Assembly: GCF_004138135.1 (NCBI RefSeq) | Contig: NZ_RYFD01000017.1 | Span: forward strand, 1-64,000 | Direction: 5' to 3' | Origin: Candidatus Oscillochloris fontis | GTDB lineage: Bacteria > Chloroflexota > Chloroflexia > Chloroflexales > Chloroflexaceae | Length of the DNA stretch: 64,000 nt | Shown here: positions 1-64,000 of the stretch, one piece after another | Layout of the letters: each line of letters begins with the position of its first letter | Numbering within the stretch: the first letter of the stretch is position 1 | Translations under genes and position numbers: made by a program | The notes under the pieces: model-generated | Told to the model about the DNA's origin: nothing | What the model saw: the letters and a program-made list of their open reading frames with translations, nothing else | The model's database searches: none

Positions 1-160
1 TCTGCATAATCTGCATAATCTGCATAATCTGCATAATCTGCATAATCTGCATAATCTGCATAATCTGCATAATCTGCGTCATCTGCGTCATCTGCGTCAT
101 CTGCGTCATCTGCGTCATCTGCGTCATCTGCGTCATCTACGTCATCTGCGTCATCTGCGG
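1..160. repeat. 9-bp tandem minisatellite at window edge
   Basis: Eight units of TCTGCATAA are followed by nine units of TCTGCGTCA (one is TCTACGTCA) and a partial unit ending in CTGCGG. The array may continue left of the window. The same CTGCGTCAT words recur in the repeats at about 33010-33325 and 34565-34680. Regular unspaced 9-mers rule out a CRISPR array. No gene is visible in it. Confidence 0.95.
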
Positions 161-197
161 AAACTCTACTGGTCATCTGCGGAAACTCTACCGGAGC

Positions 198-1799
198 TTA
201 TGGCTGCGCCACGATCTCCCAATGCCCATCACCCTCGACATCCACCAGCCCCAGCCGCGTCCACGTACCAGCGGCGCTGCGCCACTCGCGCTGGAAGCCC
301 CAGCCGTGCCAGCGCCACACCGACACCGACTCGCCGGGGTCGCCCGGTTGGTTGCCACCCTCCAGAACGATCAGTTCGCTGCGCCCGTCCCCTTCGAGGT
401 CGCCCAGCACCATGTCCTGGATTGGTACCGGAGTCGGTGAACCACCCCAGATGATCTGGTAGCGCCCGCCGCGCCAGCCGAGGATGTAGGGCTGTGAACG
501 CAGTTGCCCGTTGGCATCGGGCTGCCAGAGCAACATCAATACCTCCACCCGCCCATCGTCGTTGGGGTCGCCCACCACCATGCGCGTGAAGCGCCACGCC
601 GGGGACTCGTTCTGCCAGACGATCTGGCCTGCGTCATATAGGTGGATCTGGCCCTCCACACTGAGCGTGGCGGTGAGTGGCACGCCGTTGCCGCGCAGAT
701 CGGCCAGCATTTCGGTTGGGTGGGCTGGTATTGTTATGTCACGTTGGGTCGGATCGATCTGGGCGGTGGTGCCATCCCAGCGCCACAGGCTGGTGGGGGC
801 GATAGTGCCCAGATCAAGTGGCGCGGTGGCCACCAGCGCGATGCCCTGCTGGTCGCAGAGCACCCGCAGCACCATGCCGCTATTCTGGGATGGATCAGCC
901 GGGCCGTCAAAGATGAAGTTGCCCAACGAATAGGCTACGATGCCCATCCGTTCACCTGCCTGCACGACTTCCACCGGCTGAACCACATGCGGATGCGAGC
1001 CAATCACCAGATCGGCCCCTGCCGCCACCAGGCGCTCGGCCCAGGCACGTTGGCGCGCTGCTGGCTCTGGGCTATACTCCACCCCCCAGTGAACCAAGAC
1101 AACCACGAGATCAGCCTGCTCGCGGGTGGCACGCAGCGAATCGAGCGCCGCAGCACTGAGCCACGCCCGCCCCCACGGGTAGGTATCGGGGCTGTGCCAC
1201 GCCGGATCGTCGGCACGCGCCAAGCCGCCGGGGCCATCGGCGGGGTCGGCGACATCGTTAAGGGCGAGTAGTGCCACACGCAGCCCGTTGACCTGCTGGA
1301 TGTGCGGTGTTAGTGCGGCGGCCTCGCTCGCCCCAGCCCCCAGCGCGGTGATGCCGGATGCCTGGAGCAGTGTATATGTATCCGCAAGGCCCGCCGGGCC
1401 AGCATCGAGGGCGTGGTTGTTGGCGAGGCTGAGGGCGTCAATGCCCGCCGCCGCCAACGCGGGAATGTGATCGGGATCGCCCACGAGGCGGTAGGGGCCA
1501 GGGCGGATCTGCTCGCGCTGCTGGGTGAGCGGGCTTTCGAGGTTGGCCAGGGTGAGATCGCCCGCCAGTATCTCGCGCCACGGGGCCAAAAGTGCCTCTA
1601 TGCCGCTGCGCTCGATCCGTGTGGCGACGTGGCGCGCCAACATCAGATCACCCACCGCCCGCAGATCGAGTTGCAGCGTAGACTCCCAGCCAGGGCGGCG
1701 ATAGACCTCGTCCCAGCCGGAGAGATCGGGGGCGGGTGGGGGGCTGGGCGTGCATGCCACGAGGAGGCAGAGGAGAGTGAGGAGGAGGAGGTGTTTCAC
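198..1799 (-). CDS. CapA-family metallophosphatase-like lipoprotein with C-terminal repeat domain
   Basis: Exported lipoprotein: a hydrophobic leader ends in the lipobox LLVAC. The rest resembles the CapA (poly-gamma-glutamate synthesis) fold, with GDLMLARH near the start, NLESPLT, SLANNHALD, IGSHPHVV and YSLGNFIFD, the motifs that place metal ligands in this calcineurin-like family. The last 170 or so residues contain acidic turns such as GDPNDDGRVEV and GDLEGDGRSEL, typical of FG-GAP/VCBS calcium-binding propeller repeats. The substrate is unknown; CapA homologues outside capsule operons are often uncharacterised. I chose the GTG that gives a clean signal peptide; an in-frame TTG 33 bases upstream lies in a dispersed repeat. 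It is monocistronic, with repeats on both sides. Confidence 0.85.
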   Translation of the reverse strand: MKHLLLLTLLCLLVACTPSPPPAPDLSGWDEVYRRPGWESTLQLDLRAVGDLMLARHVATRIERSGIEALLAPWREILAGDLTLANLESPLTQQREQIRPGPYRLVGDPDHIPALAAAGIDALSLANNHALDAGPAGLADTYTLLQASGITALGAGASEAAALTPHIQQVNGLRVALLALNDVADPADGPGGLARADDPAWHSPDTYPWGRAWLSAAALDSLRATREQADLVVVLVHWGVEYSPEPAARQRAWAERLVAAGADLVIGSHPHVVQPVEVVQAGERMGIVAYSLGNFIFDGPADPSQNSGMVLRVLCDQQGIALVATAPLDLGTIAPTSLWRWDGTTAQIDPTQRDITIPAHPTEMLADLRGNGVPLTATLSVEGQIHLYDAGQIVWQNESPAWRFTRMVVGDPNDDGRVEVLMLLWQPDANGQLRSQPYILGWRGGRYQIIWGGSPTPVPIQDMVLGDLEGDGRSELIVLEGGNQPGDPGESVSVWRWHGWGFQREWRSAAGTWTRLGLVDVEGDGHWEIVAQP

Positions 1800-1809
1800 T
1801 TTAGAGTAA

Positions 1810-1968
1810 ACAGAATTCTCGTGTTGACGCAAAGACGCAAAGGCGGCGCGGTGGCTTCGGCAGGCTCAGCCACCGCGCCGCTGGCGGTGGCTGAGCTTGT
1901 CGAAGCCATGCGGCGCACTAACAAACCTCTGCGCCTTGGCGTCTTTGCGTCAAAACCGGGATACGTTG
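1810..1968. repeat. dispersed palindromic repeat (GACGCAAAGACGC type) carrying a nested palindrome
   Basis: The outer arms read TTGACGCAAAGACGC on the left and GCGTCTTTGCGTCAA on the right. Nested inside is a second palindrome with GGCTTCGGCAGGCTCAGCC and its near-complement GGCTGAGCTTGTCGAAGCC. Both words recur elsewhere in the window (for example 4690-4880, 35470, 38290, 39680, 44820 and 56800). The 62-residue reading frame across it is a repeat translation, not a gene. Confidence 0.85.
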
Positions 1969-1973
1969 CAGGA

Positions 1974-4610
1974 TTATGGCTCAATCCACACCGGCGGTTC
2001 GGGCGTCATCACTATCGTATCAATCACCCAGCCATCGCCGGTGCTACGCAGCGTGTAGGTGGCATTGATCGTATAGGTCGGGCGGATACCGATCAGCGCG
2101 GGGGGCTGGCCATCAACCTGCTCCTCGAAGTAGGGCGAACCCCGGTAGAGCTCGTCACTCCAGGTCTCGCGGGTGGTGACAATCGCTTGGCCGTTCTCCT
2201 GAAGATCAAAGGAGCGGAACTCCAGGCTGATCAACTTAGACCCCACAAAGGTACCGTCGGCTTTTAGGCCCTCGATATACTGCTTGGTGTCGGCATACTC
2301 CTGCGGGCCGAGCAGCCCCTCGACTTGTTCGGGCTGCGAGTACCAGATCGCCTGTACCAAGAGGTTATTGAAGGTGCGGATGGTCTCTTCTAGTACGCCA
2401 GATTCATGCTGCTTAACCAGATAACTGGCTGTCCAATCGGCTAACGACGGTACCTGCTCACTATCGAGCAGTTCGCGCCATGTCTCATCGGTGAGCCGGT
2501 CGTTTAGGGGCTGCGCAAACTCGTAGTGCGAGAAGACCGCGCCCTTGGTGAGCACCAGGTTGCCCTCGATTGGGGCGACGACATAGATCTCGAAGACGCG
2601 CCCGACCCCGTTTTCGAGTACCACGCCCTGGTTGGGGTTGGTGGCCAGATCGGCGACCACCGCCGCCTGGAGCGGATCGCCGCCTTCGGGGAAGCCTCCG
2701 GCTCCCTGGTAACTGCCCTCGTCCGAGGCGGCGAAGGCGAGCGCCTCGATCTGCCCGCCATAGAAGCGCAGGTACTCGTAGTCCTCCGTGCTCAGTGCCT
2801 CACCGCGCAGTTGCTGGCGGGCAATCGTCGCCAACTTGGTCGCAATCTCCTCCATCTTGGTGAGCGCCGCGAGATCGCCATCCTCCAACAAACCACGGGT
2901 AGACAAACCATCTATTGTCATGCGGGTCAGTGCAGCAATGCGGTCATAGAAGACCGGCACTGGCTCCACATAGCCCTTGGGGCGCTCCGGGTCGGGCGGC
3001 TTGAGCGAGTCGTAGCCCATCTCGACATAGACCTGCTTGGCATAGAGGATGGTGTCGCGCTTGAGTTCGGTGTAGGACGCGAGCGCCGTGGTGAGCTGTT
3101 TATCCAGCCACGCCTCAGAGCGCATAAACTGCGGGTAGCCATCCCCAACCGGCTCTAGCAGCGGGCGCAGGCTGTAGACCCACGTCCAGTAGAGGTTCTG
3201 CGTCCAGACCTCTTCACCATAGGCCGCAAATGTCGTGCGCAGATCATCGAGTTGCGAGCGGTAGTTGGGCAGATCGGCATCACCCCAACTGGTGAGGTGG
3301 CCCAGCGCCCGCTCCGAACCGAGCGCAGCCATGACATCGAGTGAACTGGGCAAGCCGCGCTCTGGTACGGCGGGAGCGACGAGTTGCTGGAAGATGAAGG
3401 CATCGGGTACGAAGCGCTGCCCCATGAAGCGCAGCCCCTTGGTAGCGCCCAGATCCTGATCGTCACTCACCAACATGCCCAGAATTTCGGGGGCGCGTAG
3501 CTCGTTCACCGCCTGGGTAAAGGCGGCAAAACTGGCCTCATCGAGCAGATCCGCCGGATCTTGCACCTGGCCATAGGCCGACGCCAGCGCCTGCTCATAC
3601 TCGGTGGGGGTTAGGTCATCGCTACGGCCCACGAAAAAGACCGTCGGCTCGTAGATCCCCGCCCAGACCTGCGCCGCGCTCAGATCTTCCACCTGGGTCT
3701 GCTGGTAGGCCAGGGTAAGCAGCGCCGCCTGGCGCGTCTCGGTCGCATCGGCCACGCGGAAGGTCATGCGCCCGTGCCACATCATCGCGGTGAAGTAGCG
3801 CTGAAGCGCCTCGCTGGTGGTGTAGTGGCCACGCGGCACATACTGGCTCCAATCCTCACCCAGCGAGTAGCCAGGGAAGATCGCCGACGGCTCCATCCCG
3901 GCGTGGGCCGCAATCCGCGCCAGATCGGGTTCCACCAGATCGGTGAGGCCGGGCGGGACGGGCCAATCCGGGTTGAGCAACTTGACTGCCAGGGCGAAAT
4001 AGGCCGCATTCCGCCGCGCCGGTTCGGCCCAGGCGGTGCCTTCAAGCGCCGCATACTGATCGAGCGAGGTTTGAAGGAGCGCGGCGTCGAGGCGAGTCAG
4101 CAGGGGGATGAAGGCGTTAGACTCGGCACGCCGCAACACCTTATCGAAGAGCAGGTGGTAGGTATGCAGCAGCGAGTCGCTACTCACAAAGACTGGCACA
4201 TTCTCGTAGCGCGTGCGCTCATAGATCTCGTAGAACTCCCGCGTAGCCCCTGGGCTGATCACAAAGCCATTCTCGGCCAAGCGTGCCCGCTGTTCCGGCG
4301 AGAGCATGACGGTCAGGCGCACATTACTCAGATCAGCGGCAATCGGATCAGCCTGGAGGCTGGCCGTCACCGGCATGGCATCGGGCTTAAACGAGGCAAA
4401 ACCGGGGCCAGTAGCGGGTTTGAAGGCCACCGGCATGGCCACTTCCAACGCCGCTACTGGGCCAACATCCACATGGGGTGGGATGGCATCAGAGACGGGC
4501 GTCGGAACAGTGGTGGCCGGGGCAGGAGTAGGCGCAGGTGGTGGATTGGTACACGCCACCAGCACCAGAAGCAGGCTCAGGAGAGGAAGAAACCGAGGAA
4601 GAGGTATCAT
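1974..4610 (-). CDS. DUF3160 domain lipoprotein
   Basis: Large secreted lipoprotein of unknown function. A hydrophobic leader ends in LVLVAC, followed by a Pro/Ala/Thr-rich linker. The body matches what I know of DUF3160: a conserved N-terminal block including ENGFVISPG, EIYERTRYENVPVFVSSDSLL and a TYHLLFDKVLRR helix, then a long helical region. DUF3160 proteins are common in Chloroflexota and some archaea, and no activity is established. The start is the ATG preceded by AAGGA at about 8 bases; upstream in-frame ATGs lack a ribosome site. The stop abuts the preceding repeat. Nothing nearby suggests a pathway. Confidence 0.85.
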   Translation of the reverse strand: MIPLPRFLPLLSLLLVLVACTNPPPAPTPAPATTVPTPVSDAIPPHVDVGPVAALEVAMPVAFKPATGPGFASFKPDAMPVTASLQADPIAADLSNVRLTVMLSPEQRARLAENGFVISPGATREFYEIYERTRYENVPVFVSSDSLLHTYHLLFDKVLRRAESNAFIPLLTRLDAALLQTSLDQYAALEGTAWAEPARRNAAYFALAVKLLNPDWPVPPGLTDLVEPDLARIAAHAGMEPSAIFPGYSLGEDWSQYVPRGHYTTSEALQRYFTAMMWHGRMTFRVADATETRQAALLTLAYQQTQVEDLSAAQVWAGIYEPTVFFVGRSDDLTPTEYEQALASAYGQVQDPADLLDEASFAAFTQAVNELRAPEILGMLVSDDQDLGATKGLRFMGQRFVPDAFIFQQLVAPAVPERGLPSSLDVMAALGSERALGHLTSWGDADLPNYRSQLDDLRTTFAAYGEEVWTQNLYWTWVYSLRPLLEPVGDGYPQFMRSEAWLDKQLTTALASYTELKRDTILYAKQVYVEMGYDSLKPPDPERPKGYVEPVPVFYDRIAALTRMTIDGLSTRGLLEDGDLAALTKMEEIATKLATIARQQLRGEALSTEDYEYLRFYGGQIEALAFAASDEGSYQGAGGFPEGGDPLQAAVVADLATNPNQGVVLENGVGRVFEIYVVAPIEGNLVLTKGAVFSHYEFAQPLNDRLTDETWRELLDSEQVPSLADWTASYLVKQHESGVLEETIRTFNNLLVQAIWYSQPEQVEGLLGPQEYADTKQYIEGLKADGTFVGSKLISLEFRSFDLQENGQAIVTTRETWSDELYRGSPYFEEQVDGQPPALIGIRPTYTINATYTLRSTGDGWVIDTIVMTPEPPVWIEP

Positions 4611-4660
4611 CAAAGACATCCTTATGCAATGCGTAAGCTGCAAGGTGCATTGTAGCATGC

Positions 4661-4795
4661 GTAACTATTCACACTGCCCCGAAAATCAAGATTTTGACGC
4701 AAAGACGCCAAGGCGCAAAGCCTGCAACAACCCTTTGCGTCTTCGCGCCTTTGCGTCAAAACGAGGTTTCTTTTACCCCAAGTGTGAATAGTTAC
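4661..4795. repeat. MITE-like element with GTAACTATTCACACT terminal inverted repeats
   Basis: The ends are exact inverted copies: GTAACTATTCACACT on the left and AGTGTGAATAGTTAC on the right. Inside is the GACGCAAAGACGCCAAGGCG / CGCGCCTTTGCGTC palindrome. Related copies with the same termini lie at about 35440-35550 and 44787-44921. No clear target duplication is visible at this copy. Confidence 0.85.
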
Positions 4796-4853
4796 CGAAA
4801 ATCAAGATTTTGACGCAAAGACGCCAAGGCGCAAAGCCTGCAAGATATGCCCC
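4796..4853. repeat. partial direct copy of the adjacent MITE interior
   Basis: The stretch beginning GAAAATCAAGATTTTGACGC repeats the left half of the preceding element (from about 4680) almost base for base, then diverges after GCGCAAAGCCTGCAA. It looks like a truncated tandem duplication directly downstream of pyrC. Confidence 0.8.
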
Positions 4854-4855
4854 CT

Positions 4856-5887
4856 TTAACACCTTATGGCTTCGACAGGCTCAGCCACCGAATACCGCTC
4901 CACCACCTGCCAGGGCAGGGTGCGCCCGGCATAGAAGGGCACCACATTGCCATAGGCTTCGGGTACCGTCCACGGCTCACGTGCTAGGGTGATCGTGGTT
5001 GGTGGCGGATTCACGCCATAGACGGAGCGTGCCGTATCGGAGACGAAGGTCTGCAAGTGGGGCAGCGCGTTATTGTCGGCGAAGAACTCGGCCAGCAGCG
5101 GCAGAATGACCGGCGCACTAAAGACGCCCGCCGCACACCCGGCGGCCTCTTTGCGGTTGAGCGGGTGGGGCGCTGAGTCGCTGCCAAACATGAGTTTGGG
5201 GTGGGCACGCAGCGCAGCGGCCTGGAGTGCGGCGCGATCTGCGGGGCGCTTGGCAATCGGCTTGCAGAAGAGATGCGGCTGGAGCAACCCACCCGCCACA
5301 TCATCCAGGGTGATCAGGAGATGATGCAGCGTGACCGTCGCATACAGATTGGGATGCCGGTCGAGCAGATCGAGCGCAGCGGCGGTAGTAATATGCTCCA
5401 TCACAATCGTGAGGCGCGGGAACTGCTGGGCCAGCCGGTCATAGACGGGCAGAAACTCAGCCTCGCGATCCAGCACAAAACCGTGGCTCTCGCCGTGGAC
5501 AAGCAGCGGAATACCCAGATCCTGCATCAATTCGAGGGTCGGCGCAATTGCGGCGAGGTCGCGCACCCCCCCGGCACTATTGGTCGTCACCCCTTCGGGG
5601 TAGAGCTTCACCCCGATAATATGCGGGCGTGCCGCCTCCAGCGTGGCCTGATCATACTCACGGAAGAAGAGCGTCATATAGGGAGCAAAGGGATAGGGCT
5701 GGGTCGCTTGGCGCACCGCCTCGGTATAGGCCGCCAGACGCTCCAGGCTATCCACTGGTGGCACAAGATTCGGCATCACCACCGCCCCGGCAAAATCGCG
5801 GGCACTGAGCGGGGCGACCAGATCGAGCATCGCCCCTTCACGTAGGTGGAGGTGCATATCGAGGGGCGAGGTAAGCTGAAGTTGCAT
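4856..5887 (-). CDS. pyrC: dihydroorotase
   Basis: Catalyses reversible cyclisation of N-carbamoyl-L-aspartate to dihydroorotate in pyrimidine synthesis. The protein has the PyrC-class (type II) layout: metal-binding DMHLHLRE at residues 10-17, the lysine of GVKLYPEG that is carbamylated in this family, metal His in HGES and MEHIT, and FGSDSAPH with the catalytic Asp. About 343 residues is normal for this class. The ATG follows GGAG at 5 bases. The stop lies beyond the natural C-terminus: the last residues (AEPVEAIRC) are encoded by the GGCTTCGACAGGCTCAGCC dispersed repeat, so a repeat insertion probably replaced the original stop. Confidence 0.93.
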
Positions 5888-5922
5888 GGGAACTCCATGG
5901 GTAGGATGATCAACGACACCCA

Positions 5923-5951
5923 TTGTAGCACAGCGGCTCCTATGCTATCAT
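5923..5951 (+). promoter_or_regulatory. candidate sigma70-type promoter for the SH3 protein gene
   Basis: TTGTAG (-35, four of six matches) and TATCAT (-10, five of six) are separated by exactly 17 bases in the short divergent region between pyrC and the next gene. Transcription would begin near 5958, after the ATG at 5950, supporting the downstream start at 5989. Confidence 0.5.
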
Positions 5952-5988
5952 GCGCACGAGTATGCGCAAAGAAGAAGGGGGAGCGCCG

Positions 5989-6654
5989 ATGAGCGAGGGG
6001 AGCGAGCGACCACAGCGCAACGGAACATCGCGGCAGGCAGCGGAGGAGGGTGGGCGGAGTGGAACGCGGCGCACCGAGCGGCTGAACCCAGGCAACGAGG
6101 AATGGAACCAGCGCGAACCAGTCAACCCCGGTTGGCGTAGCGAGCGGGTTGCAGGGGCACGCACCGCCCAAACCGCCCGCCGGGCGAGTGGTGGTTTGCC
6201 CCGTTCACCCCAGGAGTTCCAGATCTGGCTCCAGGCGGGAGGGTGGCGGTACATCGCAGCCATCGCCGGTCTGCTGGTTGTGCTTCTCATCGCGCTTCTG
6301 GCCTTTGGCCGCAACGATCAGCGCACCGCCGGGCTGGGGGTTGAAGATCGGCGTGCGCCAACCAGTGTGATGGGTGCAGTGAACGATCCCATCGTCCAAG
6401 CCACATTGGTACCCGAACCAACCGTGCCCGCTGCACCGAGGGTCTTTGTCGTCACGGGAACGGGAGATTGGGGGTTATTTCTGCGCCCCGATCATAACGC
6501 AAACAACACGCCGATCATCTCCTACCCCGATGGCACCCGTCTGGAGCAGATCGGTGAAGACTTCAATGAACCCAACCGAGTCTGGCGTAATGTGCGCGCC
6601 CCGGATGGGAATACGGGCTGGGTAGCGGCAGAGTTCTTAACACCCGCCCCGTAG
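5989..6654 (+). CDS. membrane-anchored SH3-like domain protein
   Basis: Single-pass membrane protein. The N-terminal 80 or so residues are Arg/Glu/Gly-rich and probably disordered and cytoplasmic. One transmembrane helix follows (YIAAIAGLLVVLLIALLAF), then a linker, and the last 70 residues form a bacterial SH3 (SH3b)-like module: FVVTGTGDWGLFLRP, YPDGTRLEQIGE, WRNVRAPDGNTGWV. SH3b domains usually bind cell-wall peptides or act as extracytoplasmic sensors. The ATG used has GGGGGAG upstream; an ATG 39 bases earlier precedes the likely transcription start. It stands alone and ends in a strong hairpin. Confidence 0.75.
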   Translation: MSEGSERPQRNGTSRQAAEEGGRSGTRRTERLNPGNEEWNQREPVNPGWRSERVAGARTAQTARRASGGLPRSPQEFQIWLQAGGWRYIAAIAGLLVVLLIALLAFGRNDQRTAGLGVEDRRAPTSVMGAVNDPIVQATLVPEPTVPAAPRVFVVTGTGDWGLFLRPDHNANNTPIISYPDGTRLEQIGEDFNEPNRVWRNVRAPDGNTGWVAAEFLTPAP

Positions 6655-6713
6655 AGATGGTATGTTGGTGTTGTTTGGCGGCTTCGCCGCCAAACAACAC
6701 CAACATACCATCT
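6655..6713. terminator. perfect 27-bp-arm hairpin, bidirectional terminator
   Basis: The arms run 6655-6681 and 6687-6713, perfectly complementary, with core TTTGGCGG CTTCG CCGCCAAA. It starts immediately after the SH3 gene stop and ends at the lon stop, so it probably terminates both convergent genes. It is a B-type stem of the composite hairpin family described at 43003-43154. Confidence 0.85.
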
Positions 6714-9134
6714 TTAGGACTTCACCACCCGCCGTTTAGGGGTTAGCTTGGGTGGTGGTGGCCCTAAGACCAGATCGAGCACCTCCTCGATCTGGCCCAC
6801 AAAGGTGAAGGTTAATTTCTGGCGCACGGCATTAGGAATTTCAACCAGATCGCGCTGGTTTTTGCGCGGCAAAATGACCTGCCGCACTCCAGAGCGATAG
6901 GCTCCCAACACCTTCTCCTTGACCCCACCAATGGGCAACACGCGCCCCCGCAGTGTCATCTCACCCGTCATGGCCATATCACGCCGCACGGCGCGCCCGG
7001 TCAGCGCCGAGACGAGCGCGGTCGCAATCGTGATCCCCGCCGATGGCCCGTCTTTCGGCGTGGCCCCTTCGGGGACGTGGATGTGGATATCCACCTTCTC
7101 GAAGCGCTTGCCATCAATCCCCAACTCGGTGGCGTGAGCGCGGATGTAGGAGAGCGCCGCCTGGGCCGATTCTTGCATAATGTCACCGAGTTGGCCGGTG
7201 AGCATCAGTGCGCCCTTCCCCTCCATCAAGGAGCACTCGATAGGCATGGTATCGCCACCATTGCCGGTATAGACCATCCCCGTCGCCACACCCACCTGAT
7301 CCTGTTCTTCGGCCACACTAATCTCGAAGCGCGGTGGCCCAAGCATCCGTTCGGCAACACGGGTCGTCACCAACTGGAGCGGTGGACGCTTTTCAGCCAC
7401 TTGGCGCGCAATCTTACGGCAGATCGCGCCAATCTCACGCTCAAGATTGCGCACCCCGGCCTCATAGGTATAGCCCCGGATGATCGCACGCAAGGCCGAA
7501 TCGGAGAAGCGGATGGTACGCCCCGCCAAGCCATTCGCCTGCATCTGCTTAGGAATCAGGAAGCGGTAGGCGATCTGGAGTTTCTCCTCCTCGGTATAGC
7601 CGGGGAGATCGATCACCTCCATACGATCCAACAGCGGATCGGGGATGTCGTGGGCCACATTAGCCGTCGCAATGAAGAGCGTGCGGCTCAAATCAAACGA
7701 GAGATCGAGATAGTGATCGCTAAAGGCATGATTCTGTTCGGGATCGAGCACCTCCAGCAGCGCGGAGGAGGGATCACCACGGAAATCAGCCCCCAACTTA
7801 TCCACCTCATCAAGCATAAAGACCGGGTTGAGCGTTCCCGCATCTTTGATGCGCTGAAGAATCCGCCCCGGCATAGCACCAATATAGGTACGCCGATGTC
7901 CACGGATCTCGGCCTCATCGTGGACACCACCGAGCGCCAAACGCACAAAGCGCCGCCCCAACACTTCCGCAATACTCTGCCCCAGGCTCGTCTTCCCCAC
8001 CCCCGGTGGGCCAACAAAACAGAGGATCGGTGCCTTCTGCTCCACACCAACCAGTTGGCGCACGGCAATAAACTCGATAATCCGCTCCTTGACCTTCTCC
8101 AAGCCAAAGTGGTTACGGTCGAGAATCTTGGCCGCCTCACGCAGATCGGTATTATCGTCGCTCAAATTGGCCCACGGCAGACTCGCCATCCAATCCAGGT
8201 AGGTACGCAGGATCGAATATTCCGGGGACATAGTCGGCATCGCTTCGAGGCGTGCCAATTCATCATCAACCCGATTGCGAGCATATTCAGGGATGCCTGC
8301 GGCAGTCAATCGGCTACGCAAGGCATGGATCTCGCGGTGAGCCGGATCATCCTGGCCCAACTCACGTTGGATGATCTTCAACTGCTCACGTAAGAAGATC
8401 TCGCGCTGGCTGCGATCAACCTCCTTCTGCACCTGGCTCTGGATGCGATTCTCCAGTTCCAAGAGGTCAAGTTCCTGCGTGAGCAACTTCACCACCCGAT
8501 GCAGACGCTCTTCGGGATCTATCGTCTCTAAAATCTGCTGACGGTTGGTGCTATTGATCGGCAACGTCGTGGCAATCAGATCGGCCAAACCACCCGGCGT
8601 ATCCACATTCATCGCCGTCACATAGGCATCATCGGGGAGGGTACGCGAAAGTTTGGTCACCTTCTCGTAGAGGGAGAGAGCCGCACGCATCATCGCCTCA
8701 ACCGACAGGGTACGCTGTTCATCAATCAGCAATGGCTCGGCGCGCACACGCAGCAGAGGCGACTCATCCAGCGGATCGACAATCCGCATGCGTCGCCGAC
8801 CGGCAATCACCACCGAGGTACTACCATCGGGCATCTTGCGCGAACGTTGGATGGTCGCTTCAACGCCAATGCTATACAGATCGCGCAGGCGGGGTCCATC
8901 AAAATCGAGATCGCGCTGTAAGATCGCTAACACGGTACGATCATCAGCCATAGCCTGCTCCACCGCCCGACTCGCCACCGGATCGGTCAGAAAGACCGAA
9001 ACGAACATATGCGGAAAGAGCACGGTGTCAGTGAGGGGCAAAACGATCAGCACCCGATCAGCGACATCGCTATCGGGAATTTCATGCGCGTTGATCGGAG
9101 GAAAATGAAAGAGCGCGGATGTCTCTTCGAGCAC
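6714..9134 (-). CDS. lon: ATP-dependent Lon protease
   Basis: Cytoplasmic AAA+ serine protease that degrades misfolded and regulatory proteins. It has the N-terminal LAN substrate-binding domain ([14 protein letters not shown]), a long helical segment, an AAA+ module with Walker [10 protein letters not shown] and FMLDEVDKL, and the C-terminal protease domain with PKDGPSAG (catalytic Ser698) and GGVKEK (Lys741), a complete dyad with the same 43-residue spacing as E. coli Lon. About 806 residues is typical. I chose the GTG with GGGGAGA upstream; an ATG at 9161 is also in frame without a good ribosome site. Monocistronic. Confidence 0.96.
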
Positions 9135-9215
9135 GTGCGATCTCCCCAGGTTGAATGCCATAGACAAGACTATGGCTGTAACCACTATCTGCTGGAATTA
9201 TAGCACATTGATTAG

Positions 9216-10241
9216 TTAGATAGTGGTCGTGCTGGTGCGTACATATTCAAAGAGCGTTGCGCCTACGTGAGCCGCATTGTAGCGCAGAGTGTCCTGTTTA
9301 TTCCAGAGTTGGCGCACCGCACCGGGCGGTTCGCTAAAATCGTCCACCAGTGGGGTGACACCCAGAGCAGCTATCGCAGCTATTTCGGCAGTTGTGGGGC
9401 TAAGGATCTGAAGCCCATCAGCAGCCAAGCGCGCCACCAAATCGGTGGGGGGCTGCGGGCTATGATTGATCAGCGCCGCATCCAGATGCCCCACACCGAG
9501 GATCTCATGCAGACGCGCCACATGGTCATAGGCAGACATCCCTTCGGTTTGGCCCGATTGGGTAGTGGAATTACAGATATACACGACACGCGCTGGTGTG
9601 GTGCGCAACGCCGCGATCATGCCCTCAAATTGCAGCGTGGCCAGAATGGAGGTAAAGAAACTCCCCGGCCCAATCGTGACCAGATCGGCATGCTGAATGG
9701 CCTCCAGCGCCACCGCCGAGGCCGGTGCGGGTGGATCGAGGAAGAGGCGCGTAATGGAGGGTTTATGCAGGCCACGCACATCCAGTTCGCCATGGCGGAG
9801 AGTGCCATCGGCAAGTTCGGCACACAGTTGCACATCGGCCACCGCGACGGGCAGGACGGTAGCGCTGGGCTGCACCAGATCGGCGACCTGCTGTACTGCC
9901 TGGGCAAAGTCACCGTGGAGTTGGGTGAGGGCAGTGATGAAGAGGTTGCCAAAGGCCATGCCGTTGAGGGCGGGATGCTCGGCAGAATGGAAGCGCAGTT
10001 CGAGTAAGCGCGGCCAGAGCGCCGCTGGATCAGTGGCGAGTGCGGAGATCGTAGCCCGTAGATCGCCGGGAGCCGGGATCTTCCCTAGCGAACGCGCCAC
10101 ACCGGTACTGCGCCCGGTGTCGGTAACCGCCACAATCGCCCGCCGTTGCGGAAAGAAGGGCGCAGCCCCCAGCAGGATTTGAGCAGTCCCACCACCACCA
10201 CCGATGGCGGTAAGGGTTAGCGCAGTTGGTAGAGCAGCCAT
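9216..10241 (-). CDS. CofD/YvcK-family protein
   Basis: Belongs to the CofD-like superfamily. It has the N-terminal nucleotide-binding loop TAIGGGGGTAQILLG, then TDTGRSTGVARSLGKIPAPGDLRATISALA, which parallels the DDGGSSG...GDIRN block of YvcK/YbhK, and ADLVTIGPGSFFTSILATL near the middle. YvcK proteins bind UDP-N-acetylglucosamine and affect gluconeogenic growth and wall synthesis; CofD itself makes coenzyme F420. No F420 genes are nearby, so a YvcK-like role is more likely, but the motif departures (GGGGG, TGRSTG) leave this open. It is transcribed away from purD, with a repeat element between. Confidence 0.8.
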   Translation of the reverse strand: MAALPTALTLTAIGGGGGTAQILLGAAPFFPQRRAIVAVTDTGRSTGVARSLGKIPAPGDLRATISALATDPAALWPRLLELRFHSAEHPALNGMAFGNLFITALTQLHGDFAQAVQQVADLVQPSATVLPVAVADVQLCAELADGTLRHGELDVRGLHKPSITRLFLDPPAPASAVALEAIQHADLVTIGPGSFFTSILATLQFEGMIAALRTTPARVVYICNSTTQSGQTEGMSAYDHVARLHEILGVGHLDAALINHSPQPPTDLVARLAADGLQILSPTTAEIAAIAALGVTPLVDDFSEPPGAVRQLWNKQDTLRYNAAHVGATLFEYVRTSTTTI

Positions 10242-10260
10242 AGATTACTCAATATATCGC

Positions 10261-10389
10261 GTATGTGGCACAGGGCATGTGCAAAGTCCTTGGGGCTGTG
10301 CCCCAAACCTCAATTTTTGGTGTGTTTTGGCGGCTTCGCCGCCTCCGAGCCTCCACCGGAGGTGACTTTGCCCATGCCCTGGTATGTGG
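10261..10389. repeat. internally deleted composite hairpin element with flanking 8-bp direct repeat
   Basis: The element (10271-10381) starts CAGGGCATGTGCAAAGTC and ends GACTTTGCCCATGCCCTG, the same inverted termini as the copy at 43003-43154. It keeps the TTGGGGCTGTGCCCCAA hairpin and the left arm of the TTTTGGCGGC stem but has lost the rest. GTATGTGG occurs at 10261-10268 and again at 10382-10389, a possible target-site duplication. Confidence 0.75.
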
Positions 10390-10421
10390 GCGCTATGATA
10401 CCATGAGCAATCAGCAAGATA

Positions 10422-10430
10422 TGCTATACT
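10422..10430 (+). promoter_or_regulatory. candidate extended -10 promoter for purDN
   Basis: TGCTATACT matches an extended -10 (TGn plus five of six of TATAAT) 38 bases before the purD start. No convincing -35 is seen, as is usual for extended -10 promoters. Confidence 0.4.
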
Positions 10431-10467
10431 TCTGGCAACGAGCATCCGCAAATAGAACAAAGTAACG

Positions 10468-11715
10468 ATGAATGTTCTGCTAATCGGTTCTGGTGGTCGT
10501 GAGCATGCGCTGGCCTGGAAGATCGCCCAATCACCGCAACTCGGCAAGTTGTTGTGTGTCCCTGGCAATACCGGCACCGCCCGCCACGGGCATAATGTCC
10601 CCTTCCCACTGCACGATTTTGACATCCTGATTGATGTTGCCCAACGCGAGAGGATCGATCTGGTCGTGGTTGGCCCGGAAAACCCGCTCTCTGAGGGTAT
10701 CGCGGATCGCTTCATTGCGGCAGGCATCCCCGTCTTTGGGCCAACCGCCGCCGCCACCCGGATCGAGAGCAGCAAGGCGTTTGCGAAGGAGATCATGGCG
10801 GAGGCCGGTGTCCCCACCGCAGCAACCCATGTCTTCAACACGCCGAGTGAAGCTGCCGAGTTTGTGCGCACGAGCGGATCAGCTTGGGTAGTCAAGGTGG
10901 ATGGCTTGGCTCAAGGTAAGGGTGTGGTCGTGCCCGATACGGTTGAGGCGACACTTGCCGCAATTGAGCAACTCCACCACGACATACCGGAACAGGCGTT
11001 GTTGCTTGAGGAGCGCCTGGTTGGGCGCGAGATCTCATTGCTGGCGCTGTGTGACGGGAGCCGCCTGATGGTGTTGCCGCCCGCCCGCGATCATAAGCGC
11101 GTCGGGGATGGTGATACCGGCCCGAATACGGGCGGGATGGGTGTGATAGCCCCAGTTGATGATGTCAGCCCCGATCAGCTTGATATGATCATCAAAACCT
11201 GTCTTCAGCCAACGATCAACACCTTGGCAGCACGCGGCACCCCCTTCCGTGGGGTGCTCTATGCCGGATTAATGCTCACCGAAACGGGGCCACGGGTGCT
11301 GGAGTATAACGCCCGTTTTGGCGACCCCGAAACCCAGGCACTTTTGCCACTCATCGAGGGCGATCTGCTCGAAGCACTCTATGGCTGTGCAACCGGCAAC
11401 CTTCAGATTGAGAAGTTGCGCTGCCATAAGGGTTACGCGGTGTGTGTGGTGCTCTGCGCCGCTGGCTACCCGGAGCGCCCGCGTAAGGGCGATGTCATCC
11501 GGGGTGTCGAGGCGGTGGATGATGATACAGTGATCGTCTTCCACGCCGGAACTGCACTTGGCCCCAATGGCCTCTGCACCGCAGGTGGGCGAGTGATCGG
11601 CGTCACCGGGATAGGTAGTACCCTGCGCCAAGCCCGCGAACGGGCCTACGAATGTGCCGCAGACATTCGATTCGACGGTAAGCACTACCGTAGCGATATT
11701 GGCAAGGAAGGCTGA
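10468..11715 (+). CDS. purD: phosphoribosylamine-glycine ligase
   Basis: GAR synthetase, the second step of purine synthesis, joining phosphoribosylamine and glycine with ATP. The N-terminal MNVLLIGSGGREHALAWK and VVGPENPLSEG blocks are diagnostic of PurD, followed by an ATP-grasp domain (VVKVDGLAQGKGV, ARDHKRVGDGDTGPNTGGMG, LEYNARFGDPETQ). At 415 residues it is full length. purN follows after 10 bases, so the two purine steps, which are consecutive in the pathway, are probably cotranscribed. Confidence 0.96.
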   Translation: MNVLLIGSGGREHALAWKIAQSPQLGKLLCVPGNTGTARHGHNVPFPLHDFDILIDVAQRERIDLVVVGPENPLSEGIADRFIAAGIPVFGPTAAATRIESSKAFAKEIMAEAGVPTAATHVFNTPSEAAEFVRTSGSAWVVKVDGLAQGKGVVVPDTVEATLAAIEQLHHDIPEQALLLEERLVGREISLLALCDGSRLMVLPPARDHKRVGDGDTGPNTGGMGVIAPVDDVSPDQLDMIIKTCLQPTINTLAARGTPFRGVLYAGLMLTETGPRVLEYNARFGDPETQALLPLIEGDLLEALYGCATGNLQIEKLRCHKGYAVCVVLCAAGYPERPRKGDVIRGVEAVDDDTVIVFHAGTALGPNGLCTAGGRVIGVTGIGSTLRQARERAYECAADIRFDGKHYRSDIGKEG

Positions 11716-11725
11716 ACCGTCGCCC

Positions 11726-12385
11726 ATGGATAGTATTGCCGTTTTGATTAGCGGGTCAGGCAGTAACCTGCAAGCCCTCTTTGATGCCCAAGATGCTGGT
11801 GAACTAGGCAGTGTCCATGTCAACCTCGTGGTGAGTGACCGCGCTGATGCCTATGGGCTTCAGCGCGCCCTCAAGCGCGGTGTGGCGGCTGCCCACGTCC
11901 CACTGCCCTCGGCACCCGCCGGAACCGCCCGCCGAGCGGTTCGCGCCGCCTGGGAGGAACGCCTGGCGACGGTAGTCACCGCCTTTCAGCCCGATTTGGT
12001 GGTGCTGGCCGGGTTTATGCGGATTCTCTCGCCGATCTTCTTGCAGCACTTCCCCGATCAGGTGATCAATCAGCATCCGGCGCTGCTACCGGCTGATGGC
12101 GGCGAGACGGTGCTGACCAGCACGGGGTTACACATCCCGGCGCTGCGCGGGGCGCATGTGGTTCCCGACGCACTCCGCTTGGGGTTGAGCATCACCGGCT
12201 GTACGGTGCATCGCGTCACGCCCCGCGTGGATGATGGGCCGATCCTAGCCCAAGCCGAGGTGCCCATCCTGCCCGATGATGACGAGAGCAGCCTGCACGA
12301 GCGCATCAAGATCGCCGAGCGGCAACTCATCGTTCAGGTGGTGCGCGAGTTGGCTACATCAAGTTCCCCAGCGGCCCAAGGTTGA
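11726..12385 (+). CDS. purN: phosphoribosylglycinamide formyltransferase
   Basis: Transfers formyl from 10-formyltetrahydrofolate to GAR. It begins with the family signature VLISGSGSNLQAL, and has LAGFMRILSP, the catalytic Asn/His in INQHPALLP, and the Asp of VDDGPILAQ. Between HPALLP and the next helix it is about 15 residues longer than the B. subtilis/E. coli pattern (the GGETVLTSTGLHIP segment). The start is the ATG aligned with the family N-terminus; an upstream in-frame start lies inside purD. Its 3' end overlaps the convergent gvpK by 32 bases, leaving no room for a separate terminator. Confidence 0.93.
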   Translation: MDSIAVLISGSGSNLQALFDAQDAGELGSVHVNLVVSDRADAYGLQRALKRGVAAAHVPLPSAPAGTARRAVRAAWEERLATVVTAFQPDLVVLAGFMRILSPIFLQHFPDQVINQHPALLPADGGETVLTSTGLHIPALRGAHVVPDALRLGLSITGCTVHRVTPRVDDGPILAQAEVPILPDDDESSLHERIKIAERQLIVQVVRELATSSSPAAQG

Positions 12386-12737
12386 GGTTCAGATCTTCGT
12401 TTTCTAGGCCGAAGACCACCTTCAACTCCAGGATGCGCTCCTCAAGGCGCATAAAGGTCTCGCCGAGGCGCTCGATCTCGGCATCGCTCACCGTACCACG
12501 CTCGATGCGGTGGAGTGCCTGACGCTCCATCAAGCGCCGCAGCAGTTCGATCAGGGTCAGAACCAGTTTGGCCAGACCCTGCTCGACCTCTTCAGGGTTG
12601 GCGTTGATCCGTTTGGGCAAGCCTGCGCAGGTACGTTCCAACTCAGCCGCAAAGACTTCAATATCTTCAGGGCGGTTGAGCATCTTATTCTGGATGCGTG
12701 CCAGGTCATCAAGAGCATCGGGGGCATCAGTAATCAT
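12354..12737 (-). CDS. gvpK: gas vesicle protein GvpK
   Basis: Accessory gas vesicle protein, last gene of the cluster. It has the GvpK pattern: an amphipathic N-terminal helix, a Pro-rich turn (LPKRINANPEEVEQGLAKLVLTL), IELLRRLMERQALHRIERGTVSD and a C-terminal helical coil. GvpK is required for vesicle formation in several organisms; its exact place in assembly is unclear. Two ATGs are adjacent; the second has GGGAG at a better distance. It overlaps the 3' end of purN on the other strand. Confidence 0.92.
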   Translation of the reverse strand: MITDAPDALDDLARIQNKMLNRPEDIEVFAAELERTCAGLPKRINANPEEVEQGLAKLVLTLIELLRRLMERQALHRIERGTVSDAEIERLGETFMRLEERILELKVVFGLENEDLNLNLGPLGNLM

Positions 12738-12752
12738 CATTACTCCCAGGGA

Positions 12753-13436
12753 TCAGGCTGGTGACACAAAGTTGTAGGCAGGCCAGGGGCCAGTACAGAG
12801 CAGGCGAATATCGGGGCGATCACGGCCAATCTCGGCCACTCCAGCCTGGAAGCGGGGCACATCCTCACGCGCCACCAGATAGGCCGCGCTCAGCACCATG
12901 CGCTCGGTGGGTAGCACCTTGCGGACACTCGCCACCGCATACTGGTCAAGGTGCGCATAGAGATCATCGGCGATCTGCTCGGCACGTAAGCGGCGCAGCG
13001 CGGCGGCCCGTTCCTCCACCATCCGCCGCTCGATATAGTCGCGGCCACTGCGCGGGCGCTCCTCAACCACGGCAGGTGGCGGCGGCAGATCAGTCCAGAT
13101 CGCGCGCAGACTAAGTTCAACCCGGCCCCGCACCTGCGCTAGGCCGGCCACGAACGAGGCACGCCGTTCAGCCAGCATCGCCAATACCGCAGCCTCATCG
13201 GCCAGGAACGTCCCAAAGCGCACTGGGAGCGTCCCACCCGCCTCAGCGAGCGCCTCAACCACCGACTCGTGGCGCCAGATATGGGACGCCTCGGTCGTCA
13301 CCTGTTGGGGATCAACCCGACTCACCACCGCACCAATCTCGCCATCCTGGTAGAAGAAGATCGGCTGATCGGCCAAGCCAACCCTCGGCAATGGCATCTC
13401 GCCGGGGCGATCAACAATCGCGTAGAGATAGAGCAT
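12753..13436 (-). CDS. GvpL/GvpF family gas vesicle protein (copy 3)
   Basis: GvpF/GvpL family: it begins LYLYAIVD, has DGEIGAVVSRV, LPVRFGTFL, RVELSLRAIW and ends LLCTGPWPAYNFV, the family C-terminal signature. In cyanobacteria and haloarchaea GvpF/L binds GvpA and sits on the gas-facing surface, acting early in assembly. It is one of three paralogues here, separated by GvpJ-type genes, so they may form a heteromeric assembly platform. Ribosome site GGAG about 9 bases before ATG. It lies 6 bases after the upstream gene. Confidence 0.92.
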   Translation of the reverse strand: MLYLYAIVDRPGEMPLPRVGLADQPIFFYQDGEIGAVVSRVDPQQVTTEASHIWRHESVVEALAEAGGTLPVRFGTFLADEAAVLAMLAERRASFVAGLAQVRGRVELSLRAIWTDLPPPPAVVEERPRSGRDYIERRMVEERAAALRRLRAEQIADDLYAHLDQYAVASVRKVLPTERMVLSAAYLVAREDVPRFQAGVAEIGRDRPDIRLLCTGPWPAYNFVSPA

Positions 13437-13442
13437 CGTGCG

Positions 13443-13661
13443 TCACTCCAGACGCGGCGTAGTGGGAGGATTGAGATGAGCGCCACGCATAAGCTCGATA
13501 TTATCTACCGAAGTGAGGATCACGCGCAACCCCAGATAGACCAGATCCACATCGGCCACCGAGAGCATAATATCTCCTTGGATCACCACACCCTTATCGA
13601 GAATACGATCTAGGAGATCCAGCAGAGTCAACTCCCGATCCGGGGAAAGAAAATCAGACAT
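13443..13661 (-). CDS. GvpA/GvpJ-family small gas vesicle protein (GvpS/GvpM-like position)
   Basis: A 72-residue GvpA-fold protein: LTLLDLLDRILDKGVVIQGDIMLSVADVDLVYLGLRVILTSVD matches the helix-strand-strand-helix core of GvpA. It differs from the major GvpA in lacking the EARIVIAG strand and having an N-terminal extension. Its position between GvpL-type genes and next to gvpK recalls gvpS of Bacillus megaterium, but GvpJ or GvpM naming is equally possible. Such minor GvpA-like proteins are thought to nucleate the conical tips. The start is the ATG with AGGAG 8 bases upstream; it overlaps the previous gene by 8 bases. Confidence 0.88.
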   Translation of the reverse strand: MSDFLSPDRELTLLDLLDRILDKGVVIQGDIMLSVADVDLVYLGLRVILTSVDNIELMRGAHLNPPTTPRLE

Positions 13662-14475
13662 GATCCGACTCCTGTTGGGGCGCAGCAGCAAAGCTGTAGG
13701 CTGGCCAGGGGCCAGTCAATTCAAAGCGGAAGCTGCTATAGTGCGCCACCAGAGCCTCAACTTCGGCTAAGAACTGATCAAACGTCGCCTCATCCACCAG
13801 ATAGGCACCACTAAAGATCAGTTCCATGCCATCACCAGCACTTTGTGAGACCGGGCCACCGGCGGTAGCGGACGCTTGCCCCGCGAGGCGGGCCTGACTC
13901 TCACAGACACAGATATTCGCCAACTGACGCGACTCCTGAAGAATCAGCGCATCGAGCTTCTTCTGGAGCATATAGGCGGCACCGCTCGACATCCGGTTGC
14001 GTTGCATAATCAGGTTGGCAACCTGATCGTTGTTGGTACGCACATATTCGGCCACCTGCTTGGGTTCGGCATAGATCTTGACCCCCCACTCACGCCGACC
14101 GCGTAAGCGTTCCAGGGCAGCCCGTAACATCGGGGCATTGGTGCGCAACATCGTGCGGACACCGGCCTCATCACGGAAGATCGTACCGAAGCGCAAAGGA
14201 GCAACCGGGCCAGCGATAGCAGCGAGCACCTCTTGGTGAGCGCGGACGCGGGGTTCGAGCCACGTCAGATCAGCCAGGCGTTCCTCCAACAATTCTGGGT
14301 CAAAGCGATCCACGGGCAATGGCGTCACCACCGCCCCCAGATCCCCCTCGCGCACACAGAGTACCGGCGCTCCTGGCTCAACCGCCGGGAGATCAGGAAG
14401 CGTCAACTCCTGCTCGGCAATCACGCCATAAACATAATAGACGAGCGCCGTAGACTCTTGGACGAGTGTCTCCAT
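13654..14475 (-). CDS. GvpL/GvpF family gas vesicle protein (copy 2)
   Basis: GvpF/L paralogue with VYYVYGVIAE at the N-terminus, GDLGAVVTPL, PLRFGTIFRDE, REWGVKIYAE and the C-terminal LTGPWPAYSFA. It is longer than its siblings (273 residues) because of an inserted Ala/Gly/Ser-rich segment around residues 190-205. GvpL proteins contact GvpA and other accessory proteins during assembly. The upstream ribosome site is weak, suggesting translational coupling to the gene before it. Confidence 0.9.
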   Translation of the reverse strand: METLVQESTALVYYVYGVIAEQELTLPDLPAVEPGAPVLCVREGDLGAVVTPLPVDRFDPELLEERLADLTWLEPRVRAHQEVLAAIAGPVAPLRFGTIFRDEAGVRTMLRTNAPMLRAALERLRGRREWGVKIYAEPKQVAEYVRTNNDQVANLIMQRNRMSSGAAYMLQKKLDALILQESRQLANICVCESQARLAGQASATAGGPVSQSAGDGMELIFSGAYLVDEATFDQFLAEVEALVAHYSSFRFELTGPWPAYSFAAAPQQESDHV

Positions 14476-14485
14476 AACCTATCAC

Positions 14486-14812
14486 CTAACTCCCTGTATC
14501 TGCATCAACCTCAATCGGTGGGGCCAAACGCTGCTCTAGCCGCGCCAGACGTTCACTCAACAGCTTATTCTCCTGCTCAAGGTTCTGAGCGCGAGTCGTG
14601 AGCTGCGGATCATTCTGCCACCAATTGATACCCATCTCGGCAGCCTTATCCACCGAGGCAATCAACAAACGCACCTTGATACTCAGTAACTCAACCCCCA
14701 CCAGCGAAATAGAAATATCACCGGCAATCACAATCCCCTTGTCGAGCACCCGTTCGAGGATGTCGGCAAGGTTGGTTGATTGGGTTGAATGCTGAAGACC
14801 ATATGATCCCAT
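14486..14812 (-). CDS. gvpJ: gas vesicle protein GvpJ
   Basis: A GvpA-fold domain (residues 13-65: LADILERVLDKGIVIAGDISISLVGVELL and IKVRLLIASVDKA) followed by a C-terminal coiled coil (LEQENKLLSERLARLEQRL). This layout, a GvpA core plus helical tail, is the usual mark of GvpJ, a minor component implicated in shell nucleation or tips. WWQND after the core is also seen in GvpJ-type proteins. ATG preceded by GGAAG. Confidence 0.85.
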   Translation of the reverse strand: MGSYGLQHSTQSTNLADILERVLDKGIVIAGDISISLVGVELLSIKVRLLIASVDKAAEMGINWWQNDPQLTTRAQNLEQENKLLSERLARLEQRLAPPIEVDADTGS

Positions 14813-14829
14813 GGGTTCGTACTTCCTAA

Positions 14830-15081
14830 CTAATCTTTGACCTGGGCACGATAGTAGCGATGGGTACGCTCATAACCCAGCATATCACCATTCGAGTCAA
14901 AACGGATCTGATAGGTTGCCAGCACATCGCTACTATTGGGAATGCGCCGCATCTCAACCATCTCCACCTCGATCATCCAACCGTCACCATCGCGTTTACA
15001 CTGCGACACCGTATCAACCGGCAAGCCCGTCATCGCTGCGAGGGTATCACGGGCGATCTTGATAACTTCTACTGCATTCAT
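14830..15081 (-). CDS. gvpO: gas vesicle protein GvpO
   Basis: An 83-residue protein with the GvpO pattern: an N-terminal helix (AVEVIKIARDTLAAMTGLPVD), then VSQCKRDGDGWMIEVEMVEMRRIPNSSDVLATYQIRFDSNGDMLGYERTHRYYRA. GvpO occurs in many haloarchaeal and actinobacterial gvp clusters and is needed for vesicle formation, possibly acting as a regulator or GvpF/G partner. It is placed between gvpG and gvpJ in a tightly packed operon. Confidence 0.9.
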   Translation of the reverse strand: MNAVEVIKIARDTLAAMTGLPVDTVSQCKRDGDGWMIEVEMVEMRRIPNSSDVLATYQIRFDSNGDMLGYERTHRYYRAQVKD

Positions 15082-15112
15082 AGGGACATATTCCTATCAC
15101 TACCGGAAGTAA

Positions 15113-15358
15113 TTAGCTCTGGCGTTGGCGCTCACGGGCGACACGCAAGCGCGCCAGCAGTTCCTCTTCGACCGCAAGATACTGCTCCTCGGTAATCTCA
15201 CCCATATCCAGACGTAACTCAAAGTCGGCGAGCTTCTGGCGGATACGCTGCGGATTATAGAGTTCATCCTCGGCCTGCTCGGTGATCTGTTCAGCCACCC
15301 AGAGCACCCCCTCTAGCGGGGCAGTGATCGGAAAGGTCAAGATACTAAGAAGGCCCAT
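15113..15358 (-). CDS. gvpG: gas vesicle protein GvpG
   Basis: An 81-residue protein opening MGLLSILTFPITAPLEGVLWVAEQI, the conserved hydrophobic start of GvpG, then an acidic amphipathic helix (ADFELRLDMGEITEEQYLAVEEELLARL). GvpG binds GvpF/L in haloarchaea. It starts 4 bases after the GvpF/L stop with its GGAG inside that gene, so translation is coupled to it. Confidence 0.93.
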   Translation of the reverse strand: MGLLSILTFPITAPLEGVLWVAEQITEQAEDELYNPQRIRQKLADFELRLDMGEITEEQYLAVEEELLARLRVARERQRQS

Positions 15359-15362
15359 AGAA

Positions 15363-16130
15363 TTAGCTCCAACTAACCGTCAGATTAACGAAATTATAGG
15401 GTGGCACCGGGCCAACCGACTTAAAGAGCATCCGCGAGCCAAATTGGGCATCAAGGTCGTGGATGGCGGCATCAAAGCGGGCCTCATCCTCGCGATTGAG
15501 CAGAAAGGCCGCATTGACCACCATGCGATCTGTGAGGATAGGCTGCGTAAGTAGCGCGTGGGCCAGAGGGCGCAACGCCGCGAGAATCTGTTCGCTATCC
15601 GCATCACGGCGTTGCGCAATCGCGGCTTCAACCATCTCACCCAAGCGAATCCGCTCGTAGTAGGTACGTTCGGCAGGTTTGCCAACGATACTATCACGCA
15701 GAGCGCGGATCGCCGGTTCTTGATCGGCAATCTCGCGGAAGAACTGCTCATCGGTCCAGAAGACCTTGAGGCCCAACTCGATCCGGCCATCGAGATCATT
15801 GATCTGGGTGGTGAAATCGTCATAGCCACGCACCAGGAGTTGATCGCGGATCGTCTCGACATCGGGGGCCACAATCCCGAAGCTGATCGGCAGCACCGTA
15901 TAGTGCTGCATCACCGCTTCAAGCACCCGCGTATGGGTAAGCATATTGCGGCGCGAACTCTCATACTCCTCACAGGGCGAGTCGCTCACCACCGCCGCCA
16001 AATCGCGGTAGGGGATGGTATAGACTTGTGGGCCATCCTCGTGGATACCACGTGCTGCAATCACCTGCGTCTCGGAGCAGCGAATGATCGCATAGAGATA
16101 TTTTCCAGTAGGCTGATCACTATCAATCAT
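15363..16130 (-). CDS. gvpF: GvpF/GvpL family gas vesicle protein (copy 1)
   Basis: GvpF/L member at the canonical gvpF position before gvpG. Motifs: KYLYAIIRC, RDLAAVVSDSP, HTRVLEAVMQHYTVLPISFG, RIELGLKVFW and the terminal SVGPVPPYNFVNL. GvpF contacts GvpA directly in the known systems. ATG preceded by GGAG. A large double hairpin separates it from the upstream unknown gene, so it may be expressed less than gvpA-gvpN. Confidence 0.92.
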   Translation of the reverse strand: MIDSDQPTGKYLYAIIRCSETQVIAARGIHEDGPQVYTIPYRDLAAVVSDSPCEEYESSRRNMLTHTRVLEAVMQHYTVLPISFGIVAPDVETIRDQLLVRGYDDFTTQINDLDGRIELGLKVFWTDEQFFREIADQEPAIRALRDSIVGKPAERTYYERIRLGEMVEAAIAQRRDADSEQILAALRPLAHALLTQPILTDRMVVNAAFLLNREDEARFDAAIHDLDAQFGSRMLFKSVGPVPPYNFVNLTVSWS

Positions 16131-16150
16131 ACCATTGCTCCATCAAGCTG

Positions 16151-16225
16151 TTTTGTCGTACTGTTGGCAGCTTCTCCGCCAACAGTACGACAAAAAAATA
16201 TCTTGGGGCGGCGAAGCCGCCCCAA
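16151..16225. terminator. double hairpin inside the gas vesicle operon
   Basis: The first stem has perfect 18-bp arms (16151-16168 and 16178-16195, starting TTTTGTCGTACTG). The second has 10-bp arms, TTGGGGCGGC GAA GCCGCCCCAA (16203-16225). They are joined by AAAATATC, the same layout as the composite hairpin elements at 43003 and 58323. It probably attenuates or stabilises the gvp transcript at this point. Confidence 0.75.
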
Positions 16226-16245
16226 ACCCCATCACAAATACCAGA

Positions 16246-16551
16246 CTAATACTCAAAAGTAAATGTAGAGAAGCCAGCAGTTGTGCCGGTTCCGGCATCG
16301 GCGTCCTTTTCCTTGGGCGCAGCAGGGCGTAGCTCACCATTCAATGCAGCCAACTGCTCTTCGACAAGATGAAGACGAGACTGAGCACGATCCAAATTGC
16401 GCTGCCAAGCGGTCACTTCCTGCTGGAGGCGGGCGCGTTCACCCTCTAGGCGGGTGCGCTCACCGGTCGGTGAAGCCTTGGTGTGCCCCGGTGGGCGGTT
16501 GCGCAGAGCCGCCCCCTCAGGGATCGAACGCATTGATGATTTACGAGCCAT
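16246..16551 (-). CDS. small coiled-coil protein of unknown function in the gvp operon
   Basis: Not recognised. 101 residues: a basic, Pro/Ser-rich head (MARKSSMRSIPEGAALRNRP), a central coiled coil of roughly 45 residues (ERTRLEGERARLQQEVTAWQRNLDRAQSRLHLVEEQLAAL) and an Ala/Gly/Thr tail ending FSTFTFEY. It is cotranscribed between gvpN and gvpF, so it is probably a vesicle accessory or surface protein. It could be a lineage-specific Gvp, but no family assignment is made. Confidence 0.75.
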   Translation of the reverse strand: MARKSSMRSIPEGAALRNRPPGHTKASPTGERTRLEGERARLQQEVTAWQRNLDRAQSRLHLVEEQLAALNGELRPAAPKEKDADAGTGTTAGFSTFTFEY

Positions 16552-16584
16552 CTGTATTCCTTTGGCGAAGTAGGCAAATAGAAA

Positions 16585-17523
16585 TCACACACAATGGGTC
16601 GTGATCAGTTCCATCAAGAGACGCCGATGCTGTAGGCGCAGATCCTGATCACGGCTGGCAAAGGTGCGCTTCGATTCGAGAATATCGAGGCAGACCGCGA
16701 CAAAGCGCGGATCTTGGGTCGTCGGGCGCATTCCTTGAAGCGCCATAATACGCGCAATCATCATACCAGCCCGCATCGTCGGCATCTGAGTGAAGGCGCC
16801 CGTCTCCCGGTAGGCATGAATCAGGCTCACAACCCGGAGCGAGTCGTCGGGATCAATACCGGAGGCGGTGGCAACGATCATCGCCTCAGTTTCGAGATCA
16901 TAAAAATCGAGATCTATCGTGATCAGGCGATCATTCAGGGCGTCCTGAGTCTCATGCACCCCAGCATACTCCTGGGGGTTACTCGTGAAGATCGCACGGA
17001 ACTCTGGATGTACCCGAATATAGGATTCATCGCGGCTCGCGGTAGGCAGAACCAGCATACGCTCCTCAAGCACCGTGAGCAACACATTATTCGCCTCTGG
17101 GCGTGAGCGGGTAAACTCATCATAGATCAGGGTATACCCCTCACGACAGGCGGTTGTGAGGCGATTATCTACCCACTGCTGAACCGCATTCTCCTCGTAC
17201 TTCACCACCGAGTGGATGAAGCGATCCACCACCCGTCGGTAGCGATAGCCATGCTGGCCACCGATCAGGTCTGAGGCCGAAAACTCCTCATCACCGACAA
17301 TCAGCATGACCGGGCGGCCGATCTGGGCAGCAACATGGAGCGCCAGGGTTGTCTTGCCAGTCCCAGCCGGGCCACGAAAGTGGATCGGATAACCGGCTTG
17401 CAGGTAGATGACCGCACGCTCTGTCAGATCCTGGGTCGCTTGGGTGGCAACAAAACCGGCACTGGGGCGCAGAGCAATCGTAGCGCGGCTCTGCTCAGTC
17501 ATAGTACGTGCTGGGGCGGTCAT
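16585..17523 (-). CDS. gvpN: gas vesicle ATPase GvpN
   Basis: AAA+ ATPase of the MoxR/NorQ type in every gvp cluster. Walker A GPAGTGKTTL, IVGDEEFSASDLIGG, Walker B TLIYDEFTRS, sensor TSNPQEYAG and the sensor-2/lid region RDQDLRLQHRRLL are present. GvpN is thought to drive shell growth from bicones to cylinders. The ATG has AGGAA just upstream; an in-frame GTG 12 bases earlier overlaps that ribosome site. It follows the GvpC-like gene, reproducing the A-C-N order of cyanobacteria. Confidence 0.95.
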   Translation of the reverse strand: MTAPARTMTEQSRATIALRPSAGFVATQATQDLTERAVIYLQAGYPIHFRGPAGTGKTTLALHVAAQIGRPVMLIVGDEEFSASDLIGGQHGYRYRRVVDRFIHSVVKYEENAVQQWVDNRLTTACREGYTLIYDEFTRSRPEANNVLLTVLEERMLVLPTASRDESYIRVHPEFRAIFTSNPQEYAGVHETQDALNDRLITIDLDFYDLETEAMIVATASGIDPDDSLRVVSLIHAYRETGAFTQMPTMRAGMMIARIMALQGMRPTTQDPRFVAVCLDILESKRTFASRDQDLRLQHRRLLMELITTHCV

Positions 17524-17572
17524 GGGGTTCCTCACTGATCACGACAGGCAAACAACCATTCCAATTCTCGGA

Positions 17573-17611
17573 AGGAGGCAAGGATGATGAACTCCACCAT
17601 CCCTGCCTCCT
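17573..17611. terminator. hairpin between the gvpC-like gene and gvpN
   Basis: Arms AGGAGGCAAGGATG (17573-17586) and CATCCCTGCCTCCT (17598-17611) pair with a single G-T. The 14-bp stem has no run of U on the transcript, so it may stabilise the upstream mRNA or cause partial termination. Confidence 0.6.
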
Positions 17612-17638
17612 GGTAGTTACCCGATGTAGAGATGCGAT

Positions 17639-19585
17639 TTAATCGGACATACCGGCAAGGCTACGCGCCTGAACGATCCAATCTTCAACATTGGCCAGCC
17701 GTCCGGCATCACCAAGCGCCTTACGCAGATCCTCAGGGGTACTCAGCGCAAGTTGGATGTAGGTCGAGATCCCGGCGCGTTCTAAGCGCTGTTGGAGTGC
17801 CGGGCCAATACCGTGGATCGTGGTCAGATTATCACGGTAGGTACGGGTGAGTGGCAGATCAGCGGATTCCTCAGCCGCACGCGGCGACTTGGGGACGGTA
17901 TCGCCATGCAGGGTGAGCACCGCCGCACTCATTGCCTGATAGAGTGGCAGCATCTGACGCCGAACATCCTCGATCATCAGCAAGAAGATCTCGCGCTGCG
18001 CCGGGACGGAAGGCCAGGGCACCGCCTCCAACTCATGCGTCAGCATCTCGACATCATGTTGAAGTTCGCTCACCACCTCACCATAGTGTGTGCGCTCATC
18101 AATAGTGATCTGGTCAAGATGCGCGGTTGCCTTCGCCAAAAAGGGCTGAACCTGGGTCACCAAGGCGGAGACTAAGCCATGCAGTTGCTGCTGCTGGGCA
18201 TCATCATGCATCCCCTGTTCAAGCACCTTCAAGATCGCGGCACGTTTGGCCTGCACATCAGCAACAATATCCTCGTCGAGATCAGGTTGAGCCTCGGCTG
18301 GTGTAGCCTGAACCGTCTCGACGACGATAGGTTCAACCTCAGGGAGCGGCTCAGCTACCTCAGAAACAACCAGAGCGGACGCAGGTAGTGCAACTGAATC
18401 AGGCTCCGCAGGGGCGGATTCGGCTGGGGTTGGATCTGGTGCCAGCGAATTGGATGCAACCGCCGGTGCCGTTGGCTGGGGCGTGGGTGGGTAGGAGAGG
18501 ATCGCGGCCATACCACGAATACGCTCCTGGCGTTGGCGATACAACTCAGCCGCCTGAGCCGCCGCCATTTCAGCGCGCTGGGCTTGCAAGGTTGCCAGGT
18601 AGCCCATCACATCCTGACGCCGAGCGTGCAACTCAGTCACCCGCTGGGACTGGGCGGCGGTGGCACTTGCGTGACGTTCACGACTGATCGTCGTGATCAT
18701 TGAGGAGACATCATCATGCAACGCAGCCATCTCAGCCTCAAGCTGAGTACGCTGAGCCTGCGCCTGAGCGTCCAGATCCGCGCTATTGGTACGGCGCAAC
18801 TGGGCTACATCGGCACGTAACTGGGCCACATCGGCACGCAGGGCAATCATCGTAGCCTGAAGTTCTTCACGTTTAGCTTGCGTCTGGGCGTTTAAGGTCG
18901 CCCGTTCAGTTTGCAGCATCATGCGCACATCGGCACGTAGCGCAGCCATATTGGCATGAAGTTCTGCACGCTTGGACTGAGCCTGGGCAGAAAGATCATC
19001 ACTATTGCTACGGCGCATCGCCGCCACATCGGCACGCAACGCAGCCATACGCGCATCAAGCGCCTCACGCTGCGCACGCGCCATCGCCGCCACATCATCA
19101 CTATTAGCTCGGCGCAAGGTTGTCACCCCATCGCGCAAGGCCATACAATCGGCATACAAAGATTCACGCTGGGCTTGGGCTTGGGTAGCCAACTCAGCGC
19201 TATTGCTCTGGCGGAGGGCCGCCACATCAGCCCGCATCCCCATCACATCGGCACGCAGCGCAGCCATATTGGCATGAAGTTCTTCACGCTTGGACTGAGC
19301 CTGCGCAACCAGTGTCTCGGTATTGGTACGGAGCATTGTCGCCACATCATCACGCAACGCGGTACGGCCAGCCTGAAGCTGATCACGTTGGGCCTGGGCC
19401 TGGGCAGCCAAATCGGCACTGACGTCGGCGAGGGTATCCGCCACCGTCGCCTGCAACTCAGCGGCCTGGCGCTCAAGAAGTTGCCGCTGTTCAGCGACAG
19501 CCTGCTGCCGGGAGGATCGGTAGGCTTCGAGTTGTTGCTCGGCAGCCTTACGCACTTCGGCGGAACGGGAACGAGAAGCTCTCAC
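17639..19585 (-). CDS. GvpC-like protein: seven 33-residue-type repeats plus C-terminal helix-hairpin-helix
   Basis: Probable external scaffold of the gas vesicle. Residues 59-303 form seven tandem repeats beginning LxAQAQxxR; five are exactly 33 residues and two are 40 (33 plus one heptad, at 92-131 and 231-270). A 33-residue period is the hallmark of cyanobacterial GvpC, which wraps and stiffens the shell, and the gene sits between gvpA and gvpN as gvpC does. Beyond the repeats are another coil, a Pro/Ala/Glu-rich linker (about 370-440), a second helical region and, in the last 60 residues, a helix-hairpin-helix-like domain (IHGIGPALQQRLERAGI) not known in GvpC. At 648 residues it is three times GvpC's usual size. 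Start GTG with AGGAG. Confidence 0.75.
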   Translation of the reverse strand: MRASRSRSAEVRKAAEQQLEAYRSSRQQAVAEQRQLLERQAAELQATVADTLADVSADLAAQAQAQRDQLQAGRTALRDDVATMLRTNTETLVAQAQSKREELHANMAALRADVMGMRADVAALRQSNSAELATQAQAQRESLYADCMALRDGVTTLRRANSDDVAAMARAQREALDARMAALRADVAAMRRSNSDDLSAQAQSKRAELHANMAALRADVRMMLQTERATLNAQTQAKREELQATMIALRADVAQLRADVAQLRRTNSADLDAQAQAQRTQLEAEMAALHDDVSSMITTISRERHASATAAQSQRVTELHARRQDVMGYLATLQAQRAEMAAAQAAELYRQRQERIRGMAAILSYPPTPQPTAPAVASNSLAPDPTPAESAPAEPDSVALPASALVVSEVAEPLPEVEPIVVETVQATPAEAQPDLDEDIVADVQAKRAAILKVLEQGMHDDAQQQQLHGLVSALVTQVQPFLAKATAHLDQITIDERTHYGEVVSELQHDVEMLTHELEAVPWPSVPAQREIFLLMIEDVRRQMLPLYQAMSAAVLTLHGDTVPKSPRAAEESADLPLTRTYRDNLTTIHGIGPALQQRLERAGISTYIQLALSTPEDLRKALGDAGRLANVEDWIVQARSLAGMSD

Positions 19586-19660
19586 CGCACGTCTCCTTTG
19601 ACGAGATAGCAGATGATCCAGAGACTACACACGAACATCTTGATGGTCTCAAGTGGCGAT

Positions 19661-19697
19661 GTGCCAATGGAAGTGAGCGCGCAACTTCAATTGGCAC
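19661..19697. terminator. hairpin directly downstream of gvpA
   Basis: Arms GTGCCAATGGAAGT and ACTTCAATTGGCAC pair over 14 positions with one mismatch. Lying between gvpA and the GvpC-like gene, it could give excess monocistronic gvpA mRNA, as needed for the major shell protein. There is no U tract on the minus-strand transcript. Confidence 0.6.
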
Positions 19698-19710
19698 ACC
19701 ACCGAGCGCA

Positions 19711-19926
19711 CTAAGCGGCGGCAGAGGACGATGCGGTTAGACCGACGGCCTCAGCATACTTGAGATACGTATCTACACCGGCGATGACGATGCGGGCCTC
19801 AACCGCGAGCAGCTCGATGCCCACCAAGGACACGCGGACCCAAGCGTCAATAACGATACCTTTGTCTAGGATGCGATCCACGACTTCGGCCAGGCTGCTA
19901 GATGCGTTGACCTTCTCGACTGCCAT
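19711..19926 (-). CDS. gvpA: major gas vesicle structural protein GvpA
   Basis: Forms the ribbed, gas-permeable shell that gives buoyancy. 71 residues with the near-invariant GvpA core: [61 protein letters not shown] lies 6 bases before the ATG, the strongest ribosome site in the cluster, fitting a highly expressed protein; an in-frame upstream start is not needed. It is the only canonical gvpA in the window and heads the operon. A 44-bp array of four 11-bp units lies about 84 bases upstream. Confidence 0.97.
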
Positions 19927-20009
19927 ACCAAACCTCCTCGTAAACGTATAGCGGGAACTGTTGGGTGCGCTACCCAAGGTTATTAGACCGCAAAATAGGC
20001 ACCCTAGCT

Positions 20010-20053
20010 GTTAGGGCTGTGCAAGCGTTCTGTTAGGTTTACGTTAGGAAAAG
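20010..20053 (+). promoter_or_regulatory. four-unit 11-bp direct-repeat operator upstream of gvpA
   Basis: Read on the plus strand the units are GTTAGGGCTGT, GCAAGCGTTCT, GTTAGGTTTAC and GTTAGGAAAAG, in exact 11-base register. The same ordered four units occur upstream of the sensor kinase (22539-22582). An 11-bp direct-repeat period is typical of OmpR/PhoB-type regulators, and such a regulator is encoded next door. Its near end is about 84 bases from the gvpA start; TCTAAT on the minus strand (19982-19987) could be the -10. The units read away from gvpA, opposite to the kinase site. Confidence 0.7.
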
Positions 20054-20115
20054 ATAAAAATGAAGACAGGGCGAGGGCATTCCAATGGCCCAAATCCTGT
20101 CTGTAGTGCCAAGAT

Positions 20116-20826
20116 TTAGGCCACCTGTTCGGTACGCAGGATATAGCCATGGCGCGGAACGGTACAGATATGAACCGGGTGGCGCGGATCGGGTTCGATC
20201 TTCGCACGCAGATTCATCACATGCCAGCGAACCAAACCTGGCTCGGCTGTCTCAGGGGTATAATTCCAGACTTCACGCAGCAGACGTTCACTTGAGCAGA
20301 CCTCGTTGGGGTGGCGCATGAGGTAGCCAAGCAGATCAAACTCGGCAGGCGTAAGTTGGACCGGAGCGCCAGCGACTTCAGCTTGGCATGTGTGCAGATC
20401 GAGAGTCAGATTGCCTGCCCGTAGCACCGCAGTACGAGAACTGAGGTGGGGATTATTGGGGCTACGGCGCAACAACACCTTAATCCGAGCCTTCAATTCA
20501 CGCAGATCGAATGGCTTGGTCAGATAGTCATCGGCACCCTCTTCAAAGCCACGCAGACGATCTTCAATCGTATTACGTCCGGTAAGAAAGAGGATCGGCA
20601 CATCGGCCAGATTACTGCGGGTATGCAAGGTATGGCACAACGCAAAGCCATCCATTTTAGGCATCGCCACATCAAGAACGATCAGATCGGGGCGTTGGCG
20701 CTGGGCCATGTCCAGTGCCTCATCGCCATCATGGGCCATACGCACCGTATGCCCATCATCATAGAGTGATCGCCCAACCACCCAAAGCAGATCATCCTCA
20801 TCATCAACTAGCAGGATGTATGCCAT
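20116..20826 (-). CDS. OmpR/PhoB-family response regulator
   Basis: DNA-binding response regulator. The receiver domain (1-115) has the acidic pair in LLVDDEDD, the phospho-acceptor Asp in LIVLDVAMPKMDG, and TKPF with the conserved Lys. The C-terminal winged helix (about 135-235) has LTPAEFDLLGYLMRHPNEVCSSERLLREVW and RVHxxNLRAKIEPD-like text typical of the Trans_reg_C domain. The ATG has GGAGG 7 bases upstream and overlaps the preceding receiver gene by 19 bases, so the pair is translationally coupled. It is the likely binder of the 11-bp repeat operators that flank the operon. Confidence 0.93.
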   Translation of the reverse strand: MAYILLVDDEDDLLWVVGRSLYDDGHTVRMAHDGDEALDMAQRQRPDLIVLDVAMPKMDGFALCHTLHTRSNLADVPILFLTGRNTIEDRLRGFEEGADDYLTKPFDLRELKARIKVLLRRSPNNPHLSSRTAVLRAGNLTLDLHTCQAEVAGAPVQLTPAEFDLLGYLMRHPNEVCSSERLLREVWNYTPETAEPGLVRWHVMNLRAKIEPDPRHPVHICTVPRHGYILRTEQVA

Positions 20827-21203
20827 ACCCAAGCCTCCTGCTGTTGAGTCTCATCGGCAAACACGTGCTGGAGCATCGCTTGAACATCGGTACGCAAGAA
20901 GGGTTTGGCTAAAAACCCAACAAGCGGCACGTGGCTACGACACCAGTCCTCTTCATAATAGTAACCCGACATCATTACCATGCGGGTCTGTGGGCTGAGC
21001 GCATGGATCTGCTGGGCAAGATGAATCCCATGACTATCGGGCAAAATCGCATCAATGAAGGCTATGGTAACGTCATACTGCACGACAAAATCGAGTGCGG
21101 CAGCCCCCGAACCCACCGCAGTCACAGTCACACCATCGGCCTTCAACATACGCTCAAGCGCCCAACAGAGATCTGGTTCATCATCAATGATGAGAATATG
21201 CAT
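20808..21203 (-). CDS. stand-alone receiver-domain response regulator
   Basis: A single CheY-like receiver of 131 residues: IIDDEPDLCWALE, phospho-acceptor Asp in TIAFIDAILPDSHG, MMSGYYYEED and Lys in LAKPFLRTD. No output domain, so it probably acts by protein contact or as a phosphate relay or sink between the kinase and the OmpR-type regulator that overlaps its end. It starts 8 bases after the kinase stop. Confidence 0.9.
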   Translation of the reverse strand: MHILIIDDEPDLCWALERMLKADGVTVTAVGSGAAALDFVVQYDVTIAFIDAILPDSHGIHLAQQIHALSPQTRMVMMSGYYYEEDWCRSHVPLVGFLAKPFLRTDVQAMLQHVFADETQQQEAWVWHTSC

Positions 21204-21211
21204 AATCCCTC

Positions 21212-22459
21212 TTAATCGCTCACCGGTAGTCGAATGACAAAGGTAGCACCTTTGTCTGGCTCGCTTACAACCTCAAGTGTGCCCTGATGCTGCTGAATAA
21301 TGCTATAACTGATCGAAAGACCAAGCCCTGTTCCCTTACCAACGGTTCGTGTCGTAAAGAAGGGGTCAAAGATCTTAGCGGCATGTTCTTTGGTAATGCC
21401 ATGGCCAGTATCGCAAAAGCGCAGTTCGACATGATCTCCGCTCAAGCGCGTAGTAACCGTCAGTTGCCCACCTTGGGGCATCGCGTTACAAGCATTCAGG
21501 ATGAGATTGGTAAAGACCTGCTGAAGCAGTTCTGGATTGCCATAGAGACGTGGAACATCCGGTGAAAAGTCACGTCTCAAAGTCACCTGTGAGACCAGCA
21601 TTTGGTGACTCAACAGATTAAACGTATCTTCGAGCGTGGCATGGATATTGAGTGGACGGAATCGTTCTTGGGGTGGATGGGAAAATTTGAGCAATTGTTC
21701 AATAATTAATGAGGCGCGTTGGGCCGACGTGACAATTTTTTGGACACACTGTTGGCGTAGGTCGGGGTCATCAGGATGATCTTCGAGCAACTGGGCACTC
21801 GCGGCGATGATCGCCAACGGATTACGGATCTCGTGGGCGATCCCACCCGCCATCACGCCCAACGAGGCAATCTTCGCCGACTGGGCTAGTTGGGCCTCCA
21901 AGCGACGGCGCTCGATATCATCCTCCATGAGTAAGAGTGCCGCCGTCTGACGCTCAGCGATCAGTGAGACAAACCAGAGGTCGTCGCAGGTAAAATCGTG
22001 CTGGATAGCTGCGGTACGAGCGAGGTAGAGCACCCCATGCACCTGATCACCGATTACCATCGGCACACAGAGCACCGAACGCAACGCATGTTGTTCGATC
22101 TCGGCAACAAGCGACGCAGGTAAGTCGGGATTGTGCGGGAATAGGATCGGACGACACTGCTGGGCAACCCAGCCAGCGACACCCGCCCCGACATGGATTG
22201 TCGGCGACAGTGGGGTTGGTGGAGGAACGCCCAGTTCTGCGGACACAGACAGCATGCTGCGTTCAGGATCATACTGCATGAACGCAGCATAATCAGCCTG
22301 AGTCGCCTCAGTGAGCACCTTTAGAAGATCGAGATCCAAGGTTGCGGGGTTACGGTGGGAGAAGAAAAAATGTTGCCAGCAATGGAAGAGCGACTCCAAG
22401 GTTGGGTGCCATGTGCGCTCGACAAGTGGTGGTGATATGGGTAGATTCTGGCTTGTCAT
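21212..22459 (-). CDS. GAF-domain sensor histidine kinase
   Basis: Soluble sensor kinase, no transmembrane helix. A GAF domain spans about 50-185 (GAGVAGWVAQ, RSVLCVPMVIGDQVHGVLYLA). The HisKA domain has the intact H-box GGIAHEIRNPLAII. The ATPase domain has NLILNACNAMPQGG, FCDTGHGI, FDPFFTTR and GTGLGLSISYSII. The signal is not evident; GAF may bind a small molecule or chromophore. First gene of the kinase, receiver, OmpR operon that runs toward gvpA. ATG chosen with GAGAG upstream. A four-unit 11-bp repeat array lies 80 bases upstream, suggesting autoregulation. Confidence 0.93.
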   Translation of the reverse strand: MTSQNLPISPPLVERTWHPTLESLFHCWQHFFFSHRNPATLDLDLLKVLTEATQADYAAFMQYDPERSMLSVSAELGVPPPTPLSPTIHVGAGVAGWVAQQCRPILFPHNPDLPASLVAEIEQHALRSVLCVPMVIGDQVHGVLYLARTAAIQHDFTCDDLWFVSLIAERQTAALLLMEDDIERRRLEAQLAQSAKIASLGVMAGGIAHEIRNPLAIIAASAQLLEDHPDDPDLRQQCVQKIVTSAQRASLIIEQLLKFSHPPQERFRPLNIHATLEDTFNLLSHQMLVSQVTLRRDFSPDVPRLYGNPELLQQVFTNLILNACNAMPQGGQLTVTTRLSGDHVELRFCDTGHGITKEHAAKIFDPFFTTRTVGKGTGLGLSISYSIIQQHQGTLEVVSEPDKGATFVIRLPVSD

Positions 22460-22538
22460 CGCTGACTCTCTACGATAGGCGGCAGCGAGATTGGCGCGTC
22501 TCGGTGCCACAAATAGTACCGATCAACATAGCATATAA

Positions 22539-22582
22539 CCGGCCCTAACGCAACCCTAACGGAAGTCTTGCGTAGCACTAAC
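22539..22582 (-). promoter_or_regulatory. four-unit 11-bp direct-repeat operator upstream of the sensor kinase
   Basis: Read on the minus strand the units are GTTAGTGCTAC, GCAAGACTTCC, GTTAGGGTTGC and GTTAGGGCCGG. They match the array at 20010-20053 unit by unit, about 31 of 44 positions, in the same order. The near end is 80 bases from the kinase start codon. Likely site for the OmpR-type regulator of the same operon. Confidence 0.7.
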
Positions 22583-22848
22583 ACCGATAATGACAATCTT
22601 CGTGTGTAATAGAAAGCAGCAATAATACCCTCTGGGATCAGTACCTCGTTCCCAAGAGTCCGCTGTGATCAGCGAACCCAACGACTACGTCCCCGATCAG
22701 TGCCGCCACAGTTCGTGCCTGACGGAACCCAGCCCAGAGCGAATCACACGATAGATCTGGTGTAGGGGCATCCAGTAGGGATGGTACGATCCCCCGCTTC
22801 ATCATACAATGCGTCAAGTGCAGGTAGTGAGTGCCTGAGGAGATGGCA
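22583..22848. other. divergent intergenic region, no gene seen
   Basis: Separates the kinase operon from the cobalamin-sensor operon. No open frame of note and no clear -35/-10 pair was found on the plus strand. GATCAGTGCCGCCACAGTTC at about 22696 only loosely recalls a B12-box, so no cobalamin riboswitch is called. GAGGAG at the right end is the ribosome site of the next gene. Confidence 0.5.
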
Positions 22849-24990
22849 ATGACCCAACCGACAAACGCCGTCACACCGCGAAGCGCCGTAGGCCCTTCTC
22901 TCGCCAAGCTGGTAAGCCACATCCCCGCCGAACAGCATTGGCGTCGTCAGGCTGATGAGCTGATCGTCATTGGTCGGCAGATGGAATTGATGGCACAAGA
23001 GCAGGGTCGCAGTGCACAGGTCATGCTGGGGACGCTGCGCTTCTCGCTCTTTCGGATGCACCAGGGACGGATCGCGCAGTTAGCTCCGTATTGCCAAAGT
23101 GTGACGGTCTATGGCGAGGCGGATGTGGCACCACCGGACATCCCTGGAGTGACATTCGTTTCGGTACCACCGGGCGCACCAATGAGCCAGGAGTGGTTCT
23201 TGGTCGTAGATAGCCCAGGGTTCTGGGGGGCGCTGATCGCGCATGCGAGCCAGGATCGGGCAGATGGAGGAGCGCGGCGGTATCTGTTCGATGGCGTACT
23301 AACGACTGATGAGCGCGTGGTAAGCCGGGCCAGCCTGCTCTTGAGCCTCGCGAGCGGGAAGGGTGCCACCGTCACCGCCGAGCGTGACGCGATGGCGAAC
23401 CAGGCGCGCTGGGGACACTTGTCCTACAGCCTCGTGACCCACCCGGAGGCGCATCGGCTCGAGCTGCTGGGCTGTCTGATTGACATGCCCGACATCCACG
23501 CGCTGCTCTCGATTCCTTCGTTTGGCCTCGACACGATGGGGCCAGAGGCGATGAAGGTGTTGCGACGCTACTGCGGAACCTTGGGCGAGGTTCTCTACCG
23601 TGCGGAGGGCACCACGCTGGTTCCGGTTGCCTGGGGGAATGCCCAGCGCCCCCCAAACCAGCCGATCAATACGGGTGCCGCTGGTCAAGCATTTACCAAA
23701 GGTAGCCTGATCCTGAATCGGCTCCAGCCAAGTGATCCTGAGCAGGCGCTCTTCAACAATGCCAACTCCATGTCGGCGATTCCGCTCTTTGTGAGTGGTT
23801 CACCGTGGGGGGTATTGTTGGTCGGTCAGCCTGAATATGATCCAGAGAAGTCGCTGACCACCACCGCAACGGTAGGGATTGCGGCCATGCTGGAGCAGGT
23901 GATCGAGGCAAACCCATCAGCCGCGATAGCACCAGCATCAGCGGCGGCACCGGCCTACACGCCGCCTGCGGCACCGGCCTACACGCCACCGGCGGCACCG
24001 GCCTATACGCCACCGGCGGCACCAGCCTACACGCCGCCTGCGGCTCCGGCCTACACACCACCGGCGGCTCCGGCCTACACGCAGCCCAGCCAACCGAGCT
24101 TCCCCAGCCAGCCGGCGAGTGGGGTCTTCCCGACCAGCCCAGCGACACCAGGAAGCCCAGCGGCTCCGCCCATGCCGATTATGCCATCGGCACCCACCTT
24201 GCCGCCCCGTCCATCAATTCTGGCACCGCAGCACAACCAGTCCACAACCTTCGGGCTACCGACATGGATGAAGGCACCTGGCCGCAGTGGGCCGGGGGGC
24301 ACAGGCCCGGCAGCCGCACCACCCGCCGAGGGGCCGAGTGTGCGCAGTTGGCCAGTATTGCGCCAGCGCCTCTTTAGTGCCTTGGTCGCCTACGACCAGC
24401 AGGCAGCCGAACAGGTCTGGAGTGAGGCGGTTGGGATCTACTCACCAGAGCAGATCTGTAATGAGTTGCTCACACCGGTGCAGGTTGAGATCGGGAACGG
24501 CTGGCACCGTGGCGAAGTCAGTGTAGCCTCCGAGCACTTTAGTAGCCGCTTCGTGCAGAGCAAGTTGCTCAGTCTCTTCAACACATCAACCGATCACATC
24601 AATGGGCCAACCGCAATTGTGGCATGTGCCCAGGGAGAGTTGCACGAGATCGGGGCGATCATGATCAGCCTCTTCCTGCGTTGGGGCGGATTCCATGTGA
24701 TCTACCTGGGGCAGAATGTGCCCAACTCGACCATCGAAGAGATGGTCGCCCAACTCAACCCACAGGTCTTGGCGCTCTCGGCAGCCACAGTTGCCGCCGC
24801 CAATGGCCTGATCGCCGCCAGCCAGATCATCGCCCAACTGCCAGCCCCGCGACCGTTCTTCATGTATGGCGGCTTCGCCTTCTGGGATCGTGACGATCTG
24901 CGCAATCGGGTACAGAATGGCTTCTACTTCCAGGGCGATATACGCCAAATCGCCCGCATTGTCGCTGAACAGATGAACCAGAACGCCTGA
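22849..24990 (+). CDS. DICT-GAF-cobalamin-binding sensor protein with CarH-type photoreceptor residues
   Basis: Predicted soluble sensor. The N-terminal 180 residues resemble a DICT sensory domain; a GAF-like domain follows (about 200-355: YRAEGTTLVPVAWG, MSAIPLFVSGSPWGVLLVGQP). Then comes a linker with six PAAPAYTP repeats (about 365-410). The C-terminal 210 residues are a helical cap plus Rossmann B12-binding domain. Key residues match the Thermus CarH light sensor: W552-H553 and E562-H563 (the Wx9EH motif; W131, H132, E141 and H142 in CarH) and the lower axial ligand H599 in GELHEIG (CarH H177). It carries no MerR DNA-binding domain, so output must go through partners. Start ATG with GAGGAG at 6 bases. 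First gene of a seven-gene operon. Confidence 0.8.
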   Translation: MTQPTNAVTPRSAVGPSLAKLVSHIPAEQHWRRQADELIVIGRQMELMAQEQGRSAQVMLGTLRFSLFRMHQGRIAQLAPYCQSVTVYGEADVAPPDIPGVTFVSVPPGAPMSQEWFLVVDSPGFWGALIAHASQDRADGGARRYLFDGVLTTDERVVSRASLLLSLASGKGATVTAERDAMANQARWGHLSYSLVTHPEAHRLELLGCLIDMPDIHALLSIPSFGLDTMGPEAMKVLRRYCGTLGEVLYRAEGTTLVPVAWGNAQRPPNQPINTGAAGQAFTKGSLILNRLQPSDPEQALFNNANSMSAIPLFVSGSPWGVLLVGQPEYDPEKSLTTTATVGIAAMLEQVIEANPSAAIAPASAAAPAYTPPAAPAYTPPAAPAYTPPAAPAYTPPAAPAYTPPAAPAYTQPSQPSFPSQPASGVFPTSPATPGSPAAPPMPIMPSAPTLPPRPSILAPQHNQSTTFGLPTWMKAPGRSGPGGTGPAAAPPAEGPSVRSWPVLRQRLFSALVAYDQQAAEQVWSEAVGIYSPEQICNELLTPVQVEIGNGWHRGEVSVASEHFSSRFVQSKLLSLFNTSTDHINGPTAIVACAQGELHEIGAIMISLFLRWGGFHVIYLGQNVPNSTIEEMVAQLNPQVLALSAATVAAANGLIAASQIIAQLPAPRPFFMYGGFAFWDRDDLRNRVQNGFYFQGDIRQIARIVAEQMNQNA

Positions 24991-25011
24991 TCGCAGCCGA
25001 TGGAGTAACTC

Positions 25012-27099
25012 ATGTCCAGCGCTGAAAACTTCTCCCTGCCTGCGCTGCTGGGATTGGGTCCAAAAGGCTGTCTGCTCGAATTGGATCAGGTGCGTGATCT
25101 TGCCGTGATGCTCATGCGCAGCCGCCCGCCAGATATGCGGGCGGGCTGCTTCATTGGCGGAAGACTATCGGTTGGGAAGCATACACCTACCGACGCCATC
25201 GTACTAGCGGAAGGTTTCGGGAGTGCGCCATTTCTGGTGATTGCAGGTCAGCAGGGTGCCAGTGCCCTGCTGACCTGGGCTGAATCGGGGCACTACCGCA
25301 CCCAGATCATCACCGACCCGGAGTATGTTGATCGTGCGGCGCTGGTGCTGGCACAGCTCAGTGACCACGAATATTCGATGCGTGATCTGGTCGAAGCCGA
25401 GGTACAGCGAGCCTATGTCGCACGCCTCGCCGCGACATTGATCGGAGAACTCCAACTCACTGAAACGGATCGCCATGCGCTCATGCCGAATGAGAGTCGC
25501 TGGCTCCATTTGGCCGTGGCAATGGCTAATCGCAGTGGGGCAGAGGCACTGCTGAGTATCCAAGAGGTGCGCCAACTCTTTCAGGAGATGGGAATCCAAC
25601 GCGCAATACTGGGGCATCTTGACGGAGATCAGCATCAGTTCATACCGTTAGCGAGCGAAGGAGGGCCGATTCCGGCTCCATGCACGGTTCAAACCCCCGG
25701 TATGATCGCCAATGTCATTCATCGGGGGCGCGTAGGAACCGCGACCTCAGCACCCCACAGTGGGTTGCAGGGGATCGCCAGTTGGATGGGCAACAACGTT
25801 CTGACGGCAGTCCCGTTGCTGCGCAATGAGCGCGTAGGGGGATTGTTGCTGGTTGCCAGCCCGCGCCCGATACCGACACCAGGTCAGGCGCTCCTGAGTG
25901 GGATCGCAAGCCTCATCGCGCTCAATATGAGCGAGATAGCCAGCAGCACAGCCAGCCGCAGCAATGAGAACGGGAGTAAGACGGCACGAACACTGGCAAC
26001 GGCAACCGCCAACCGTTCGACAAGCACCCGTGATGGCAGCCATATTGTCCGTGAACTGGGTTCGTTACTTACCCACCTTGATGACGCGATCATGCTGGTG
26101 GATGGGCGTGGTCAAGTGACCGACTATACCCCGGCGATGGCGGAACTGTTAGGGATTGATCACAACACCAAAGGGCAGCCGCTGATCGCTAGTGGCGCCG
26201 CGTGTCTCTCATCGCTCTTAGCCGAAGCGTTGATGGAGGATGCGGTCGAGGCACAGGAGATCGAACTACCGAATGGGAGACAAGCCAGCGCTTCGGTGAT
26301 TGGCTTTTCGCAAGGGTTATGGGCGTTTGTGTTACGCCCACAGAGCAAAGCGGAGCGACCAGAGCCTGTGGTGGTGGCAGCACCAGCAGCAGCTATCGTT
26401 CCAGAGAGTGAGCGTAACGAGAGCTTTTTGGCAAACTTCTCAAATATTATTCGGGTACCGTTGCGCGAGTTACGCGAATTGATCACGCGAGTACCCGCAG
26501 CCGGTGAACTAAACGAACAACAATCGCGGCTGATTGGCCAAGTGGTACGCCTGAACAGTGAACTGACCATGTTGGTCAACGATCTGCTCTCACTTGGGCA
26601 AATTCGGCTCCAGACCGGCGATAACCGGGTGATGTTGCGGCTCGATTTACTGATTGAGGCTGCGGTAGGCACCCAATATGCCGAGTTTGGACGGCGCGGC
26701 CAAGAGGTTGAGACCGATATTCAAGCCAAGCTCCCCAGAGTGTATGGTTCGGAGGAGGGTCTGGGCCGGGCCATCTCAGCACTGATTGACAATGCGATCA
26801 AATATAGCCCATCAGGTGCTCATATTCGTGTTTCAGCGAAGCAAGAGGGCAAGATGGTTATCGTTCAAATTAAAGACAGCGGCCCCGGTTTGCGGCCCGA
26901 CGAGCTGGCCCAAATCTTTGATCCATTTTACCGGGCTGCAACCACCGAGCATATGGGAGTTTCAGGCCGTGGCCTCGGACTCACGATCGCCAAGGCGGTT
27001 ATTGAGCAACACGATGGAAGCATCTGGGCCGAGGGTGAACCCGAACAGGGCTGTACCTTCACCTTCCAGTTACCAACTATCGAGAGCAGCACGGGCTGA
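25012..27099 (+). CDS. histidine-kinase-like protein with Asn in place of the phospho-acceptor His
   Basis: Multi-domain sensor, 695 residues. N-terminal sensory region (about 1-180, possibly DICT-related), GAF (about 190-305, AVPLLRNERVGGLLLVASP), PAS (about 345-420, LDDAIMLVDGRGQVTDYTPAMAELLG), a HisKA-like dimer helix and a full ATPase domain (ISALIDNAIKYSP, IKDSGPGL, DPFYRA, GRGLGLTIAKA). The H-box reads FLANFSNIIRVPL where kinases read FxxxxSHELRTPL, so Asn replaces the His. It probably cannot autophosphorylate on that residue and may act as an ATP-binding scaffold or modulate another kinase. 21 bases after the cobalamin sensor; GGAG ribosome site. Confidence 0.88.
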   Translation: MSSAENFSLPALLGLGPKGCLLELDQVRDLAVMLMRSRPPDMRAGCFIGGRLSVGKHTPTDAIVLAEGFGSAPFLVIAGQQGASALLTWAESGHYRTQIITDPEYVDRAALVLAQLSDHEYSMRDLVEAEVQRAYVARLAATLIGELQLTETDRHALMPNESRWLHLAVAMANRSGAEALLSIQEVRQLFQEMGIQRAILGHLDGDQHQFIPLASEGGPIPAPCTVQTPGMIANVIHRGRVGTATSAPHSGLQGIASWMGNNVLTAVPLLRNERVGGLLLVASPRPIPTPGQALLSGIASLIALNMSEIASSTASRSNENGSKTARTLATATANRSTSTRDGSHIVRELGSLLTHLDDAIMLVDGRGQVTDYTPAMAELLGIDHNTKGQPLIASGAACLSSLLAEALMEDAVEAQEIELPNGRQASASVIGFSQGLWAFVLRPQSKAERPEPVVVAAPAAAIVPESERNESFLANFSNIIRVPLRELRELITRVPAAGELNEQQSRLIGQVVRLNSELTMLVNDLLSLGQIRLQTGDNRVMLRLDLLIEAAVGTQYAEFGRRGQEVETDIQAKLPRVYGSEEGLGRAISALIDNAIKYSPSGAHIRVSAKQEGKMVIVQIKDSGPGLRPDELAQIFDPFYRAATTEHMGVSGRGLGLTIAKAVIEQHDGSIWAEGEPEQGCTFTFQLPTIESSTG

Positions 27100-27119
27100 G
27101 CGCCGTAAGGTTGAGCGTT

Positions 27120-28010
27120 ATGCGCTACAGCATTCTGATGTTTGAAACCGATACTGCCCATAGCAGCGCCTGGTCTGAGGCGCTGCTGCGTATTGCCAGC
27201 CAACAGGGAGTCACGATCACGGTGACCGTGGCGCGGACGGTACCTGTGGCCCAGTTCCATGCTGGGCGACGCCAGTTCCATTTACTGGTTGCCCCGCTCT
27301 CAGATGAATCACTCAACTTGGTGACACGGTTGCGCACGCGGAGTACGCATCTGCGGGCGCTCTTCTTCCACCCAGCCGAGACCCCGGAGCAATTGCTTCA
27401 GGATGTCCGGTGGCGCGGCTACACCCTGGCGGTCGTCCCAGAGAGTTCTGATGCGTTCGTGTTCGCAGTCAGCAAGGCACTCGGCTTGCACTTGATTGAT
27501 GACCCTGAGCACCAGGGCCGACCCGCCGCCACGATAAGCGATGTCCAGGTCTTGTTGGATGTCTTGCGCTGGCAGACCAAAGCCCAGTTGGTGCTGTATA
27601 CCGACTATATCGGCAACCTGATCACCCAACGCGGCGACCCGTCGAAGTTGGAGTTAGATGCGGTATCGTCGTTGATCGCAGGCAGTTTTGGAAATTCATT
27701 TGAACTCGGACGGGCGCTGCATGATCCGAATACACGCCATCTGAGTGTGCTTGAGGGTGAGCATTTTGATCTCTATGCCACCAATGCCGGAAATTATCGC
27801 CTACTGGCACTCATCTTTGACAAAGAGTTTGTCAGCCCAAAACTTGGCTATGTTTGGTTACAATTGAAGCGCAGTGCTGATCAGCTTAGTCATATGCGCA
27901 TCGTTGAAGGTAATGTCGGTGACGTGATCGCGGCTGAATTGACGGAGTCACTCAACAATGAGTTTGATCGCATATTCGGTAGTGATCTCATTGACACTCG
28001 TAAGTCCTAA
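27120..28010 (+). CDS. roadblock/LC7-like protein with receiver-like N-terminus
   Basis: 296 residues. The N-terminal 120 resemble a degenerate receiver-type alpha/beta fold (YSILMFETD start, HLLVAPLSDE, LRALFFHPAETPEQLL, TLAVVPESSDAFV) but lack the usual acidic triad. The C-terminal half (about 155-270) looks like a roadblock/LC7 domain: LVLYTDYIGNLITQRGDPSKLELDAVSSLIAGSFGNSFELGRALH, then FDLYATNAGNYRLLALIFD. Roadblock proteins (MglB type) bind and regulate MglA GTPases, and one is encoded two genes downstream. Start ATG chosen; an in-frame TTG is 9 bases earlier. Confidence 0.75.
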   Translation: MRYSILMFETDTAHSSAWSEALLRIASQQGVTITVTVARTVPVAQFHAGRRQFHLLVAPLSDESLNLVTRLRTRSTHLRALFFHPAETPEQLLQDVRWRGYTLAVVPESSDAFVFAVSKALGLHLIDDPEHQGRPAATISDVQVLLDVLRWQTKAQLVLYTDYIGNLITQRGDPSKLELDAVSSLIAGSFGNSFELGRALHDPNTRHLSVLEGEHFDLYATNAGNYRLLALIFDKEFVSPKLGYVWLQLKRSADQLSHMRIVEGNVGDVIAAELTESLNNEFDRIFGSDLIDTRKS

Positions 28011-28034
28011 CGAGAGTCTCTCTAGGAGGACGTA

Positions 28035-28514
28035 ATGGCACGTTCGCAGCTTGTTCTCTCCGCCGCACAACTCCAGGAGCTACGTCAGCTCTTGGCGCAA
28101 TTTGGACAGCAGGCTGATGTGCGCTTCGCCTTCCTGGGCGATCTGAGCGGTCTGGATATTGTGAGTTGGGATGCCGAGAATGAGACCGATGTGGGGAGTG
28201 TCGCAGCACTCGCCGCCGGTGATATGATGGCAACCCTAGAGGTAGGACGTTTGCTGGGAGGCAAGCGGGCCTGCAACCTGATCGTACAGGAGCATGAAGA
28301 CCAGACTATTCTGATCTCGCGGGTTGGTGAGGCCCTCATTCTACTTGTCTCGACCTCGCGGGATGTACCGCTAGGCTGGTCGCGCTTAGCGATTAAACGG
28401 GCCAATGATCGCATCCTCGCAATCGTGGGGAGTGCGGCAATGGTACCACCTCCCGACGCGATCTCCGAAGATTTCGAGCGCTCGTTTGCCGCGCAGCTCG
28501 ACAACATCTGGTAA
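28035..28514 (+). CDS. roadblock/LC7 domain protein (MglB-like)
   Basis: 159 residues with a single roadblock/LC7 domain: ADVRFAFLGDLSGLDIVSWDAENETDVGSVAALAAGDMMATLEVGRLLG, LIVQEHEDQTILISRVGEALILLVSTS. In Myxococcus MglB, a protein of this fold, is the activating partner of MglA in polarity control. The gene immediately precedes an MglA-type GTPase with 15 bases between, the usual arrangement for a cognate pair. Strong AGGAGG ribosome site. Confidence 0.9.
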   Translation: MARSQLVLSAAQLQELRQLLAQFGQQADVRFAFLGDLSGLDIVSWDAENETDVGSVAALAAGDMMATLEVGRLLGGKRACNLIVQEHEDQTILISRVGEALILLVSTSRDVPLGWSRLAIKRANDRILAIVGSAAMVPPPDAISEDFERSFAAQLDNIW

Positions 28515-28529
28515 AACTGCGAGGCTGCC

Positions 28530-29114
28530 ATGTTTATCAACTGGGCTATTGGCGAACTCAATCTCAAGATCGTCTACTACGGTGCCGCGTTGAGTGGCAA
28601 GACGACCAATCTTCAGTATATTCACGCACGAACCCCAGCCAATTTGCGGGGGCGGCTGATCTCACTCAAGACTCAACAGGAGCGCACGCTGCTCTTCGAT
28701 TTTCTTCAACTTGAGATGGGGAAGGTGAATAACCTCAAACCCAAATTTAAGCTCTACACCGTACCGGGTCAGGTCTATTATGCAGCCAGTCGTCGGCTGA
28801 TTCTGCAAGGGACTGATGGGATCGTCTTTGTGGTTGACTCGCAGGCCGGGCGCTTGGCCGAAAACCAGGAGTCTTGGTTCACCATGGAGCAGCACCTGAT
28901 TGAACTGGGGTACGATATTAACACCTTCCCGATCATTGTGCAGCTCAACAAGCGCGACATGCCGCATGTGATGTCGGCAGCGGAGTTGCGACGCCAACTT
29001 GACGTGCTGAATCGGCCTTGTTTTGAGGCATCGGCACTGCGGGGGAGTGGGGTATTCGATACGCTCAAAGCAGCCATGAACGCGGTGGTAGCCCAGGTAC
29101 GACGCACGATCTAG
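28530..29114 (+). CDS. MglA-type Ras-like small GTPase
   Basis: 194 residues. P-loop GAALSGKT (18-25), switch II TVPGQVYY (78-84; Ras family DxxGQ is altered to PGQ as in MglA proteins), VVDSQ, the guanine-specificity motif NKRD (140-143) and EASAL. MglA switches between GTP- and GDP-bound states to set cell polarity, gliding or pilus placement. With the roadblock partners upstream it forms the probable output of the sensor operon. Chloroflexales filaments glide, so motility control is a reasonable inference, not shown by the sequence. Confidence 0.93.
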   Translation: MFINWAIGELNLKIVYYGAALSGKTTNLQYIHARTPANLRGRLISLKTQQERTLLFDFLQLEMGKVNNLKPKFKLYTVPGQVYYAASRRLILQGTDGIVFVVDSQAGRLAENQESWFTMEQHLIELGYDINTFPIIVQLNKRDMPHVMSAAELRRQLDVLNRPCFEASALRGSGVFDTLKAAMNAVVAQVRRTI

Positions 29115-29184
29115 ATCCGATGGGTTATCTATACGATAGTCTTGGGGCCACATGCCCCTAGAGAGATACCGGGAGAGGTGCCCT

Positions 29185-30441
29185 ATGCAACAGGCGACCC
29201 CGATCATCGAGAGCCTTCAAGCCTCTAGTTACGACCAGAATGTGCGGATTGGTGAGTTGACCTTCTTTACAACTGAGAAGGTTGACCCAGTAAGCTACGC
29301 CGCCCTACTGCGTGGTCTGACGGTTGTCTACGATAGCTTCGAGTATGCGATTGCCCAATCGGGCGATCCGGTGGTACAAGCGCTGTGGGCAGCCGATCTG
29401 CGCAAGCAGGCGATGATCCGCCATGACATGTCGTTTGTGGCCATGCATGCGCGTGAGATTCCGGCACTTGAGTTGAGTGCGGAGGTACTGGCCGAGCATA
29501 TTCGGATGCGTTCGCTCCAGATGCCGCGCTCGCTGCTCGGAACCGCCTATGCGCTGGCCACATGGTACATGGGTGGCGACGCCTTTGCGACAAAGGTGGG
29601 TTGGTCGGTGCAACTACGCGAAGGCGCTGGGCTGAGTTTTTTCAACAGTTTTAATGCGTGGGGGCAGACCCGTTGGCCACAGTTCGCCGCTCAGATGGAT
29701 GCGCTCCAGTTTACGCCTGAGGTACGTCAGCAGGTGCTTGAAGCGGCCTACGAGACGCTCGATGGCATTGAGCAGATGATCGGCCAGATCTACCCGATCA
29801 ATGACAACCCGATCAGTGAGTTGGTCATGCTGATCAATCCGTTGGGCGGGAATCACCCAATCACCAACGATATGGAAGAGATCAAGGCGGTCTTCCGCTC
29901 GCATCGGCGGATTGATAAGCTCTTCCCATTTATGGAGTTGCGTTACGGACTCAAGGGGCGGCGTTTCTCGTGGAGTGATGGCTGCTGGATTGCGTCGTTG
30001 CTTGATGAGGGGCAGGAGAGTATCAACCAACAGGTACGCTGGCTGACGCGGCTGATGGCACGGCGTGGGATGCCACAGTGGTTCATGGAATGCCACTTGA
30101 TCCTTATGACCGAAGATCTGACCCAGGCCCGGCCATACAATCAGGAGCGCTACCTGAAACTCTCCGAGACAGCGCGGGTCTTAGCCGAAGAGCGGCGGGC
30201 GAGTATTAACGATGCCAATCTGGTTGCGCTCGATAATGCCTTCTATGCCCGTGTGGGCCAGGAGTGGCGCACCGTCATGCCCAACTGTGGTGGGCTGATC
30301 GCTTCAGCCGTCGCCGATGACCGGAACGGTGTCCCACATGCGCTTGAGGCATTTATGAGTTGGATGACTGACTCCACACGTTTCCCTGAGGTCTGGATCA
30401 ATGCCGCCCACGAGACGATTGAGATGGCGCGACGGCTGTAG
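29185..30441 (+). CDS. heme-oxygenase-like helical protein (tentative)
   Basis: 418 residues, all-helical by eye. The N-terminal half resembles the heme oxygenase/TENA fold: TTEKVDPVSYAALLRGLTVVYDSFEYAI, then LLGTAYALATWYMGGDAF and REGAGLSFFNSFNAWG, recalling the LGxLYVLEGSxLGG and GxGxxFF segments of bacterial heme oxygenases. The proximal His normally near the N-terminus is not in the expected place, so heme cleavage is uncertain. The C-terminal 200 residues are unfamiliar. If active it would supply biliverdin, the chromophore of phytochromes; if not, it may be a helper of the GTPase module. The ATG has GAGAGG upstream and follows MglA by 70 bases. Confidence 0.45.
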   Translation: MQQATPIIESLQASSYDQNVRIGELTFFTTEKVDPVSYAALLRGLTVVYDSFEYAIAQSGDPVVQALWAADLRKQAMIRHDMSFVAMHAREIPALELSAEVLAEHIRMRSLQMPRSLLGTAYALATWYMGGDAFATKVGWSVQLREGAGLSFFNSFNAWGQTRWPQFAAQMDALQFTPEVRQQVLEAAYETLDGIEQMIGQIYPINDNPISELVMLINPLGGNHPITNDMEEIKAVFRSHRRIDKLFPFMELRYGLKGRRFSWSDGCWIASLLDEGQESINQQVRWLTRLMARRGMPQWFMECHLILMTEDLTQARPYNQERYLKLSETARVLAEERRASINDANLVALDNAFYARVGQEWRTVMPNCGGLIASAVADDRNGVPHALEAFMSWMTDSTRFPEVWINAAHETIEMARRL

Positions 30442-30480
30442 AAGCGAGAGCACGTATTAGGGAGCAGGGGCAGGGCACTC

Positions 30481-30551
30481 AATCTGGATCTGCGCAGATC
30501 ATCGTGTCACCTGCACACCCTACTACGTAGACACATAACGAGATCCAGATT
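30481..30551. promoter_or_regulatory. structured leader before the DUF4388 gene
   Basis: AATCTGGATCT (30481-30491) and AGATCCAGATT (30541-30551) are exact complements enclosing two further self-complementary stretches: GATCTGCGCAGATC (30487-30500) and GTGTC...GACAC with CTACGTAG inside. It may be an mRNA leader structure or an operator, ending 33 bases before the start codon. Confidence 0.45.
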
Positions 30552-30584
30552 GCCAGACCCATGTAGCAGTAGAAGGGGAGCAGG

Positions 30585-31232
30585 ATGTTTCTCCAAGGCA
30601 GCTTTGCACTTATCAGCCCAGCCGCGCTGATCCAGACGCTTTGTCAGGAGCAGCGGACGGTGACCATTACGGCGAGCCGTGGCAATGGTACCGCCCGGAT
30701 CTGGATCATTGAAGGTCTGGTGGTGGGTGCCCGCTGTAACGAGCATACCGACGAGGAGGCGATCTTCCGGGTGGCCCAATGGGCCGACGGCATGTTCACC
30801 GTCTCTGGGGGCGCCGAGGAGGCACCAATGACGATGGAGGCCGAAGCCGAGACTCTCTTGCTCGAAGCAGCACGCCGCCGCGACGAGGGGGAGTTGGCAC
30901 CGCCGCCGCATGCTCCCGCTGATCTGCGGCTCGACCAGATTCTCGCCGATTGTCCAGCACTCTCCGGGGGGGCGCTGGTACGTTCGGATGGGGCTTCGAT
31001 TATGTCGGGGATGCCGGTCTCGGCACCGTTAGTTGCGACAAGCCTCGCGGTGATTGGGGTCGCGTTGGGGAATACGTCGGGGATGGCAGCCTATATCGGG
31101 CCGGGTCAACGGTTGTTGCTCACCCGGAGTGCAGCGGGCCACATCCTGTTGGCGGCGGTGCGCCCCGGCGAGGGGCTGGGCGAGGCGGGTGCGCAGCTTG
31201 AGCGGATTATTGGGACAGCGTTGCCGGTATAG
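30585..31232 (+). CDS. DUF4388 (PATAN-type) protein with C-terminal roadblock-like domain
   Basis: 215 residues. The N-terminal 95 match DUF4388: FLQGSFALISPAALIQTLCQEQRTVTIT, GTARIWIIEGLVVGARC, GEEAIFRVAQW-like and ADGMFTVSGG. The C-terminal part (about 115-215: GALVRSDGASIMSGMP, AYIGPGQRLLLTRSAAGHILLAAVRPG) resembles a roadblock/LC7 domain. DUF4388 is known from MglA-linked and two-component systems in gliding and cyanobacterial species (PATAN). It is the last gene of the sensor module, 143 bases after the previous one, so possibly with its own promoter. Strong AAGGGGAG ribosome site. Confidence 0.8.
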   Translation: MFLQGSFALISPAALIQTLCQEQRTVTITASRGNGTARIWIIEGLVVGARCNEHTDEEAIFRVAQWADGMFTVSGGAEEAPMTMEAEAETLLLEAARRRDEGELAPPPHAPADLRLDQILADCPALSGGALVRSDGASIMSGMPVSAPLVATSLAVIGVALGNTSGMAAYIGPGQRLLLTRSAAGHILLAAVRPGEGLGEAGAQLERIIGTALPV

Positions 31233-31260
31233 GGGCGCAGTGCGCCCTTCCTCTTTGCTC

Positions 31261-31338
31261 TAGCGCAACGATCTCTCCTTTTGATCGCGCTATCCTGAAT
31301 TCAGAGTAGACCATATTCTGAAGGGGAGTAGCGCGATC
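31261..31338 (+). promoter_or_regulatory. hcp leader with nested inverted repeats around the ribosome site
   Basis: GATCGCGCTA (31283-31292) is an exact inverse of TAGCGCGATC (31329-31338), which ends at the base before the hcp ATG. Inside are TTCAGA/TCTGAA (31300-31305, 31317-31322) and the ribosome site AAGGGGAG. A third, imperfect copy TAGCGCAACGATC is at 31261. It may be an operator or an mRNA stem that holds the ribosome site in a loop. Confidence 0.5.
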
Positions 31339-33009
31339 ATGTTTTGTTACCAGTGCCAAGAGACGACGAAGAATACCGGATGCCTCGTGCGCGGAACCTG
31401 CGGGAAGGATGAGCGAGTCGCTCATCTGCAAGATTACCTGCTCTATGCCCTCAAGGGGCTTGCCGCCGTTGCGGTGCACGGCCAAGCGAGTGGTGTTACC
31501 GATCCCGCAACCGACCTCTTTATGGCCCAGGCGCTCTTCGCCACGCTCACCAATGTCAATTTTGATGCTGAGCGCATCTACCAACTGACCAGAGAGACTT
31601 TTGTCCGCCGCGAGGCGCTGCGTAGCTGGGTTCATACCGCTCGCCACGCCGCTGGCCTTGAGTGTAAGAATCCGCTGCCCGCCGCCGCCGCCCAGCCCGC
31701 CGATGGCGACATCGAAGCCTATGTGGCGCTCGGTGCGCAAGTCTCCTCCACGCTCAATCAGCACTCCGACCCCGATATTCAGTCTATGCGCGAGCTGCTC
31801 ACCTATGGGCTGAAGGGCTTGGCCGCCTACTGCGATCATGCCTATGTGCTCGATCATGGCGATCCTAACCTGCTCGCCTTCGTACACCAGGGTTTGGCCG
31901 CTACGCTCAATGATGATTTGGGGTTGAATGATCTCATTCAGCTCTCCATGCGCTGTGGTGAATTGGGCGTGCAAGCGATGGCGCTGCTCGATGCGGCCAA
32001 CACCGGGCGTTTTGGCGACCCCGAACCAACCAGTGTGAACCTCGGAGTGCGTGCGGGTGCGCCGGGCATCCTCGTCAGTGGCCACGATCTGCTCGACCTC
32101 CACGATCTGCTGCGCCAGACCGAGGGCAGCGGCGTGCTGGTCTATACCCACGGTGAGATGTTGCCGGCCCACGCCTACCCGGTACTCAAGGCGTTCCCAC
32201 ACTTGGCTGGAAACTATGGCGGTGCTTGGTGGGATCAGCAGCGCGATTTCGCCGCCTTCAATGGGCCAATTCTGATGACCACCAACTGTATCCAGACACC
32301 CCGCGACAGCTATCGTGAGCGCATCTTCACCACCGGGATGGTCGGTTTTAGTGGTCTCGCGCACATTGCGGAGCGTGCGCCGGGTGGCCAGAAGGACTTC
32401 AGCCCGCTAATCGAGATGGCGCTCGAATCGCAGCCCCCGTTGGAGTTGGAGACCGGCAGCATTATGGTCGGTTTTGCGCGCAAGGCGGTGCTCGACAACG
32501 CAGGCGCGGTACTGGAAGCGGTGCAGAGCGGGGCGATCAAGCGCTTCGTGGTGATGGCCGGGTGTGACGGGCGGCAGAAGGAGCGCGAGTACTACACCGA
32601 AGTTGCCGAGCAGTTGCCCAACGATACGATTATTCTGACCGCTGGCTGTGCTAAGTATCGCTACAACAAGCTCAACCTCGGCAGCATCGGGGGCTTCCCG
32701 CGTGTTCTCGACGCTGGCCAGTGCAACGACTCCTACTCACTCGTGGTGGTCGCCCAGGCGTTGGCTAACGCGGTGGGTGCCAAGCACATCAACGAACTGC
32801 CGATCTCGTATGACATCGCCTGGTACGAGCAGAAGGCCGTGCTCGTGCTGCTCTCACTGCTGCACCTCGGTGTGAAGGGCATTCGGCTCGGCCCAACCCT
32901 ACCCGCATTTCTCTCGCCGAACGTCGCGGCGTTCCTGGTCGAGAACTTCGCGATCAAGGGCATCGGCAGCGCGGAAGAGGATGTCGCCGCGATGATGGCG
33001 GGGGCGTAG
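31339..33009 (+). CDS. hcp: hydroxylamine reductase (hybrid cluster protein)
   Basis: Hybrid-cluster protein of anaerobic metabolism, reducing hydroxylamine in vitro and nitric oxide in vivo in E. coli. The N-terminal cysteines C3, C6, C15 and C21 (Cx2Cx8Cx5C) fit the class found in strict anaerobes, not the E. coli spacing. Hybrid-cluster ligands are visible around VMAGCDGR, LTAGCAKYRYN and LDAGQCND. 556 residues is full length. A Crp/Fnr regulator lies 1.7 kb downstream, which often controls hcp in other bacteria; here the link is inferred. Repeats follow the stop. Confidence 0.96.
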   Translation: MFCYQCQETTKNTGCLVRGTCGKDERVAHLQDYLLYALKGLAAVAVHGQASGVTDPATDLFMAQALFATLTNVNFDAERIYQLTRETFVRREALRSWVHTARHAAGLECKNPLPAAAAQPADGDIEAYVALGAQVSSTLNQHSDPDIQSMRELLTYGLKGLAAYCDHAYVLDHGDPNLLAFVHQGLAATLNDDLGLNDLIQLSMRCGELGVQAMALLDAANTGRFGDPEPTSVNLGVRAGAPGILVSGHDLLDLHDLLRQTEGSGVLVYTHGEMLPAHAYPVLKAFPHLAGNYGGAWWDQQRDFAAFNGPILMTTNCIQTPRDSYRERIFTTGMVGFSGLAHIAERAPGGQKDFSPLIEMALESQPPLELETGSIMVGFARKAVLDNAGAVLEAVQSGAIKRFVVMAGCDGRQKEREYYTEVAEQLPNDTIILTAGCAKYRYNKLNLGSIGGFPRVLDAGQCNDSYSLVVVAQALANAVGAKHINELPISYDIAWYEQKAVLVLLSLLHLGVKGIRLGPTLPAFLSPNVAAFLVENFAIKGIGSAEEDVAAMMAGA

Positions 33010-33325
33010 CGGGTTGTTTATCCGCAGATTGCGCAGATTATTTTTTGTTTTATCCTAAGAAATCTGCGTCATCTGCGTCATCTGCGGACACTCTACCGGG
33101 GTGTAGCGGGTTGTTTATCCGCAGATTGCGCAGATTGCGCAGATTATTTTTTGTTTTATCCTAAGAAATCTGCGTCATCTGCGTCATCTGCGGACACTCT
33201 ACCGGGGTGTAGCGGGTTGTTTATCCGCAGATTGCGCAGATTGCGCAGATTATTTTTTTGTTTTATCCTAAGAAATCTGCGTCATCTGCGTCATCTGCGT
33301 CATCTGTGGACATATCATCGGGTAA
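33010..33325. repeat. three tandem copies of a ~105-bp hairpin repeat
   Basis: Each copy runs GTAGCGGGTTGTTTATCCG, CAGATTGCGCAGATTA, TTTTTTGTTTTATCCTAAG, AAATCTGCGTCATCTGCG and GACACTCTACCGGG. Within a copy CCGCAGATT...GCGCAGATT pairs with AATCTGCGTCATCTGCGG, so each can fold as a hairpin. Copies start near 33005, 33103 and 33209; they differ in the number of GCGCAGATT and CTGCGTCAT units. They may terminate hcp. Same words as the array at 1-160. Confidence 0.9.
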
Positions 33326-33370
33326 AATCCTTAGTAGCGGCGTAGCGACCCCAACAAAGGATCACCCACA

Positions 33371-34558
33371 ATGAGTGAGTATCAATACTACGAATTCCAG
33401 ACGGTAGATCGCCTTCTCAGTAGCACGCAGATGGCAGAGATCCGTAAACTCTCTAGCCGCGTGGTACTCAGTTCGAGTCGGGCAGCCTTCAACTACTCCT
33501 ATGGTAGTTTTCGTAGCGATCCCATGGATGTACTTGATGAGTATTTCGATATCCTACTCTATATCGCCAATTGGGGTTCAAAGCAACTGGCTATGCGCTT
33601 CCCCAAGGCGGCCATCGAAGCCGCGCAGATTCAACCGTACCTGCTCGGCGACGAAGAGAGCTATGTCGGCGATCTCCTGACCACATCCGATCATCTGATC
33701 CTCAATCTGGAAATCCGCGAGGAGGGGGGCTATGGCTGGATCGAAGGCGAAGGGTTGCTCGATCCGCTCATACCCCTGCGTGATGCCATGCTGCGGGGTG
33801 ATATGCGTATGCTCTACCTCTTCTGGTTGTGCTGTGCAGCAAATCAGGCAGGATACCAGGATGATGATGAATATGAAGAGGATGAGGGTGCTGCTACATA
33901 TGAAGATGAGAATGCAGATGCTGATTCCCTGCTTGAACCACCTGTGCCAGCGGGGTTGAAGCAGCTTGACGCGGCACTCAATGCGTTTGTTGAGTTCTTT
34001 GCGATAGACCGCGATCTAATCGCCGCAGCGGCTGAAGCTAGTCCCAATCTCGCTACAACCAACGACAATGAGCCGCTCGAAGATTGGGTAGGTCTGCTCC
34101 CCGAAGCCGAGCGTAACGCCTTGCTGCTGCGCGTGGCTCGCGGTGAGAGCCGCGTTGGCATTGAGCTACTGCGCCGACTGCGCGAGGTTGGTGGGGTCAA
34201 CAAGCCCACAGTCTCGACTGCGCCGCGCCGTATGTTTCGGGAACTCCAGGCGGCTGCGCAACAGCAGCAGCAACTGCGTATCAAACTTCAGCAGGAGGCT
34301 ATCGAGAAGGCGCGACTGGCGCGGCTTGCCGATCTCGCCCAGCGCGAGGAGGCGATCTGGGCAAATATCGTCGCATTGTTGGCGAAACGTACCGCGAGTG
34401 GCTACGATCAGGGTGTGGCGCTGCTGATCGAACTGCGCGAACTCGCCGTGCATCAGGGGCAGCAGGCAGCCTTCACTGCGCGGCTGCGCAGAGTGACAAC
34501 ACCCTACGCGGGTTCAGCCGCCTTTCAGCGCCGCCTCATGGAGAATCGGTTGGTGTAG
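33371..34558 (+). CDS. unrecognised protein with acidic linker and C-terminal coiled coil
   Basis: Not assigned to a family. 395 residues, soluble. The N-terminal 150 residues are mixed helix/strand (YYEFQTVDRLLSSTQMAEIRKLSSR start, FDILLYIANWGSKQLAMRFP). A very acidic stretch at about 162-185 (DDDEYEEDEG) is followed by a helical region and a Gln-rich coiled coil (about 285-335). The opening resembles proteins found beside SWIM zinc-finger proteins in other bacteria, but no SWIM gene is present here. AAGG precedes the ATG. It is flanked on both sides by copies of the CTGCGTCAT hairpin repeat. Confidence 0.8.
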   Translation: MSEYQYYEFQTVDRLLSSTQMAEIRKLSSRVVLSSSRAAFNYSYGSFRSDPMDVLDEYFDILLYIANWGSKQLAMRFPKAAIEAAQIQPYLLGDEESYVGDLLTTSDHLILNLEIREEGGYGWIEGEGLLDPLIPLRDAMLRGDMRMLYLFWLCCAANQAGYQDDDEYEEDEGAATYEDENADADSLLEPPVPAGLKQLDAALNAFVEFFAIDRDLIAAAAEASPNLATTNDNEPLEDWVGLLPEAERNALLLRVARGESRVGIELLRRLREVGGVNKPTVSTAPRRMFRELQAAAQQQQQLRIKLQQEAIEKARLARLADLAQREEAIWANIVALLAKRTASGYDQGVALLIELRELAVHQGQQAAFTARLRRVTTPYAGSAAFQRRLMENRLV

Positions 34559-34564
34559 GGGCGC

Positions 34565-34680
34565 ATCGTGTTATCCGCAGATGACGCAGATTGCGCAGAT
34601 TGTTTTTTATTTTACCCTAAAAAATCTGCGTAATCTGCGTAATCTGCGGACATATCATCGGGTGCGTAATCTGCGGACAC
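34565..34680. repeat. hairpin repeat copy, CTGCGTAAT variant
   Basis: TTATCCGCAGATGACGCAGA on the left and AATCTGCGTAATCTGCGG on the right form the same folded unit as at 33010-33325, with TTTTTTATTTTACCCTAA in the loop, followed by a shorter fragment. It lies between convergent genes and may act as a terminator. Confidence 0.85.
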
Positions 34681-34694
34681 TAAACCGGACACGC

Positions 34695-35375
34695 TCACCC
34701 CTCAGCAATCTCACTCAACCGGGGCAGATCGCAGAGCGTCACCCGCTCGCGGCCACTGCGGATGATCCCGCTGCTCTCCCAGACGCTCAGGGTGCGGCTA
34801 ACGGTGTAGAGCGTCGTGCCAGTCAGCTCGGCCAGATCCTGGCGCGCCAGCGGCAGCGCAATCGTCACATCATCCCCATCGGGGCGACCCGATTGGGTGA
34901 CGAGACGCAGCAGCGCTCGCGCAAGGCGGCGCTCCACCCGCTCGGTGGCGAGTTCGCGGTAACGATCCTGTAACTCGACAAAGCGCCCAGAGACCATGCG
35001 CAAGGCGCGTAGCGCCAGCATCGGGTGGGCTTCAAAGAGGCGTAGGAGCGTGTGGTGTTCCCACGCCAACGCCTGACAATCCTGGGTGGCTTGCAGATCG
35101 AGCGGATAGACTGCGCCCTGGATGGCGGAGATGATGCCGATCTCAATCGGTGGCCCGATCAGGCCCATAATGATCTGCCGCCCCTCTGGGCTGATCTGGC
35201 TGAGCCGCGCATTACCCGCTGCAAGCACGTAGAAGTGGCTGGCTGGTTCACCCTGGCGGAAGATGAAGTCCCCAGTGGGTACGCGCCGTAGTTGGGCCGC
35301 TGCCGAAGCAGCCGTGAGCGTCTGATCGGGGAGATCGGCGAAGTATTGACAGCGCCGCAAGAGGTCGGTATGCAT
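34695..35375 (-). CDS. Crp/Fnr-family transcriptional regulator
   Basis: 226 residues: cyclic-nucleotide-type sensor domain (FIFRQGEPASHFYVLAAGNARL, GQIIMGLIGPP-type block), dimer helix, then a C-terminal winged helix with LARQDLAELTGTTLYTVSRTLSVWESSGII. The N-terminal Fnr cysteine cluster is absent, so it is not an iron-sulfur Fnr. Heme-based or ligand-free types (Dnr/NnrR-like) are possible. A TATAAT on the minus strand (35406-35411) lies 31 bases upstream of the start. A MITE copy is inserted just beyond it. Confidence 0.93.
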   Translation of the reverse strand: MHTDLLRRCQYFADLPDQTLTAASAAAQLRRVPTGDFIFRQGEPASHFYVLAAGNARLSQISPEGRQIIMGLIGPPIEIGIISAIQGAVYPLDLQATQDCQALAWEHHTLLRLFEAHPMLALRALRMVSGRFVELQDRYRELATERVERRLARALLRLVTQSGRPDGDDVTIALPLARQDLAELTGTTLYTVSRTLSVWESSGIIRSGRERVTLCDLPRLSEIAEG

Positions 35376-35430
35376 GTGTATGATCCATATAGGTAGGTGT
35401 TCGGTATTATAGCGCGAAATCGCACAAAGA

Positions 35431-35558
35431 ACGAGTCACGTAACTGTTCACACTTGGGGTAAAAGAAACCTTTTGTTGACGCAAAGGTTTTGTTGAAGGC
35501 TTTGCGCCTTTGCGTCAAAACCGGAATGCGAGGGGAAGTGTGAATAGTTACGAGTCAC
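35431..35558. repeat. MITE-like element with 9-bp target duplication
   Basis: The element (about 35440-35549) begins GTAACTGTTCACACTT and ends AAGTGTGAATAGTT. ACGAGTCAC occurs directly at both flanks (35431-35439 and 35550-35558). The interior has TTGACGCAAAGG/CCTTTGCGTCAA. The insertion lies just upstream of the putative promoter of the Crp/Fnr gene. Confidence 0.85.
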
Positions 35559-35717
35559 ACATGCTTACCGCCCGGTCATACCCCGGTAACATCCTCCTTA
35601 AGGCGGATCTTCTATGATATACAGTATGTTGATGCAACCCAAATCGGCCCTGATTCGTCGCATAGGGCGAGTCGTGCATCCTCATACGGGATGATGGTAT
35701 AGAACGGAGTATTGGCG

Positions 35718-37529
35718 ATGGCAAGCGCCGAAACGAAGCGTAAACAGAGACGCAATGGACGCCGCCTGATCTTCATTATTGGCGGGGTTCTGCTGGTAGT
35801 GGGGGCGTGTGCGGCTGGGTTCTTCTTGTTGAGTCCCAAACCGCCAGTGGCGGGGACGCTGCCAGAAGGCTGGCAGACGGTGGAGGTGGCGAGTGGGACG
35901 ATTGCCTCGACGGTAAGTGCAACGGGGAATATTGAGCCGGCAGCCGAGGCCCAACTGCGCTTTAGTCAGAATGGGACAATTAGTGAGATTTTGGTCAAGC
36001 CGGGCGATGTGGTGGCGAAGGATGCGCCATTGGCACGGGTAGATAGTGTCAGCCTGCAACTGAGCCTCGATCAGGCGCATGCCGATCTGCGCCAAGCTCA
36101 GGCCGAGTATGAGGATCTGCTCGCCGGAGCCAACGAGTCGGATCTGGCTGAAGCCCGCGCCCGTCTGGCGCAGGCCCGCAGCCAGTATCAGCAAACGGTG
36201 AGTAGTGTGAGTAGTGCCGATATTGCCGCCGCCCGCGCCGATCTGGCCAGTGCCCAGGCGCGCCTCGACCGGCTGATGGCCGGGCCAGCCAGTGATGAAC
36301 TGGACGCCGCGAATGAGCAGGTGCAGCGTGCCCAGAGTGCGCTCGATCAGGGGCGGGTGAACCTGGCTGCCACCAAAGAGCGTGCCCGTATTGATCTGGA
36401 GACCCGCGCTAATGCACTGCGTAACGCACAGGACGAGTATAGCCGGATCTATTGGGAGAACCGCGAACTCGAACAACAGCCGCGTGAACTGGCCCAGGAT
36501 CGTAAGGATCTGGAGACCCAGGCCATGCGCAGCGTCAAGGATGCTGAGGCGGCCTTGCAGTCGGCGCAGGTAGCCTACGATCAGGCGGTGCGCGATGAGA
36601 TTAACACTAACCGCACCAATGAGGCCAGCCTTCAGAGTGCGATCAGTAGCCGCGATAAGCTCTTGGCCGGGGCCAAGACGGAAGAACTGGCCGATGCGCG
36701 GGCGGCAGTGCAGCGCGCCCAGGCCCAACTCGATCAACTGATCGGGGCCAACCGCAATAGTACGCTGGCCGCCAGTCAGTCGAGCATCAGCATTGCGCAG
36801 GCCAGCCTGGAGAAACTGACCGCCGATCCGAGCCAGGCGAACCTGACAACTCGTGAGACGGCGGTGCTGCGAGCCGAGATTGCCGTTAAGCAGGCGCAAC
36901 GCAATCTCGATCTGGCAACGCTGAGTGCGCCCTTTGCGGCGACGGTGGCGAGTGTGGATATGAATATCGGTGAGACGGCTGATGCCTCTTCAACGATTGC
37001 GATTGTTGATCTGCGCAGCTTCCATATTGATGTGCCGATTGATGAACTCGACATCGCCGAGATTCAGATCGGTCAGCGCGTGCGGATCACCCTCGATGCG
37101 CTACCCGGCAGCGAAATTGGCGGCACCATCAGTGCGATTGCCCCCCAAGCCACCCGCAGTGACCAGGGCACCACCACGTATGCCGTCACGGTTGATCTGG
37201 ATGCCGACAGCACGGGGGTACGCCCCGGCATGACCGCTGTGGTGGCGATTGTCACCAGCGAGAAGAACGATGCGCTGCTGGTGCCCCGGCGCGCCGTGCG
37301 TAGCGAGAACGGTCAGAGCTATGTGCTGGTCTTCGATCCGACGGGGCAGCCCAAGGCGGTGGTGAGTGGCGGCACGGCCAGCTTCGAGCCAGCCAGCATT
37401 CGCCGTGATGTGACGCTGGGCCTGAGCAATAGCGAGGTCGTCGAGATTCTGAGTGGCCTGAGTGCGGGTGAAGCCGTGCTGCTCCAGGATGTAGTCAGCA
37501 CCTTTAACCCGATGGGGCAAGGGCGATGA
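35718..37529 (+). CDS. efflux periplasmic-adaptor (MacA/HlyD-type) protein
   Basis: Adaptor of an ABC exporter. One N-terminal membrane helix ([21 protein letters not shown]), then a biotinyl-lipoyl-like half ([41 protein letters not shown]), a very long alpha-helical hairpin with repeated Ala/Gln heptads (about 110-385), the second lipoyl half ([23 protein letters not shown]) and beta-barrel domains. At 603 residues it is longer than MacA because of the coiled coil. Its stop overlaps the ATPase start (ATGA). GGAG precedes the ATG; an in-frame TTG 6 bases earlier is less likely. Confidence 0.9.
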
Positions 37530-38272
37530 GCGATCTGATTGTAGTCCGCGATCTGGCCAAGGTCTACCGTATGGGCGATGTCGAGGTTCACGCCCTACGC
37601 GGGGTCTCACTCACCATCCACGAGGGTGAGATGGTAGCGATTATGGGGCCATCGGGCAGTGGCAAGAGTACGCTGATGAATATCATCGGCTGCCTCGATC
37701 AGCCGAGTAACGGCAGCTACCTGCTCGATGGTGTGGATGTCGGTGATCTCGATGACAACGAGTTGGCCGCCATCCGCAACGAGAAGATCGGTTTCGTCTT
37801 TCAACAATACATGTTGCTCCAGCGCACCAGTGCGCTGCGCAATGTAGAACTGCCCATGCTCTATGGAGGCAATCGCGGCAGCCGCCACGAACGGGCCAAA
37901 GCGGCGCTCGAAGCCGTGGGAATGGGTTCGCGGATGCACCACAAACCCAACGAGCTTTCGGGCGGCCAGCAGCAGCGCGTCGCGATTGCGCGTGCACTGG
38001 TGAACAACCCGCGCATCATCATGGCCGACGAACCGACTGGGGCGCTCGACACGCGCACCGGCGAGGAGATCATGAGTATCTTCCAACGCCTGAATAGCGA
38101 ACAGGGCATCACCGTCATCCTCGTCACCCACGAGCATGACGTGGCCCAGCATGCCCAGCGCATCATCAGCGTGCGTGACGGGGTGGTGGCCGCAGATGAT
38201 CCGGTGGTAGATCGTACCATTGTGGTGGGCAGTGAGGCTGCCACAACTCTAGCCGACGCTAACGGTTCGTAG
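37526..38272 (+). CDS. ABC transporter ATP-binding protein (MacB/LolD type)
   Basis: Cytoplasmic ATPase. Walker [11 protein letters not shown]-loop [10 protein letters not shown], signature LSGGQQQR, Walker [13 protein letters not shown] and switch His in [30 protein letters not shown] at the start is typical of the MacB/LolD subfamily, which powers lipoprotein, macrolide or peptide export through FtsX-type permeases. The next two genes are such permeases. Overlaps the adaptor gene by 4 bases. Confidence 0.95.
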
Positions 38273-38282
38273 TTCTCCTAGC

Positions 38283-38395
38283 ATCAAGGATTTGACGCAA
38301 AGACGCGAAGGCGCAAAGCCTATACCAAAACCTTCGCGCCTTCGCGTGAGCCTAAAGTCTTTTACCCCAAGTGTGAACAGGTACAGTAGACGAGC
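38283..38395. repeat. dispersed palindromic repeat copy inside the exporter operon
   Basis: ATTTGACGCAAAGACGCGAA and AACCTTCGCGCCTTCGCGT form the palindrome; the right end CCCCAAGTGTGAACAGGTAC matches the MITE terminus, the left terminus is degraded. It sits between ATPase and permease and so is probably transcribed. Confidence 0.8.
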
Positions 38396-38396
38396 C

Positions 38397-39650
38397 ATGA
38401 ACATCATCGAATCTTTCCGTATCTCCTTCCAAGCCCTGTTGACCAACAAACTGCGGGCGGCGCTGACCATGCTCGGCATCGTCATCGGGGTCGGCGCGGT
38501 GATCGGGATGCTGGCGCTTGGGAATGGGTTCCAGGGCTTTTTGAACAGCCAGTTTGACCAACTCGGCATCGGGACGGTCTATGTGGCTCCGTTTATTGAC
38601 ACCAACCGGATTGATGTCCTCCAGACGGCCAGCCTGACCAGTGCTGATGCGCGGGCGATCATGCAACCGGGGCGCTCGCCCTCGGTGCAGGCGGTTTCAA
38701 TTGAGTGGAGCGACAATGTACAGGTGTTGGCCAACGGACAGCGCGGCACCTACTCGGTACGCGCCCTGAGTCCCTCCTTCTTTGCGATTAGCCCGCAGGA
38801 TCTCGCCACTGGACGAATACTCAACGCTGCCGACGAGGAGGCCCGCGCACGGGTGGCGGTGATCGGGCGCAGTGTGGCCGAGACCATGTACGGAGGGTTG
38901 GAGGTCGCCTTTGGCCAACGCATCGGCCTCAATGGCGTACAGTTTGAGATCGTCGGGGTGCTCGCCAACCCACCCGGCCAGGTCAGTGTTGGCAGCGATC
39001 CCGCCGAAGCGATCTTTATCCCCTACGAGACCGGGATCACGCGACTCTTCCGCAACCAGACCAGCGATCTAATCAATGTCTCGTTCATGACGGTCAAGGC
39101 GGTGGATCGCGACCAGATTGACGCGGCGGTGCGCGAAATTACCGACGTGCTTCGCGAACAGCACCGCCTCACCTACCAGGAGAACGACTTCACGATCATC
39201 AACCCGGAGCAGTTTGCGCAACAGGCCAGCGCGGTGATCGGAGCCTTCAATGCCTTTCTGGGCATCGTGGCCGGGATCTCGCTCCTGGTGGGCGGCATCG
39301 GGATTATGAACATCATGCTGGTGAGTGTCACCGAGCGCACCAAGGAGATCGGGCTGCGCAAGGCGGTCGGGGCGCGCCGCAGCGACATCCTGATGCAATT
39401 CTTGATCGAGGCGGTCGTGCTCTGCCTAATCGGCAGCGTGATCGGAATTTTACTTGGCTATGGCTTCTCACTGATCGGCACCTGGGTGCTGGTCAATCTC
39501 TTCCAGGCCGAAGGGGCGCAGGCCACCGTACAACTGAGTAACGTCCTGCTGGCCAGCGGCATCGCGGCTGGCATCGGCATCGCCTTCGGCTTCTTCCCGG
39601 CCCTGACGGCGGCGCGGCTCAACCCAATTGAGGCGCTGCGCACTGAGTAG
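38397..39650 (+). CDS. MacB-like ABC transporter permease (first)
   Basis: 417 residues. First transmembrane helix after an amphipathic start (NKLRAALTMLGIVIGVGAVIGMLAL), a MacB periplasmic core domain of about 200 residues, and the C-terminal FtsX domain with three helices (GISLLVGGIGIMNIMLVSVTERTKEIGLRKAVGAR is the family signature). Works as a mechanotransmission permease with the ATPase and adaptor. ATG selected because the upstream frame is repeat sequence. Confidence 0.93.
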   Translation: MNIIESFRISFQALLTNKLRAALTMLGIVIGVGAVIGMLALGNGFQGFLNSQFDQLGIGTVYVAPFIDTNRIDVLQTASLTSADARAIMQPGRSPSVQAVSIEWSDNVQVLANGQRGTYSVRALSPSFFAISPQDLATGRILNAADEEARARVAVIGRSVAETMYGGLEVAFGQRIGLNGVQFEIVGVLANPPGQVSVGSDPAEAIFIPYETGITRLFRNQTSDLINVSFMTVKAVDRDQIDAAVREITDVLREQHRLTYQENDFTIINPEQFAQQASAVIGAFNAFLGIVAGISLLVGGIGIMNIMLVSVTERTKEIGLRKAVGARRSDILMQFLIEAVVLCLIGSVIGILLGYGFSLIGTWVLVNLFQAEGAQATVQLSNVLLASGIAAGIGIAFGFFPALTAARLNPIEALRTE

Positions 39651-39674
39651 CAACTGTTCACCGTTCTCCTCGCC

Positions 39675-39872
39675 TCCCGGTTTTGACGCAAAGACGCCAA
39701 GGCGCAAAGCATTCAAGATAGCCCCCAATCAAAACCTTTGCGTCTTTGCGCCTTTGCGTCAACATAAAGCTAACAACTGTGCATCCCGGTTTTGACGCAA
39801 AGACGCCAAGGCGCAAAGCATTCAAGATAGCCCCCAATCAAAACCTTTGCGCCTTTGCGTCAACATAAAGCT
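39675..39872. repeat. tandem pair of dispersed palindromic repeats
   Basis: Two copies of TCCCGGTTTTGACGCAAAGA...GCGTCAACATAAAGCT (39675-39771 and 39784-39872), 109 bases apart. They are almost identical; the second lacks TCTTTGCGC in its right arm. Recent tandem duplication between the two permease genes. Confidence 0.9.
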
Positions 39873-39883
39873 GAGGTACGCTT

Positions 39884-41149
39884 ATGTCCTTCCTCGAAGC
39901 CTTTCGGGTGGCTTGGCAAGCCATGCTCACCCACAAACTGCGCGCATTCCTCACTATGCTCGGCATCATCATCGGGGTGGGCGCGGTAGTGGGGATGCTC
40001 GCCATTGGCGACGGCTACCAACTCTTTATTGAACGCGAGTTTAATAAGATCGGGGTTGGTGTCTTTTATGTCAACCCGACTGTAGACAGCCGCAACACGG
40101 ACGAAACCCTGCGCCCGCAGCTACGCTCTGATGATGTGGCCGCGATCATGCGACCGGGGGCAGCCCCGGCGGTGGAGTTCGTGGCGCTCGAACTGAACCG
40201 CAGCGGCACGGTGAGTGCAGGCGGGCCGCGCTACCTCTTCGGCATTAAAGGCGTGACTCCCAACTTCTTCCAGATCGGCGACACCGCGTTGGGCGATGGG
40301 CGCTACTTCACCGATGCCGAAGATCTGGCGAATGCCCGCGTGGCGGTGATTGGCGATGGCGTGGCCACAACCCTGTTTGGCGACATCTACCAAGCGGTGG
40401 GCGAGCGCATCAGCCTGAACGGGGTGCAGTTCGAGATCATCGGAGTGAGTACGACCAAACAGAGCGGCCTCGCCGGCGCACTCGGACGCTTCTCTAGCCC
40501 CAGCGAACAGGTCTATGTCCCCTACCTTACCGCCCGCGACCGGCTCTTCCGCAACAACGTCACCACACGGGTGGATGTATCGAGCATGACCGTCAAAGCG
40601 CGCAGCGTCCCAGAGATAGACGAAGCCATCCGGCAAGTCACCGAGATCTTGCGCCAGGAGCATCGGCTCACCTACCAAGCCAACGACTTCCGGGTGAACA
40701 ACCCGCAGCAAGCCTCGGAGCAGTTCAAGCAGATCACGGCAGGCTTCAGCGCATTCCTGGGTACCATCGGCGGGATCTCGTTGTTGGTGGGCGGAATCGG
40801 GATCATGAACATCATGCTGGTGAGTGTGGCACAACGCACCAAGGAGATCGGGCTACGCAAGGCGGTGGGGGCCAAGCGACGCGACATCATGTGGCAATTC
40901 TTGATCGAGGCGGTCGTGCTCTGCCTTGCGGGTGGGGTTCTCGGCATAGGTTTGGGCTACCTCTTCTCCTTCGGCGGCAGCTACATCCTCTACACCCTCT
41001 CCGACGATCCGACGGTCAAGGCGAGCGTCTCGCTCAGTTCGATCATCCTGGCCACATCCATTTCGGCGGGGATCGGGATCTTCTTTGGCCTCTTCCCGGC
41101 GATGCGGGCAGCCCGGCTCGATCCGATCAAGGCATTGCGTAACGAGTAG
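39884..41149 (+). CDS. MacB-like ABC transporter permease (second)
   Basis: 421 residues, paralogue of the preceding permease with the same layout: LRAFLTMLGIIIGVGAVVGMLAIGDG, periplasmic core, then LLVGGIGIMNIMLVSVAQRTKEIGLRKAVGAKRRDIMW and two more helices. The pair may form a heterodimeric permease with the single ATPase, or alternative homodimers. GAGG precedes the ATG. A terminator hairpin overlaps its stop. Confidence 0.93.
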   Translation: MSFLEAFRVAWQAMLTHKLRAFLTMLGIIIGVGAVVGMLAIGDGYQLFIEREFNKIGVGVFYVNPTVDSRNTDETLRPQLRSDDVAAIMRPGAAPAVEFVALELNRSGTVSAGGPRYLFGIKGVTPNFFQIGDTALGDGRYFTDAEDLANARVAVIGDGVATTLFGDIYQAVGERISLNGVQFEIIGVSTTKQSGLAGALGRFSSPSEQVYVPYLTARDRLFRNNVTTRVDVSSMTVKARSVPEIDEAIRQVTEILRQEHRLTYQANDFRVNNPQQASEQFKQITAGFSAFLGTIGGISLLVGGIGIMNIMLVSVAQRTKEIGLRKAVGAKRRDIMWQFLIEAVVLCLAGGVLGIGLGYLFSFGGSYILYTLSDDPTVKASVSLSSIILATSISAGIGIFFGLFPAMRAARLDPIKALRNE

Positions 41150-41173
41150 CGGCGCAAGATATTGCACCGCTAC
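41146..41173 (+). terminator. hairpin at the end of the exporter operon
   Basis: GTAGCGGCGCAA and TTGCACCGCTAC pair with one mismatch around GATA. The 5' arm contains the permease stop codon. Confidence 0.6.
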
Positions 41174-41251
41174 TCTGCCACCTTTTTGGCCAGAAACACG
41201 TACAATAAGGAGGCATACCTGATGCCAAATCTATGCTAGGAGGAGCATGAG

Positions 41252-42997
41252 ATGGATCTCCCACCAGTAAGCCCGCTTCCATCCGACACGCCCAAACCGA
41301 AAAATATGCTATTCCTGATCGGAGGTGGGTTGCTCGCCCTCCTCCTGATCGCCGTCGGAGCCACCGCGCTGGTCTTGCAACTCACCGGAAATCGCTCGAA
41401 CAGTATCCCGCAACTGGTCGCTGGCGACACCCAGGTCTACGCTGCAATTACTCCTAATTTGAACGATCTGCCCAACATTGATCGCCTGCGCCAAGCCTTC
41501 CCGGAGTTGATGGACTACCAGAATGAAGCAGCCTTCAACGAAAATATGAAGGAGGAGTGGGGCGTCACCTTCAAGGATGACATTGCGCCCTGGATTGGGA
41601 CCGAGGTTGGCATCGCGATTAGTGGTATACCGATTGACCAAATCCTCAACTTTGAAGCCCTGAGCATGGGTGAGACACCCGATGTGCAACAGGATATCAA
41701 GGCGGTCATCCTGATAGCAGCCCGCGATGAGAAGGCCGCCCAGGCATTCCTCGACAAGCTGCGCCAGTTTCGCGAGGGCAAGGGTGAGCAGTTCACCAGT
41801 ACTGAGGTCGGTGGCATCACCATCTATACCCAAGCGAGCGATGACACCCCTGGTGCCGCGTTCGCCCTCGTGCGCGGTCATGTGATCTTTGCCAGTAATA
41901 CCGATCTGATCAGCGCGGTCATCAGCCGTGATCCAAGTGGCAAAGAGACCCTCGCCGCCAACCCGCGCTTCCAGCAGGTGCTGGCCGCGCTCTCACCGGA
42001 TCGCATCGGCTTCATCTTCGTGAATGGCCAGCCAATAGCCGATGGTATCATGGCCAATAGCGAGCAACTGGTCGCTGACATGCCGGAGGCAAGTGCCAAT
42101 CAACTCCTCGATCAGCTTGAGAGTATGAAGGCGCTGCAAGGGGTTGGGTTCTCGATCAGCGTCTTGGCCGATGGTGTCGCCTTTGATGCGTTGAGCGTCT
42201 TTGACCCCAACGGACTGAGCCAGGCCACCCGCGATCAACTCAAAGATGCCACCACGCCCGTCAGCGCCGACCGTGTTGCGAACGTGAGTGGTGACGCCCT
42301 CGTCGCCATCAGCTTCCGCATCCCGCCCACCTACGCGGAACAGATCCGTCAGGCCATTGAGGGTGACCCCGATATTGCCGATCAGGTGGCAATGTACGAG
42401 GAAGAGTTGGGCCTCGATCTCAACCGCGATCTGCTCGACTGGTTCCAGGGTGAAGGTTCGATTGTGCTGCTCCCAGGCGAAGATCTGATGGGGATGCCCT
42501 CGCCGGTGACCGGCTACTTCGCGATCAAGCCGAGTGATCGTGCGGCGGCTGAGGAAGGCATGAACCGCATCATCGAGGCGGTTGATACGATGAGTGGCGG
42601 CGAGCTGGGCCTGACCGATGCGGAGATTGGCGGGGTTAGTTGGAGCGCCTTCAGCCCGCAGGGTGAGACCATCGGCGGCTACGGTTTTGTCGGCGATGAT
42701 CTGGTGATCGCGTTTGGCGAGCGGGCACTGGAATCTGCCGCTGCCCCGACAAGCACGCTGAGTAGCAATACGGCCTATCAGACCAGTGCAAAGGCGCTGC
42801 CCAACCCGCATGGCGGAATGATCTTCGTCAATCTGCCTGAGGTCATCGCAGTAGCCGAAGAGTTCGGCGGGATCAGTGATCCTGAGACAACGGATCGTCT
42901 CGCGCCGTTCAAGGCAATTACCGCCGGTGGTGTACCGGGAATGAACGATAAGGGTGTCGCCTTCGGGCGGCTCTTCTTGGCCATCTCGGCGCCCTAG
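41252..42997 (+). CDS. DUF3352 domain protein, membrane-anchored
   Basis: 581 residues. Short Pro-rich cytoplasmic head, one membrane helix (MLFLIGGGLLALLLIAVGATALVL), then a large extracytoplasmic region matching DUF3352: SIPQLVAGDTQVYAAITPNLNDLPNIDRLRQAF, DDIAPWIGTEVGIAISG, ILIAARDEKAAQAFLDKL, HVIFASNTDLISAVI. The function of DUF3352 is unknown. Strong AGGAGG ribosome site. It follows the exporter operon with a hairpin between, so its link to export is only positional. Confidence 0.85.
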   Translation: MDLPPVSPLPSDTPKPKNMLFLIGGGLLALLLIAVGATALVLQLTGNRSNSIPQLVAGDTQVYAAITPNLNDLPNIDRLRQAFPELMDYQNEAAFNENMKEEWGVTFKDDIAPWIGTEVGIAISGIPIDQILNFEALSMGETPDVQQDIKAVILIAARDEKAAQAFLDKLRQFREGKGEQFTSTEVGGITIYTQASDDTPGAAFALVRGHVIFASNTDLISAVISRDPSGKETLAANPRFQQVLAALSPDRIGFIFVNGQPIADGIMANSEQLVADMPEASANQLLDQLESMKALQGVGFSISVLADGVAFDALSVFDPNGLSQATRDQLKDATTPVSADRVANVSGDALVAISFRIPPTYAEQIRQAIEGDPDIADQVAMYEEELGLDLNRDLLDWFQGEGSIVLLPGEDLMGMPSPVTGYFAIKPSDRAAAEEGMNRIIEAVDTMSGGELGLTDAEIGGVSWSAFSPQGETIGGYGFVGDDLVIAFGERALESAAAPTSTLSSNTAYQTSAKALPNPHGGMIFVNLPEVIAVAEEFGGISDPETTDRLAPFKAITAGGVPGMNDKGVAFGRLFLAISAP

Positions 42998-43001
42998 TTG
43001 A

Positions 43002-43155
43002 TCAGGGCATGTGCAAAGTCCTTGGGGCTGTGCCCCAAACCTCAATTTTTGGTGTGTTTTGGCGGCTTCGCTGCCAAAACACACCAAAAAAGTTCTTCGG
43101 GGGCGGCTTCGCCGCCCCCGAACCCCCACCGGAGGTGACTTTGCACATGCCCTGA
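43002..43155. repeat. full-length composite three-hairpin element with 19-bp terminal inverted repeats
   Basis: Ends are exact inverses, TCAGGGCATGTGCAAAGTC and GACTTTGCACATGCCCTGA. Inside are hairpin C (TTGGGGCTGTGCCCCAA, 43022), hairpin B (GGTGTGTTTTGGC...GCCAAAACACACC, 43051-43085), AAAAAGTTC, and hairpin A (TTCGGGGGCGGC TTC GCCGCCCCCGAA, 43096-43122). Related copies are at 10271, 16151, 43526 and 58323. Confidence 0.9.
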
Positions 43156-43184
43156 CTACAGATTAAAAGATGATGTTTCATCCC

Positions 43185-43190
43185 TATAAT
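43185..43190 (+). promoter_or_regulatory. candidate -10 box for the orphan antitoxin gene
   Basis: A perfect TATAAT 56 bases upstream of the start codon in an AT-richer stretch between a repeat element and the gene. No good -35 at 17 bases. Confidence 0.35.
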
Positions 43191-43245
43191 TTGTGCTATC
43201 ATTAAGTCGGTGTTACACATTGCCTAGTCGGAGCGAGGTTCTTCT

Positions 43246-43473
43246 ATGAAGCCCGTCGATCTGGAGCATGGTGTGGTGCCGATCTCCCGTGCTGCCTCCG
43301 CTCTTGCCGCGCTGATCAAGCGCTCCCGTTCCAATCAGCAGCCGATCGTCATCACTCAAAAGGGCTATCCGAGTGGGGTGCTGTTGGGAATTGAAATCTA
43401 CACCGAGCTGATCCAGTATGTAACGAAGGAGTCACTGGATCTCAGCATGATTGAAGAATCAACGGATGAGTAG
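43246..43473 (+). CDS. Phd/YefM-family antitoxin-like protein
   Basis: 75 residues with the Phd/YefM pattern: VVPISRAASALAALIKRSRSNQQPIVITQKGYPSGVLLGIEIY. Antitoxins of this family bind DNA with the N-terminal domain and neutralise a toxin with the C-terminal tail. No toxin gene (Doc, YoeB or PIN type) is adjacent; only repeats follow. A homologue with the same core is encoded at 52486-52746. It may be a solitary regulator or the remnant of a pair. Confidence 0.85.
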   Translation: MKPVDLEHGVVPISRAASALAALIKRSRSNQQPIVITQKGYPSGVLLGIEIYTELIQYVTKESLDLSMIEESTDE

Positions 43474-43474
43474 T

Positions 43475-43668
43475 AGTGGCGCATCGGGATGCGCCCCATA
43501 CCCCTCAAGCTAAGGGGATTTCTGCTTGGGGCTACGCCCCAAATCCATAGTTTTGATGGTGCGGTTGGCCGCTTTGCGGCCAACCGCACCATCAAAACAC
43601 TCTTTTTCGTGGATCCCCGCTACAGGCGTAGCTTGAGTTCTATAGGGCGCATCACGATGCGCCCCTAT
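43475..43668. repeat. cluster of palindromes and hairpin elements
   Basis: From left to right: TGGCGCATCGGGATGCGCCCC palindrome (about 43477), hairpin C TTGGGGCTACGCCCCAA (43526-43542), hairpin B with perfect 22-bp arms starting TTTTGATGGTGCGG (43551-43597), then TATAGGGCGCATCACGATGC with its complement (43641-43668). It fills the gap between the antitoxin and the convergent methyltransferase and encodes nothing else visible. Confidence 0.85.
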
Positions 43669-44684
43669 ACCTTGTGCGTAACCTCTAAAACCGCGATCTT
43701 CGTGGCATGATTAAAGGGCGTGGGGTCGCGAAGTGGTGGGTTCATGCGCGTAGTGGGGTAGCCAGTACAATCAGCGGGGACATCAATACGTTCGAGCAGA
43801 CGCACATGGCCATCCTGGCAAAGTGTATCGAGCATGGCAAGGTACTCCTCACCACTCAGAAAGATCGCGTTATTGATCGCCACAAGCCGCCCACCACTAC
43901 GTAACAGCGGGCGGAGTTTGTTGATCAGGCGCGTATAGTTCCCGGCCAGATCGACCACCCCACGGCCAGTTGCCGAAAAAATCGGCGGATCGAGGATAAC
44001 CCAATCAAAGCGCTCATCCGCCCGTTTCAGACGATTCACGACGACCCAGAAATCACCGCTGAGAAAATCTGCACGCTGCACTGGCAAGCCATTGAGGCTG
44101 TAGGAATCCTTGGCTAGATTGAGGAAGCGGCGGTTGAGATCGAGTTGCACCACTCGCCGCGCCCCACCAGCGAGTGCGGCCACCCCCAAACTGCCGGTGT
44201 AGGCGAAGGTGTTGAGCAGAGTCTGGCCGCATGCTTCCCGCTGAAGCAACCCACGTAAACCACGGGTGTCCAGGTAGAAGCTGGCATCACGGTTCATCGT
44301 CAGATCGACCGCGTACCAGATACCATACTCGCGGATGCGCCGAGTAGCCCGTTCACCCCACACCAACCGCCCGGCCTGTCCTTCTGGGGTCGCGGCATGG
44401 CGAATCTTCACCACAACCGCCGTCACCCAAGGCAAACGCGCCCGGAGCCATGCAATCGCCGTAGCAACAAGCGGCTCACCCGTCGCAGGCGGATCGGCAT
44501 AGTTATGAATCACCGCCGTGGTAGCGTAGATATCGAGCACCAGTTCCGGGCAGCCCTCGACAAACCCGGCAAAGAGCCGCCACGCGGTCTGATGCGGGGC
44601 GTCTATCAGATCGGCCCGCGCAGCCAGCGCCAGATCGAGACGTTCAGCGAGCAACGCTATAGTATATTTCTGTCCGTCGCACAT
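43665..44684 (-). CDS. class I SAM-dependent methyltransferase, RlmI-like
   Basis: Probable rRNA cytosine-C5-type methyltransferase. N-terminal part resembles a PUA-linked region (DAPHQTAWRLFAGFVEGCPELVLDIY), then VDLTMNRDASFYLDTRGLR, SAM motif LLNTFAYTGSLGVAALAGGA, RRVVQLDLNRRFLNLAKDSYSLNGL, and the NPPY-like catalytic motif FDWVILDPPIF. It lacks the C-terminal Cys motif in an obvious place, so the exact target is unsure. The ATG chosen is 14 bases after AGGAG; an in-frame GTG 12 bases earlier is too near it. The stop lies in a palindrome. Confidence 0.85.
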   Translation of the reverse strand: MCDGQKYTIALLAERLDLALAARADLIDAPHQTAWRLFAGFVEGCPELVLDIYATTAVIHNYADPPATGEPLVATAIAWLRARLPWVTAVVVKIRHAATPEGQAGRLVWGERATRRIREYGIWYAVDLTMNRDASFYLDTRGLRGLLQREACGQTLLNTFAYTGSLGVAALAGGARRVVQLDLNRRFLNLAKDSYSLNGLPVQRADFLSGDFWVVVNRLKRADERFDWVILDPPIFSATGRGVVDLAGNYTRLINKLRPLLRSGGRLVAINNAIFLSGEEYLAMLDTLCQDGHVRLLERIDVPADCTGYPTTRMNPPLRDPTPFNHATKIAVLEVTHKV

Positions 44685-44714
44685 ACCGCTTCGCACTGCT
44701 CCTAGTATTCATGT

Positions 44715-44776
44715 CTTGACGCCAAGACGCAAAGCCTTCAATAGCATAATCAAGCACAACCTTTGCGTCAAAAAAA
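44715..44776. repeat. truncated dispersed palindromic repeat
   Basis: CTTGACGCCAAGACGCAAAG and AACCTTTGCGTCAAAA form a shortened copy of the GACGCAAAG family, directly left of a full MITE copy. Confidence 0.75.
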
Positions 44777-44777
44777 G

Positions 44778-44930
44778 GCTACACTGTAACTGTTCACACT
44801 TGGGGTAAAAGAAATCTCGTATTGACGCAAAGGCGCAAGGACGCAAAGGTTTTGTTGCAGGCTTTGCGCCTTGGCGTCTTTGCGTCAAAACCGGAATGCT
44901 AGGAGAAGTGTGAACTCTTACGCTACACTG
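44778..44930. repeat. MITE-like element with 9-bp target duplication
   Basis: Element 44787-44921 starts TAACTGTTCACACTTGGGG and ends AGAAGTGTGAACTCTTAC. GCTACACTG is repeated directly at both flanks (44778-44786 and 44922-44930). The interior holds the GACGCAAAGGCGCAAGG / CCTTGGCGTCTTTGCGTC palindrome. Confidence 0.9.
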
Positions 44931-44931
44931 G

Positions 44932-45981
44932 TCAGAAGACAACCCCTTCACTCCCATCGTGAACCGTTGCAGCCGCGCGCGTGAGGCGATCCCGGATGGC
45001 GCGGGCGATTCCAGCCTCTCCCACATCACGGGCGAGAATCAGATCGGGTTGGCGCGCATCGAGGGCACGCAGAGCGGCATAGAGGCGTGCCGCAATCGCC
45101 AGTGGATCACTCGCGGGGCCGAGCGGTTCAATATCTACCGCCAGATCCGCAAACAGCGCCACGTCCTCATCGGGGATGAGCAACCCCACCCGGCGACCCG
45201 CAGCCATCTGGGTGCGCGCAGCCTGCTGGAGCCACGCCTGGCACGCGGTGTCCGGGCCGATACAGAGGTGGAGGGCGTTGTCGGGGGCATAGTGGCGATC
45301 CAGTAAGCCAGGCGCAACTTGGCCGCCAGTGGGGGCCGCCCGACCGCCCACCGCGACCTCACCCAACAGATCACGCAAGGTCTCCAGACTCACCCCGCCT
45401 GGGCGTAGCAGTGTCGGGATTGGCCCGCTTAAATCGAGAACGGTCGACTCGACCCCCAGTGTGGCCGGGCCACCATCCAAGACCATCGCGATCCGCCCGT
45501 GCAGATCGGCCAGGACGTGCGCAGCGCTGGTGGGGCTGGTATGGCCAAAACGGTTCGCACTCGGCGCAGCCACGGGCGTGCCAGCCGCCGCGATCAACGC
45601 CCGCGCCACCGGGTGCGCCGGGATACGCACCGCCACCGTCTCACGCCCCGCAGTAACACCGTAGGGCACAGCGGGGCCACGCGGGAGCACCAGCGTGAGC
45701 GGGCCAGGCCAACAGTGGGCTGCGAGGTGATCAACAACTGCGGGGTAGCCCTTAGTAACCCGTGGCAGATCGGAGAGTTGGGCCAAGTGAACAATCAGCG
45801 GATCTTCGGCGGGGCGGCCCTTGGCGGTAAAGATGCGCGCCACCGCATCAGGGTTGAGCGCGTCGGCCCCTACGCCATAGACCGTCTCGGTTGGAAAGGC
45901 CACGAGGCCACCAGCGGCGAGGATGGTCGCGGCCTCCTGAATACTGGCGGCATCAGCCGGGAGAGTACGAGTCGGTATCAT
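44932..45981 (-). CDS. sua5: L-threonylcarbamoyladenylate synthase (Sua5/YwlC type)
   Basis: Makes threonylcarbamoyl-AMP for the t6A37 modification of tRNAs. YrdC domain: GGLVAFPTETVYGVGADAL, FTAKGRPAEDPLIVHL, WPGPLTLVLPR, SANRFGHTSPTSAAHV. The C-terminal Sua5 domain (RVGLLIPDEDVALF onward) makes this the long, two-domain form, about 349 residues. The ATG at 45981 is 7-8 bases after a TATAAT (45989-45994, minus strand), suggesting a leaderless mRNA; the in-frame ATG at 45990 overlaps that box. A MITE abuts its 3' end. Confidence 0.94.
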   Translation of the reverse strand: MIPTRTLPADAASIQEAATILAAGGLVAFPTETVYGVGADALNPDAVARIFTAKGRPAEDPLIVHLAQLSDLPRVTKGYPAVVDHLAAHCWPGPLTLVLPRGPAVPYGVTAGRETVAVRIPAHPVARALIAAAGTPVAAPSANRFGHTSPTSAAHVLADLHGRIAMVLDGGPATLGVESTVLDLSGPIPTLLRPGGVSLETLRDLLGEVAVGGRAAPTGGQVAPGLLDRHYAPDNALHLCIGPDTACQAWLQQAARTQMAAGRRVGLLIPDEDVALFADLAVDIEPLGPASDPLAIAARLYAALRALDARQPDLILARDVGEAGIARAIRDRLTRAAATVHDGSEGVVF

Positions 45982-45988
45982 GGGGCGC

Positions 45989-45994
45989 ATTATA
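45989..45994 (-). promoter_or_regulatory. -10 box suggesting leaderless transcription of sua5
   Basis: Perfect TATAAT on the minus strand whose expected transcription start coincides with the ATG at 45981. The -35 region is weak. Confidence 0.4.
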
Positions 45995-46030
45995 GCCCAT
46001 TGTGCACTATTGTCGTCTATAATGAACCTG

Positions 46031-46104
46031 GTAGGGGCGAAGCAGCGCCCTCCAACTCAGTTTGTGTTCTCCAGACTACACGGAGGGCGCTGCTTCGCCC
46101 CTAC
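46031..46104. repeat. inverted repeat with perfect 23-bp arms (GTAGGGGCGAAGCAGCG type)
   Basis: Arms 46031-46053 and 46082-46104 begin GTAGGGGCGAAGCAGCG and end CGCTGCTTCGCCCCTAC. A sister copy at 52345-52417 has a compensated base pair (G-C changed to T-A). It lies in the divergent gap between sua5 and the nucleotidase gene. Confidence 0.9.
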
Positions 46105-46221
46105 TAGGTTTCTTGCGCTTTTATCGCGGCTGATATACCATACCTCGTACCTGATATCACGATCTCACACGGTTCAGACGGATGCTCATTGAAGAGAAGA
46201 CAGAGCAGAGGAGAGAGCCCG

Positions 46222-48042
46222 ATGGAGAAGATCTCACGGCGGCAGTTCTTGAAACGGAGCCTGAGCCTTGGTGCCGGTGCGCTTCTGATGATCTACAGCG
46301 ACGGTAGCTATCGTGTTGCGTTGGCCCAAGCGCCAGCAGCCCTGCGCATGCGTGTGCTGCACACCAATGATCACCATGCCCGGATTGAGCCGGTGATGAA
46401 TGGGAGTACCCCACAGCATGGTGGCGTGGCGCGCCGAAAGACCCTGATAGACCAGGTGCGTTCGAGTGAGGCTTTGCCCATGCTTCTGGTGGACGCCGGT
46501 GATGTCTTCCAGGGGACGCTCTTCTTCAACCAGTACAATGGAATGGCCGATCTGGAGTTCTATAACGCCATGGGCTACGAGGCCATGACGATCGGCAACC
46601 ATGAGTTTGACCGTGGTACGACGCTTCTGGCCGACTTTATCAAGCGTGCAACCTTCCCCGTCCTGAGTGCGAATATCCGTGTCCCCGCAGGTTCAGTCCT
46701 CGATGGGCTCTATAAGCCACATATCATTCTGGAAAAGGGCGGTAAGAAGATCGGCATCTTCGGACTCACCCCAGAAGATACCGGCGAACTTGCGAACACG
46801 GGATCTGAAGTGCAGTTTACCTCGGCGATTGTAGCCGCCAAGGAGCAGGTAGCCGCCCTCCAGGCTGCGGGGGTCTTTACGATTATTGCGCTGACTCACG
46901 TTGGGATTGACGTGGATCGCCAGATTGCGCGTGAAGTCACAGGGATCAGCCTGATTATCGGCGGGCACTCGCACACCCCGATGGGGCCGATGAGCAGCAG
47001 TGGCAACCCGCCCTACCCCGAACTGATCGCCGCACCCGACGGTAAGCCAGTGGTGATCGTCACCGATTGGGAGTGGGGGCGTTGGCTCGGTGATCTGACG
47101 CTGGCCTTCAACCAAGACGGCACGATTGTAGATGTGCAGGGCCATCCAACCGAGGTAGTACCTTCGATTGAGGCCGATCCCAGCTTTGAAGAGCGCATTC
47201 AGGTGCTGGCCGAACCGCTAAATCAGTTGCGAGCTACGGTTATTGGATCGAGTAGCGTTGATCTCGATGGGGCGCGCACCAATGTGCGTACCCGTGAGAC
47301 CAATCTGGGCAATCTGATCGCCGATGCGATGCTGATCAAGACCCGCAACCGAGGAGGACAACTCGCCATCACCAATGGCGGTGGCATTCGAGCCTCGATT
47401 CCGGCGGGTGCGATCAGCATGGGGCAGGTTCTTGAGGTGTTGCCCTTCGGCAATACCCTGGCCACGGTTGATCTGAGCGGGGCGCACGTGTGGGCCGCGC
47501 TGGAGAACGGGGTGAGTCAAGTCGAAAGTGGTGCCGGACGCTTCCCGCAGATTGCCGGGTTCAGTTTCACCTATAACCCAGCGCTACCTGTTGGGAGCCG
47601 GGTCACCAGTGTTACGTATGCCGGGGCACCCATGGATAGCAACGCCTACTTCCGTGTAGTTACGAATGACTTTATGCTTGGAGGAGGTGACGGCTATACC
47701 ACCTTCGCTCAGGGCAGTAACCAACTCAACACCGGGCTGATCCTGGCCGATGTGGTCCAAGAGTATATCAGCACGAACTCGCCGATTAATGCCATCGCTG
47801 AGGGCCGGATCAGTGTTGGGCTTGCCGTTGGCAGCCCCGCACCTAACGTAACCCCCACACCACCACCGGCCAGTGGGACACCACTACCCATCCCGGCGAC
47901 CCTCCCCAACACCAGCGCGGGTATGGTGCAGCCGCTTGGCCTACTGGCAAGCCTGGGGGCGAGTGCGTTGGCAGGTGGATGGGCATTGCGCCGCCGAACC
48001 CGAATTGAGCAACCGAATGATGCGGCTGTTGAGGTCGAATAA
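46222..48042 (+). CDS. Tat-exported bifunctional metallophosphatase/5'-nucleotidase with LPxTG-like tail
   Basis: UshA/YfkN-type enzyme that dephosphorylates extracellular nucleotides. Tat signal SRRQFLKRSLSLGAGALL at residues 5-22. N-terminal metallophosphatase: RVLHTNDHHARI, DAGDVFQGTLF, TIGNHEFDRG, GGHSHTP. C-terminal 5'-nucleotidase domain: NLIADAM, ITNGGGIRASIPAG, FGNTLATVDLSG, MLGGGDGY. The protein ends LPNTSAG, a hydrophobic helix and RRRTR, resembling a sortase sorting signal (LPNTS for LPxTG). ATG with GAGGAGAG upstream. It may work with the PhnD-like gene after it in phosphate salvage. Confidence 0.93.
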   Translation: MEKISRRQFLKRSLSLGAGALLMIYSDGSYRVALAQAPAALRMRVLHTNDHHARIEPVMNGSTPQHGGVARRKTLIDQVRSSEALPMLLVDAGDVFQGTLFFNQYNGMADLEFYNAMGYEAMTIGNHEFDRGTTLLADFIKRATFPVLSANIRVPAGSVLDGLYKPHIILEKGGKKIGIFGLTPEDTGELANTGSEVQFTSAIVAAKEQVAALQAAGVFTIIALTHVGIDVDRQIAREVTGISLIIGGHSHTPMGPMSSSGNPPYPELIAAPDGKPVVIVTDWEWGRWLGDLTLAFNQDGTIVDVQGHPTEVVPSIEADPSFEERIQVLAEPLNQLRATVIGSSSVDLDGARTNVRTRETNLGNLIADAMLIKTRNRGGQLAITNGGGIRASIPAGAISMGQVLEVLPFGNTLATVDLSGAHVWAALENGVSQVESGAGRFPQIAGFSFTYNPALPVGSRVTSVTYAGAPMDSNAYFRVVTNDFMLGGGDGYTTFAQGSNQLNTGLILADVVQEYISTNSPINAIAEGRISVGLAVGSPAPNVTPTPPPASGTPLPIPATLPNTSAGMVQPLGLLASLGASALAGGWALRRRTRIEQPNDAAVEVE

Positions 48043-48083
48043 CATTCTAACCCTGCATCTCATGTCTAGCAAAGGAGTCTGAC

Positions 48084-48809
48084 ATGGCCAACATCAAGTT
48101 CATGGTTTGCCCCCACGACACCGTTCGTAATCCTGATGGTTGGTATCGGCTCGTCCAGTTCCTCACCTCGCACTATGAACTGAGTCTGCACTTCGAGATG
48201 AGCCTCGATTTTAGCGAGTTCCGCGAGGCGATGATGAATGCCGACCTCGTCTATGCCAACCCAACTGATGCGATCAACTTGATCGATCAGCATGGCATGA
48301 AGCCGTTGATGCGTCCGGCTGATACCTACGATGAGGCGTTGATTGTCACCGGGCCAGATGGCGACCTACCCGACGTCAGTGCGATCAATGGGGCGATGGT
48401 TGCCAGTGTGGAGAATCTACTGCCCACCCGAATAGGGCTGAAGTGTATGGAGGGGAAAGGCATTAAGCCCGCCGGCATCCTCCACCGCGACTCGTGGCTG
48501 AGTGTGGTGCGCAGCGTGTGGAATGGCGAGGCTCCGTTTGGGATCGTCTACCGCGATGCCTACGAAGAGCTTTCGCAACAAGGCCGCGATATGGTACGAA
48601 TCTTGGGCGAGACCGAAGAGCGTTCGGCGTTCCATATGTTCGTCGCCCGCCCGGTGCTGCACCAGGATCTAGCGACACTCCTACCCTCGCTCACCGAGAT
48701 GCACAACGATCCTGATGGTGCTTCAATCCTGAAGGAGATCAGCATCCCCGCATGGGCGATAGTCTCTGATGATGCACTGGCAAAGATGCGAGCGTTGGTC
48801 AATGGTTGA
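48084..48809 (+). CDS. PhnD-like phosphate/phosphonate-binding protein without signal peptide
   Basis: 241 residues of the PhnD/TauA-type periplasmic-binding fold: [100 protein letters not shown]. Unlike transport partners it has no signal peptide or lipobox ([12 protein letters not shown] start), and no ABC genes are nearby, so it may be a cytoplasmic ligand sensor. Strong AAGGAG ribosome site, 42 bases after the nucleotidase. Confidence 0.75.
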
Positions 48810-48823
48810 TGCCTCATGATGTG

Positions 48824-48860
48824 TTGGTGGTTTTGATGGCAATACCACCAAAACCACCAA
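48824..48860 (+). terminator. hairpin between the PhnD-like gene and sfsA
   Basis: TTGGTGGTTTT and AAAACCACCAA (48824-48834, 48850-48860) are exact complements. It resembles a short B-type stem of the composite hairpin family. Confidence 0.5.
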
Positions 48861-48868
48861 ATAATGCT

Positions 48869-49603
48869 ATGTCGATTCGAGTTCCACTGATCGCCTCTGG
48901 TTCGCTGGTCGAGGCAACCTTTGTTGCCCGTACCAGCCAGCAGGTGATCGAAGCACAGATCAATGGCAAATATGTGCGGGCACATATGGCTGATCGGGGG
49001 CGGATCAATGACCTGCTCGTGCCCCAAGCACGCCTGTTACTTGCTCCCCGTGATGAGATCGGACGCAAGACGGTCTTCCAGGTCGTTGGGATTTACGAAG
49101 GGGATGATCTCGTCTCGTTGGATACCCACATGCCACACCGGCTGATCGCACGCGCCTTGGCAAGTGGGGCGTTGCCACAATTTGCACGCTATACCAAGGT
49201 GCAGCGTGAGGTAATGGTAGGTGAGCATCGCTTTGATTTCCGCCTCGGTGAAGGGCTGAGCACCTGTTACCTAGAGGTGAAGGCAGTGAATCTGGTGAGC
49301 CAGCGCGTTGCGCGCTACCCCGATGCACCCACCGAGGTTGGACGACGGCAACTCGAACAGTTTGCGATGATCGCCCGTAATGGGCAGCGCTGCGCGATGG
49401 TCTTTATCATTCAACGCCAACGTGCGCGGAGCCTCGTTCCCAATGATGAGGTTGATCCCGCCTTTGGCCGCGCCCTACGCTTCGCACTGGCGAATGGGGT
49501 CGAGATCTATGCCTATCTCTGCCCATTAACTACTGAAGGGATGGAATTGGGTCCAGCCGTCCCGGTCTTTTCGACTATCGAATCGGTACCCCGCGATTTG
49601 TAG
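48869..49603 (+). CDS. sfsA: SfsA family DNA/RNA nuclease
   Basis: Sugar fermentation stimulation protein A homologue. OB-like N-terminus ([21 protein letters not shown]), [23 protein letters not shown], and the nuclease core [44 protein letters not shown], ending [22 protein letters not shown]. The metal-binding D of FDFRL and E/K of YLEVKAV are present. The chosen ATG gives the family N-terminus; earlier in-frame ATGs lie in the intergenic hairpin. No clear ribosome site. Confidence 0.9.
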
Positions 49604-49624
49604 CGTATCGGCTCCCAATGCCAT

Positions 49625-52348
49625 ATGACGATTCCGCTCATTGCCACTAAACTGCACCCGCCGCCCCTCTTTGCGAGTTGCATTGAGCGCCCGAATCTGC
49701 TTGCCCGCCTTGCTAACACCAAGACCCGCATCATCCTCATTGTGGCTCCACCCGGCTTCGGTAAGACGACGCTCGCTACCAGTTGGCTGCGCGATCATCC
49801 CCCTGGTTCTACCTTCGCGTGGCTCTCGCTCGATCCCCGCGATAATGATCCGACACGCTTCTGGGGCGCACTGCTCGCCGCCCTTGCCCGTACCTTCCCT
49901 GGCTTCGCCGATCATGCCCGCTCGATGCTCGCCTCGCCCCAACCGGCTGCGCTTGATGTGGTGATCGCGGCGCTGGTAGAAGAACTGGCCGATCTCGCCA
50001 ACCCATGTCTGCTGGTGCTCGACGACTATCACGTCATCGAGACTCCCGCGATCCACGCCCATCTAGCGACCCTCATTGAACATCTGCCACCCAGCATCCG
50101 GCTGCTCATTCTGAGCCGCAGTGAACCGCCGTTGCCCCTCGCACGCCTGCGGCTCCACGGCCACCTGACCGAGTTGCATGCCAACGACCTGCGCTTCTCC
50201 GCCGCTGAGGTTCACGCCTTTCTGCAATCGCATGGCCTAAATCTGCCCGCCGAGGATGTCGCCGCACTCAGCGAACGCAGTGAGGGCTGGCCGGGTGCGC
50301 TGCAACTCGCGGTGCTCTCGCTGCGCTCCGGTGAAGCGGCCCACCACCTGATGCGCGCCTTTGGGGGCAGCCATCGCCATCTGGTTGATTACCTCGCCGA
50401 AGAGGTGCTGGCGCGTCAATCTGCCGAATATCGCCACTTCCTCCTCGCAACATGCTTGGTTGATGCACTGTGTAGCGACCTATGTGCGGCGTTGCTGCCC
50501 GATCTGCAACGTCCGGCAGCCGACATTCTCCAAGCCATTGAACGTGCCGGCCTCTTCCTCCAACCTCTCGATCAGGAGCGGCGTTGGTACCGCTACCACG
50601 CCCTGTTTGCCGAGTTCCTGCGTGAACGGCTCCTGCACGATGATCCCGCGTATGCCCAACACTTGCACCAGTGCGCCGCCGATTGGTATGCACGGGCCGC
50701 CATGCCGGTCGAGGCGGTCAGCCACCTACTGGCCGCCAAAGCGTATGCGCAGGCGGCACGCCTGATTGAGCAAGAAGGGCGTCTGCTACTGCTCCGCAGT
50801 GAAGTCGCGACTGTCCTCGGTTGGCTCCGCGCACTGCCCAGCGATCTCGCCCATTCCCGCCCCGGTCTCTGTCTGATCGAAGCCTGGGCACTAGCGGTCT
50901 CTGGACAGTTTGATGCGGTTGACATCCCACTGGCCCGCGTCAACCAGATGGTAGAGGCCGCCGATCCCGACACGCCCACCCACCTGAGCGCCCCCTTCAC
51001 CCCGCGCAACCTGCGCAGCGAGGTGTTAGCGGTACGTGCCACGGTGGCCGGGTTGCGCCGCGACACCGCCCAGACGGTGGCGCTGGCGCAAGCCGCACTG
51101 GCCGAAATCCCCGACGATAGCGTGATTGTACGCAGCGTGGTGGCGCTGATGTTGGGGAGTGCCGCCTACCTGCGCGGCGACATGGCGGCGGCGGAGGCGG
51201 CATTGAACGAAGCGGCGCGGACAGGACAAGCGGCCAACCTGCTGATCATCACGATCTTCGCGTTGCGCCAACTGGGGGAACTAGCGGCGCGGATCGGCCA
51301 ACTCCACCGCGCTGCACGCACCTACCAGGAGGCGTTGGAACATGGAGCGCGGCTCTACCCGGCTAGTGAGCAGCAAACTGAGCGCCCGGTGCCGGTAGCA
51401 GGCACCGCCTATATTGGCCTAGCCCAACTCCACTATGAGTGGAACGACCTGGACGCTGCCGAACGGCTCTTGGCCGATGGGTTACGGCTAGGGCGGCAAG
51501 GGGCGAATGTTGAGATCCTGCTGATGGGGCCGATCTGTCTGGCGCGGGTGCAGATGGCACGCGGCACCCCCGAAGCCGCCCGCAGCACCATGGCCGAGGC
51601 GCTGGCCTTCGCCCGCACCACCGGCGTGCCGCGCCTCGCCAACTGGCTAGGGGCCGAACAGGCACGTCTGGCACTCATGCGGGGTGATCTGGCCGAGGCG
51701 AGTGCCTGGGATCACGCCCGACGGCTCGCGGTTGATGATCCACTCAGTTATTTGGAGGAGCTTGATTACCTAGCCCTCGCGCACCTCCGGCTGGCGCAGG
51801 GCTACCCAGAGCCAGCCCGCCACCTACTGGGGCGGCTACGCAGCCTCGCCGAGATCCAGGGACGCCACAGTTCGCTGATCGAGATCGGTGCCCTAGAGAG
51901 CCTCGTCAGTGCGGCAAGTGGCGAGCAAGCCGCTGCGCGCACCCACCTCCTGCGCACATTACGCGCCAGCGCAGCCGAAGGCTACCTCCGCACCTTTGCT
52001 GATCTGGGCCAGCCGATGCGGGCGTTGCTCGACGACCTCCGCCTCAGTCTAGTCAACCTGCCCCCAGAACGCCCACTGATTGCGTATCTTGACCGTATCC
52101 TCGCCGCATGCCCGCCCGCCCCGCCGGTGGCAAGCAACCCCGTTCAGCTCATCGAGGCGCTCACCCCCCGCGAGCTAGAAGTACTCAACCTCGTGGCGGC
52201 GGGCCTCTCCAACCAGGAGATTGCCGAGCGGATGGTCGTGGGGGTCAGTACAGTTAAGAAACACATCAACAATATCTACGGCAAACTCGATGTCCTCAGC
52301 CGAACCCAGGCACTCAAAAAGGCGCGCGAGTTAGGGTTGCTAGAGTAG
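49625..52348 (+). CDS. LuxR-family transcriptional regulator, MalT-like ATPase type
   Basis: 907 residues. STAND-type ATPase near the N-terminus: TRIILIVAPPGFGKTTLATSW (Walker A), LLVLDDYHVIE (Walker B). A long TPR-like helical superhelix follows (about 340-800), then the LuxR helix-turn-helix at the C-terminus: LTPRELEVLNLVAAGLSNQEIAERM, VSTVKKHINNIYGKL. MalT-type proteins are ligand- and ATP-dependent activators; the inducer here is unknown. It starts 21 bases after sfsA. Its stop overlaps a 23-bp-arm inverted repeat that probably terminates it. Confidence 0.93.
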   Translation: MTIPLIATKLHPPPLFASCIERPNLLARLANTKTRIILIVAPPGFGKTTLATSWLRDHPPGSTFAWLSLDPRDNDPTRFWGALLAALARTFPGFADHARSMLASPQPAALDVVIAALVEELADLANPCLLVLDDYHVIETPAIHAHLATLIEHLPPSIRLLILSRSEPPLPLARLRLHGHLTELHANDLRFSAAEVHAFLQSHGLNLPAEDVAALSERSEGWPGALQLAVLSLRSGEAAHHLMRAFGGSHRHLVDYLAEEVLARQSAEYRHFLLATCLVDALCSDLCAALLPDLQRPAADILQAIERAGLFLQPLDQERRWYRYHALFAEFLRERLLHDDPAYAQHLHQCAADWYARAAMPVEAVSHLLAAKAYAQAARLIEQEGRLLLLRSEVATVLGWLRALPSDLAHSRPGLCLIEAWALAVSGQFDAVDIPLARVNQMVEAADPDTPTHLSAPFTPRNLRSEVLAVRATVAGLRRDTAQTVALAQAALAEIPDDSVIVRSVVALMLGSAAYLRGDMAAAEAALNEAARTGQAANLLIITIFALRQLGELAARIGQLHRAARTYQEALEHGARLYPASEQQTERPVPVAGTAYIGLAQLHYEWNDLDAAERLLADGLRLGRQGANVEILLMGPICLARVQMARGTPEAARSTMAEALAFARTTGVPRLANWLGAEQARLALMRGDLAEASAWDHARRLAVDDPLSYLEELDYLALAHLRLAQGYPEPARHLLGRLRSLAEIQGRHSSLIEIGALESLVSAASGEQAAARTHLLRTLRASAAEGYLRTFADLGQPMRALLDDLRLSLVNLPPERPLIAYLDRILAACPPAPPVASNPVQLIEALTPRELEVLNLVAAGLSNQEIAERMVVGVSTVKKHINNIYGKLDVLSRTQALKKARELGLLE

Positions 52349-52417
52349 GGGCGAAGCATCGCCCTCCATAGAGCAGGGGAACTCGAACGAGTTTGGAGGG
52401 CGATGCTTCGCCCCTAC
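52345..52417. repeat. inverted repeat with perfect 23-bp arms, sister of 46031-46104
   Basis: Arms 52345-52367 and 52395-52417 start GTAGGGGCGAAGCATCG and end CGATGCTTCGCCCCTAC. Compared with the other copy the arm differs at one base, matched on the opposite arm; the loops share little. Confidence 0.9.
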
Positions 52418-52421
52418 GGGA

Positions 52422-52458
52422 GAGGGGGTGTTGGCGATTTTGTCGCCAACACCCCCTC
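52422..52458. terminator. perfect 16-bp-arm hairpin between convergent genes
   Basis: GAGGGGGTGTTGGCGA and TCGCCAACACCCCCTC around TTTTG. Likely bidirectional terminator for the LuxR gene and the convergent antitoxin gene. Confidence 0.75.
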
Positions 52459-52485
52459 AACAAAAGGTTCAGGAGCAGATCGACG

Positions 52486-52746
52486 TTAGTTCTCAACAAC
52501 CTCTTCGAGAACCTCAACCTCATCATCATCAAAACCCTCGATCTGATCCGCCAACTTGCGTAGTGCACTAAAAAGCTCTACGTCAAGAATGACACCTGTC
52601 GGGTAGCCCTTCTGGGTGACAATGATTGGCTGGTGCTGCGCCCGCGAGCGCTTGATCAGTGCGGCGAGGGATGATGCGGCTTTAGAGATCGGAACAACGC
52701 CCTGCTTCAGATCGACATCCAACGTGTACTTCTTCTGTTCAGCCAC
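52486..52746 (-). CDS. Phd/YefM-family antitoxin-like protein (second)
   Basis: 86 residues, clear paralogue of the protein at 43246-43473: KQGVVPISKAASSLAALIKRSR, QPIIVTQKGYPTGVILDVELF. The C-terminal tail is different and very acidic (EGFDDDEVEVLEEVVEN). No toxin gene lies up- or downstream. GGAGGC precedes the ATG. Confidence 0.85.
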   Translation of the reverse strand: MAEQKKYTLDVDLKQGVVPISKAASSLAALIKRSRAQHQPIIVTQKGYPTGVILDVELFSALRKLADQIEGFDDDEVEVLEEVVEN

Positions 52747-53208
52747 GTGCGGCCTCCTTTAATTTGTGCGCCCAATTGCGCCAACAACGGTAACGTGATG
52801 TGGGAGGCGCCTCAGACTACGCTGCTGCGTCGCCCTGTAGAAACCCTTCCTCTATTTTATGTGATGTACGTAACAAAAAATAAAGAGCAGGGAGTCAAGT
52901 ATAGCACAGGCACCCATTTTCCGATAGTCCAAAAAGGGATGTAGAATGTACGGATTTTGTAGGAACTGAGTGGGTTTGTCTCTATAGTAAGAGGCTACTC
53001 ACTTTCACCTATTGACTATACTTGTAGCTGACCTATATTACCATTTTTTTACTAATTTGGCGAGTCGCACCATTCCTCCTTTCAAACCCAGCCAGCAACC
53101 AAAAAAGCATATGCAAACGAGGTAATCGTTTGCATACGCGATACAGTGGGGTGGCCATTTTTGGCCTATTGTGATCAAGATTCAGCTATTGTTTGGCGGT
53201 GCGCAATT
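52747..53208. other. AT-rich intergenic region, no gene seen
   Basis: Noticeably richer in A and T than its surroundings and free of credible reading frames. It holds the inverted repeat listed at 53110-53136 and probably the promoter of the antitoxin gene. No RNA gene could be recognised. Confidence 0.6.
53110..53136. promoter_or_regulatory. perfect 11-bp inverted repeat, operator-like
   Basis: TATGCAAACGA GGTAA TCGTTTGCATA. Length and spacing suit a dimeric repressor, for instance LacI-type with a core like AAACGnTnnCGTTT, but no such regulator is encoded in the window. Confidence 0.45.
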
Positions 53209-53234
53209 TAGGGGCGCGTCGCGACGCGCCCCTA
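53209..53234. terminator. 26-bp palindrome overlapping a stop codon
   Basis: TAGGGGCGCGTC GC GACGCGCCCCTA, perfect 12-bp arms. The stop codon of the minus-strand membrane protein is the outermost triplet of the palindrome. A similar palindrome (GGGGCGCGTCGCGACGCGCCC) is at about 58450-58471. Confidence 0.7.
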
Positions 53235-53975
53235 GATCCCCGTCATCGCACTATCCAGCATACGCTGGAAGGCACTCATATCGGCGCGCATATCACTGAG
53301 ACGCTCGGCCACCTGGCCGCTCATTGAGCTTGCGGAGACCGCATCGGCGGTAAGGATGCGTACCATCTCGGCCAGTACGGTATCGAGGCTGGCATCAATA
53401 TTGGCTAATTGGGCATTGATTCGCCCAATATAGGTTTGGAGGTCGGCGGCATGCTGTTGGCGTTTGAGCAGCGACGTGCGCACCTCCTGAAGTTGCTGGA
53501 TGGTATAGGCGTCTTTGGTATTGGCGATCTGGATGTCGAGGTTGCTGACCTGATCCTGGAGTTGGCGTGGGTTGGAACTAGCGAGGTACTGCTCGATGAT
53601 CTGACCCTTACTGGCCAAGTTGTGGGCTTCGAGCACCAACTCACGGCTTTGGAGGATCATTGGTTGCAGCGCTTTGCCAAGCGGTGCTGGAGCGCGTTCG
53701 AGAGTACGCTCAACCTCGCGCTGGGAGCGATCAATTTCATTGACGATGGTGCGAAAGGTGGGGCTGGTGAGCTTGGGGAGCGCCACCGCCCGTGGCGGTG
53801 GCCGCTGCGCCCGCGCACTCAGGTTGGGGTCGCGGGCAGCCAGTACAACCGCCGTGGCATACATCACCAACCCGACCGGCAAGAGCCACAGGCTGACGCT
53901 CAGGCCACTGATCAGCGCCACGACCAACACCGTGAGATTGAGTGGCCGGGTTGCGGCCAGGGTGAGGTTGTTCAT
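53232..53975 (-). CDS. membrane protein with coiled-coil domain, unknown function
   Basis: Not recognised. 247 residues: two close N-terminal membrane helices (LNLTVLVVALISGLSVSLWLLPVGLVMYATAVVLAA), a Pro-rich linker, then about 170 residues of cytoplasmic coiled coil (VERTLERAPAPLG, QLQDQVSNLDIQIANTKDAYTIQQLQEVRTSLLKRQ). It is the last gene of a three-gene operon with two solute-binding-like proteins, one carrying a von Willebrand A domain, so it may be part of the same surface complex. Weak ribosome site. Confidence 0.8.
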   Translation of the reverse strand: MNNLTLAATRPLNLTVLVVALISGLSVSLWLLPVGLVMYATAVVLAARDPNLSARAQRPPPRAVALPKLTSPTFRTIVNEIDRSQREVERTLERAPAPLGKALQPMILQSRELVLEAHNLASKGQIIEQYLASSNPRQLQDQVSNLDIQIANTKDAYTIQQLQEVRTSLLKRQQHAADLQTYIGRINAQLANIDASLDTVLAEMVRILTADAVSASSMSGQVAERLSDMRADMSAFQRMLDSAMTGI

Positions 53976-54011
53976 AGGCGTGTTATTGAGCTTCCGGGAA
54001 GCTAGGGGTTC

Positions 54012-55640
54012 TCAGAAGTAGCGACTCAGGTTCTCAAAGATCTGGGCAATATCCCCGGTGTCCCCCACCACGACAATCGTGCGCGAGAACTCGGCAATCG
54101 CGTCGAGGATGCTGCGATCCGCGTCTGCACCGTAAGCCACCGGGAAGATGCTCACCCCGGTCTCATCAAAATGGCGTTGGAGTTCATCAATCGTGATCTT
54201 GCTGGCGTTATCCGCACCGTCCGAGAGCAGCACAATCGCCTTCATACGATCTTCGCCCGTAGACGGGAGCGCTTCGAGTGATTGACGCGCCAGATCAACC
54301 GCATCAAAGACGGCGGTCTTACCAGTGGCGGTCATCTCACTGATCGCAAGCTGCAACTGGATGCGGTTCTCACTCAGCGCCGCCGGGGCGACCACCTCAG
54401 TGGCAGTGCTAGAGAAGGTGATCAGCCCGACCCGATCATCGGGCAGAATCCGCATCAGGAAGCTCTCCAAACCGGCGCGGGTCATCTCTAGTTTATCGCC
54501 CTCCATCGAGCCAGAGATATCTACCACCAGGATGATATCGGCGCGCTTGCGGTTGATCGCCCAAGAGTTCTTCACCGCCACGATCACATCCGCCTTGGGC
54601 ACCTCCAGGATGGTCTGCACGCCCTGGGGCTGTACGCCATAGGCGAGGCTAATCGGATCGGCCAGCGGGACACTCACATTGGCTGGGCGGAAGCCGTAGT
54701 TCATCGCGAGGCGCTGGCTCTCTTCGTTCAGCAGGAAGTCGTAGAAGAGCTTGGCCGCCTGCTGCTCCTCCGGGGTCGCCGTCGCCATCACGATGAAGGG
54801 GTTATCGTGCCAGAAGGTGCCCTCCTCCGGATAGATCGCCACCAGTGGCGTGGGCGGTGGATTGACCTTGTTGAAGTCAATCAGCGTGATCTCCTCCATG
54901 GGGAAGGCGGAGATGTAACTCATGCCGAACTTCTTCATGTTCTGACTGAAGACAAGGGTGTTGTAGCCGTAGTGCTTGATGCCCTGGCCCAAGTCGCGGA
55001 TGAACTGCTCGGAGCTTTCGCTCTGCACATCGGCGGCGCTAAGCCCCTGCTGCTTGTTGGTAGCGGCATAGAACTCAGCGATCAGGGTACTGAGGGCCGT
55101 CGTACTGATCTCCGGGTCGGTATGGCCCCACGAGAAGCGGCCCCACTCAGGATGCCCATACGCACCCCAGCCTTCAGGGTTATTGATCAGATCGAGCATA
55201 TCGCGCCACCCAATTGGCGTATTCGGCCAACCAAGTGCCTCGGCCATTGGTTGCCACATCCCGATCACTACCGGGGTCAGCACCATCGGCTCATTGGAGA
55301 CCGCAATTCCCTGGTTACCCGTCTCCTGGCGCAACACCTCAAGCCAAGTACTCGCCGAGGGACTCCAGACGGTGACTTGGAGCGTACCGTTCCTGATCTC
55401 GGTGCGTGCCGCGCCCGAAGATTTGTTAACCCCCTCGACAAAGATCGGGCGGTCGCCAACGCGCTGGTTCTGAGCGTTAAAGACAGCGATGCGCTCAAGC
55501 AGCCAGGGTTCCTTCTCCGGGCTGTAGGCGATGCTGATGCGCAGGGCGTTGGCCGAGGGGCCACTGGTGTTGGTGTCGCCACATGCGGACAGCAGGCTTG
55601 TTACGATCACGATCAGGAGCAGAAATGAGATACGGCGCAT
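54012..55640 (-). CDS. lipoprotein fusing a solute-binding domain to a von Willebrand A domain
   Basis: 542 residues. Signal peptide with lipobox SLLSAC. Residues about 30-345 resemble an extracellular solute-binding protein (IAYSPEKEPWLLERIAVFNAQ, GWRDMLDLINNPEGWGAYGHPEWGRFSWGHTDP, ATPEEQQAAKLFYDFLLNEESQRLAMNYGFRPAN). Residues about 365-535 form a vWA domain with a complete MIDAS: DISGSMEG, TGKTAVFDA, LLSDGADNASKI. This is metal-dependent protein binding fused to ligand binding. No ABC permease follows. The upstream gene encodes a second binding-protein-like partner, 11 bases away. Confidence 0.9.
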   Translation of the reverse strand: MRRISFLLLIVIVTSLLSACGDTNTSGPSANALRISIAYSPEKEPWLLERIAVFNAQNQRVGDRPIFVEGVNKSSGAARTEIRNGTLQVTVWSPSASTWLEVLRQETGNQGIAVSNEPMVLTPVVIGMWQPMAEALGWPNTPIGWRDMLDLINNPEGWGAYGHPEWGRFSWGHTDPEISTTALSTLIAEFYAATNKQQGLSAADVQSESSEQFIRDLGQGIKHYGYNTLVFSQNMKKFGMSYISAFPMEEITLIDFNKVNPPPTPLVAIYPEEGTFWHDNPFIVMATATPEEQQAAKLFYDFLLNEESQRLAMNYGFRPANVSVPLADPISLAYGVQPQGVQTILEVPKADVIVAVKNSWAINRKRADIILVVDISGSMEGDKLEMTRAGLESFLMRILPDDRVGLITFSSTATEVVAPAALSENRIQLQLAISEMTATGKTAVFDAVDLARQSLEALPSTGEDRMKAIVLLSDGADNASKITIDELQRHFDETGVSIFPVAYGADADRSILDAIAEFSRTIVVVGDTGDIAQIFENLSRYF

Positions 55641-55651
55641 AGGGAAGTCCT

Positions 55652-56728
55652 TTATTCAGCATTCCGCCACGCTGCAATGAGGGATTGGATCGTCTCTCCC
55701 GTGGGCGTTTCAACCTGAGGCAGCAGGTTCAGATTCAGCCCCTGGGCCGCATACCGATAGAAGGGACTCGCGACATCGTTCGGGTTGATGCGGGCCTGAA
55801 GATTGGCCGGGCGAAAGCCATACTCCTGCGCCGCGAGTTGTTGGATTTCGGGTGCATAGAGAAACTCGCGTACCTGCTCGGCGGCGCGCTGCTGATCACG
55901 AGTGATCCACGGGGCACTCAGAATAGCATACGGATGATCACTCAGGATCGTTTCAGGTAGGTAGAGTACCTGGAGTTGATTGCCATCCTTATCCGTCGTC
56001 TGAGTATTCAGCGCCTCTATCGCCAGATGTTCAGGTGTGGCGATCACGTTATACTGGCTCAGGAGCAGCATATTGGTCAGTAACTGGCTAGGATTAGAAC
56101 TTGGATTGGAGATAGACGCAGCAAGTGAGGTAAAACACGTCTGCACATCCTCGGTGCAACCTACCGCCCGCAACACCAAGACTTGCTGGCCGCTATCGTT
56201 GCGGAGGGGATCGGTGATGCCCAAGCGCAGGGTACCATCATCAAGCAAAGGCTGGATCTGGTTCCAGAAATCATCGCTGAGTAATACCTCATTCAACAGG
56301 TTGGTGCGATCAGGATCATTCCACGTCAACAAGACCAACGGGCTAAGCAACATCGGCTGGGGCGTTAGGATGAAATAGGCCATCCGCTGGCGACGCGCCT
56401 GCTCGATCTGTAAGCGGCTGGCGGGCCAATAGACGGTCGGCTTGGCCGTCTCGAACATCTCGACAGTTGCATTGGCGACCAACTCGACCTGAATGGGATG
56501 CCCGCCGAGGCGCGGTTTCGTCGCCGCATAGCGCTGCACTGCCGCCTGGAGCCAGCGATCCTTCTCGCTACTATAGGCCACCCGCACCACCACCGGCGTC
56601 CCACCCGGCCCAATCGTCGGGATCTGCAAGGGTGCCCAACCGAGCGGGCCAAACCAGAGCGTTAGCCCGGTGATCAGAAGAACCAGCAGGAGGTAACTGG
56701 CAGAGAGCATCTGTGAGAGACGCAACAT
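55652..56728 (-). CDS. membrane-anchored solute-binding-like protein
   Basis: 358 residues. N-terminal membrane helix or uncleaved signal (SASYLLLVLLITGLTLWF) without a lipobox, then a domain akin to the binding part of the next gene: VRVAYSSEKDRWLQAAVQRYAA, PTVYWPASRLQIEQARR, FILTPQPMLLSPLVLLTW, DQQRAAEQVREFLYAPEIQQLAAQEYGFRPANLQ. The shared GFRPAN and YSxEKxxWL blocks show that the two proteins are homologous. It has no vWA part. The ATG was chosen by AGG spacing; the longer frame upstream is repeat-derived. Confidence 0.82.
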   Translation of the reverse strand: MLRLSQMLSASYLLLVLLITGLTLWFGPLGWAPLQIPTIGPGGTPVVVRVAYSSEKDRWLQAAVQRYAATKPRLGGHPIQVELVANATVEMFETAKPTVYWPASRLQIEQARRQRMAYFILTPQPMLLSPLVLLTWNDPDRTNLLNEVLLSDDFWNQIQPLLDDGTLRLGITDPLRNDSGQQVLVLRAVGCTEDVQTCFTSLAASISNPSSNPSQLLTNMLLLSQYNVIATPEHLAIEALNTQTTDKDGNQLQVLYLPETILSDHPYAILSAPWITRDQQRAAEQVREFLYAPEIQQLAAQEYGFRPANLQARINPNDVASPFYRYAAQGLNLNLLPQVETPTGETIQSLIAAWRNAE

Positions 56729-56784
56729 GGAAAACCTCGCCGTATTCCGCAATGGATTACAACACCCGTGAGGATTAAGGCTGC

Positions 56785-56895
56785 TCCTAGCATCCCGGTC
56801 TTGACGCAAAGACGCCAAGGCGCAAAGTCTTTAAGATAACTCCCTATCACAACCTTTGCGTCCTTGCACCTTTGCGTCAACAAGAGGCTCGGTTT
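56785..56895. repeat. dispersed palindromic repeat copy
   Basis: GCTCCTAGCATCCCGGTCTT, GACGCAAAGACGCCAAGGCG and, on the right, TGCGTCCTTGCACCTTTGCG then TCAACAAGAGGCTCGG. Same family as 39675 and 44787; the right arm has drifted and the termini are not intact. Confidence 0.85.
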
Positions 56896-56953
56896 AGGAA
56901 CACTCAACCTGTTTACCCAACAAGCCTATCTTAGCATCTACATTCGGCTTGTG

Positions 56954-58282
56954 CTAGAGCAGATCTACCTTAGCCCGTAATTCGGGTGCCAAATGCGCCG
57001 TCGCGTTGCGCGTATCCACCACGGCGGGGGCTAAACGCACAATCTCCTCGTAGGCAAAAGCGCTGTGGTTGGTAATGATCACCGCGCAATCACATTCGCG
57101 TAGCAGATCGGCACTCAACGGGGTGGTGGTGTAACGCTGGCCATGGTGCGACGTAAAGGTTGTGACGTGCGGGTCACACGGGATGACCTCGGCTCCATCC
57201 TGGGCCAGCAGTTCCAACACCTTGAGCGCGGGCGATTCGCGATAGTCGTCCACATCGGGTTTGTAGGCCACGCCCAACAGGATGATCCGCGAGCCGTTGA
57301 GCGCCTTGCGTTGGCGATTGAGTGCCCGCACCACCAGATCATGGACGTGGCGCGGCATCTGGGTGTTGATCTCCCCGGCCAGTTCGATAAAGCGGGTGGT
57401 CAGATCATACTCGCGGGCCTTCCACGTCAGGTAGAAGGGGTCAATCGGGATACAATGGCCCCCCAGACCAGGGCCAGGGGTGAACTTCATAAAGCCGTAG
57501 GGCTTGGTGGCGGCGGCCTCGATCACTTCCCACACGTTCAGGCCCATACGGTCGCAGAGCAGGGCCAACTCGTTCACGAGGGCGATATTGACGGCGCGGA
57601 AGATATTCTCGAAGAGCTTGGTCAGTTCGGCGGCGGCGGGCGAGGAGACCGGTACAACCCGATTGGTGATCTGGTTATAGAAGAGGCTGGCCAACTCGGT
57701 GCAGCGCGGCGTGACCCCACCAACGACTTTGGGGGTGTTTTCGACCCCCCAGCCTTTGCTGCTGGTCTGGCCGGGATCAATCCGTTCGGGCGAGAAGGCC
57801 AGAAAGATCTCCTGGCCCACCGTCCAGCCGCGTGCCTCTAGGCGCGGCTGGACGATCTCGTGGGTTGTGCCGGGGTAGGTGGTACTTTCGAGGATCACCA
57901 ACTGGCCGGGGCGCAGGCTGGCCGCAATCGCCTCGGTCGCGGCGATAATGAAGGTCAGATCGGGATCGCGGGTCTGGTTGAGCGGTGTCGGCACACAGAT
58001 CACCAACAGATCACACTCAGCCATACGGGCCACATCGGTAGTGGCCTCGATCTGTCCAGCGGCATGCAAGCGGCCAAGGAGCGCAGCGGGCACATCGCCA
58101 ATGTAGCTCTGGCCCTGGTTGATCAGCGCCACACGCTCAGAACTCACATCAAACCCGATCACGCGAAAACCGAGATCGGCGGCTCGCACCGCCATGGGCA
58201 ACCCGACATAGCCCATCCCGATCACTCCGACCCGTGCGCTGCGCTCGGCAATCTGGCGCTGCAGATTGGTATTTGTATCCAT
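56954..58282 (-). CDS. nucleotide-sugar (UDP-hexosamine type) dehydrogenase
   Basis: Two-step NAD-dependent oxidation of a UDP-sugar to the uronic acid for surface polysaccharide. Rossmann start VGVIGMGYVGLPMAVRAADLGFRVIGFD, VPTPLN, ESTTYPGTT, FSPERIDPG, KLFENIFRAVNIALVNELA, the catalytic Cys in GPGLGGHCIPIDPFYL, and the C-terminal domain KPDVDDYRESPALKV. The SPERIDPG and GLGGHCIPIDP forms are those of the UDP-N-acetylglucosamine/mannosamine group (WbpA/WecC). Stands alone; no glycosyltransferases in the window. Confidence 0.93.
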   Translation of the reverse strand: MDTNTNLQRQIAERSARVGVIGMGYVGLPMAVRAADLGFRVIGFDVSSERVALINQGQSYIGDVPAALLGRLHAAGQIEATTDVARMAECDLLVICVPTPLNQTRDPDLTFIIAATEAIAASLRPGQLVILESTTYPGTTHEIVQPRLEARGWTVGQEIFLAFSPERIDPGQTSSKGWGVENTPKVVGGVTPRCTELASLFYNQITNRVVPVSSPAAAELTKLFENIFRAVNIALVNELALLCDRMGLNVWEVIEAAATKPYGFMKFTPGPGLGGHCIPIDPFYLTWKAREYDLTTRFIELAGEINTQMPRHVHDLVVRALNRQRKALNGSRIILLGVAYKPDVDDYRESPALKVLELLAQDGAEVIPCDPHVTTFTSHHGQRYTTTPLSADLLRECDCAVIITNHSAFAYEEIVRLAPAVVDTRNATAHLAPELRAKVDLL

Positions 58283-58319
58283 ACGTACTTCTGTTGTCCT
58301 TCAAGGAGATAGCCGGTGG

Positions 58320-58472
58320 GGGTTCGGGGGCGGCAAAGCCGCCCCCGAAGATCTTTTTTATTCTGGTTTGGCGGCGTAGCCGCCAAACCAGAATAAAAAC
58401 TGAAGCCTGGGGCCGCGCCCCATGGGCGTCAAGTTAAGAATCATCCTGTAGGGGCGCGTCGCGACGCGCCCT
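58320..58472. repeat. composite three-hairpin element in reverse orientation plus palindrome
   Basis: Hairpin A TTCGGGGGCGGC AAA GCCGCCCCCGAA (58323-58349), spacer GATCTTTTT, hairpin B ATTCTGGTTTGGCGGC GTA and its complement (58360-58394), AAAAC, hairpin C TGGGGCCGCGCCCCA (58408-58422). It is the inverted layout of the 43003 copy, with a different but still perfect B stem. GGGGCGCGTCGCGACGCGCCC follows at about 58451. Confidence 0.85.
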
Positions 58473-58513
58473 ATTCGCATCGCCCAAGGATAGCATACAA
58501 TCTCGCATGAGGC

Positions 58514-58522
58514 TGGTATAAT
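58514..58522 (+). promoter_or_regulatory. extended -10 promoter for the thiolase operon
   Basis: TGGTATAAT: perfect TATAAT with the TGn extension, 36 bases before the thiolase start codon. No strong -35. Confidence 0.55.
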
Positions 58523-58557
58523 ACGCACCTACTACGCATCAAAGAGGAGCACTATCT

Positions 58558-59739
58558 ATGGAAGATGTGGTTATTGTCAGTGCTGCCCGCACCCCGATTG
58601 GCAAGTTCAATGGGGCTTTTGCTGGGCTAAGCGCACCCCAACTAGGTGCAGCCGCCATCCGCGCTGCGGTCGAACGCGCCGGGATCGATCCGGCCAGCGT
58701 GAGCGAGTGTATTATGGGCAACGTCGTGGGCGCGGGTCTCGGCCAAGCCCCGGCGCGGCAGGCCGCGATTGGCGGCGGTCTGCCCGATAGTGTCGGAGCG
58801 TTGACGATCAACAAGGTGTGCGGCAGTGGGTTGAAGGCGGCCATGCTAGGAGCCGCGCTCATCCGCAGTGGTAACGCCGAGGTGATCGTCGCCGGGGGTA
58901 TGGAGAACATGAGCCGCGTGCCCTACCTGCTCCAGAATGCGCGTAACGGCTACCGGCTCGGCAACGGCGAACTGGTTGATGCGTTGGTGCATGATGGGCT
59001 TTGGTGTGCCTTCGAGCATCAGCACATGGGCAACTCCGCCGAGTGGATCGCCCGCGCCCATAATGTCACCCGCGAGCAACAGGACGCCTTCGCCTTCCAA
59101 TCGCAGCAGCGGGCGATTGCAGCGATGGACGCCGGGCGGCTGAAGGACGAGATCGCCCCGGTGAGCGTCCCCGGCCCCAAGGGCCAGACAACCGTGGTGG
59201 ACACCGACGAGAACCCGCGCCGCGACACCAGTATGCCCACGCTGGCCAAACTGCGCCCGGCCTTCGCCGCCGATGGTAGCGTCACCGCCGGGAATGCCCC
59301 CGGCATCACCGATGGCGCGGCGGCGCTCGTCTTGATGAGCGCAGCGCGAGCGGCGGCGCTCGGCCTGAAGCCACTGGCACGGATTGTCAATTTCGATCAA
59401 GCCGCCGTCAAGCCACTGGAGGTCTTCACCGCGCCGACGTTTGCCATCGAGCGCCTGATGCAACGCTCCGGCACCAGCATTGACGACTATGATCTCTTCG
59501 AGATCAACGAAGCCTTCGCCGCCCAGGTCGTGGCCAATGTGCGCGCCCTCGGCATTGATCCCGACCGGCTGAATGTGAATGGCGGCGCGATTGCGCTCGG
59601 CCACCCCATCGGGGCCAGCGGGGCACGGGTGATCGTCACCCTCATCAACGCGCTGCGCCAGCGCGGAGCCAAGCGCGGGTTGGCCGCACTCTGTCTGGGT
59701 GGCGGCGAAGGTGTCGCCATGGATATTGAGGTTCTATGA
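58558..59739 (+). CDS. acetyl-CoA C-acetyltransferase (thiolase)
   Basis: Condenses two acetyl-CoA to acetoacetyl-CoA or the reverse, e.g. for polyhydroxybutyrate or fatty-acid breakdown. Starts [20 protein letters not shown]; active-site Cys in [12 protein letters not shown] (about 88), His in [27 protein letters not shown], and C-terminal Cys in [11 protein letters not shown]. 393 residues is full length. AGAGGAG ribosome site. It overlaps the following CDF transporter by the 4-base ATGA. Confidence 0.96.
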
Positions 59740-60650
59740 GTATTGCGCCGGGGTCACTGACCCGCTTTGCCTGGCTCTCCATCGCCGCCGCAGTCGTGAC
59801 GATTGGGCTGAAGGCTGGGGCCTATGTGGTCACCGGCTCGGTTGGGCTCCTCTCCGACGCCCTCGAATCGCTGGTCAATCTGGCTGCGGCCATCGTCGCC
59901 CTCGTGGTATTGACGGTGGCCGCCCGCCCGCCCGATGATGACCACGCCTACGGCCATACCAAGGCCGAATACTTTTCGAGTGGCGTTGAAGGAGCACTGA
60001 TTCTGGTGGCGGCAGTGAGTATTGCCTACACCGCGATTGAACGCCTCTTCAACCCACAACCGATTGATGCGGTCGGCTTAGGCTTGATCATCTCGGTGAT
60101 TGCCTCGGCGATCAACTTTGGCGTGGCACGGGTGCTGATGCGCGCCGGACATCACCACCACTCGATCACCCTCGAAGCCGATGCCCACCACCTCATGACC
60201 GATGTTTGGACCTCGGTGGGGGTGGTTATCGGAGTGGCCTTGGTGGCATTTACCGGCTGGGATTGGTTCGATCCGGTTATTGCGCTCCTGGTTGCCGTCA
60301 ATATTGTCTGGACGGGTGTCCAGATCCTGCGCCGCTCGGCGTTAGGCTTACTCGATACAGCGCTGCCCACCGAAGAGCGCCTAACGGTGATGGCGGTTCT
60401 TGGTCGTTATGTCGAGTCTGACGGTATTCAATACCACGCGCTACGCACCCGGCAGGCCGCGACGCGGCGCTTCGTCTCGGTACACATCCTGGTTCCCGGT
60501 TCGTGGACGGTGTTCCACGGCCACCATCTGCTCGACCGGATCGAGGAAGATGTGCGCAAGGCGCTGCCCAACACGACCATCTTCACCCATCTTGAACCTA
60601 TCGAAGATCCGAGTTCGTTTACCGATCAGACCCTCGATCCTGGGCGGTAG
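59736..60650 (+). CDS. cation diffusion facilitator family transporter
   Basis: Divalent metal (Zn/Co/Fe) antiporter, 304 residues with about six membrane helices. Metal site Asp/His pairs are in [16 protein letters not shown] (helix 2) and [18 protein letters not shown] (helix 5, HxxxD). [17 protein letters not shown] follows helix 2 as in the family. C-terminal cytoplasmic domain [44 protein letters not shown]. Coupled to the thiolase gene and 3 bases before the biotin ligase gene. Confidence 0.95.
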
Positions 60651-60653
60651 CAC

Positions 60654-61466
60654 ATGAGAGACAGCCCTTCACTTGAACCCAGTGCCATTCTGGACAACCT
60701 CGGCACGCACTACCTTCCACGGAGTGTGCAGTGCTATGCTGCGGTTAGTTCGACAATGGACGTGGCACGCCAACAAGTAGCCACGCTCACGGAGAGCGAG
60801 CTACCGTTGCTGGTGCTCGCCGATCTGCAAAACAGTGGGCGTGGGCGCTTGGGGCGCACCTGGGTGGCCGAAGCGGGCAGCGCGCTGCTGTTCACCCTGG
60901 CCTTCCGCCCCTACTGGCTCGCCCCTGCCCGCGCCTTCACGCTGGTCTGGATGGCTGGAGTTGCCCTATGTGACGCGGTAGCAGAAGTCACCGGGGTAGC
61001 GGCCATGCTCAAGTGGCCCAACGACCTGCTGATACCCACACCCAGCGGTGACTACGCCAAAGCGGGGGGGATCTTGCTCGAATCGAACTGGGATGGCCAC
61101 AAGATCGAGTGGGTCAGTATTGGGATTGGGGTCAACCTCCAGAGCGCCCCGCCGGCGCACACCACGCGCTACCCGACAACCAGCCTCGCTGCCGCCACCG
61201 GACAAGCCCCGGAGCGGATCGAAGTGCTGCGCAGTCTATTACGTCACCTCGATCACTGGTACGGACGCCTTCGCAACGGTGAAGAGGCGGCGCTGCTTGC
61301 CGCATGGCAACAGCGTCTGCACACCCTCGGTCGCGACGTGAGCGTCCAACTCCCCCACGGCAGCCTGAACGGGTATGCCGAGGCAGTGGATGCCGATGGG
61401 GCGCTCCACATCCGCGATCAGGATGGGATCACCCACGTCATCACCAGCGGGGATGTGGGGGCGTAG
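60654..61466 (+). CDS. birA: biotin-[acetyl-CoA-carboxylase] ligase
   Basis: Activates biotin to biotinyl-AMP and attaches it to carboxyl carrier protein. Motifs: SSTMDVARQQ, the biotinyl-AMP loop LADLQNSGRGRLGRTWVAEAGSALLFTL, LKWPNDLLI, AKAGGILLESNW, SIGIGVNLQ. 270 residues with no N-terminal helix-turn-helix, so the class I, non-repressor form. Its stop codon lies inside a 40-bp palindrome that probably ends the thiolase-CDF-birA transcript. Confidence 0.95.
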   Translation: MRDSPSLEPSAILDNLGTHYLPRSVQCYAAVSSTMDVARQQVATLTESELPLLVLADLQNSGRGRLGRTWVAEAGSALLFTLAFRPYWLAPARAFTLVWMAGVALCDAVAEVTGVAAMLKWPNDLLIPTPSGDYAKAGGILLESNWDGHKIEWVSIGIGVNLQSAPPAHTTRYPTTSLAAATGQAPERIEVLRSLLRHLDHWYGRLRNGEEAALLAAWQQRLHTLGRDVSVQLPHGSLNGYAEAVDADGALHIRDQDGITHVITSGDVGA

Positions 61467-61496
61467 AGACGCAATATATTGCGTCTCTACGCCCCC
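61457..61496. terminator. perfect 40-bp palindrome at the end of birA
   Basis: GGGGGCGTAGAGACGCAATA followed by its exact complement. The birA stop codon is inside the left arm. Strong hairpin with no U tract. Confidence 0.75.
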
Positions 61497-61519
61497 TCCC
61501 GTTGCCCTTTGACAAGGTG

Positions 61520-61528
61520 TGGTATAGT
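61520..61528 (+). promoter_or_regulatory. candidate extended -10 promoter for the LCP gene
   Basis: TGGTATAGT, TGn plus five of six of TATAAT, 39 bases before the start codon. A TTGACA at 61509 is too close (8 bases) to be its -35. Confidence 0.4.
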
Positions 61529-61567
61529 AATCTTCAGCAACTCTTTCTAGTGTGGAGAGCTGGAGGT

Positions 61568-62668
61568 ATGTCGTTGTTACGTAGACGCCCCGTTCTCGGC
61601 GCCTTCATCCTAATCAGCCTGCTCGCGACCACCGCCCTGTTGCGGCTTGCCTTTGAGTGGCGCCAGGCACTTCATGATATCGATTCGATGATTGTTACGC
61701 CAGCGGTGATTCCGCTGCCGACTGATACACTCGCATCCAGTGATAGTTCGCAGACGGTTCTGAACAGCGATCAGGTCTTTGGCCCGCCTAGTGCCCCCGT
61801 GAGTAATACGGGCAACCATCCTGCTACGAACGCGGAGGATCTGCCTAGCCTTAGTCAACAGACCGTCACCATTCTCCTCCTCGGCACTGACGCCCGCCCT
61901 AGTGATACCGAACCAACCCGCACCGATGCGATTGTGGTGGTACGTCTCGACCGCGATAGCGGACGGGTGAGTATGCTCTCGATCCCACGCGATCTCTGGG
62001 TGGATTATCCAAGTGGCGGTGAAGGGCGCATCAATGCGGCCTATGCGGTTGGTGAGAAGAAGTATGGCCCCGGTGGTGGTGCGGCACTCGCCAAGTCTAC
62101 CGTCGGGAAGCTGATTGGGGTCAAGATTGATCAGTTTGTCCTGATCAACTTCGAGGGCTTCCAAACCCTGATTGACCGGCTGGGTGGCATTAATGTTGAT
62201 GTCCCGGTGGCGATCTCTGATCCCGCCTACCCCACCGATGATTATGGGACGATCAGTGTCACGTTCAAGGCTGGCCCGCAGGTGATGGACGGCGAACGAG
62301 CGCTCATCTATGCGCGTACCCGCCACGCCGATAACGACTTCGGGCGTAACCAGCGCCAGCAGTTGATCCTGATGTCAATCTTCAACCAGATCCTGGATCG
62401 CGGGCTGCTTGAACAGTTGACGAGTATTGACGACTATACCGGCGCACTGCGTGGCTATGTCCAGACCGATATGAGCCGTTCGACGATGTTGGCACTGGTC
62501 AACTATGCCCGTGATGTCAATATCAATAACGTACTGCGCTACGCAATCGACTCGACAACGATTGTAGAACTCAACCCCCCGGCCACCTTCGCTGCCGAGC
62601 CACGTTCACTACGCCGCATCGTGGCCCAGTTTACCGGCGATGCGATCTCAACCGCTGGTGGCGAGTAG
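61568..62668 (+). CDS. LytR-CpsA-Psr (LCP) family cell-wall polymer transferase
   Basis: Transfers polyprenyl-phosphate-linked polymers to the cell wall or envelope. One N-terminal membrane helix (PVLGAFILISLLATTALLRLAF), a Ser/Thr-rich spacer, then the LCP domain: TILLLGTDARPSDTEPTRTDAIVVVRLD, VSMLSIPRDLWVDYP, GGEGRINAAYA, GGINVDVPVAISD, ALIYARTRHADNDFGRNQRQQ with the conserved Arg residues. 366 residues. TGGAGG ribosome site close to the ATG; the longer upstream frame is birA antisense-frame sequence. A hairpin follows. Confidence 0.94.
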   Translation: MSLLRRRPVLGAFILISLLATTALLRLAFEWRQALHDIDSMIVTPAVIPLPTDTLASSDSSQTVLNSDQVFGPPSAPVSNTGNHPATNAEDLPSLSQQTVTILLLGTDARPSDTEPTRTDAIVVVRLDRDSGRVSMLSIPRDLWVDYPSGGEGRINAAYAVGEKKYGPGGGAALAKSTVGKLIGVKIDQFVLINFEGFQTLIDRLGGINVDVPVAISDPAYPTDDYGTISVTFKAGPQVMDGERALIYARTRHADNDFGRNQRQQLILMSIFNQILDRGLLEQLTSIDDYTGALRGYVQTDMSRSTMLALVNYARDVNINNVLRYAIDSTTIVELNPPATFAAEPRSLRRIVAQFTGDAISTAGGE

Positions 62669-62685
62669 GTATTGAAGCATCCTCA

Positions 62686-62715
62686 GCGCCGTTCGCTCTC
62701 CACAGCGAACGGCGC
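62686..62715 (+). terminator. hairpin after the LCP gene
   Basis: GCGCCGTTCGCT CTCCAC AGCGAACGGCGC, perfect 12-bp arms, 18 bases after the stop. Likely intrinsic terminator or mRNA 3' stabiliser. Confidence 0.65.
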
Positions 62716-62735
62716 GTTCTGCCTGCATCCCCTCT

Positions 62736-64000
62736 ATGCCTAAGACAACCCACCCGGCTGCGGCTTCAAGCACCATGCGCAGCATCGCCATCGCCGCGCT
62801 CCTGATCGGGATCGGCAATATTGCCAGCCGTGCCCTCGGTCTCATCCGCGAACCAGCCATCGCCTACTACTTTGGGCGGGGGACGGCCACCGATGCCTTC
62901 ACCCTGGCATGGACGGTGCCGAATACGATCTATGACATGCTGATCAACGGCGCAGTCAGTGCCGCGCTCGTGCCGGTGTTTAGTGAATATGCCGAAGGTG
63001 ATCGCGATGAATTTTGGCGCGTGGTGTCGGGGGTGGTCACTATCGCACTGGCAGCACTCAGCCTGCTGACCGCGCTGGTCGTCTGGCAGGCTCCGGCGGT
63101 AGTGGGATTGCTGGTGCAAACCAGCCAACCCGAACTGCGCGCACAGACCACCAGCCTCGTGCGGATGCTCATGCCTGCGGTGCTACTCATGGGCGTATCC
63201 GGGCTGACCACGGCGATTCTGCATGCGCGGCAGCAATTCTTGTTGCCCGCATTTGTGGGGGCCACCTTCAACGCCGGGATGATCGCAGGCATCATGCTAC
63301 TCCACCAGCGCTACGGGGTCAACAGCCTTGCGGGTGGGGCGGTGATCGGGGCACTAGGGCAGGCGATGATTCAACTCCCCGGTCTGCGGGGGGCACGCCT
63401 ACGCCCCAGTTTTAGTTTGAACCACCCGGCGGTGCGGCGCATCCTGCGCCTCTACGCCCCAGTAGCGCTCGGAATCGGCTTCTCGATCATCGGCACCCTG
63501 ATTGACCGCTGGCTCGCATCGGGCCTGCCAACTGCACCGACCACCATGCGCTACGCGACCACGCTCATCCAGTTTCCGCTCGGCCTGGTGGCCTCGGCGG
63601 TCGCACTGGCGGTGCTGCCGACCCTCTCGCGCCAGAGTTCCAGCGGGAACGAGGAGGCATTCCGCAGCACACTAGCGATGGGACTCAAGGTGGTGCTGTT
63701 GCTAATTCTACCCGCCACGGCGGGTTTATGGGCACTCGCCACGCCAATCACGGCATTGCTCTTTGAGCGCGGCGCGTTTGGCAGCAGCGACTCGGCAGCC
63801 ACAGCGGCGGCACTCATCTACTACCTACCGGGATTGCCCGCAGCGGCGATTGATCAAGTGCTCATCTTTGCCTTCTACTCGCGCAAAAATACGCTCACTC
63901 CCAACTTGATCCAGGGAGCCGCGATAGGCTTCTACCTGCTCGTCGCCTTACCGCTGCTGGCCTTCTCGCAGTTGGGCTTCTTGGCACTCGTCCTGGGCAA
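62736..64000 (+). CDS. murJ: MurJ/MviN lipid II flippase, cut by the window edge
   Basis: Polytopic MOP-superfamily flippase that moves lipid II across the membrane. It starts MPKTTHPAAASSTMRS, then the family block IGNIASRALGLIREPAIAYYFG, TDAFTLAWTVPNTIYDMLINGAVSAALVPVFSEYAEG. Further helices and the conserved GAFGSSDSAATAAALIYYLPG region (written FERGAFGSSD) are present. About 421 codons are in the window; MurJ usually has 500-530, so roughly the last two to four helices lie beyond. A second ATG 13 codons in is also possible. Confidence 0.93.
   Translation, partial: MPKTTHPAAASSTMRSIAIAALLIGIGNIASRALGLIREPAIAYYFGRGTATDAFTLAWTVPNTIYDMLINGAVSAALVPVFSEYAEGDRDEFWRVVSGVVTIALAALSLLTALVVWQAPAVVGLLVQTSQPELRAQTTSLVRMLMPAVLLMGVSGLTTAILHARQQFLLPAFVGATFNAGMIAGIMLLHQRYGVNSLAGGAVIGALGQAMIQLPGLRGARLRPSFSLNHPAVRRILRLYAPVALGIGFSIIGTLIDRWLASGLPTAPTTMRYATTLIQFPLGLVASAVALAVLPTLSRQSSSGNEEAFRSTLAMGLKVVLLLILPATAGLWALATPITALLFERGAFGSSDSAATAAALIYYLPGLPAAAIDQVLIFAFYSRKNTLTPNLIQGAAIGFYLLVALPLLAFSQLGFLALVLG

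Follow-up and report, generated by a model that had tools for sequence, protein, structure and literature searches.

The window, a stretch of 64,000 nucleotides from the 4.46-Mb genome of Candidatus Oscillochloris fontis (Chloroflexales), encodes in the gvpC position of a gas vesicle cluster a protein that, judging by sequence profiles, very probably shares ancestry with GvpC and would be a divergent homologue of it. GvpC is usually treated as a belt that sets the strength of the vesicle. Here, the belt diverges freely, while a C-terminal tail domain of the helix-hairpin-helix (HhH) type is constrained almost as strongly as the shell protein. The tail finding is more general than the window protein alone. 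Our comparisons show that exchangeable tails are common on GvpC-like proteins, which suggests an additional role of the belt in docking or tethering the vesicle.

Genomic context of the gvpC-like gene

The minus strand of the window carries a complete gvp cluster, in the order gvpA, gvpC-like gene, gvpN, a coiled-coil gene, gvpF, gvpG, gvpO and gvpJ, followed by gvpL, a GvpA-family gene, another gvpF and gvpK. The following features were identified:

19711-19926, minus strand: gvpA, shell protein, 71 aa (the mechanical ORF extends to 19977)
19593-19599, minus strand: Shine-Dalgarno-like AAAGGAG, 7 bases upstream of the GTG, read in the sequence
17639-19585, minus strand: gvpC-like gene, 648 aa, GTG start
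16585-17535, minus strand: gvpN, AAA ATPase (TIGR02640, 372 bits)
15363-16130, minus strand: gvpF/L (PF06386)
15113-15358, minus strand: gvpG (PF05120)
14830-15081, minus strand: gvpO (PF05800)
14486-14812, minus strand: gvpJ-like, GvpA family
13654-14475, minus strand: gvpL/F (PF06386)
13443-13691, minus strand: GvpA family, GvpM/S-like
12753-13436, minus strand: gvpF/L (PF06386)
12354-12740, minus strand: gvpK (PF05121)

The position between gvpA and gvpN, claimed by a sequence-only reading of this DNA, is thus confirmed by both neighbours. The same reading called the protein oversized. This holds in comparison with Anabaena GvpC, which has about 193 aa, but not in comparison with the gvpC-position proteins of Chloroflexota and cyanobacteria, where 300-690 aa are common.

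A small coiled-coil protein with an aromatic residue at its end is encoded directly after gvpN (16246-16551, minus strand). Many gvp clusters of Chloroflexota and some of proteobacteria have a homologue at this position, and the protein has no family in Pfam or NCBIfam; it is a candidate for an unnamed Gvp protein. Immediately upstream of gvpA lies the gene of an OmpR-type response regulator (20116-20832, minus strand). About 18 further gvp loci of Chloroflexota contain close homologues (E from 1e-126 to 1e-63), usually in that same position (e.g. L052, L054, L056, L073, L145 and L193). Given this recurrence in gvp loci, the regulator probably controls vesicles.

The repeat rod and its relation to GvpC

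The gvpC-like gene encodes a long rod followed by a composite tail, with the following parts:

18500-19582, minus strand: amphipathic helical rod of GvpC-type repeats, about ten units (residues 2-362; AlphaFold and GvpC-repeat profile)
18665-19399, minus strand: seven strict repeats of 33, 40, 33, 33, 33, 40 and 33 residues (residues 63-307, 245 residues)
18284-18499, minus strand: Pro/Ala-rich linker, predicted disordered (residues 363-434; pLDDT <50 in 365-434)
17900-18283, minus strand: four-helix bundle (residues 435-562; AlphaFold)
17837-17899, minus strand: second, short disordered linker (residues 563-583; AlphaFold)
17648-17836, minus strand: HhH domain with a GIGxxxQQRL hairpin, the best conserved part (residues 584-646; AlphaFold)

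Seven repeats, five of 33 residues and two of 40, had been described at residues 59-303, and both their count and their lengths stand. The repeat motif is anchored at residues 63, 96, 136, 169, 202, 235 and 275. Self-comparison of residues 59-303 gave peaks at lags of 106, 73, 33, 66 and 40, with a mean BLOSUM62 score of 1.98 to 0.90 at lags 106, 73, 33 and 40. The self-similarity is far above that of shuffled sequences, whose maxima over all lags were 0.48 (500 plain shuffles) and 0.82 (11-residue pattern kept), compared with 1.98 observed. When aligned in the register of GvpC, the repeat-type rod begins at about residue 16 and ends at about residue 350, with about ten units, and the seven repeats are therefore its well-preserved core. 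The flanking units at residues 43-72 and 324-348 are the closest to GvpC among the units of the rod. Phe, Trp and Pro are all missing from residues 1-330. AlphaFold predicts two rod helices (residues 2-157 and 165-362), and the approximately 360 residues correspond to 54 nm at 1.5 Å per residue. A recent duplication of the repeats at the DNA level was rejected: only one 87-nt block was found (85%, lag 106), which indicates that the repeat array is not young.

To compare the rod with GvpC, we used a repeat profile seeded with the published Anabaena consensus (PMC9994262) and grown only with cyanobacterial proteins from gvpA loci. This profile matched the window protein with 15.6 bits (E = 2.8e-5), compared with -58 for the reversed protein, at most -20 for 20 pattern-keeping shuffles and at most -7 for plain shuffles. 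It matched the proteins of Chloroploca with 62 bits (E = 1e-19), G038 with 62 bits and G002 with 56 bits. The profile-profile search of the repeats against GvpC, which the sequence-only reading had proposed, agrees with homology. With hhalign, a family of 25 members matched Anabaena-type GvpC at 95.8% (E = 8e-9; controls at most 0.4%) and the tail-bearing rods alone at 82% (E = 1e-5; controls at most 0.8%); the match of the Oscillochloris rods alone was weak (at most 15%). In addition, TIGR02641 (gvpC_cyan_rpt) matches 4 of the 25 relatives (best E 9.6e-8). Neither PF01304 (cut-off 21 bits) nor TIGR02641 (18.8 bits) reports a match for the window protein. We did not accept this silence as proof against GvpC, because the two models also miss long cyanobacterial GvpCs; other gvpC-position proteins are likewise missed or barely reached. 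Repeats of 33-40 residues are found in the wider GvpC family (PMC9372576). The reading had left the choice between a convergent and a distantly homologous Chloroflexota GvpC. The repeat profile, hhalign and the TIGR02641 matches of the relatives speak for homology, and convergence was rejected on the profile evidence and the shuffle controls, although the repeats of the window protein itself are weak members of the family.

The repeats do not align better to an apolipoprotein-like family, an outcome that would have spoken against GvpC: PF01442 gives the window protein an E-value of 0.5 and 10.5 of 90 bits. This model matches 13 of the 25 relatives and also long cyanobacterial GvpCs, so such matches reflect a shared amphipathic 11-residue pattern. 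Kinship with apolipoproteins was rejected.

Cyanobacterial GvpC (Anabaena flos-aquae, P09413; PF01304, TIGR02641) is also composed of 33-residue amphipathic helical repeats and is encoded right after gvpA, and the window protein keeps Leu4 and Leu30 in nearly all units. The window protein differs from it by its 648 aa, its two 40-residue units, a rod free of Phe, the central loss of Arg19 and Phe33, and the long linker, bundle and HhH tail. In Anabaena GvpC, alanine mutants of L4, F11, L12, R19, L30 and F33 abrogated binding or stabilisation (PMC9994262). Among eight units of the window rod, L4 and L30 are each present in seven and L12 in three. F11 and F33 are absent from all eight, and R19 is confined to the flanking units at residues 286 and 324-348. 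Three of the six positions essential in Anabaena (Phe11, Arg19 and Phe33) are lost from the central repeats, and any contact with the shell must therefore differ from that of Anabaena. Position 52 of GvpA, where Glu is the modelled partner of GvpC Arg19, is Asp in all Chloroflexota GvpA seen and mostly Glu in cyanobacteria. As the central units have drifted far, we call the window protein GvpC-type, a distant variant, and not a canonical GvpC. In the published GvpC geometry, four GvpA correspond to 33 residues (PMC9994262); a rod lying on the rib over its whole length would thus cover about 43 GvpA subunits.

The bundle and the HhH domain

An HhH-like C-terminal domain had been proposed from the letters alone, and a confident model (pLDDT about 95) supports it. 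It is a small all-helical domain with a GhG hairpin, and it matches the N-terminal domain of RadA (Z 9.3, 1.5 Å over 60 residues, 25% identity); Pfam HHH_5 gives the tail 21.7 bits, below the 27-bit cut-off. For the four-helix bundle, the matches were generic (Foldseek best E 0.066; VIA Z at most 12.9, within the helical background). Since only common bundles are matched, no identity is claimed for this part.

By sequence, the HhH domain belongs to a class that also extends NuoE (9wqv), a Dinoroseobacter reaction-centre chain (8yy9), L21 and S2. The same class forms the tail of the phasin PhaH, and the PhaH model matches 11 of the 25 relatives. When the window's own genome was searched with this model, the best place was the tail of the window protein (E = 4.1e-7). 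NF045508 (PhaH) gives the window protein 31.7 bits of a cut-off of 250, over positions 141-232 of 234, i.e. the HhH part only. The L21-extension model scores the tail higher (42.4 bits), so these matches establish the HhH class and not orthology with PhaH. Full-length PhaH was found neither in the window's own genome, nor in four genomes reached via proteobacterial loci, nor in 142 more of that class. The net charge of the HhH domain is -2 in the window protein and -3 to +1 in its relatives, which gives no indication of a basic face for binding DNA. Acidic members occur elsewhere in the class as well; charge was therefore discarded as a non-discriminating test of DNA binding.

Distribution and constraint of the tail in Chloroflexales

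We searched 82 Chloroflexales genomes with the window protein and the GvpA family as queries, and the gvpA loci were then read. Where the sequence after gvpA was readable, the next gene nearly always encodes a repeat protein, and five builds were observed. The first contains repeats only (168-330 aa; Chloroploca G014-16, G001-3 and one cluster of G033). The second contains repeats, linker and four-helix bundle (G027, G028, G061 and G038), and the third adds the HhH domain to these (the window, G033-G037, Viridilinea G039/G040, G017, G021 and G029). The fourth is composed of repeats, linker and HhH domain (G030, G031 and L145, a MAG named Anaerolineae). The fifth is split: in G019, the 171-aa repeat protein is encoded apart from an 829-aa protein with linker, bundle and HhH domain, the gene of the latter sitting beside gvpN, and G022 is similar. 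Mapped on the GvpN tree, the presence of the HhH domain requires five changes, which implies several losses or gains of the tail and shows that vesicles can be made without it. Vesicles have been reported in 'Ca. Chloroploca asiatica' (PMC6180586), and among the genomes searched the genus Chloroploca carries the repeats-only form.

Within Oscillochloris, identity to the window protein is 79-93% for the HhH domain, 23-55% for the rod, 19-35% for the linker and 31-39% for the bundle. In Oscillochloris pairs, the HhH domains are 84-89% identical in amino acids versus 38-48% at fourfold sites; for these pairs, identity is 89-92% in GvpA and 77% in GvpN. Identical amino acids of the HhH domain use the same codon only about half the time, and synonymous sites are saturated. 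Because the amino acids were kept while codons and fourfold sites diverged, this conservation reflects purifying selection and not recent transfer. Among 14 HhH proteins, mean identity is 61% for the tail versus 31% for the first 220 residues, the tail being higher in 90 of 91 pairs, and the GIGxxxQQRL motif is kept in nearly all Chloroflexales tails.

The Oscillochloris genome G033 has two gvp clusters (L053 and L052), one with a tailed and the other with a tail-less GvpC-like protein, which makes it a natural within-cell comparison of the two forms. In four Oscillochloris loci (L052, L055, L056 and L057), gvpF comes immediately after the tailed gene, which has no adjoining gvpN. Between the GvpC-like gene and gvpN, a 240-aa protein (RRIRSAGRxSGSVEVTLP...) is encoded in L073 (9832-10560, minus strand) and also found in L053, L059, L062, L077 and L145. 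It has no Pfam match and was not found in the window's genome.

Tails in other lineages

In 31 of 61 cyanobacterial proteins at the gvpC place, a winged-helix-like end follows a Pro/Ala-rich linker; its Pfam matches (TrmB, MarR and related) are weak. These tails have a mean identity of 56% versus 36% for the rod, and the tail is higher in 147 of 150 pairs. Homologous winged-helix tails were detected in three Chloroflexota outside Chloroflexales (E = 3e-9, 6e-9 and 2e-4; shuffles at least 0.3). HTH_IclR matches the winged-helix tail of L191 above its cut-off, and EutK_C is the top match, a weak one, of the L188 tail. The long winged-helix proteins of cyanobacteria and non-Chloroflexales Chloroflexota (L103, L135, L095, L188, L191 and L192) resemble the window protein by their repeats, their Pro/Ala linker and a small C-terminal domain whose conservation exceeds that of the rod. 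They differ by a winged helix in place of the HhH domain, and no four-helix bundle was seen in them. Yet another C-terminal domain is present in the gvpC-place proteins of Pseudanabaena-type cyanobacteria.

Halobacterium salinarum GvpC, located on the vesicle surface, also has seven repeats (38-40 aa) and a globular C-terminal domain, which is a zinc finger, unlike that of the window protein (PMC9372576). In the open papers searched, we found no description of a GvpC with an HhH, winged-helix or helix-turn-helix domain.

GvpA-family genes were present in 57 of 400 sampled Chloroflexota genomes, in contrast to a 2020 statement that placed them only in Viridilinea-related species (PMC7332563). 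From sequence only, genes for Hsp20-like proteins and VAT-like AAA ATPases were also observed beside gvpA in the Chloroflexota loci L185, L186, L187, L190 and L192.

Possible roles of the tail

In the role that we propose, the rod would follow the ribs of GvpA on the outside of the vesicle and stiffen the shell, as Anabaena GvpC does. The disordered linker of about 70 residues would, according to the predicted structure, hold the four-helix bundle and the HhH domain off the shell. The tail would then attach the vesicle to a partner outside the shell, and each coat molecule would be both belt and adaptor. We give tethering or docking by the tail an even chance.

The sequence-only reading had suggested that the tail could join vesicles to one another, to the nucleoid or to the cytoskeleton. 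The closest precedent for such a putative linking role is PhaH, which coats granules: its N-terminal end binds the granule, its HhH tail binds DNA non-specifically, and loss of the protein disorganises the granules (PMC13052382). Like the window protein, PhaH of Caulobacter crescentus (NF045508) combines an organelle-binding part with a C-terminal HhH domain of the same class. However, it coats PHB granules and not gas vesicles, DNA binding is established for PhaH only, and the likeness covers the HhH part. EutK of the Eut microcompartments is also an organelle shell protein in which a small nucleic-acid-type tail governs organelle position, and its loss mislocates the compartments to the poles (PMC12487888); it differs from the window protein by its BMC-domain shell and its positively charged tail.

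Among the candidate partners of the tail, nucleoid DNA is the most specific one, but a protein is about as likely. The recurrence of distinct DNA-binding-type folds at one place favours DNA. The neutral-to-acidic charge of the HhH domain speaks against it, as does the position of the vesicles: in Viridilinea and further mesophilic Chloroflexales, they are found close to septa (PMC7332563), which is not a nucleoid-like distribution. Moreover, NuoE, L21, S2 and the reaction-centre chain carry the same HhH class with no known DNA role there. In a broader version, which we consider unlikely, GvpC-type proteins would be widespread organelle tethers whose exchangeable nucleic-acid-type tail anchors vesicles on the nucleoid or on some other scaffold for spacing and partitioning, as PhaH does with PHB granules. 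This tail would be an HhH domain in Chloroflexales, whereas the rest of the Chloroflexota and many filamentous cyanobacteria would use a winged helix.

Alternatively, the tail might be a putative assembly dock, which recruits accessory proteins such as GvpN, GvpO or GvpL/F or connects GvpC molecules at their ends. In Halobacterium, split-GFP experiments showed that the C-terminal domain of GvpC binds GvpN, GvpO, GvpF, H, I, L and itself (PMC9372576). The window cluster contains gvpN, gvpO and three gvpF/L genes, and the tail of G019 is a gene of its own beside gvpN. We nevertheless regard this role as somewhat unlikely, given that vesicle-making relatives that keep gvpN have lost or swapped the tail and that gvpN is not the adjoining gene in the four Oscillochloris loci mentioned above.

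That the protein is an ordinary GvpC belt, with a mobile HhH module acquired by chance and without a special role in the vesicle, appears improbable. HhH domains of this class are indeed common on unrelated proteins in these genomes and several lineages have no tail, but the HhH domain is the most constrained part of the protein and tails of other folds recur at the same place in other lineages. It is very improbable that the protein is not a shell belt at all but an amphipathic filament or coiled-coil scaffold beside the vesicles: although the divergent repeats lack the Phe and Arg contacts, relatives show an apolipoprotein-like pattern, and 'Ca. Viridilinea mediisalina', in which wavy filament sheets align with gas vesicles (PMC7332563), has a window-type protein (L058, L105), both the homology with GvpC and the continuous variation to the canonical repeats-only GvpC of Chloroploca stand against it.

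Coming back to tethering or docking, the free divergence of the belt next to a tightly constrained tail, together with the presence of different small tail domains at the same place in different lineages, makes a testable case for a coat that links vesicles to the cell. The phrase 'gas vesicle' is absent from a 2025 review of bacterial organelle positioning (PMC13052382). Tailed GvpCs would also offer natural anchor points for engineered acoustic reporters.

Other genes of the window

Two further observations concern the plus strand. About 8 kb from the gvp cluster, a Roadblock protein followed by an Arf/Ras-like GTPase (28035-29114, plus strand) forms an MglB/MglA-like pair, which is possibly a polarity or gliding module. 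Near the gvp regulators, a protein with DICT, GAF and B12-binding domains (22831-24990, plus strand) is a possible light or redox sensor.

Follow-up and report, generated by a model that had tools for sequence, protein, structure and literature searches.

A shared operator that probably switches on gas vesicles and a predicted photosensor/polarity operon together in floating photosynthetic Chloroflexales

Gas vesicle genes and the two repeat arrays

The window, that is the whole stretch of 64,000 nucleotides that was analysed, belongs to Candidatus Oscillochloris fontis and carries a gvp cluster, of which gvpA is the first gene and which extends to approximately position 12354, with GvpF/L and GvpO encoded downstream. 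Next to gvpA are placed an OmpR-type regulator, the other genes of its operon and two short arrays of repeats:

19711-19926, minus strand: gvpA, gas vesicle structural protein (Pfam PF00741)
20010-20053, plus strand: array 1, four 11-bp units, with homologous sites upstream of gvpA in other genomes
20116-20832, minus strand: OmpR-type response regulator, the likely binder of the arrays (PF00072, PF00486; recognition helix LVRWHVMNLRAKIE)
20808-21203, minus strand: receiver-only protein of the regulator operon (PF00072)
21212-22459, minus strand: sensor histidine kinase (GAF, HisKA and HATPase_c by Pfam), probable partner of the regulator
22539-22582, minus strand: array 2, the same four units as array 1, predicted to serve a divergent plus-strand promoter

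Within the gvp cluster, a 648-aa protein is encoded between gvpA and a gvpN-like ATPase (17639-19585). Repeats are visible in it by eye and it has a weak helix-hairpin-helix end, so that it is possibly GvpC-like.

The units of array 1 are, in order, GTTAGGGCTGT, GCAAGCGTTCT, GTTAGGTTTAC and GTTAGGAAAAG, and those of array 2 are GTTAGTGCTAC, GCAAGACTTCC, GTTAGGGTTGC and GTTAGGGCCGG. The initial annotation had reported two 44-bp arrays of four 11-bp units with about 31 positions alike, and they are present as described, with 32 of the 44 positions identical by our count. The distances to the ATG of gvpA (83 bp) and to that of the kinase (79 bp) agree with it as well. The pattern of shared positions, allowing up to 3 mismatches, gave two matches in the window, both at the arrays, and 0 matches in 100 dinucleotide shuffles of it. 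The motif search of the full genome that had been proposed was carried out with a 24-letter pattern, which has exactly two matches in the 4.46-Mb genome, both being the arrays; the reversed control of this pattern has 0 matches in the whole 4.46 Mb. A larger regulon was considered, but half of the array (GTTAGGNNTNNGTTAGG), at 0-1 mismatch, matches the genome solely at array 1 and array 2, and this search gave no additional good site.

Other identities for the arrays were rejected. No Rfam match with an E value of 0.1 or better was obtained within 19500-23200 that would point to a structured RNA, and a scan for -35/-10 elements detects no ordinary sigma-70 promoter at either array site. A terminator of the regulator gene was discarded because array 1 is still found at gvpA in genomes whose regulator sits on another contig; the terminator scan gave a weak terminator-like match at 20001-20017 which is not above shuffle level.

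Conservation of the arrays and geometry of the promoters

Since the array pattern was derived from the window itself, other genomes offer an independent test of it. The set consisted of 61 genomes (our own and 60 relatives), and the pattern was found at up to 3 mismatches in 16 of them, with 0 matches of the reversed control in any of the 61. A search of the whole order (82 genomes) recovered the same 16 carriers. All six Oscillochloris genomes carry two matches, one of them three, and the element is also present in related genera. In the suggested comparison of the gvpA upstream regions, the four-unit array is kept in 16 genomes, our own included, and two-unit versions precede gvpA in three more. 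The sites assembled for the study of conservation number 29, of which 18 are at gvpA and 11 at the divergent gene at 22843, which encodes a protein with DICT and B12-binding domains (DICT gene). Over these 29 sites the four units follow an 11-bp direct-repeat period, and the unit letters mostly hold 1.0-2.0 bits of information, with most inter-unit letters below 0.7. As far as sequence comparison can tell, the arrays are a real, conserved element.

In a wider collection the array was found in 11 stretches, nine from Chloroflexales, Oscillochloris or uncultured Chloroflexi and two from elsewhere, namely WS1 and Thermoflexales. The WS1 match was rejected as a shift by one unit still gives a match at 5 mismatches, in the manner of a short tandem repeat, and the Thermoflexales match has no -10 hexamer. 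The same lack of a hexamer led us to reject weak array-like matches in G035 and G012:C379.

A putative promoter element accompanies both arrays of the window:

19982-19987, minus strand: inferred -10 of gvpA, TCTAAT, 22 nt after array 1
22605-22610, plus strand: inferred -10 of the DICT/B12 operon, TGTAAT, 22 nt after array 2

A TATAAT-like hexamer follows the array at an offset of 22 nt in 26 of 28 sites and of 21 nt in the other two, and the offset of the gvpA -10 is the same in all 18 gvpA sites. At the array offset at least five of the six letters are found in 25 of 28 sites; in 2000 shuffles the mean was 0.35 and the maximum 3. The letters of the hexamer vary among genera (TGTAAT, TCTAAT, TACAAT, TATGAT, TATACT), its position being constant. 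Even in genus g4, where two units remain, these are also placed 22 nt from a TATGCT by reading of the alignment. If the hexamer is the -10, the array would span approximately -78 to -35, ending where a -35 would begin; array 1, which in the gvpA direction reads CTAAC-CTAAC-CTTGC-CTAAC, would extend over roughly -78 to -35 of the putative gvpA promoter.

Most promoters with strong arrays have a poor -35 slot. The weaker arrays of g11 and of the second gvp cluster of G005 are accompanied by CAGACA, TAGACA or CTGACA as -35 with 17-nt spacing, and this trade-off between the strength of the array and the quality of the -35 fits an activator. The placement of the array, together with the poor -35 in most promoters, thus points to activation. 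Some promoters are intermediate, with a moderate -35, and these may or may not depend on an activator. We regard as unlikely that the regulator represses both promoters by blocking RNA polymerase at the arrays: OmpR-family regulators are able to repress, RpaB does so from sites near the start (PMC11633204, PMC6331805), and the g11 promoters have a usable -35, but the location of the arrays, upstream of the core promoter, is the one from which RpaB activates (PMC11633204, PMC6331805), and a good -35 is missing from most strong-array promoters.

The divergent operon and the target of array 2

On the side of array 2 opposite to the kinase there is a run of plus-strand genes (22843-31232), which we infer to form one operon:

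22843-24990, plus strand: protein with DICT and CarH-like B12-binding domains and a W-x9-EH motif, encoded by the gene that opens the second target operon
25012-27099, plus strand: histidine-kinase-like protein (weak GAF, HATPase_c), which succeeds the DICT gene in relatives
27111-28010, plus strand: protein with a C-terminal MglB-like region (NCBIfam NF052242, E 3e-6, below cut-off)
28035-28514, plus strand: Roadblock/LC7, MglB-like protein (PF03259; NF052242 48 bits, cut-off 200)
28530-29114, plus strand: MglA paralogue (solved MglA sequences, E 1e-61)
29152-30441, plus strand: heme-oxygenase-like protein, probably of the same operon (PF01126, E 2e-10)
30585-31232, plus strand: DUF4388 protein, probably the last gene of the operon (PF14332)

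The DICT gene starts at the ATG at 22843, or at 22849, which has a better RBS spacing. In the window its leader (22611-22842) is about 150 nt longer than at nine sites in relatives.

The initial annotation had assigned array 2 to the sensor kinase and proposed that the regulator autoregulates the kinase operon through it and controls gvpA through array 1, the opposite orientation of the arrays perhaps giving opposite effects. Judged by the alignments, the conserved target of array 2 is the divergent DICT/B12 gene at 22843 and not the kinase. In the six genomes of the genus, where array 2 itself has a mean pairwise identity of 0.80, the 30 nt on its DICT side have one of 0.77 with 16 of 30 columns invariant, whereas the 30 nt on the kinase side have one of 0.26, which is at chance level, and 0 of 30 invariant columns. 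Moreover, in G016 and G027 array 2 is found before the DICT gene although the regulator and the kinase are on other contigs, and no array was found in the stretches around the regulator and kinase of these two genomes. Between the array and the start of the DICT gene there are 104-127 bp at nine of ten sites, the window being the exception with about 263 bp; the distance to the kinase, measured from the matched kinase region in relatives, is widely variable. In the window array 2 does lie on the kinase strand, 79 bp from the kinase ATG, but the unconserved kinase side, the variable gap and the two genomes without an array near the kinase leave this autoregulation model very improbable.

With gvpA and the DICT gene as reference, the arrays agree in orientation and in spacing. 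The gvpA arrays are placed 66-84 bp before gvpA and reverse to it in 18 of 18 sites, and all DICT arrays within the 320 bp examined are reverse to the DICT gene. At the DICT sites of G016 and G027 and the gvpA sites of G016 and G010, the array is preceded by a co-oriented gene. The conservation of one side only and the arrangement in G016 and G027 therefore imply that array 2 had been paired with the wrong neighbour, and the puzzle of its orientation dissolves: opposite effects from opposite orientations are not borne out, and the conserved promoter beside array 2 faces the DICT/B12 gene. What stands of that proposal is the shared OmpR-type operator, gvpA as a target and the neighbouring regulator as its likely binder; autoregulation of the kinase operon falls away as the conserved function.

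A compromise would be that array 2 is bidirectional and serves the DICT operon in all carriers and in Oscillochloris the kinase operon as well. The DICT and kinase genes are indeed divergent across array 2 where genomes of the genus have both on one contig, but the kinase side has no conserved -10, and we give this arrangement a low but real likelihood. An array is present at 11 of the 20 DICT genes examined, in 11 genomes with our own among them, the eleventh being that of G009, with 4 mismatches and about 350 bp before the gene. In G007, G010, G015, G026 and G033 the recognition helix of the regulator is present and the array is at gvpA only.

The DICT/B12 protein is predicted to be a B12 photosensor by analogy with CarH, a B12-dependent photoreceptor which aligns with its C-terminal region. 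Its score against the CarH family (NF052513) is 111 bits, below the cut-off of 400. Pfam recognises DICT and B12 domains only, and no MerR-type DNA-binding domain was found by Pfam; compared with CarH the protein has the DICT domain in place of the DNA-binding domain. Of the 22 loci, two lack the C-terminal end, and all 20 orthologues in which it can be read retain the motifs W-x9-EH and E-x-H-x-x-G; by the work on CarH these motifs may denote light sensing and a role as B12 ligand. The DICT domain is itself predicted to act in light response (PMC8612252).

The GTPase of the operon matches solved MglA chains (E 1e-61) and has MglB-like neighbours, as in the MglA/MglB polarity switch, and by this analogy it may have a role in polarity or gliding. 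It differs from that system in being a second paralogue, restricted to gas-vesicle genomes among the 61 searched and adjoining a photosensor gene. Matches to the paralogue with an identity of 67% or more exist in 22 genomes, the same 22 as have a long DICT/B12 match. The remaining MglA matches, whether in this genome or in others, mostly reach about 43-53% or lower, and among them is a separate MglA (about 46%) elsewhere in the genome (G000:C138:22162-22740). The paralogue of the operon is found in 22 of the 26 gvpA-family genomes and 0 of the 35 others (Fisher 7e-13, kinship ignored); the gas-vesicle genomes without it are G006, G008, G023 and G030.

The regulator and a two-promoter regulon

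The neighbouring regulator has a receiver domain (PF00072, E 6e-30) and a Trans_reg_C domain (PF00486, E 1e-21), the usual receiver and winged-helix make-up, and is likely to be the binder of the arrays. Orthologues scoring above 220 bits exist in 20 of the 61 genomes and true gvpA (above 90 bits) in 25, G021 being a 26th with a distant family member only. With up to 4 mismatches allowed in the four-unit arrays, 19 of the 20 genomes with an orthologue have an array at gvpA, of four units in 16 of them and of two units in 3, and 0 of the 5 others have one (p 1e-4). The exception, G012, has an orthologue with KK replacing MN in the recognition helix, and among the 25 true-gvpA genomes all 19 with the WHxMN helix have the array and none of the 6 without it does (p 6e-6). 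G012 was set apart post hoc, after its changed helix was noticed, and the genomes are related, so that these p-values overstate the case; moreover, in many cases regulator, gvpA and array adjoin one another, and with this and the kinship of the genomes the counts are not independent tests. In G034 and G036 gvpA, regulator and DICT gene are all missing together, and their three congeners that were searched carry all three.

The genome encodes about 14 full-length OmpR-type regulators, and one other than the neighbouring one might bind the arrays. We consider this improbable, as the array and the recognition helix of the neighbouring regulator co-occur even when on different contigs, and this helix, which none of the 13 further full-length OmpR-type regulators detected shares, is unique among those compared.

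The kinase of the window has about 416 aa and no PAS domain; that of a relative (L031, 10704-12752) has 682 aa, and its GAF and HisKA domains are separated by PAS domains. A 364-aa protein with no Pfam match, encoded in a relative between the DICT gene and the kinase (L032, 12897-13991), is absent from that place in the window.

Presumably the GTTAGG unit of the arrays differs in its letters from the PHO unit. The PHO boxes bound by PhoB/PhoP, which are OmpR-type regulators, likewise consist of 11-nt direct repeat units placed head to tail (PMC4415409). They differ from the arrays, which have four units in one fixed order at two genome sites only and are predicted to control gas vesicles and a photosensor/MglA operon. 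RpaB is the closest NCBIfam model of the regulator (NF045944, 194 bits, below the cut-off of 330) and RpaA its closest solved sequence. The repeats of HLR1, the RpaB site, are GTTACA/TTTACA, close to the GTTAGG of the arrays, and upstream HLR1 sites activate, according to PMC11633204 and PMC6331805; HLR1 is described in the former as two 8-bp units with a 10-bp period, unlike the four units and 11-bp period seen here. RpaB also controls many genes, whereas the operator here has two genome sites. The regulators of the gvp cluster of Serratia ATCC 39006 include GvrA-C, PigP, RbsR and XyrR, and the accessible text of PMC11778176 does not describe them as OmpR-type direct-repeat systems tied to a photosensor operon. 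Among the titles and abstract openings of open-licence papers that our searches listed we found no description of an operator like the 44-bp arrays, no OmpR-type gvp regulator in Chloroflexota and no link between MglA and gas vesicles.

The arrays, their conservation, the common -10 spacing and the patterns of co-occurrence are read from the sequences, and from them we infer that the regulator binds and that it activates instead of repressing, as well as the signal and control by light. With good confidence we suggest that the arrays are one operator copied, which defines a two-promoter regulon activated by the neighbouring regulator from the same position and orientation. The adjacent kinase would phosphorylate the OmpR-type regulator encoded between the arrays, and the phosphorylated regulator would occupy the four 11-bp units in head-to-tail fashion, with probably two dimers per array. 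Bound at array 1 it would activate the gvpA operon, and at array 2 the divergent operon of the DICT/CarH-like B12 protein, kinase, MglB-like proteins and MglA paralogue, so that gas vesicles and the photosensor/MglA operon would be produced together. One regulator is thus probably what switches on both in floating photosynthetic Chloroflexales.

Gas vesicles of mesophilic Chloroflexales are reported to lie near septa (PMC7332563). From this report, the co-occurrence described above and the shared control in 11 genomes we are tempted to speculate, though the chances are modest, that the DICT protein, its kinase and the second MglA/MglB pair constitute a dedicated, light-responsive polarity module of gas-vesicle Chloroflexales which determines where the vesicles are formed or kept, or balances floating against gliding, and which is synchronised with the vesicles by the operator. 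A candidate regulator, an operator and a promoter position can now be named for the gas vesicle genes of Chloroflexota, and buoyancy is linked to a predicted B12 photosensor and to an MglA paralogue limited to gas-vesicle genomes among the 61 searched. The use of light by anoxygenic phototrophs in setting their depth, and the reason for the septal location of their gas vesicles, thereby become testable.

Regarding the gas vesicle genes of relatives, G005 contains a second gvp cluster (L050, G005:C34), which has a regulator paralogue to itself and two gvpA genes preceded by an array with 3 mismatches.

Follow-up and report, generated by a model that had tools for sequence, protein, structure and literature searches.

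A candidate B12 photoreceptor of the CarH type encoded with a pseudo-histidine kinase and an MglA/MglB GTPase module in Chloroflexales

Known B12 photoreceptors deliver their output to DNA, to a transcription factor or to a fused enzyme. In CarH of Thermus thermophilus and Myxococcus the cobalamin-binding domain (CBD) is accompanied by a MerR DNA-binding domain; AerR of purple bacteria, likewise a B12 light sensor, works via a partner protein, the transcription factor CrtJ (PMC5362033, PMC6199135). Photocobilins and photoglobins, and the BBAG-2 clusters, combine a light-type B12 domain with a phycobiliprotein-like globin and a heme oxygenase; B12 and biliverdin are coupled in the fused photocobilins (PMC10979010), and in Myxococcales the genes of the BBAG-2 globins accompany one for a separate B12 protein (PMC10151467). 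A further relevant precedent is the conservon, for example Cvn8, in which a small GTPase, an MglB-like roadblock protein, a kinase-like protein and a stand-alone GAF sensor lie in one operon; the Streptomyces GAF protein CvnF8 binds and stimulates CvnA8, the kinase of this small-GTPase module (PMC13343842). The locus described here lies in a window of 64,000 nucleotides from Candidatus Oscillochloris fontis (NZ_RYFD01000017.1, positions 1 to 64,000), whose genome of 4.46 Mb in 139 contigs groups with Oscillochloris.

The reading frame of the 713-residue protein at the head of the locus (Table 1) is open throughout, and its ATG start is backed by the invariance of Met1 in 22 orthologs; an in-frame GTG is also present at 22831. 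An earlier note on this DNA had likened five of its residues, W552, H553, E562, H563 and H599, to W131, H132, E141, H142 and H177 of Thermus CarH. Direct reading of the translation finds all five where the note had placed them, the first four with the spacing of Thermus CarH and the last within one residue of it (36 residues from H563 to H599, as compared to 35); because the MerR-type CarH of the same genome also has 36, the alignment marks the extra residue as a loop difference of the lineage. The light signature of cobalamin domains, GxxW, EH, GxxH and GxxxP (PMC11796333), is complete (G549xxW552, E562H563, G596xxH599, G621xxxP625). None of the five residues varies among the 22 aligned orthologs, in which column identity averages about 50%, nor do G549, G614, G621 and P625, while G596 varies in 7 of the 22. 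Pfam matches B12-binding_2 at 7e-15 and B12-binding at 5e-11, the NCBIfam CarH model matches at 5e-32 (111 bits, under its full-length cut-off of 400), and TtCarH is the top PDB sequence match (6.8e-21). It is also the best structural match to the AlphaFold model (Foldseek E 5e-13), and all of the top 40 Foldseek matches are TtCarH in its dark and light states, with target TM of at most 0.85 and rmsd of about 2.6 Å; this is a predicted model in which pLDDT is about 90 for GAF (230-350), mostly 75-92 for the CBD, intermediate for DICT and low for the linker. Taken together, the Pfam, PDB and Foldseek matches and the ortholog invariance rule out chance as the origin of the five-residue pattern. 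In a tree of CBDs, where long-branch positions are uncertain, the DICT-bearing group forms a single clade (99/98) that groups with CarH (98/98), apart from the other cobalamin proteins of the genome. Judged by its signature and by the fold of the predicted model, the protein thus has a cobalamin domain of the CarH type.

Table 1. Features of the locus, in window coordinates.
Feature	Position	Strand	Evidence or remark
Candidate B12 photoreceptor, DICT-GAF-proline-linker-cobalamin-binding protein, 713 aa	22849..24990	+	Pfam, PDB, orthologs
DICT domain, residues 17-132	22897..23244	+	Pfam 29.0 bits, cut-off 23.8
GAF domain, residues 230-328	23536..23832	+	Pfam 19.7 bits (under cut-off), orthologs, model
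24-base tandem repeat, 5.9 copies, encoding PAAPAYTP linker	23942..24082	+	Repeat analysis
FGLPxWM motif, residues 468-474	24250..24270	+	Ortholog alignment
Four-helix cap with G549-x-x-W552-H553, E562-H563	24358..24567	+	Pfam, ortholog alignment
Rossmann half of cobalamin domain: G596-x-x-H599 (lower ligand), G621-x-x-x-P625	24610..24873	+	Pfam, ortholog alignment
GAF-PAS-pseudo-HisKA-HATPase protein	25012..27099	+	Pfam; phospho-acceptor His replaced (N478, codon 26443)
MglB-like protein 1, roadblock-like C-terminal part and N-terminal part outside known families	27111..28010	+	NCBIfam MglB 3.1e-6, residues 149-262
MglB-like protein 2, Roadblock/LC7	28035..28514	+	Pfam, NCBIfam; PDB MglB 1j3w 2e-8
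MglA GTPase	28530..29114	+	PDB M. xanthus MglA 1.3e-61
Heme-oxygenase-fold protein with C-terminal helical domain	29185..30441	+	Open frame from 29152; proximal heme-ligand His replaced by Asn
DUF4388 (PatA N-terminal-like) protein	30585..31232	+	Pfam 2.6e-16; kept in most related clusters

In place of the MerR domain of CarH, this protein has DICT and GAF domains followed by a long proline-rich linker, and neither Pfam nor NCBIfam scans returned a DNA-binding domain or an HTH, in agreement with the earlier note. DICT and both B12 models are found in all 22 aligned proteins and PF01590 (GAF) in 20 of them at E up to 0.01; the DICT domain is the sole one in its genome. Orthologs differ in length mainly within the linker, and amid its otherwise unconserved proline-rich sequence the FGLPxWM motif is nearly invariant (F468 and P471 fully). 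The note had called this architecture unfamiliar, which is too strong, since DICT and GAF already appear among the partners of light-responsive cobalamin domains in a published similarity network (PMC11796333). Only DICT, GAF and CBD were detected in the 713-residue protein, with no globin fused to the CBD as in a photocobilin. As a B12 light sensor that works via a partner protein, AerR resembles the role proposed here, but the two are barely related in sequence (E 0.45).

The genome encodes further proteins with the light signature. A bona fide MerR-type CarH lies beside a phytoene-synthase-like gene (L002, contig 131, 1087-2049). A second light-signature cobalamin protein of 397-454 aa (L003, contig 133, 1309-2502) matches the photocobilin SasPcob across both CBD and globin parts (2.6e-25), and from this match it is a candidate fused photocobilin. 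A third such protein, with no HTH and a long helical-looking N-terminal region (L005, contig 56, 1075-2271), has a GGDEF (diguanylate cyclase-like) gene as its neighbour. Counting the MerR-type CarH, the light-type B12 signature occurs in at least four proteins of this genome.

The domain combination, which the note had proposed to search for across Chloroflexota, was found in 23 of the 82 Chloroflexales genomes (in one carrier, G001, the protein is cut at a contig end) and was not found in the remainder of the 400 Chloroflexota genomes searched; a scan of genome contigs with the DICT-GAF region as query returned three Chloroflexales only. Its presence is patchy between genera. Reaction-centre genes were found in 22 of the 23 carrier genomes, the exception being G030 (88% complete), which has no reaction-centre match. 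This last carrier would be easier to understand if the cobalamin domain responded to redox conditions or to the state of AdoCbl, such as B12 supply, oxygen or alkylation state, or were B12-independent like Myxococcus CarA, and regulated the same GTPase module. Most cobalamin domains, indeed, are not photoreceptors (PMC11796333), M. xanthus CarA is a B12-independent paralogue of CarH (PMC9304148), and GAF and DICT are general sensor domains. However, the carriers are almost entirely phototrophs, the five residues that never vary include the counterpart of H132 in CarH, the residue that forms the bis-His light state, and every full-signature protein assayed in PMC11796333 responded to green light, while the negative control of that study, which lacks the signature, bound no AdoCbl. 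We consider a status sensor unlikely. Of the earlier reading, a B12 light sensor whose output goes to protein partners with DICT and GAF as added inputs, the first part is favoured by the signature, the tree, the phototroph distribution, the missing DNA-binding domain and a cobalamin adenosyltransferase encoded in the genome (PF01923 at 7e-62), which would supply AdoCbl; the assignment of DICT and GAF as inputs was a guess, output or adaptor roles being equally possible.

Whereas AerR targets CrtJ, the linked partners of the 713-residue protein are a pseudokinase and a GTPase module. We compared the window with 24 related loci fetched from other genomes, giving 25 DICT-GAF-CBD loci, and the gene order DICT-CBD, pseudokinase, MglB1, MglB2, MglA, DUF4388 is mostly kept in the 24. 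The conserved pseudo-histidine kinase, one or more MglB-like roadblock proteins and MglA are found together in 21 of the 25 clusters, the window included, usually with the DUF4388 gene as well; in the other four the cluster has no MglA: two of these loci are cut off by the end of their contig, L063 is fragmentary, and L061 (genome G019) has its MglA on a different contig. In L059 and L060 the same gene set is rearranged yet together. The linkage to MglA and the pseudokinase extends over at least 12 related genera, and genus g4 (probably Chloroflexus, the name being inferred) is missing the MglA-linked module.

The MglA of the window has intact P-loop, TVPGQ and NKRD motifs and is a true member of its family. 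Every one of the 23 genomes that carry the DICT-CBD protein also has MglA of this type (at least 66% identity), and none of the 59 others does (Fisher p = 7.5e-21, a value that ignores shared ancestry); a second MglA (43-49%) is nearly universal across the genomes compared. Genomes G039 and G040 each have two copies of both this MglA type and the DICT-CBD gene. The module resembles MglA/MglB of Myxococcus and Thermus in its MglA match of 1e-61, intact GTP-binding motifs and MglB-like proteins, and differs from them in having two MglB-like proteins, one of them N-terminally extended, and an attached photoreceptor gene. The N-terminal extension of MglB1, about 140 aa, matches no family, and tblastn found no MglB1 in clusters L048, L049, L052, L054, L056 and L062. 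The DUF4388 domain (PF14332) we take to be the PATAN domain. PATAN genes have been seen near Group 1 and 5 MglA genes (PMC4316618), and cyanobacterial PATAN regulators connect photoreceptors with type IV pili (PMC7690835), so that the PATAN protein of this operon could possibly link the MglA module to the motility machinery. Just past the operon lies a hydroxylamine reductase/hybrid-cluster protein gene (31339-33009).

The kinase-like protein encoded between the photoreceptor and MglB1 is not a histidine kinase in the usual sense. Among the 23 kinase-like proteins, whose co-occurrence with the photoreceptor gene was judged on the fetched loci, the HisKA phospho-acceptor histidine is missing without exception, with Asn, Arg, Gly, Trp, Asp or Ser in its place, while the helix that follows, LNEQQSRLIGQVVRLNSELTMLVNDLLALGQ, is strongly conserved in all 23 sequences; the HATPase_c domain of the window protein is intact (1e-28). 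Loss of the histidine, conservation of the helix and retention of an ATP-binding domain at that score make a conserved non-phosphorylating relay likely, and from its sequence the protein probably works through conformation or ATP binding rather than phosphotransfer. In this respect the operon departs from the conservons, as it does in the B12 domain of its sensor, its MglA-like GTPase and its phylum. Genes of the CvnA, CvnB and CvnD kinds are present, and a Pfam scan of the operon returned no CvnC-like family, so the locus falls outside the conservons proper.

In many relatives the cluster also holds the components known from photocobilins and BBAG-2 clusters, which raises the possibility of a split photocobilin, in which an AdoCbl domain and a separate bilin-binding globin work together and bilin absorption broadens the colour range. 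In 13 related clusters the photoreceptor gene is separated from that of the pseudokinase by a gene for a globin-like protein of 360 aa; its two halves are homologous to each other (hhalign, 97%), and it matches Phycobilisome at 3.6e-6 (as do 6 of the 13 members) and phycocyanin at 0.0017. A globin profile search of the PDB returned phycobiliproteins and designed helical proteins only, and no photocobilins. At E below 1e-100 the gene occurs in 17 of the 82 genomes, all 17 of which also carry the DICT-CBD protein, and in G019 one copy adjoins a short heme oxygenase that keeps its heme-ligand histidine. Unlike in photocobilins, the globin of these relatives is encoded in trans, in a DICT-GAF and GTPase context. 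Against this possibility as an account of the present locus, the window genome has no globin gene, a congener (G034; L043, contig 97, 89204-89548) has only a remnant of it, interrupted by two stop codons, at the corresponding place between photoreceptor and pseudokinase, and the globin alignment holds no canonical CXRD or CXQD bilin motif. The heme-oxygenase-fold protein of the window argues in the same direction. Its N-terminal domain has the fold of rat HO-1 (Z 19.6), but it is not a heme oxygenase in the strict sense: the proximal heme-ligand histidine is replaced by Asn, as in all eight long proteins of Oscillochloris and g2 genomes, which makes it less likely that this gene supplies biliverdin for the sensor. 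The window protein is possibly a bilin- or heme-binding pseudo-enzyme. Relatives keep the histidine in their short heme oxygenases and in two long proteins, and heme-oxygenase-family genes occur in 19 of the 23 carrier genomes as compared to 8 of the 59 others. We also considered whether this protein ends in a photoglobin, and with hhalign values of 21% and 6% make no such claim. A split photocobilin at this locus appears to us quite improbable.

A last alternative is that output is transcriptional, the GTPase operon being a mere neighbour, and runs through the divergent genes at 20116-22510, which encode a GAF histidine kinase that retains its His, a CheY-like regulator and a regulator of the OmpR type. 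In its favour, the OmpR-type regulator has a DNA-binding domain, and the kinase recurs at 50% identity or more in 9 related loci. We regard this alternative as very doubtful, as many clusters with MglA and the pseudokinase have no such divergent system, while MglA, by contrast, is found in every carrier genome.

We thus lean, modestly, toward the reading that the 713-residue protein is an AdoCbl photosensor of the CarH type that provides the sensory subunit for a G-protein module built around MglA. Its linkage to MglA and the pseudokinase in at least 12 genera suggests that light is wired to a polarity or motility switch and not directly to DNA, and gene context likely names its partners: the pseudokinase, the MglB-like proteins, MglA and the PATAN protein. 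By analogy with its relatives, the protein, which lost or never had a DNA-binding domain, would bind AdoCbl and photolyse it. In the dark it would hold AdoCbl, its adenosyl group surrounded by W552, E562 and H563 and its cobalt ligated from beneath by H599; green or blue light would break the Co-C bond, upon which H553 could ligate the cobalt from above, and the protein would change its oligomeric state or shift its DICT-GAF part, which is carried on a flexible linker. The neighbouring kinase-like protein may then read this change and alter the action of the two MglB-like proteins on MglA, and MglA-GTP may influence cell polarity or surface motility through effectors that include the PATAN protein. 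The order of these steps and the motility output are drawn from gene linkage, which by itself gives no direction of signalling, and from the conservon precedent in Streptomyces. These bacteria grow largely by anaerobic phototrophy. Oxygen has been cited as needed for effective monomerisation of TtCarH (PMC11796333), and this contrast counts against the reading. The pathway in full, from an AdoCbl photoreceptor (a split photocobilin in many genera) through a dead histidine kinase acting as a conformational relay to the Ras-like GTPase MglA, and so to the control of gliding or polarity of filamentous anoxygenic phototrophs, we put forward tentatively, as possible rather than probable.

In the literature we searched, no link between a B12 photoreceptor and MglA was found. 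Relative to that literature, two things are new: the coupling of such a protein to MglA and a conserved pseudokinase, and a bilin-type globin encoded separately in that setting. A globin encoded apart from its B12 protein, and fused photocobilins, were known already, as outlined above. Gliding is known in the related Chloroflexus, yet a 2017 review, which describes gliding mechanisms in Chloroflexales as obscure, was aware of no demonstration of light-controlled motility in Chloroflexus (PMC5812497); this, like the missing module of genus g4, counts against the reading. If the reading holds, B12 photobiology would gain a new output, with a sensor genetically locked to MglA/MglB by way of a dead kinase, and the 713-residue protein would be a first candidate photosensor for motility in Chloroflexales. 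The family may also include a bilin and B12 system split over separate proteins, and the operon may represent a conservon-like G-protein system outside Actinomycetota.

Follow-up and report, generated by a model that had tools for sequence, protein, structure and literature searches.

CarH and other AdoCbl-dependent photoreceptors carry a light-response signature of four parts, GxxW, EH, GxxH and GxxxP (PMC11796333). In photocobilins, a CarH-type domain is combined in a single chain with a bilin-type globin whose chromophore is biliverdin (PMC10979010), and bilin biosynthesis-associated globins (BBAGs), which have the phycobiliprotein fold, are encoded in the vicinity of B12 proteins and of a gene from the heme-oxygenase family (PMC10151467). 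Among GTPase systems, the closest are the MglA/MglB polarity switch, with GTPases named Group 1 after a published survey (PMC4316618), and the actinobacterial conservons (CvnA-D), operons of a kinase-like protein, a roadblock protein and a small GTPase that have no functional response regulator. The locus described here shares features with each of these systems. No description of the complete gene set was found in the literature searched, in line with an earlier note on this DNA, which had not recognised it as a described system. We interpret the set as a module by which light would control gas vesicles through a GTPase, an explanation that, taken as a whole, we give an even chance of being right.

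Gene content of the locus

The window (the whole stretch of 64,000 nucleotides that was analysed) belongs to a Chloroflexales genome of 4.46 Mb in 139 contigs. As the earlier note had claimed, it contains seven co-oriented and closely spaced genes (22831/22849-31232), with intergenic gaps of 21, 11, 24, 15, 37 and 143 bp. Domains of the seven proteins, here called p1 to p7, were assigned with Pfam and NCBIfam. The features of the module and of its gas vesicle neighbourhood are as follows.

12753..19896, minus strand: gas vesicle cluster with three gvpA-type genes, three gvpF/L genes, a gvpN-like AAA ATPase and a coiled-coil/HhH protein
20116..21203, minus strand: two response regulators (ORFs 20116-20832 and 20808-21203), of which one has its receiver followed by an output domain
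21212..22510, minus strand: GAF histidine kinase with intact HisKA (HisKA and HATPase_c), divergent from the module
22849..24990, plus strand: p1, DICT-GAF-B12 protein, predicted CarH-type AdoCbl photosensor without DNA-binding domain; alternative GTG start at 22831
25012..27099, plus strand: p2, GAF-PAS-HATPase pseudo-histidine kinase (HATPase_c, 1e-28)
27120..28010, plus strand: p3, receiver-like domain without phospho-Asp plus MglB-type roadblock; alternative TTG start at 27111
28035..28514, plus strand: p4, MglB-type roadblock (Robl_LC7), probable GAP or partner of p5
28530..29114, plus strand: p5, Group 1 MglA-type small GTPase
29185..30441, plus strand: p6, heme-oxygenase fold without proximal His, with a helical C-terminus of ~200 aa that is possibly globin-like; reading frame open from 29152
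30585..31232, plus strand: p7, DUF4388 (PATAN-like; PF14332, 2.6e-16 over 4-101) with a conserved C-terminal extension
31231..31249, plus strand: terminator-like hairpin at the p7 stop codon, the end of the gene set (consensus scan, in which such hairpins show no excess over shuffles)

The last gene had been read as encoding a DUF4388-roadblock protein; DUF4388 is the only domain that Pfam detects in p7, and the C-terminal roadblock was not confirmed. In most relatives the DUF4388 part stands alone, the C-terminal extension being aligned in 8. Downstream of the set lie a hydroxylamine-reductase-like gene (31339-33009) and, on the plus strand at 33371-34558, a gene for a protein of 395 aa without Pfam match at E 0.01.

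Predicted light input, relay and GTPase switch

p1 carries the Pfam domains DICT, B12-binding_2 and B12-binding. The best NCBIfam match of its B12 part is CarH (5e-32), and this part also matches TtCarH (5c8a) best (8e-22), with the WHRGE..VA.EH and GE.HEIGA stretches aligned. p1 thus shares with TtCarH the stretches Wx9EH and GExHEIG and has the signature residues of AdoCbl-dependent photoreceptors, the four-part signature being found as GNGWHRGEVSVASEH, GELHEIG and GQNVP. Wx9EH occurs in every p1 orthologue that reaches the B12 part, and the strict ExHxxG in most of them, three having no match to that regular expression. Unlike CarH, p1 has no MerR-type DNA-binding domain at its N-terminus, which Pfam identifies as DICT-GAF, and its gene lies within a GTPase operon. 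CarH-type domains fused to DICT and GAF have been noted by sequence mining, in a study that did not test their function (PMC11796333). This CarH-type domain with its signature motifs bears out the light input postulated in the earlier note: light sensing by p1 appears likely, and from its sequence p1 is predicted to bind AdoCbl and to react to light. In some genera, a further DICT-HATPase protein ends or precedes the module (L055:9517-11100, L056:15815-17398, L054:12810-14408 and L053:1574-3382); it resembles the front of p1 joined to the back of p2, and in L055 DICT is fused directly to the kinase ATPase domain.

Most relatives encode, between p1 and p2 or in some layouts directly before p3, an additional protein of ~360 aa, for which the Pfam phycobilisome match is weak at best. 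It consists of three homologous repeats of ~115 aa (hhalign 92-98%), and its model is confident (pLDDT 93.6). The best VIA match of the first repeat is the photocobilin globin domain 8j2w (Z 16.7, 2.2 A, 115 residues); phycobiliproteins and smURFP follow so closely that they fall inside the tie range. Like photocobilins, the clusters of these relatives therefore combine a CarH-type B12 domain with a bilin-type globin of photocobilin fold; whereas photocobilins are one chain, here there are two neighbouring proteins, the globin is a triple repeat and the partner is a GTPase module. Judging from sequence and fold, p1 and the triple globin of relatives would correspond to a photocobilin divided between two genes. 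Within the order, 18 module genomes have the triple-globin gene, and no module-less genome does; outside the order, a draw of 400 genomes from the phylum gave distant, shorter matches alone. The window genome, in contrast to the photocobilin arrangement, has no globin gene, and one close relative retains a fragment.

The heme-oxygenase-like nature of p6, also claimed previously, is upheld by its Pfam match (PF01126, 1.9e-10), by its similarity to HO-1 (3e-9) and by its model, which has the heme oxygenase fold (Z 20 against HO-1), with the correction that the proximal heme ligand, His25 of HO-1, aligns to Asn in 6/6 p6 sequences. p6 is the sole PF01126 protein found in the window genome, and as the heme-ligand His is missing, its role as a bilin-making enzyme is doubtful. 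Its C-terminus resembles a globin weakly at most: the match to the globin repeat is weak (hhalign 34%, E 4e-4), and VIA matches cover the N-terminal part alone. Of the clusters, those of the window's genus and that of a single genome from a neighbouring genus include p6, and no others do. The module thereby differs from BBAG loci, since its globin is a triple repeat and p6 lacks the heme ligand and is missing from most clusters.

p2 had been described as a kinase-like protein, which is correct as far as its HATPase domain and intact ATP-binding N, G1 and G2 boxes are concerned, but the phospho-acceptor His of its H-box is Asn in the window and Arg, Gly, Trp or Asp in relatives (His in 0/19 aligned sequences). 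Similarly, the two predicted roadblock proteins, p3 and p4, are indeed of MglB type, while p3 (MglB match 9.5e-16 over 141-297) needs the correction that it adds a receiver part (7w9h, 8e-7 over 1-120) without phospho-Asp: its acceptor column holds Asp in 0/14 sequences when two normal regulators of the window, both with Asp, are taken as reference. With the acceptor His of p2 and Asp of p3 missing across orthologues, a standard two-component relay was rejected and His-Asp transfer is unlikely within the module. We infer that contact signalling is the simplest idea for the relay.

The MglA-type GTPase/roadblock switch that the earlier note had recognised is well supported. p5 matches M. xanthus MglA (6hjh) at 1.3e-72 and aligns with it in the P-loop, the Arg finger and TVPGQ (GAALSGKTT, R52-T53 and TVPGQ in an alignment of 10 orthologues), and p4, which matches T. 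thermophilus MglB (1j3w) at 2e-8 over its full length, adjoins p5 in every cluster examined. We regard an MglA-type switch as likely. It shares the catalytic features and the adjacent roadblock partner with the described Group 1 polarity switch, yet p5 forms a clade apart from the order's general MglA (~46% identical), and p4/p5 are connected with a B12 photosensor and with gas vesicles. That second MglA-type GTPase, present in most genomes of the order (L061:9163-9741, on contig C138 of genome G000), has a roadblock-like gene upstream of its own gene and a DUF4388 gene immediately after it. The combination of kinase-like protein, roadblock and small GTPase in one operon is shared with conservons, as is the lack of a functional response regulator, but the module has an extra photosensor, a kinase without phospho-acceptor His and a GTPase of Group 1, not Group 2, and DUF742, a conservon gene, was not detected among its seven proteins. 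The closest GTPases outside the class (~52-62%, from Anaerolineae and Calditrichota) are encoded beside kinases, regulators, DUF4388 and roadblock genes; their neighbourhoods gave no match to the p1 B12 part, the globin or gvp, and the idea that the same cluster exists in other classes was rejected accordingly.

Distribution and linkage to gas vesicle genes

Module presence was scored by p5 orthologues at least 65% identical among 82 Chloroflexales genomes. It was found in 23 of them, belonging to about 12 genera, and strong p1 matches reaching the DICT-GAF part occur in the same 23 genomes. The conservation of gene order that the earlier note had asked about is seen in many genera, far beyond chance.

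gvpA was detected in 27 of the 82 genomes, which comprise all 23 module carriers, three genomes of g5 and one of g15. The module is thus accompanied by gvpA in 23/23 cases and is present in 0/55 genomes without gvpA, gliding phototrophs included, while the four gvpA-bearing genomes without module show that gas vesicles do not need it. The association has a Fisher p of 1e-16 by genome and of 2e-7 by genus, both values ignoring relatedness. On a PufL/M tree, module and gvpA change 7-9 times and yield 5 independent concordant and 0 discordant pairs, a number of independent pairs that is small (sign test p 0.0625). Genus g12 has both module and gvpA in three genomes and neither in two. Phototrophy was rejected as the driver of this distribution: reaction-centre genes lie above the cut-off in 63 genomes of the order, most phototrophs of which have no module, and therefore do not explain the pattern. 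Those without gvp likewise have no module and mostly keep the other MglA paralogue.

In the window, GvpA is encoded at 13512, 14657 and 19780. Module and gvpA are 0.7-4.4 kb apart in 11 genomes, which represent several genera and at least 3 arrangements; in 12 genomes, which are drafts, the two are on separate contigs. With gvpA in all 23 carriers and within 5 kb of the module in 11 of them, the link to the adjacent gas vesicle genes is stronger than the earlier note had supposed. Homologues of the histidine kinase at 21212..22510 stand beside gvpA in genomes with and without the module, and homologues of the regulator at 20116-20832 beside gvpA in other genomes.

Two peculiarities of individual carriers were observed. 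Both Candidatus Viridilinea genomes have two diverged module copies on different contigs (L047 and L059; L019 and L060). The single carrier outside the family, a Roseiflexaceae MAG (G061), has a gvp cluster and the module on one contig (C847; L203, L204), which also carries ParA, ParB and integrase-like genes, the ParB being most similar to accessory ParBs from the family of the window genome; this module may belong to a mobile element (plasmid or integrative) or may reflect a binning error or contamination.

Possible outputs of the module

Since the set is, within its order, confined to gas-vesicle genomes, it probably lets light control buoyancy. Gas vesicles as the output are plausible, and co-distribution and linkage incline us slightly towards them. 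For the molecular tie of buoyancy to light in phototrophs, the module represents a concrete candidate, as it joins a predicted green-light B12 sensor to a GTPase of polarity type and is restricted to gas-vesicle bearers of the order. In the mechanism that we propose, green light would break the Co-C bond in p1 and so alter the assembly of p1 with p2 (and the globin); this change would be passed by protein contact to the roadblocks p3/p4, which would shift p5 between its GTP and GDP states, and GTP-bound p5, together with the DUF4388 protein p7, would change gas vesicle formation or placement. Tentatively, then, a photoreceptor complex split over several proteins, using B12 and in relatives also bilin, might directly set the nucleotide state of a Ras-like GTPase, through which the number of gas vesicles or their placement at septa would be controlled. 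If true, a bacterial organelle would be governed by a small GTPase that is gated by light, CarH-type domains would gain a non-transcriptional output, and the natural Ras-like switch, being light-gated, would interest optogenetics.

Pfam detected no DNA-binding domain in any of the seven proteins, so that a cell-biological output appears more likely than direct transcription; none of them is fused to a gas-vesicle protein domain. The gas vesicles of mesophilic Chloroflexales are situated close to the septa, have no contact with the membrane and are accompanied by unexplained filament sheets (PMC7332563), an arrangement that fits a polarity-type GTPase acting on them. As the module-less g5 has gvpA, the module would modulate gas vesicles and not be required for them, and the idea of septal placement as a strict requirement is weakened by the same observation.

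Two other outputs were considered, each of which we think unlikely. The first is that the module controls gvp expression, the light state of p1-p5 acting on the neighbouring pair of histidine kinase and response regulator, which would bind the gvp promoter. Kinase and regulator genes do lie between the module and gvpA in several genomes, and the neighbouring kinase has a normal HisKA; against this, the lack of a detected DNA-binding domain counts here too, and the pair flanks gvpA also in a module-less genome and hence works without the module. Its presence at gvpA with and without the module suggests that gvp transcription is probably the task of that pair itself.

The second, which follows the earlier note, is that the MglA switch puts gliding direction or polarity under the control of light; the gas vesicle neighbourhood would then be incidental or a second output. 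Type IV pili are the usual output of MglA, and MglA/MglB set polarity in other bacteria. Chloroflexales are reported to glide (PMC7332563), PATAN genes are found near some MglA genes (PMC4316618), and some genomes carry the module on one contig and gvp on another, all of which would agree with such a role. Yet module presence tracks gvpA and not phototrophy, gvp-less relatives in this gliding order have no module and mostly another MglA paralogue, and most type IV pilus genes are reported missing in the Chloroflexales genomes examined (PMC7332563). The gliding or polarity role is consequently not supported.

Finally, the co-distribution could stem from lifestyle, planktonic mesophiles keeping both gene sets, sometimes moved together, with the module's output elsewhere (photoprotection, aggregation or pili, for example). 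This might be argued from the gas vesicle genes of every carrier, the ParAB and integrase-like genes on the contig of the carrier outside the family and the few independent changes of module and gvpA. Shared habitat alone, however, does not explain why 11 genomes from several genera keep the two less than 5 kb apart even where the layout is rearranged, and we hold the lifestyle explanation to be very improbable.

Light-to-GTPase control of gas vesicles thus remains the reading that we prefer. Within the gas vesicle cluster of the window, the gene at 17639-19585 (minus strand) encodes a coiled-coil protein with a C-terminal helix-hairpin-helix, the last ~60 residues of which are kept in some other gvp clusters.
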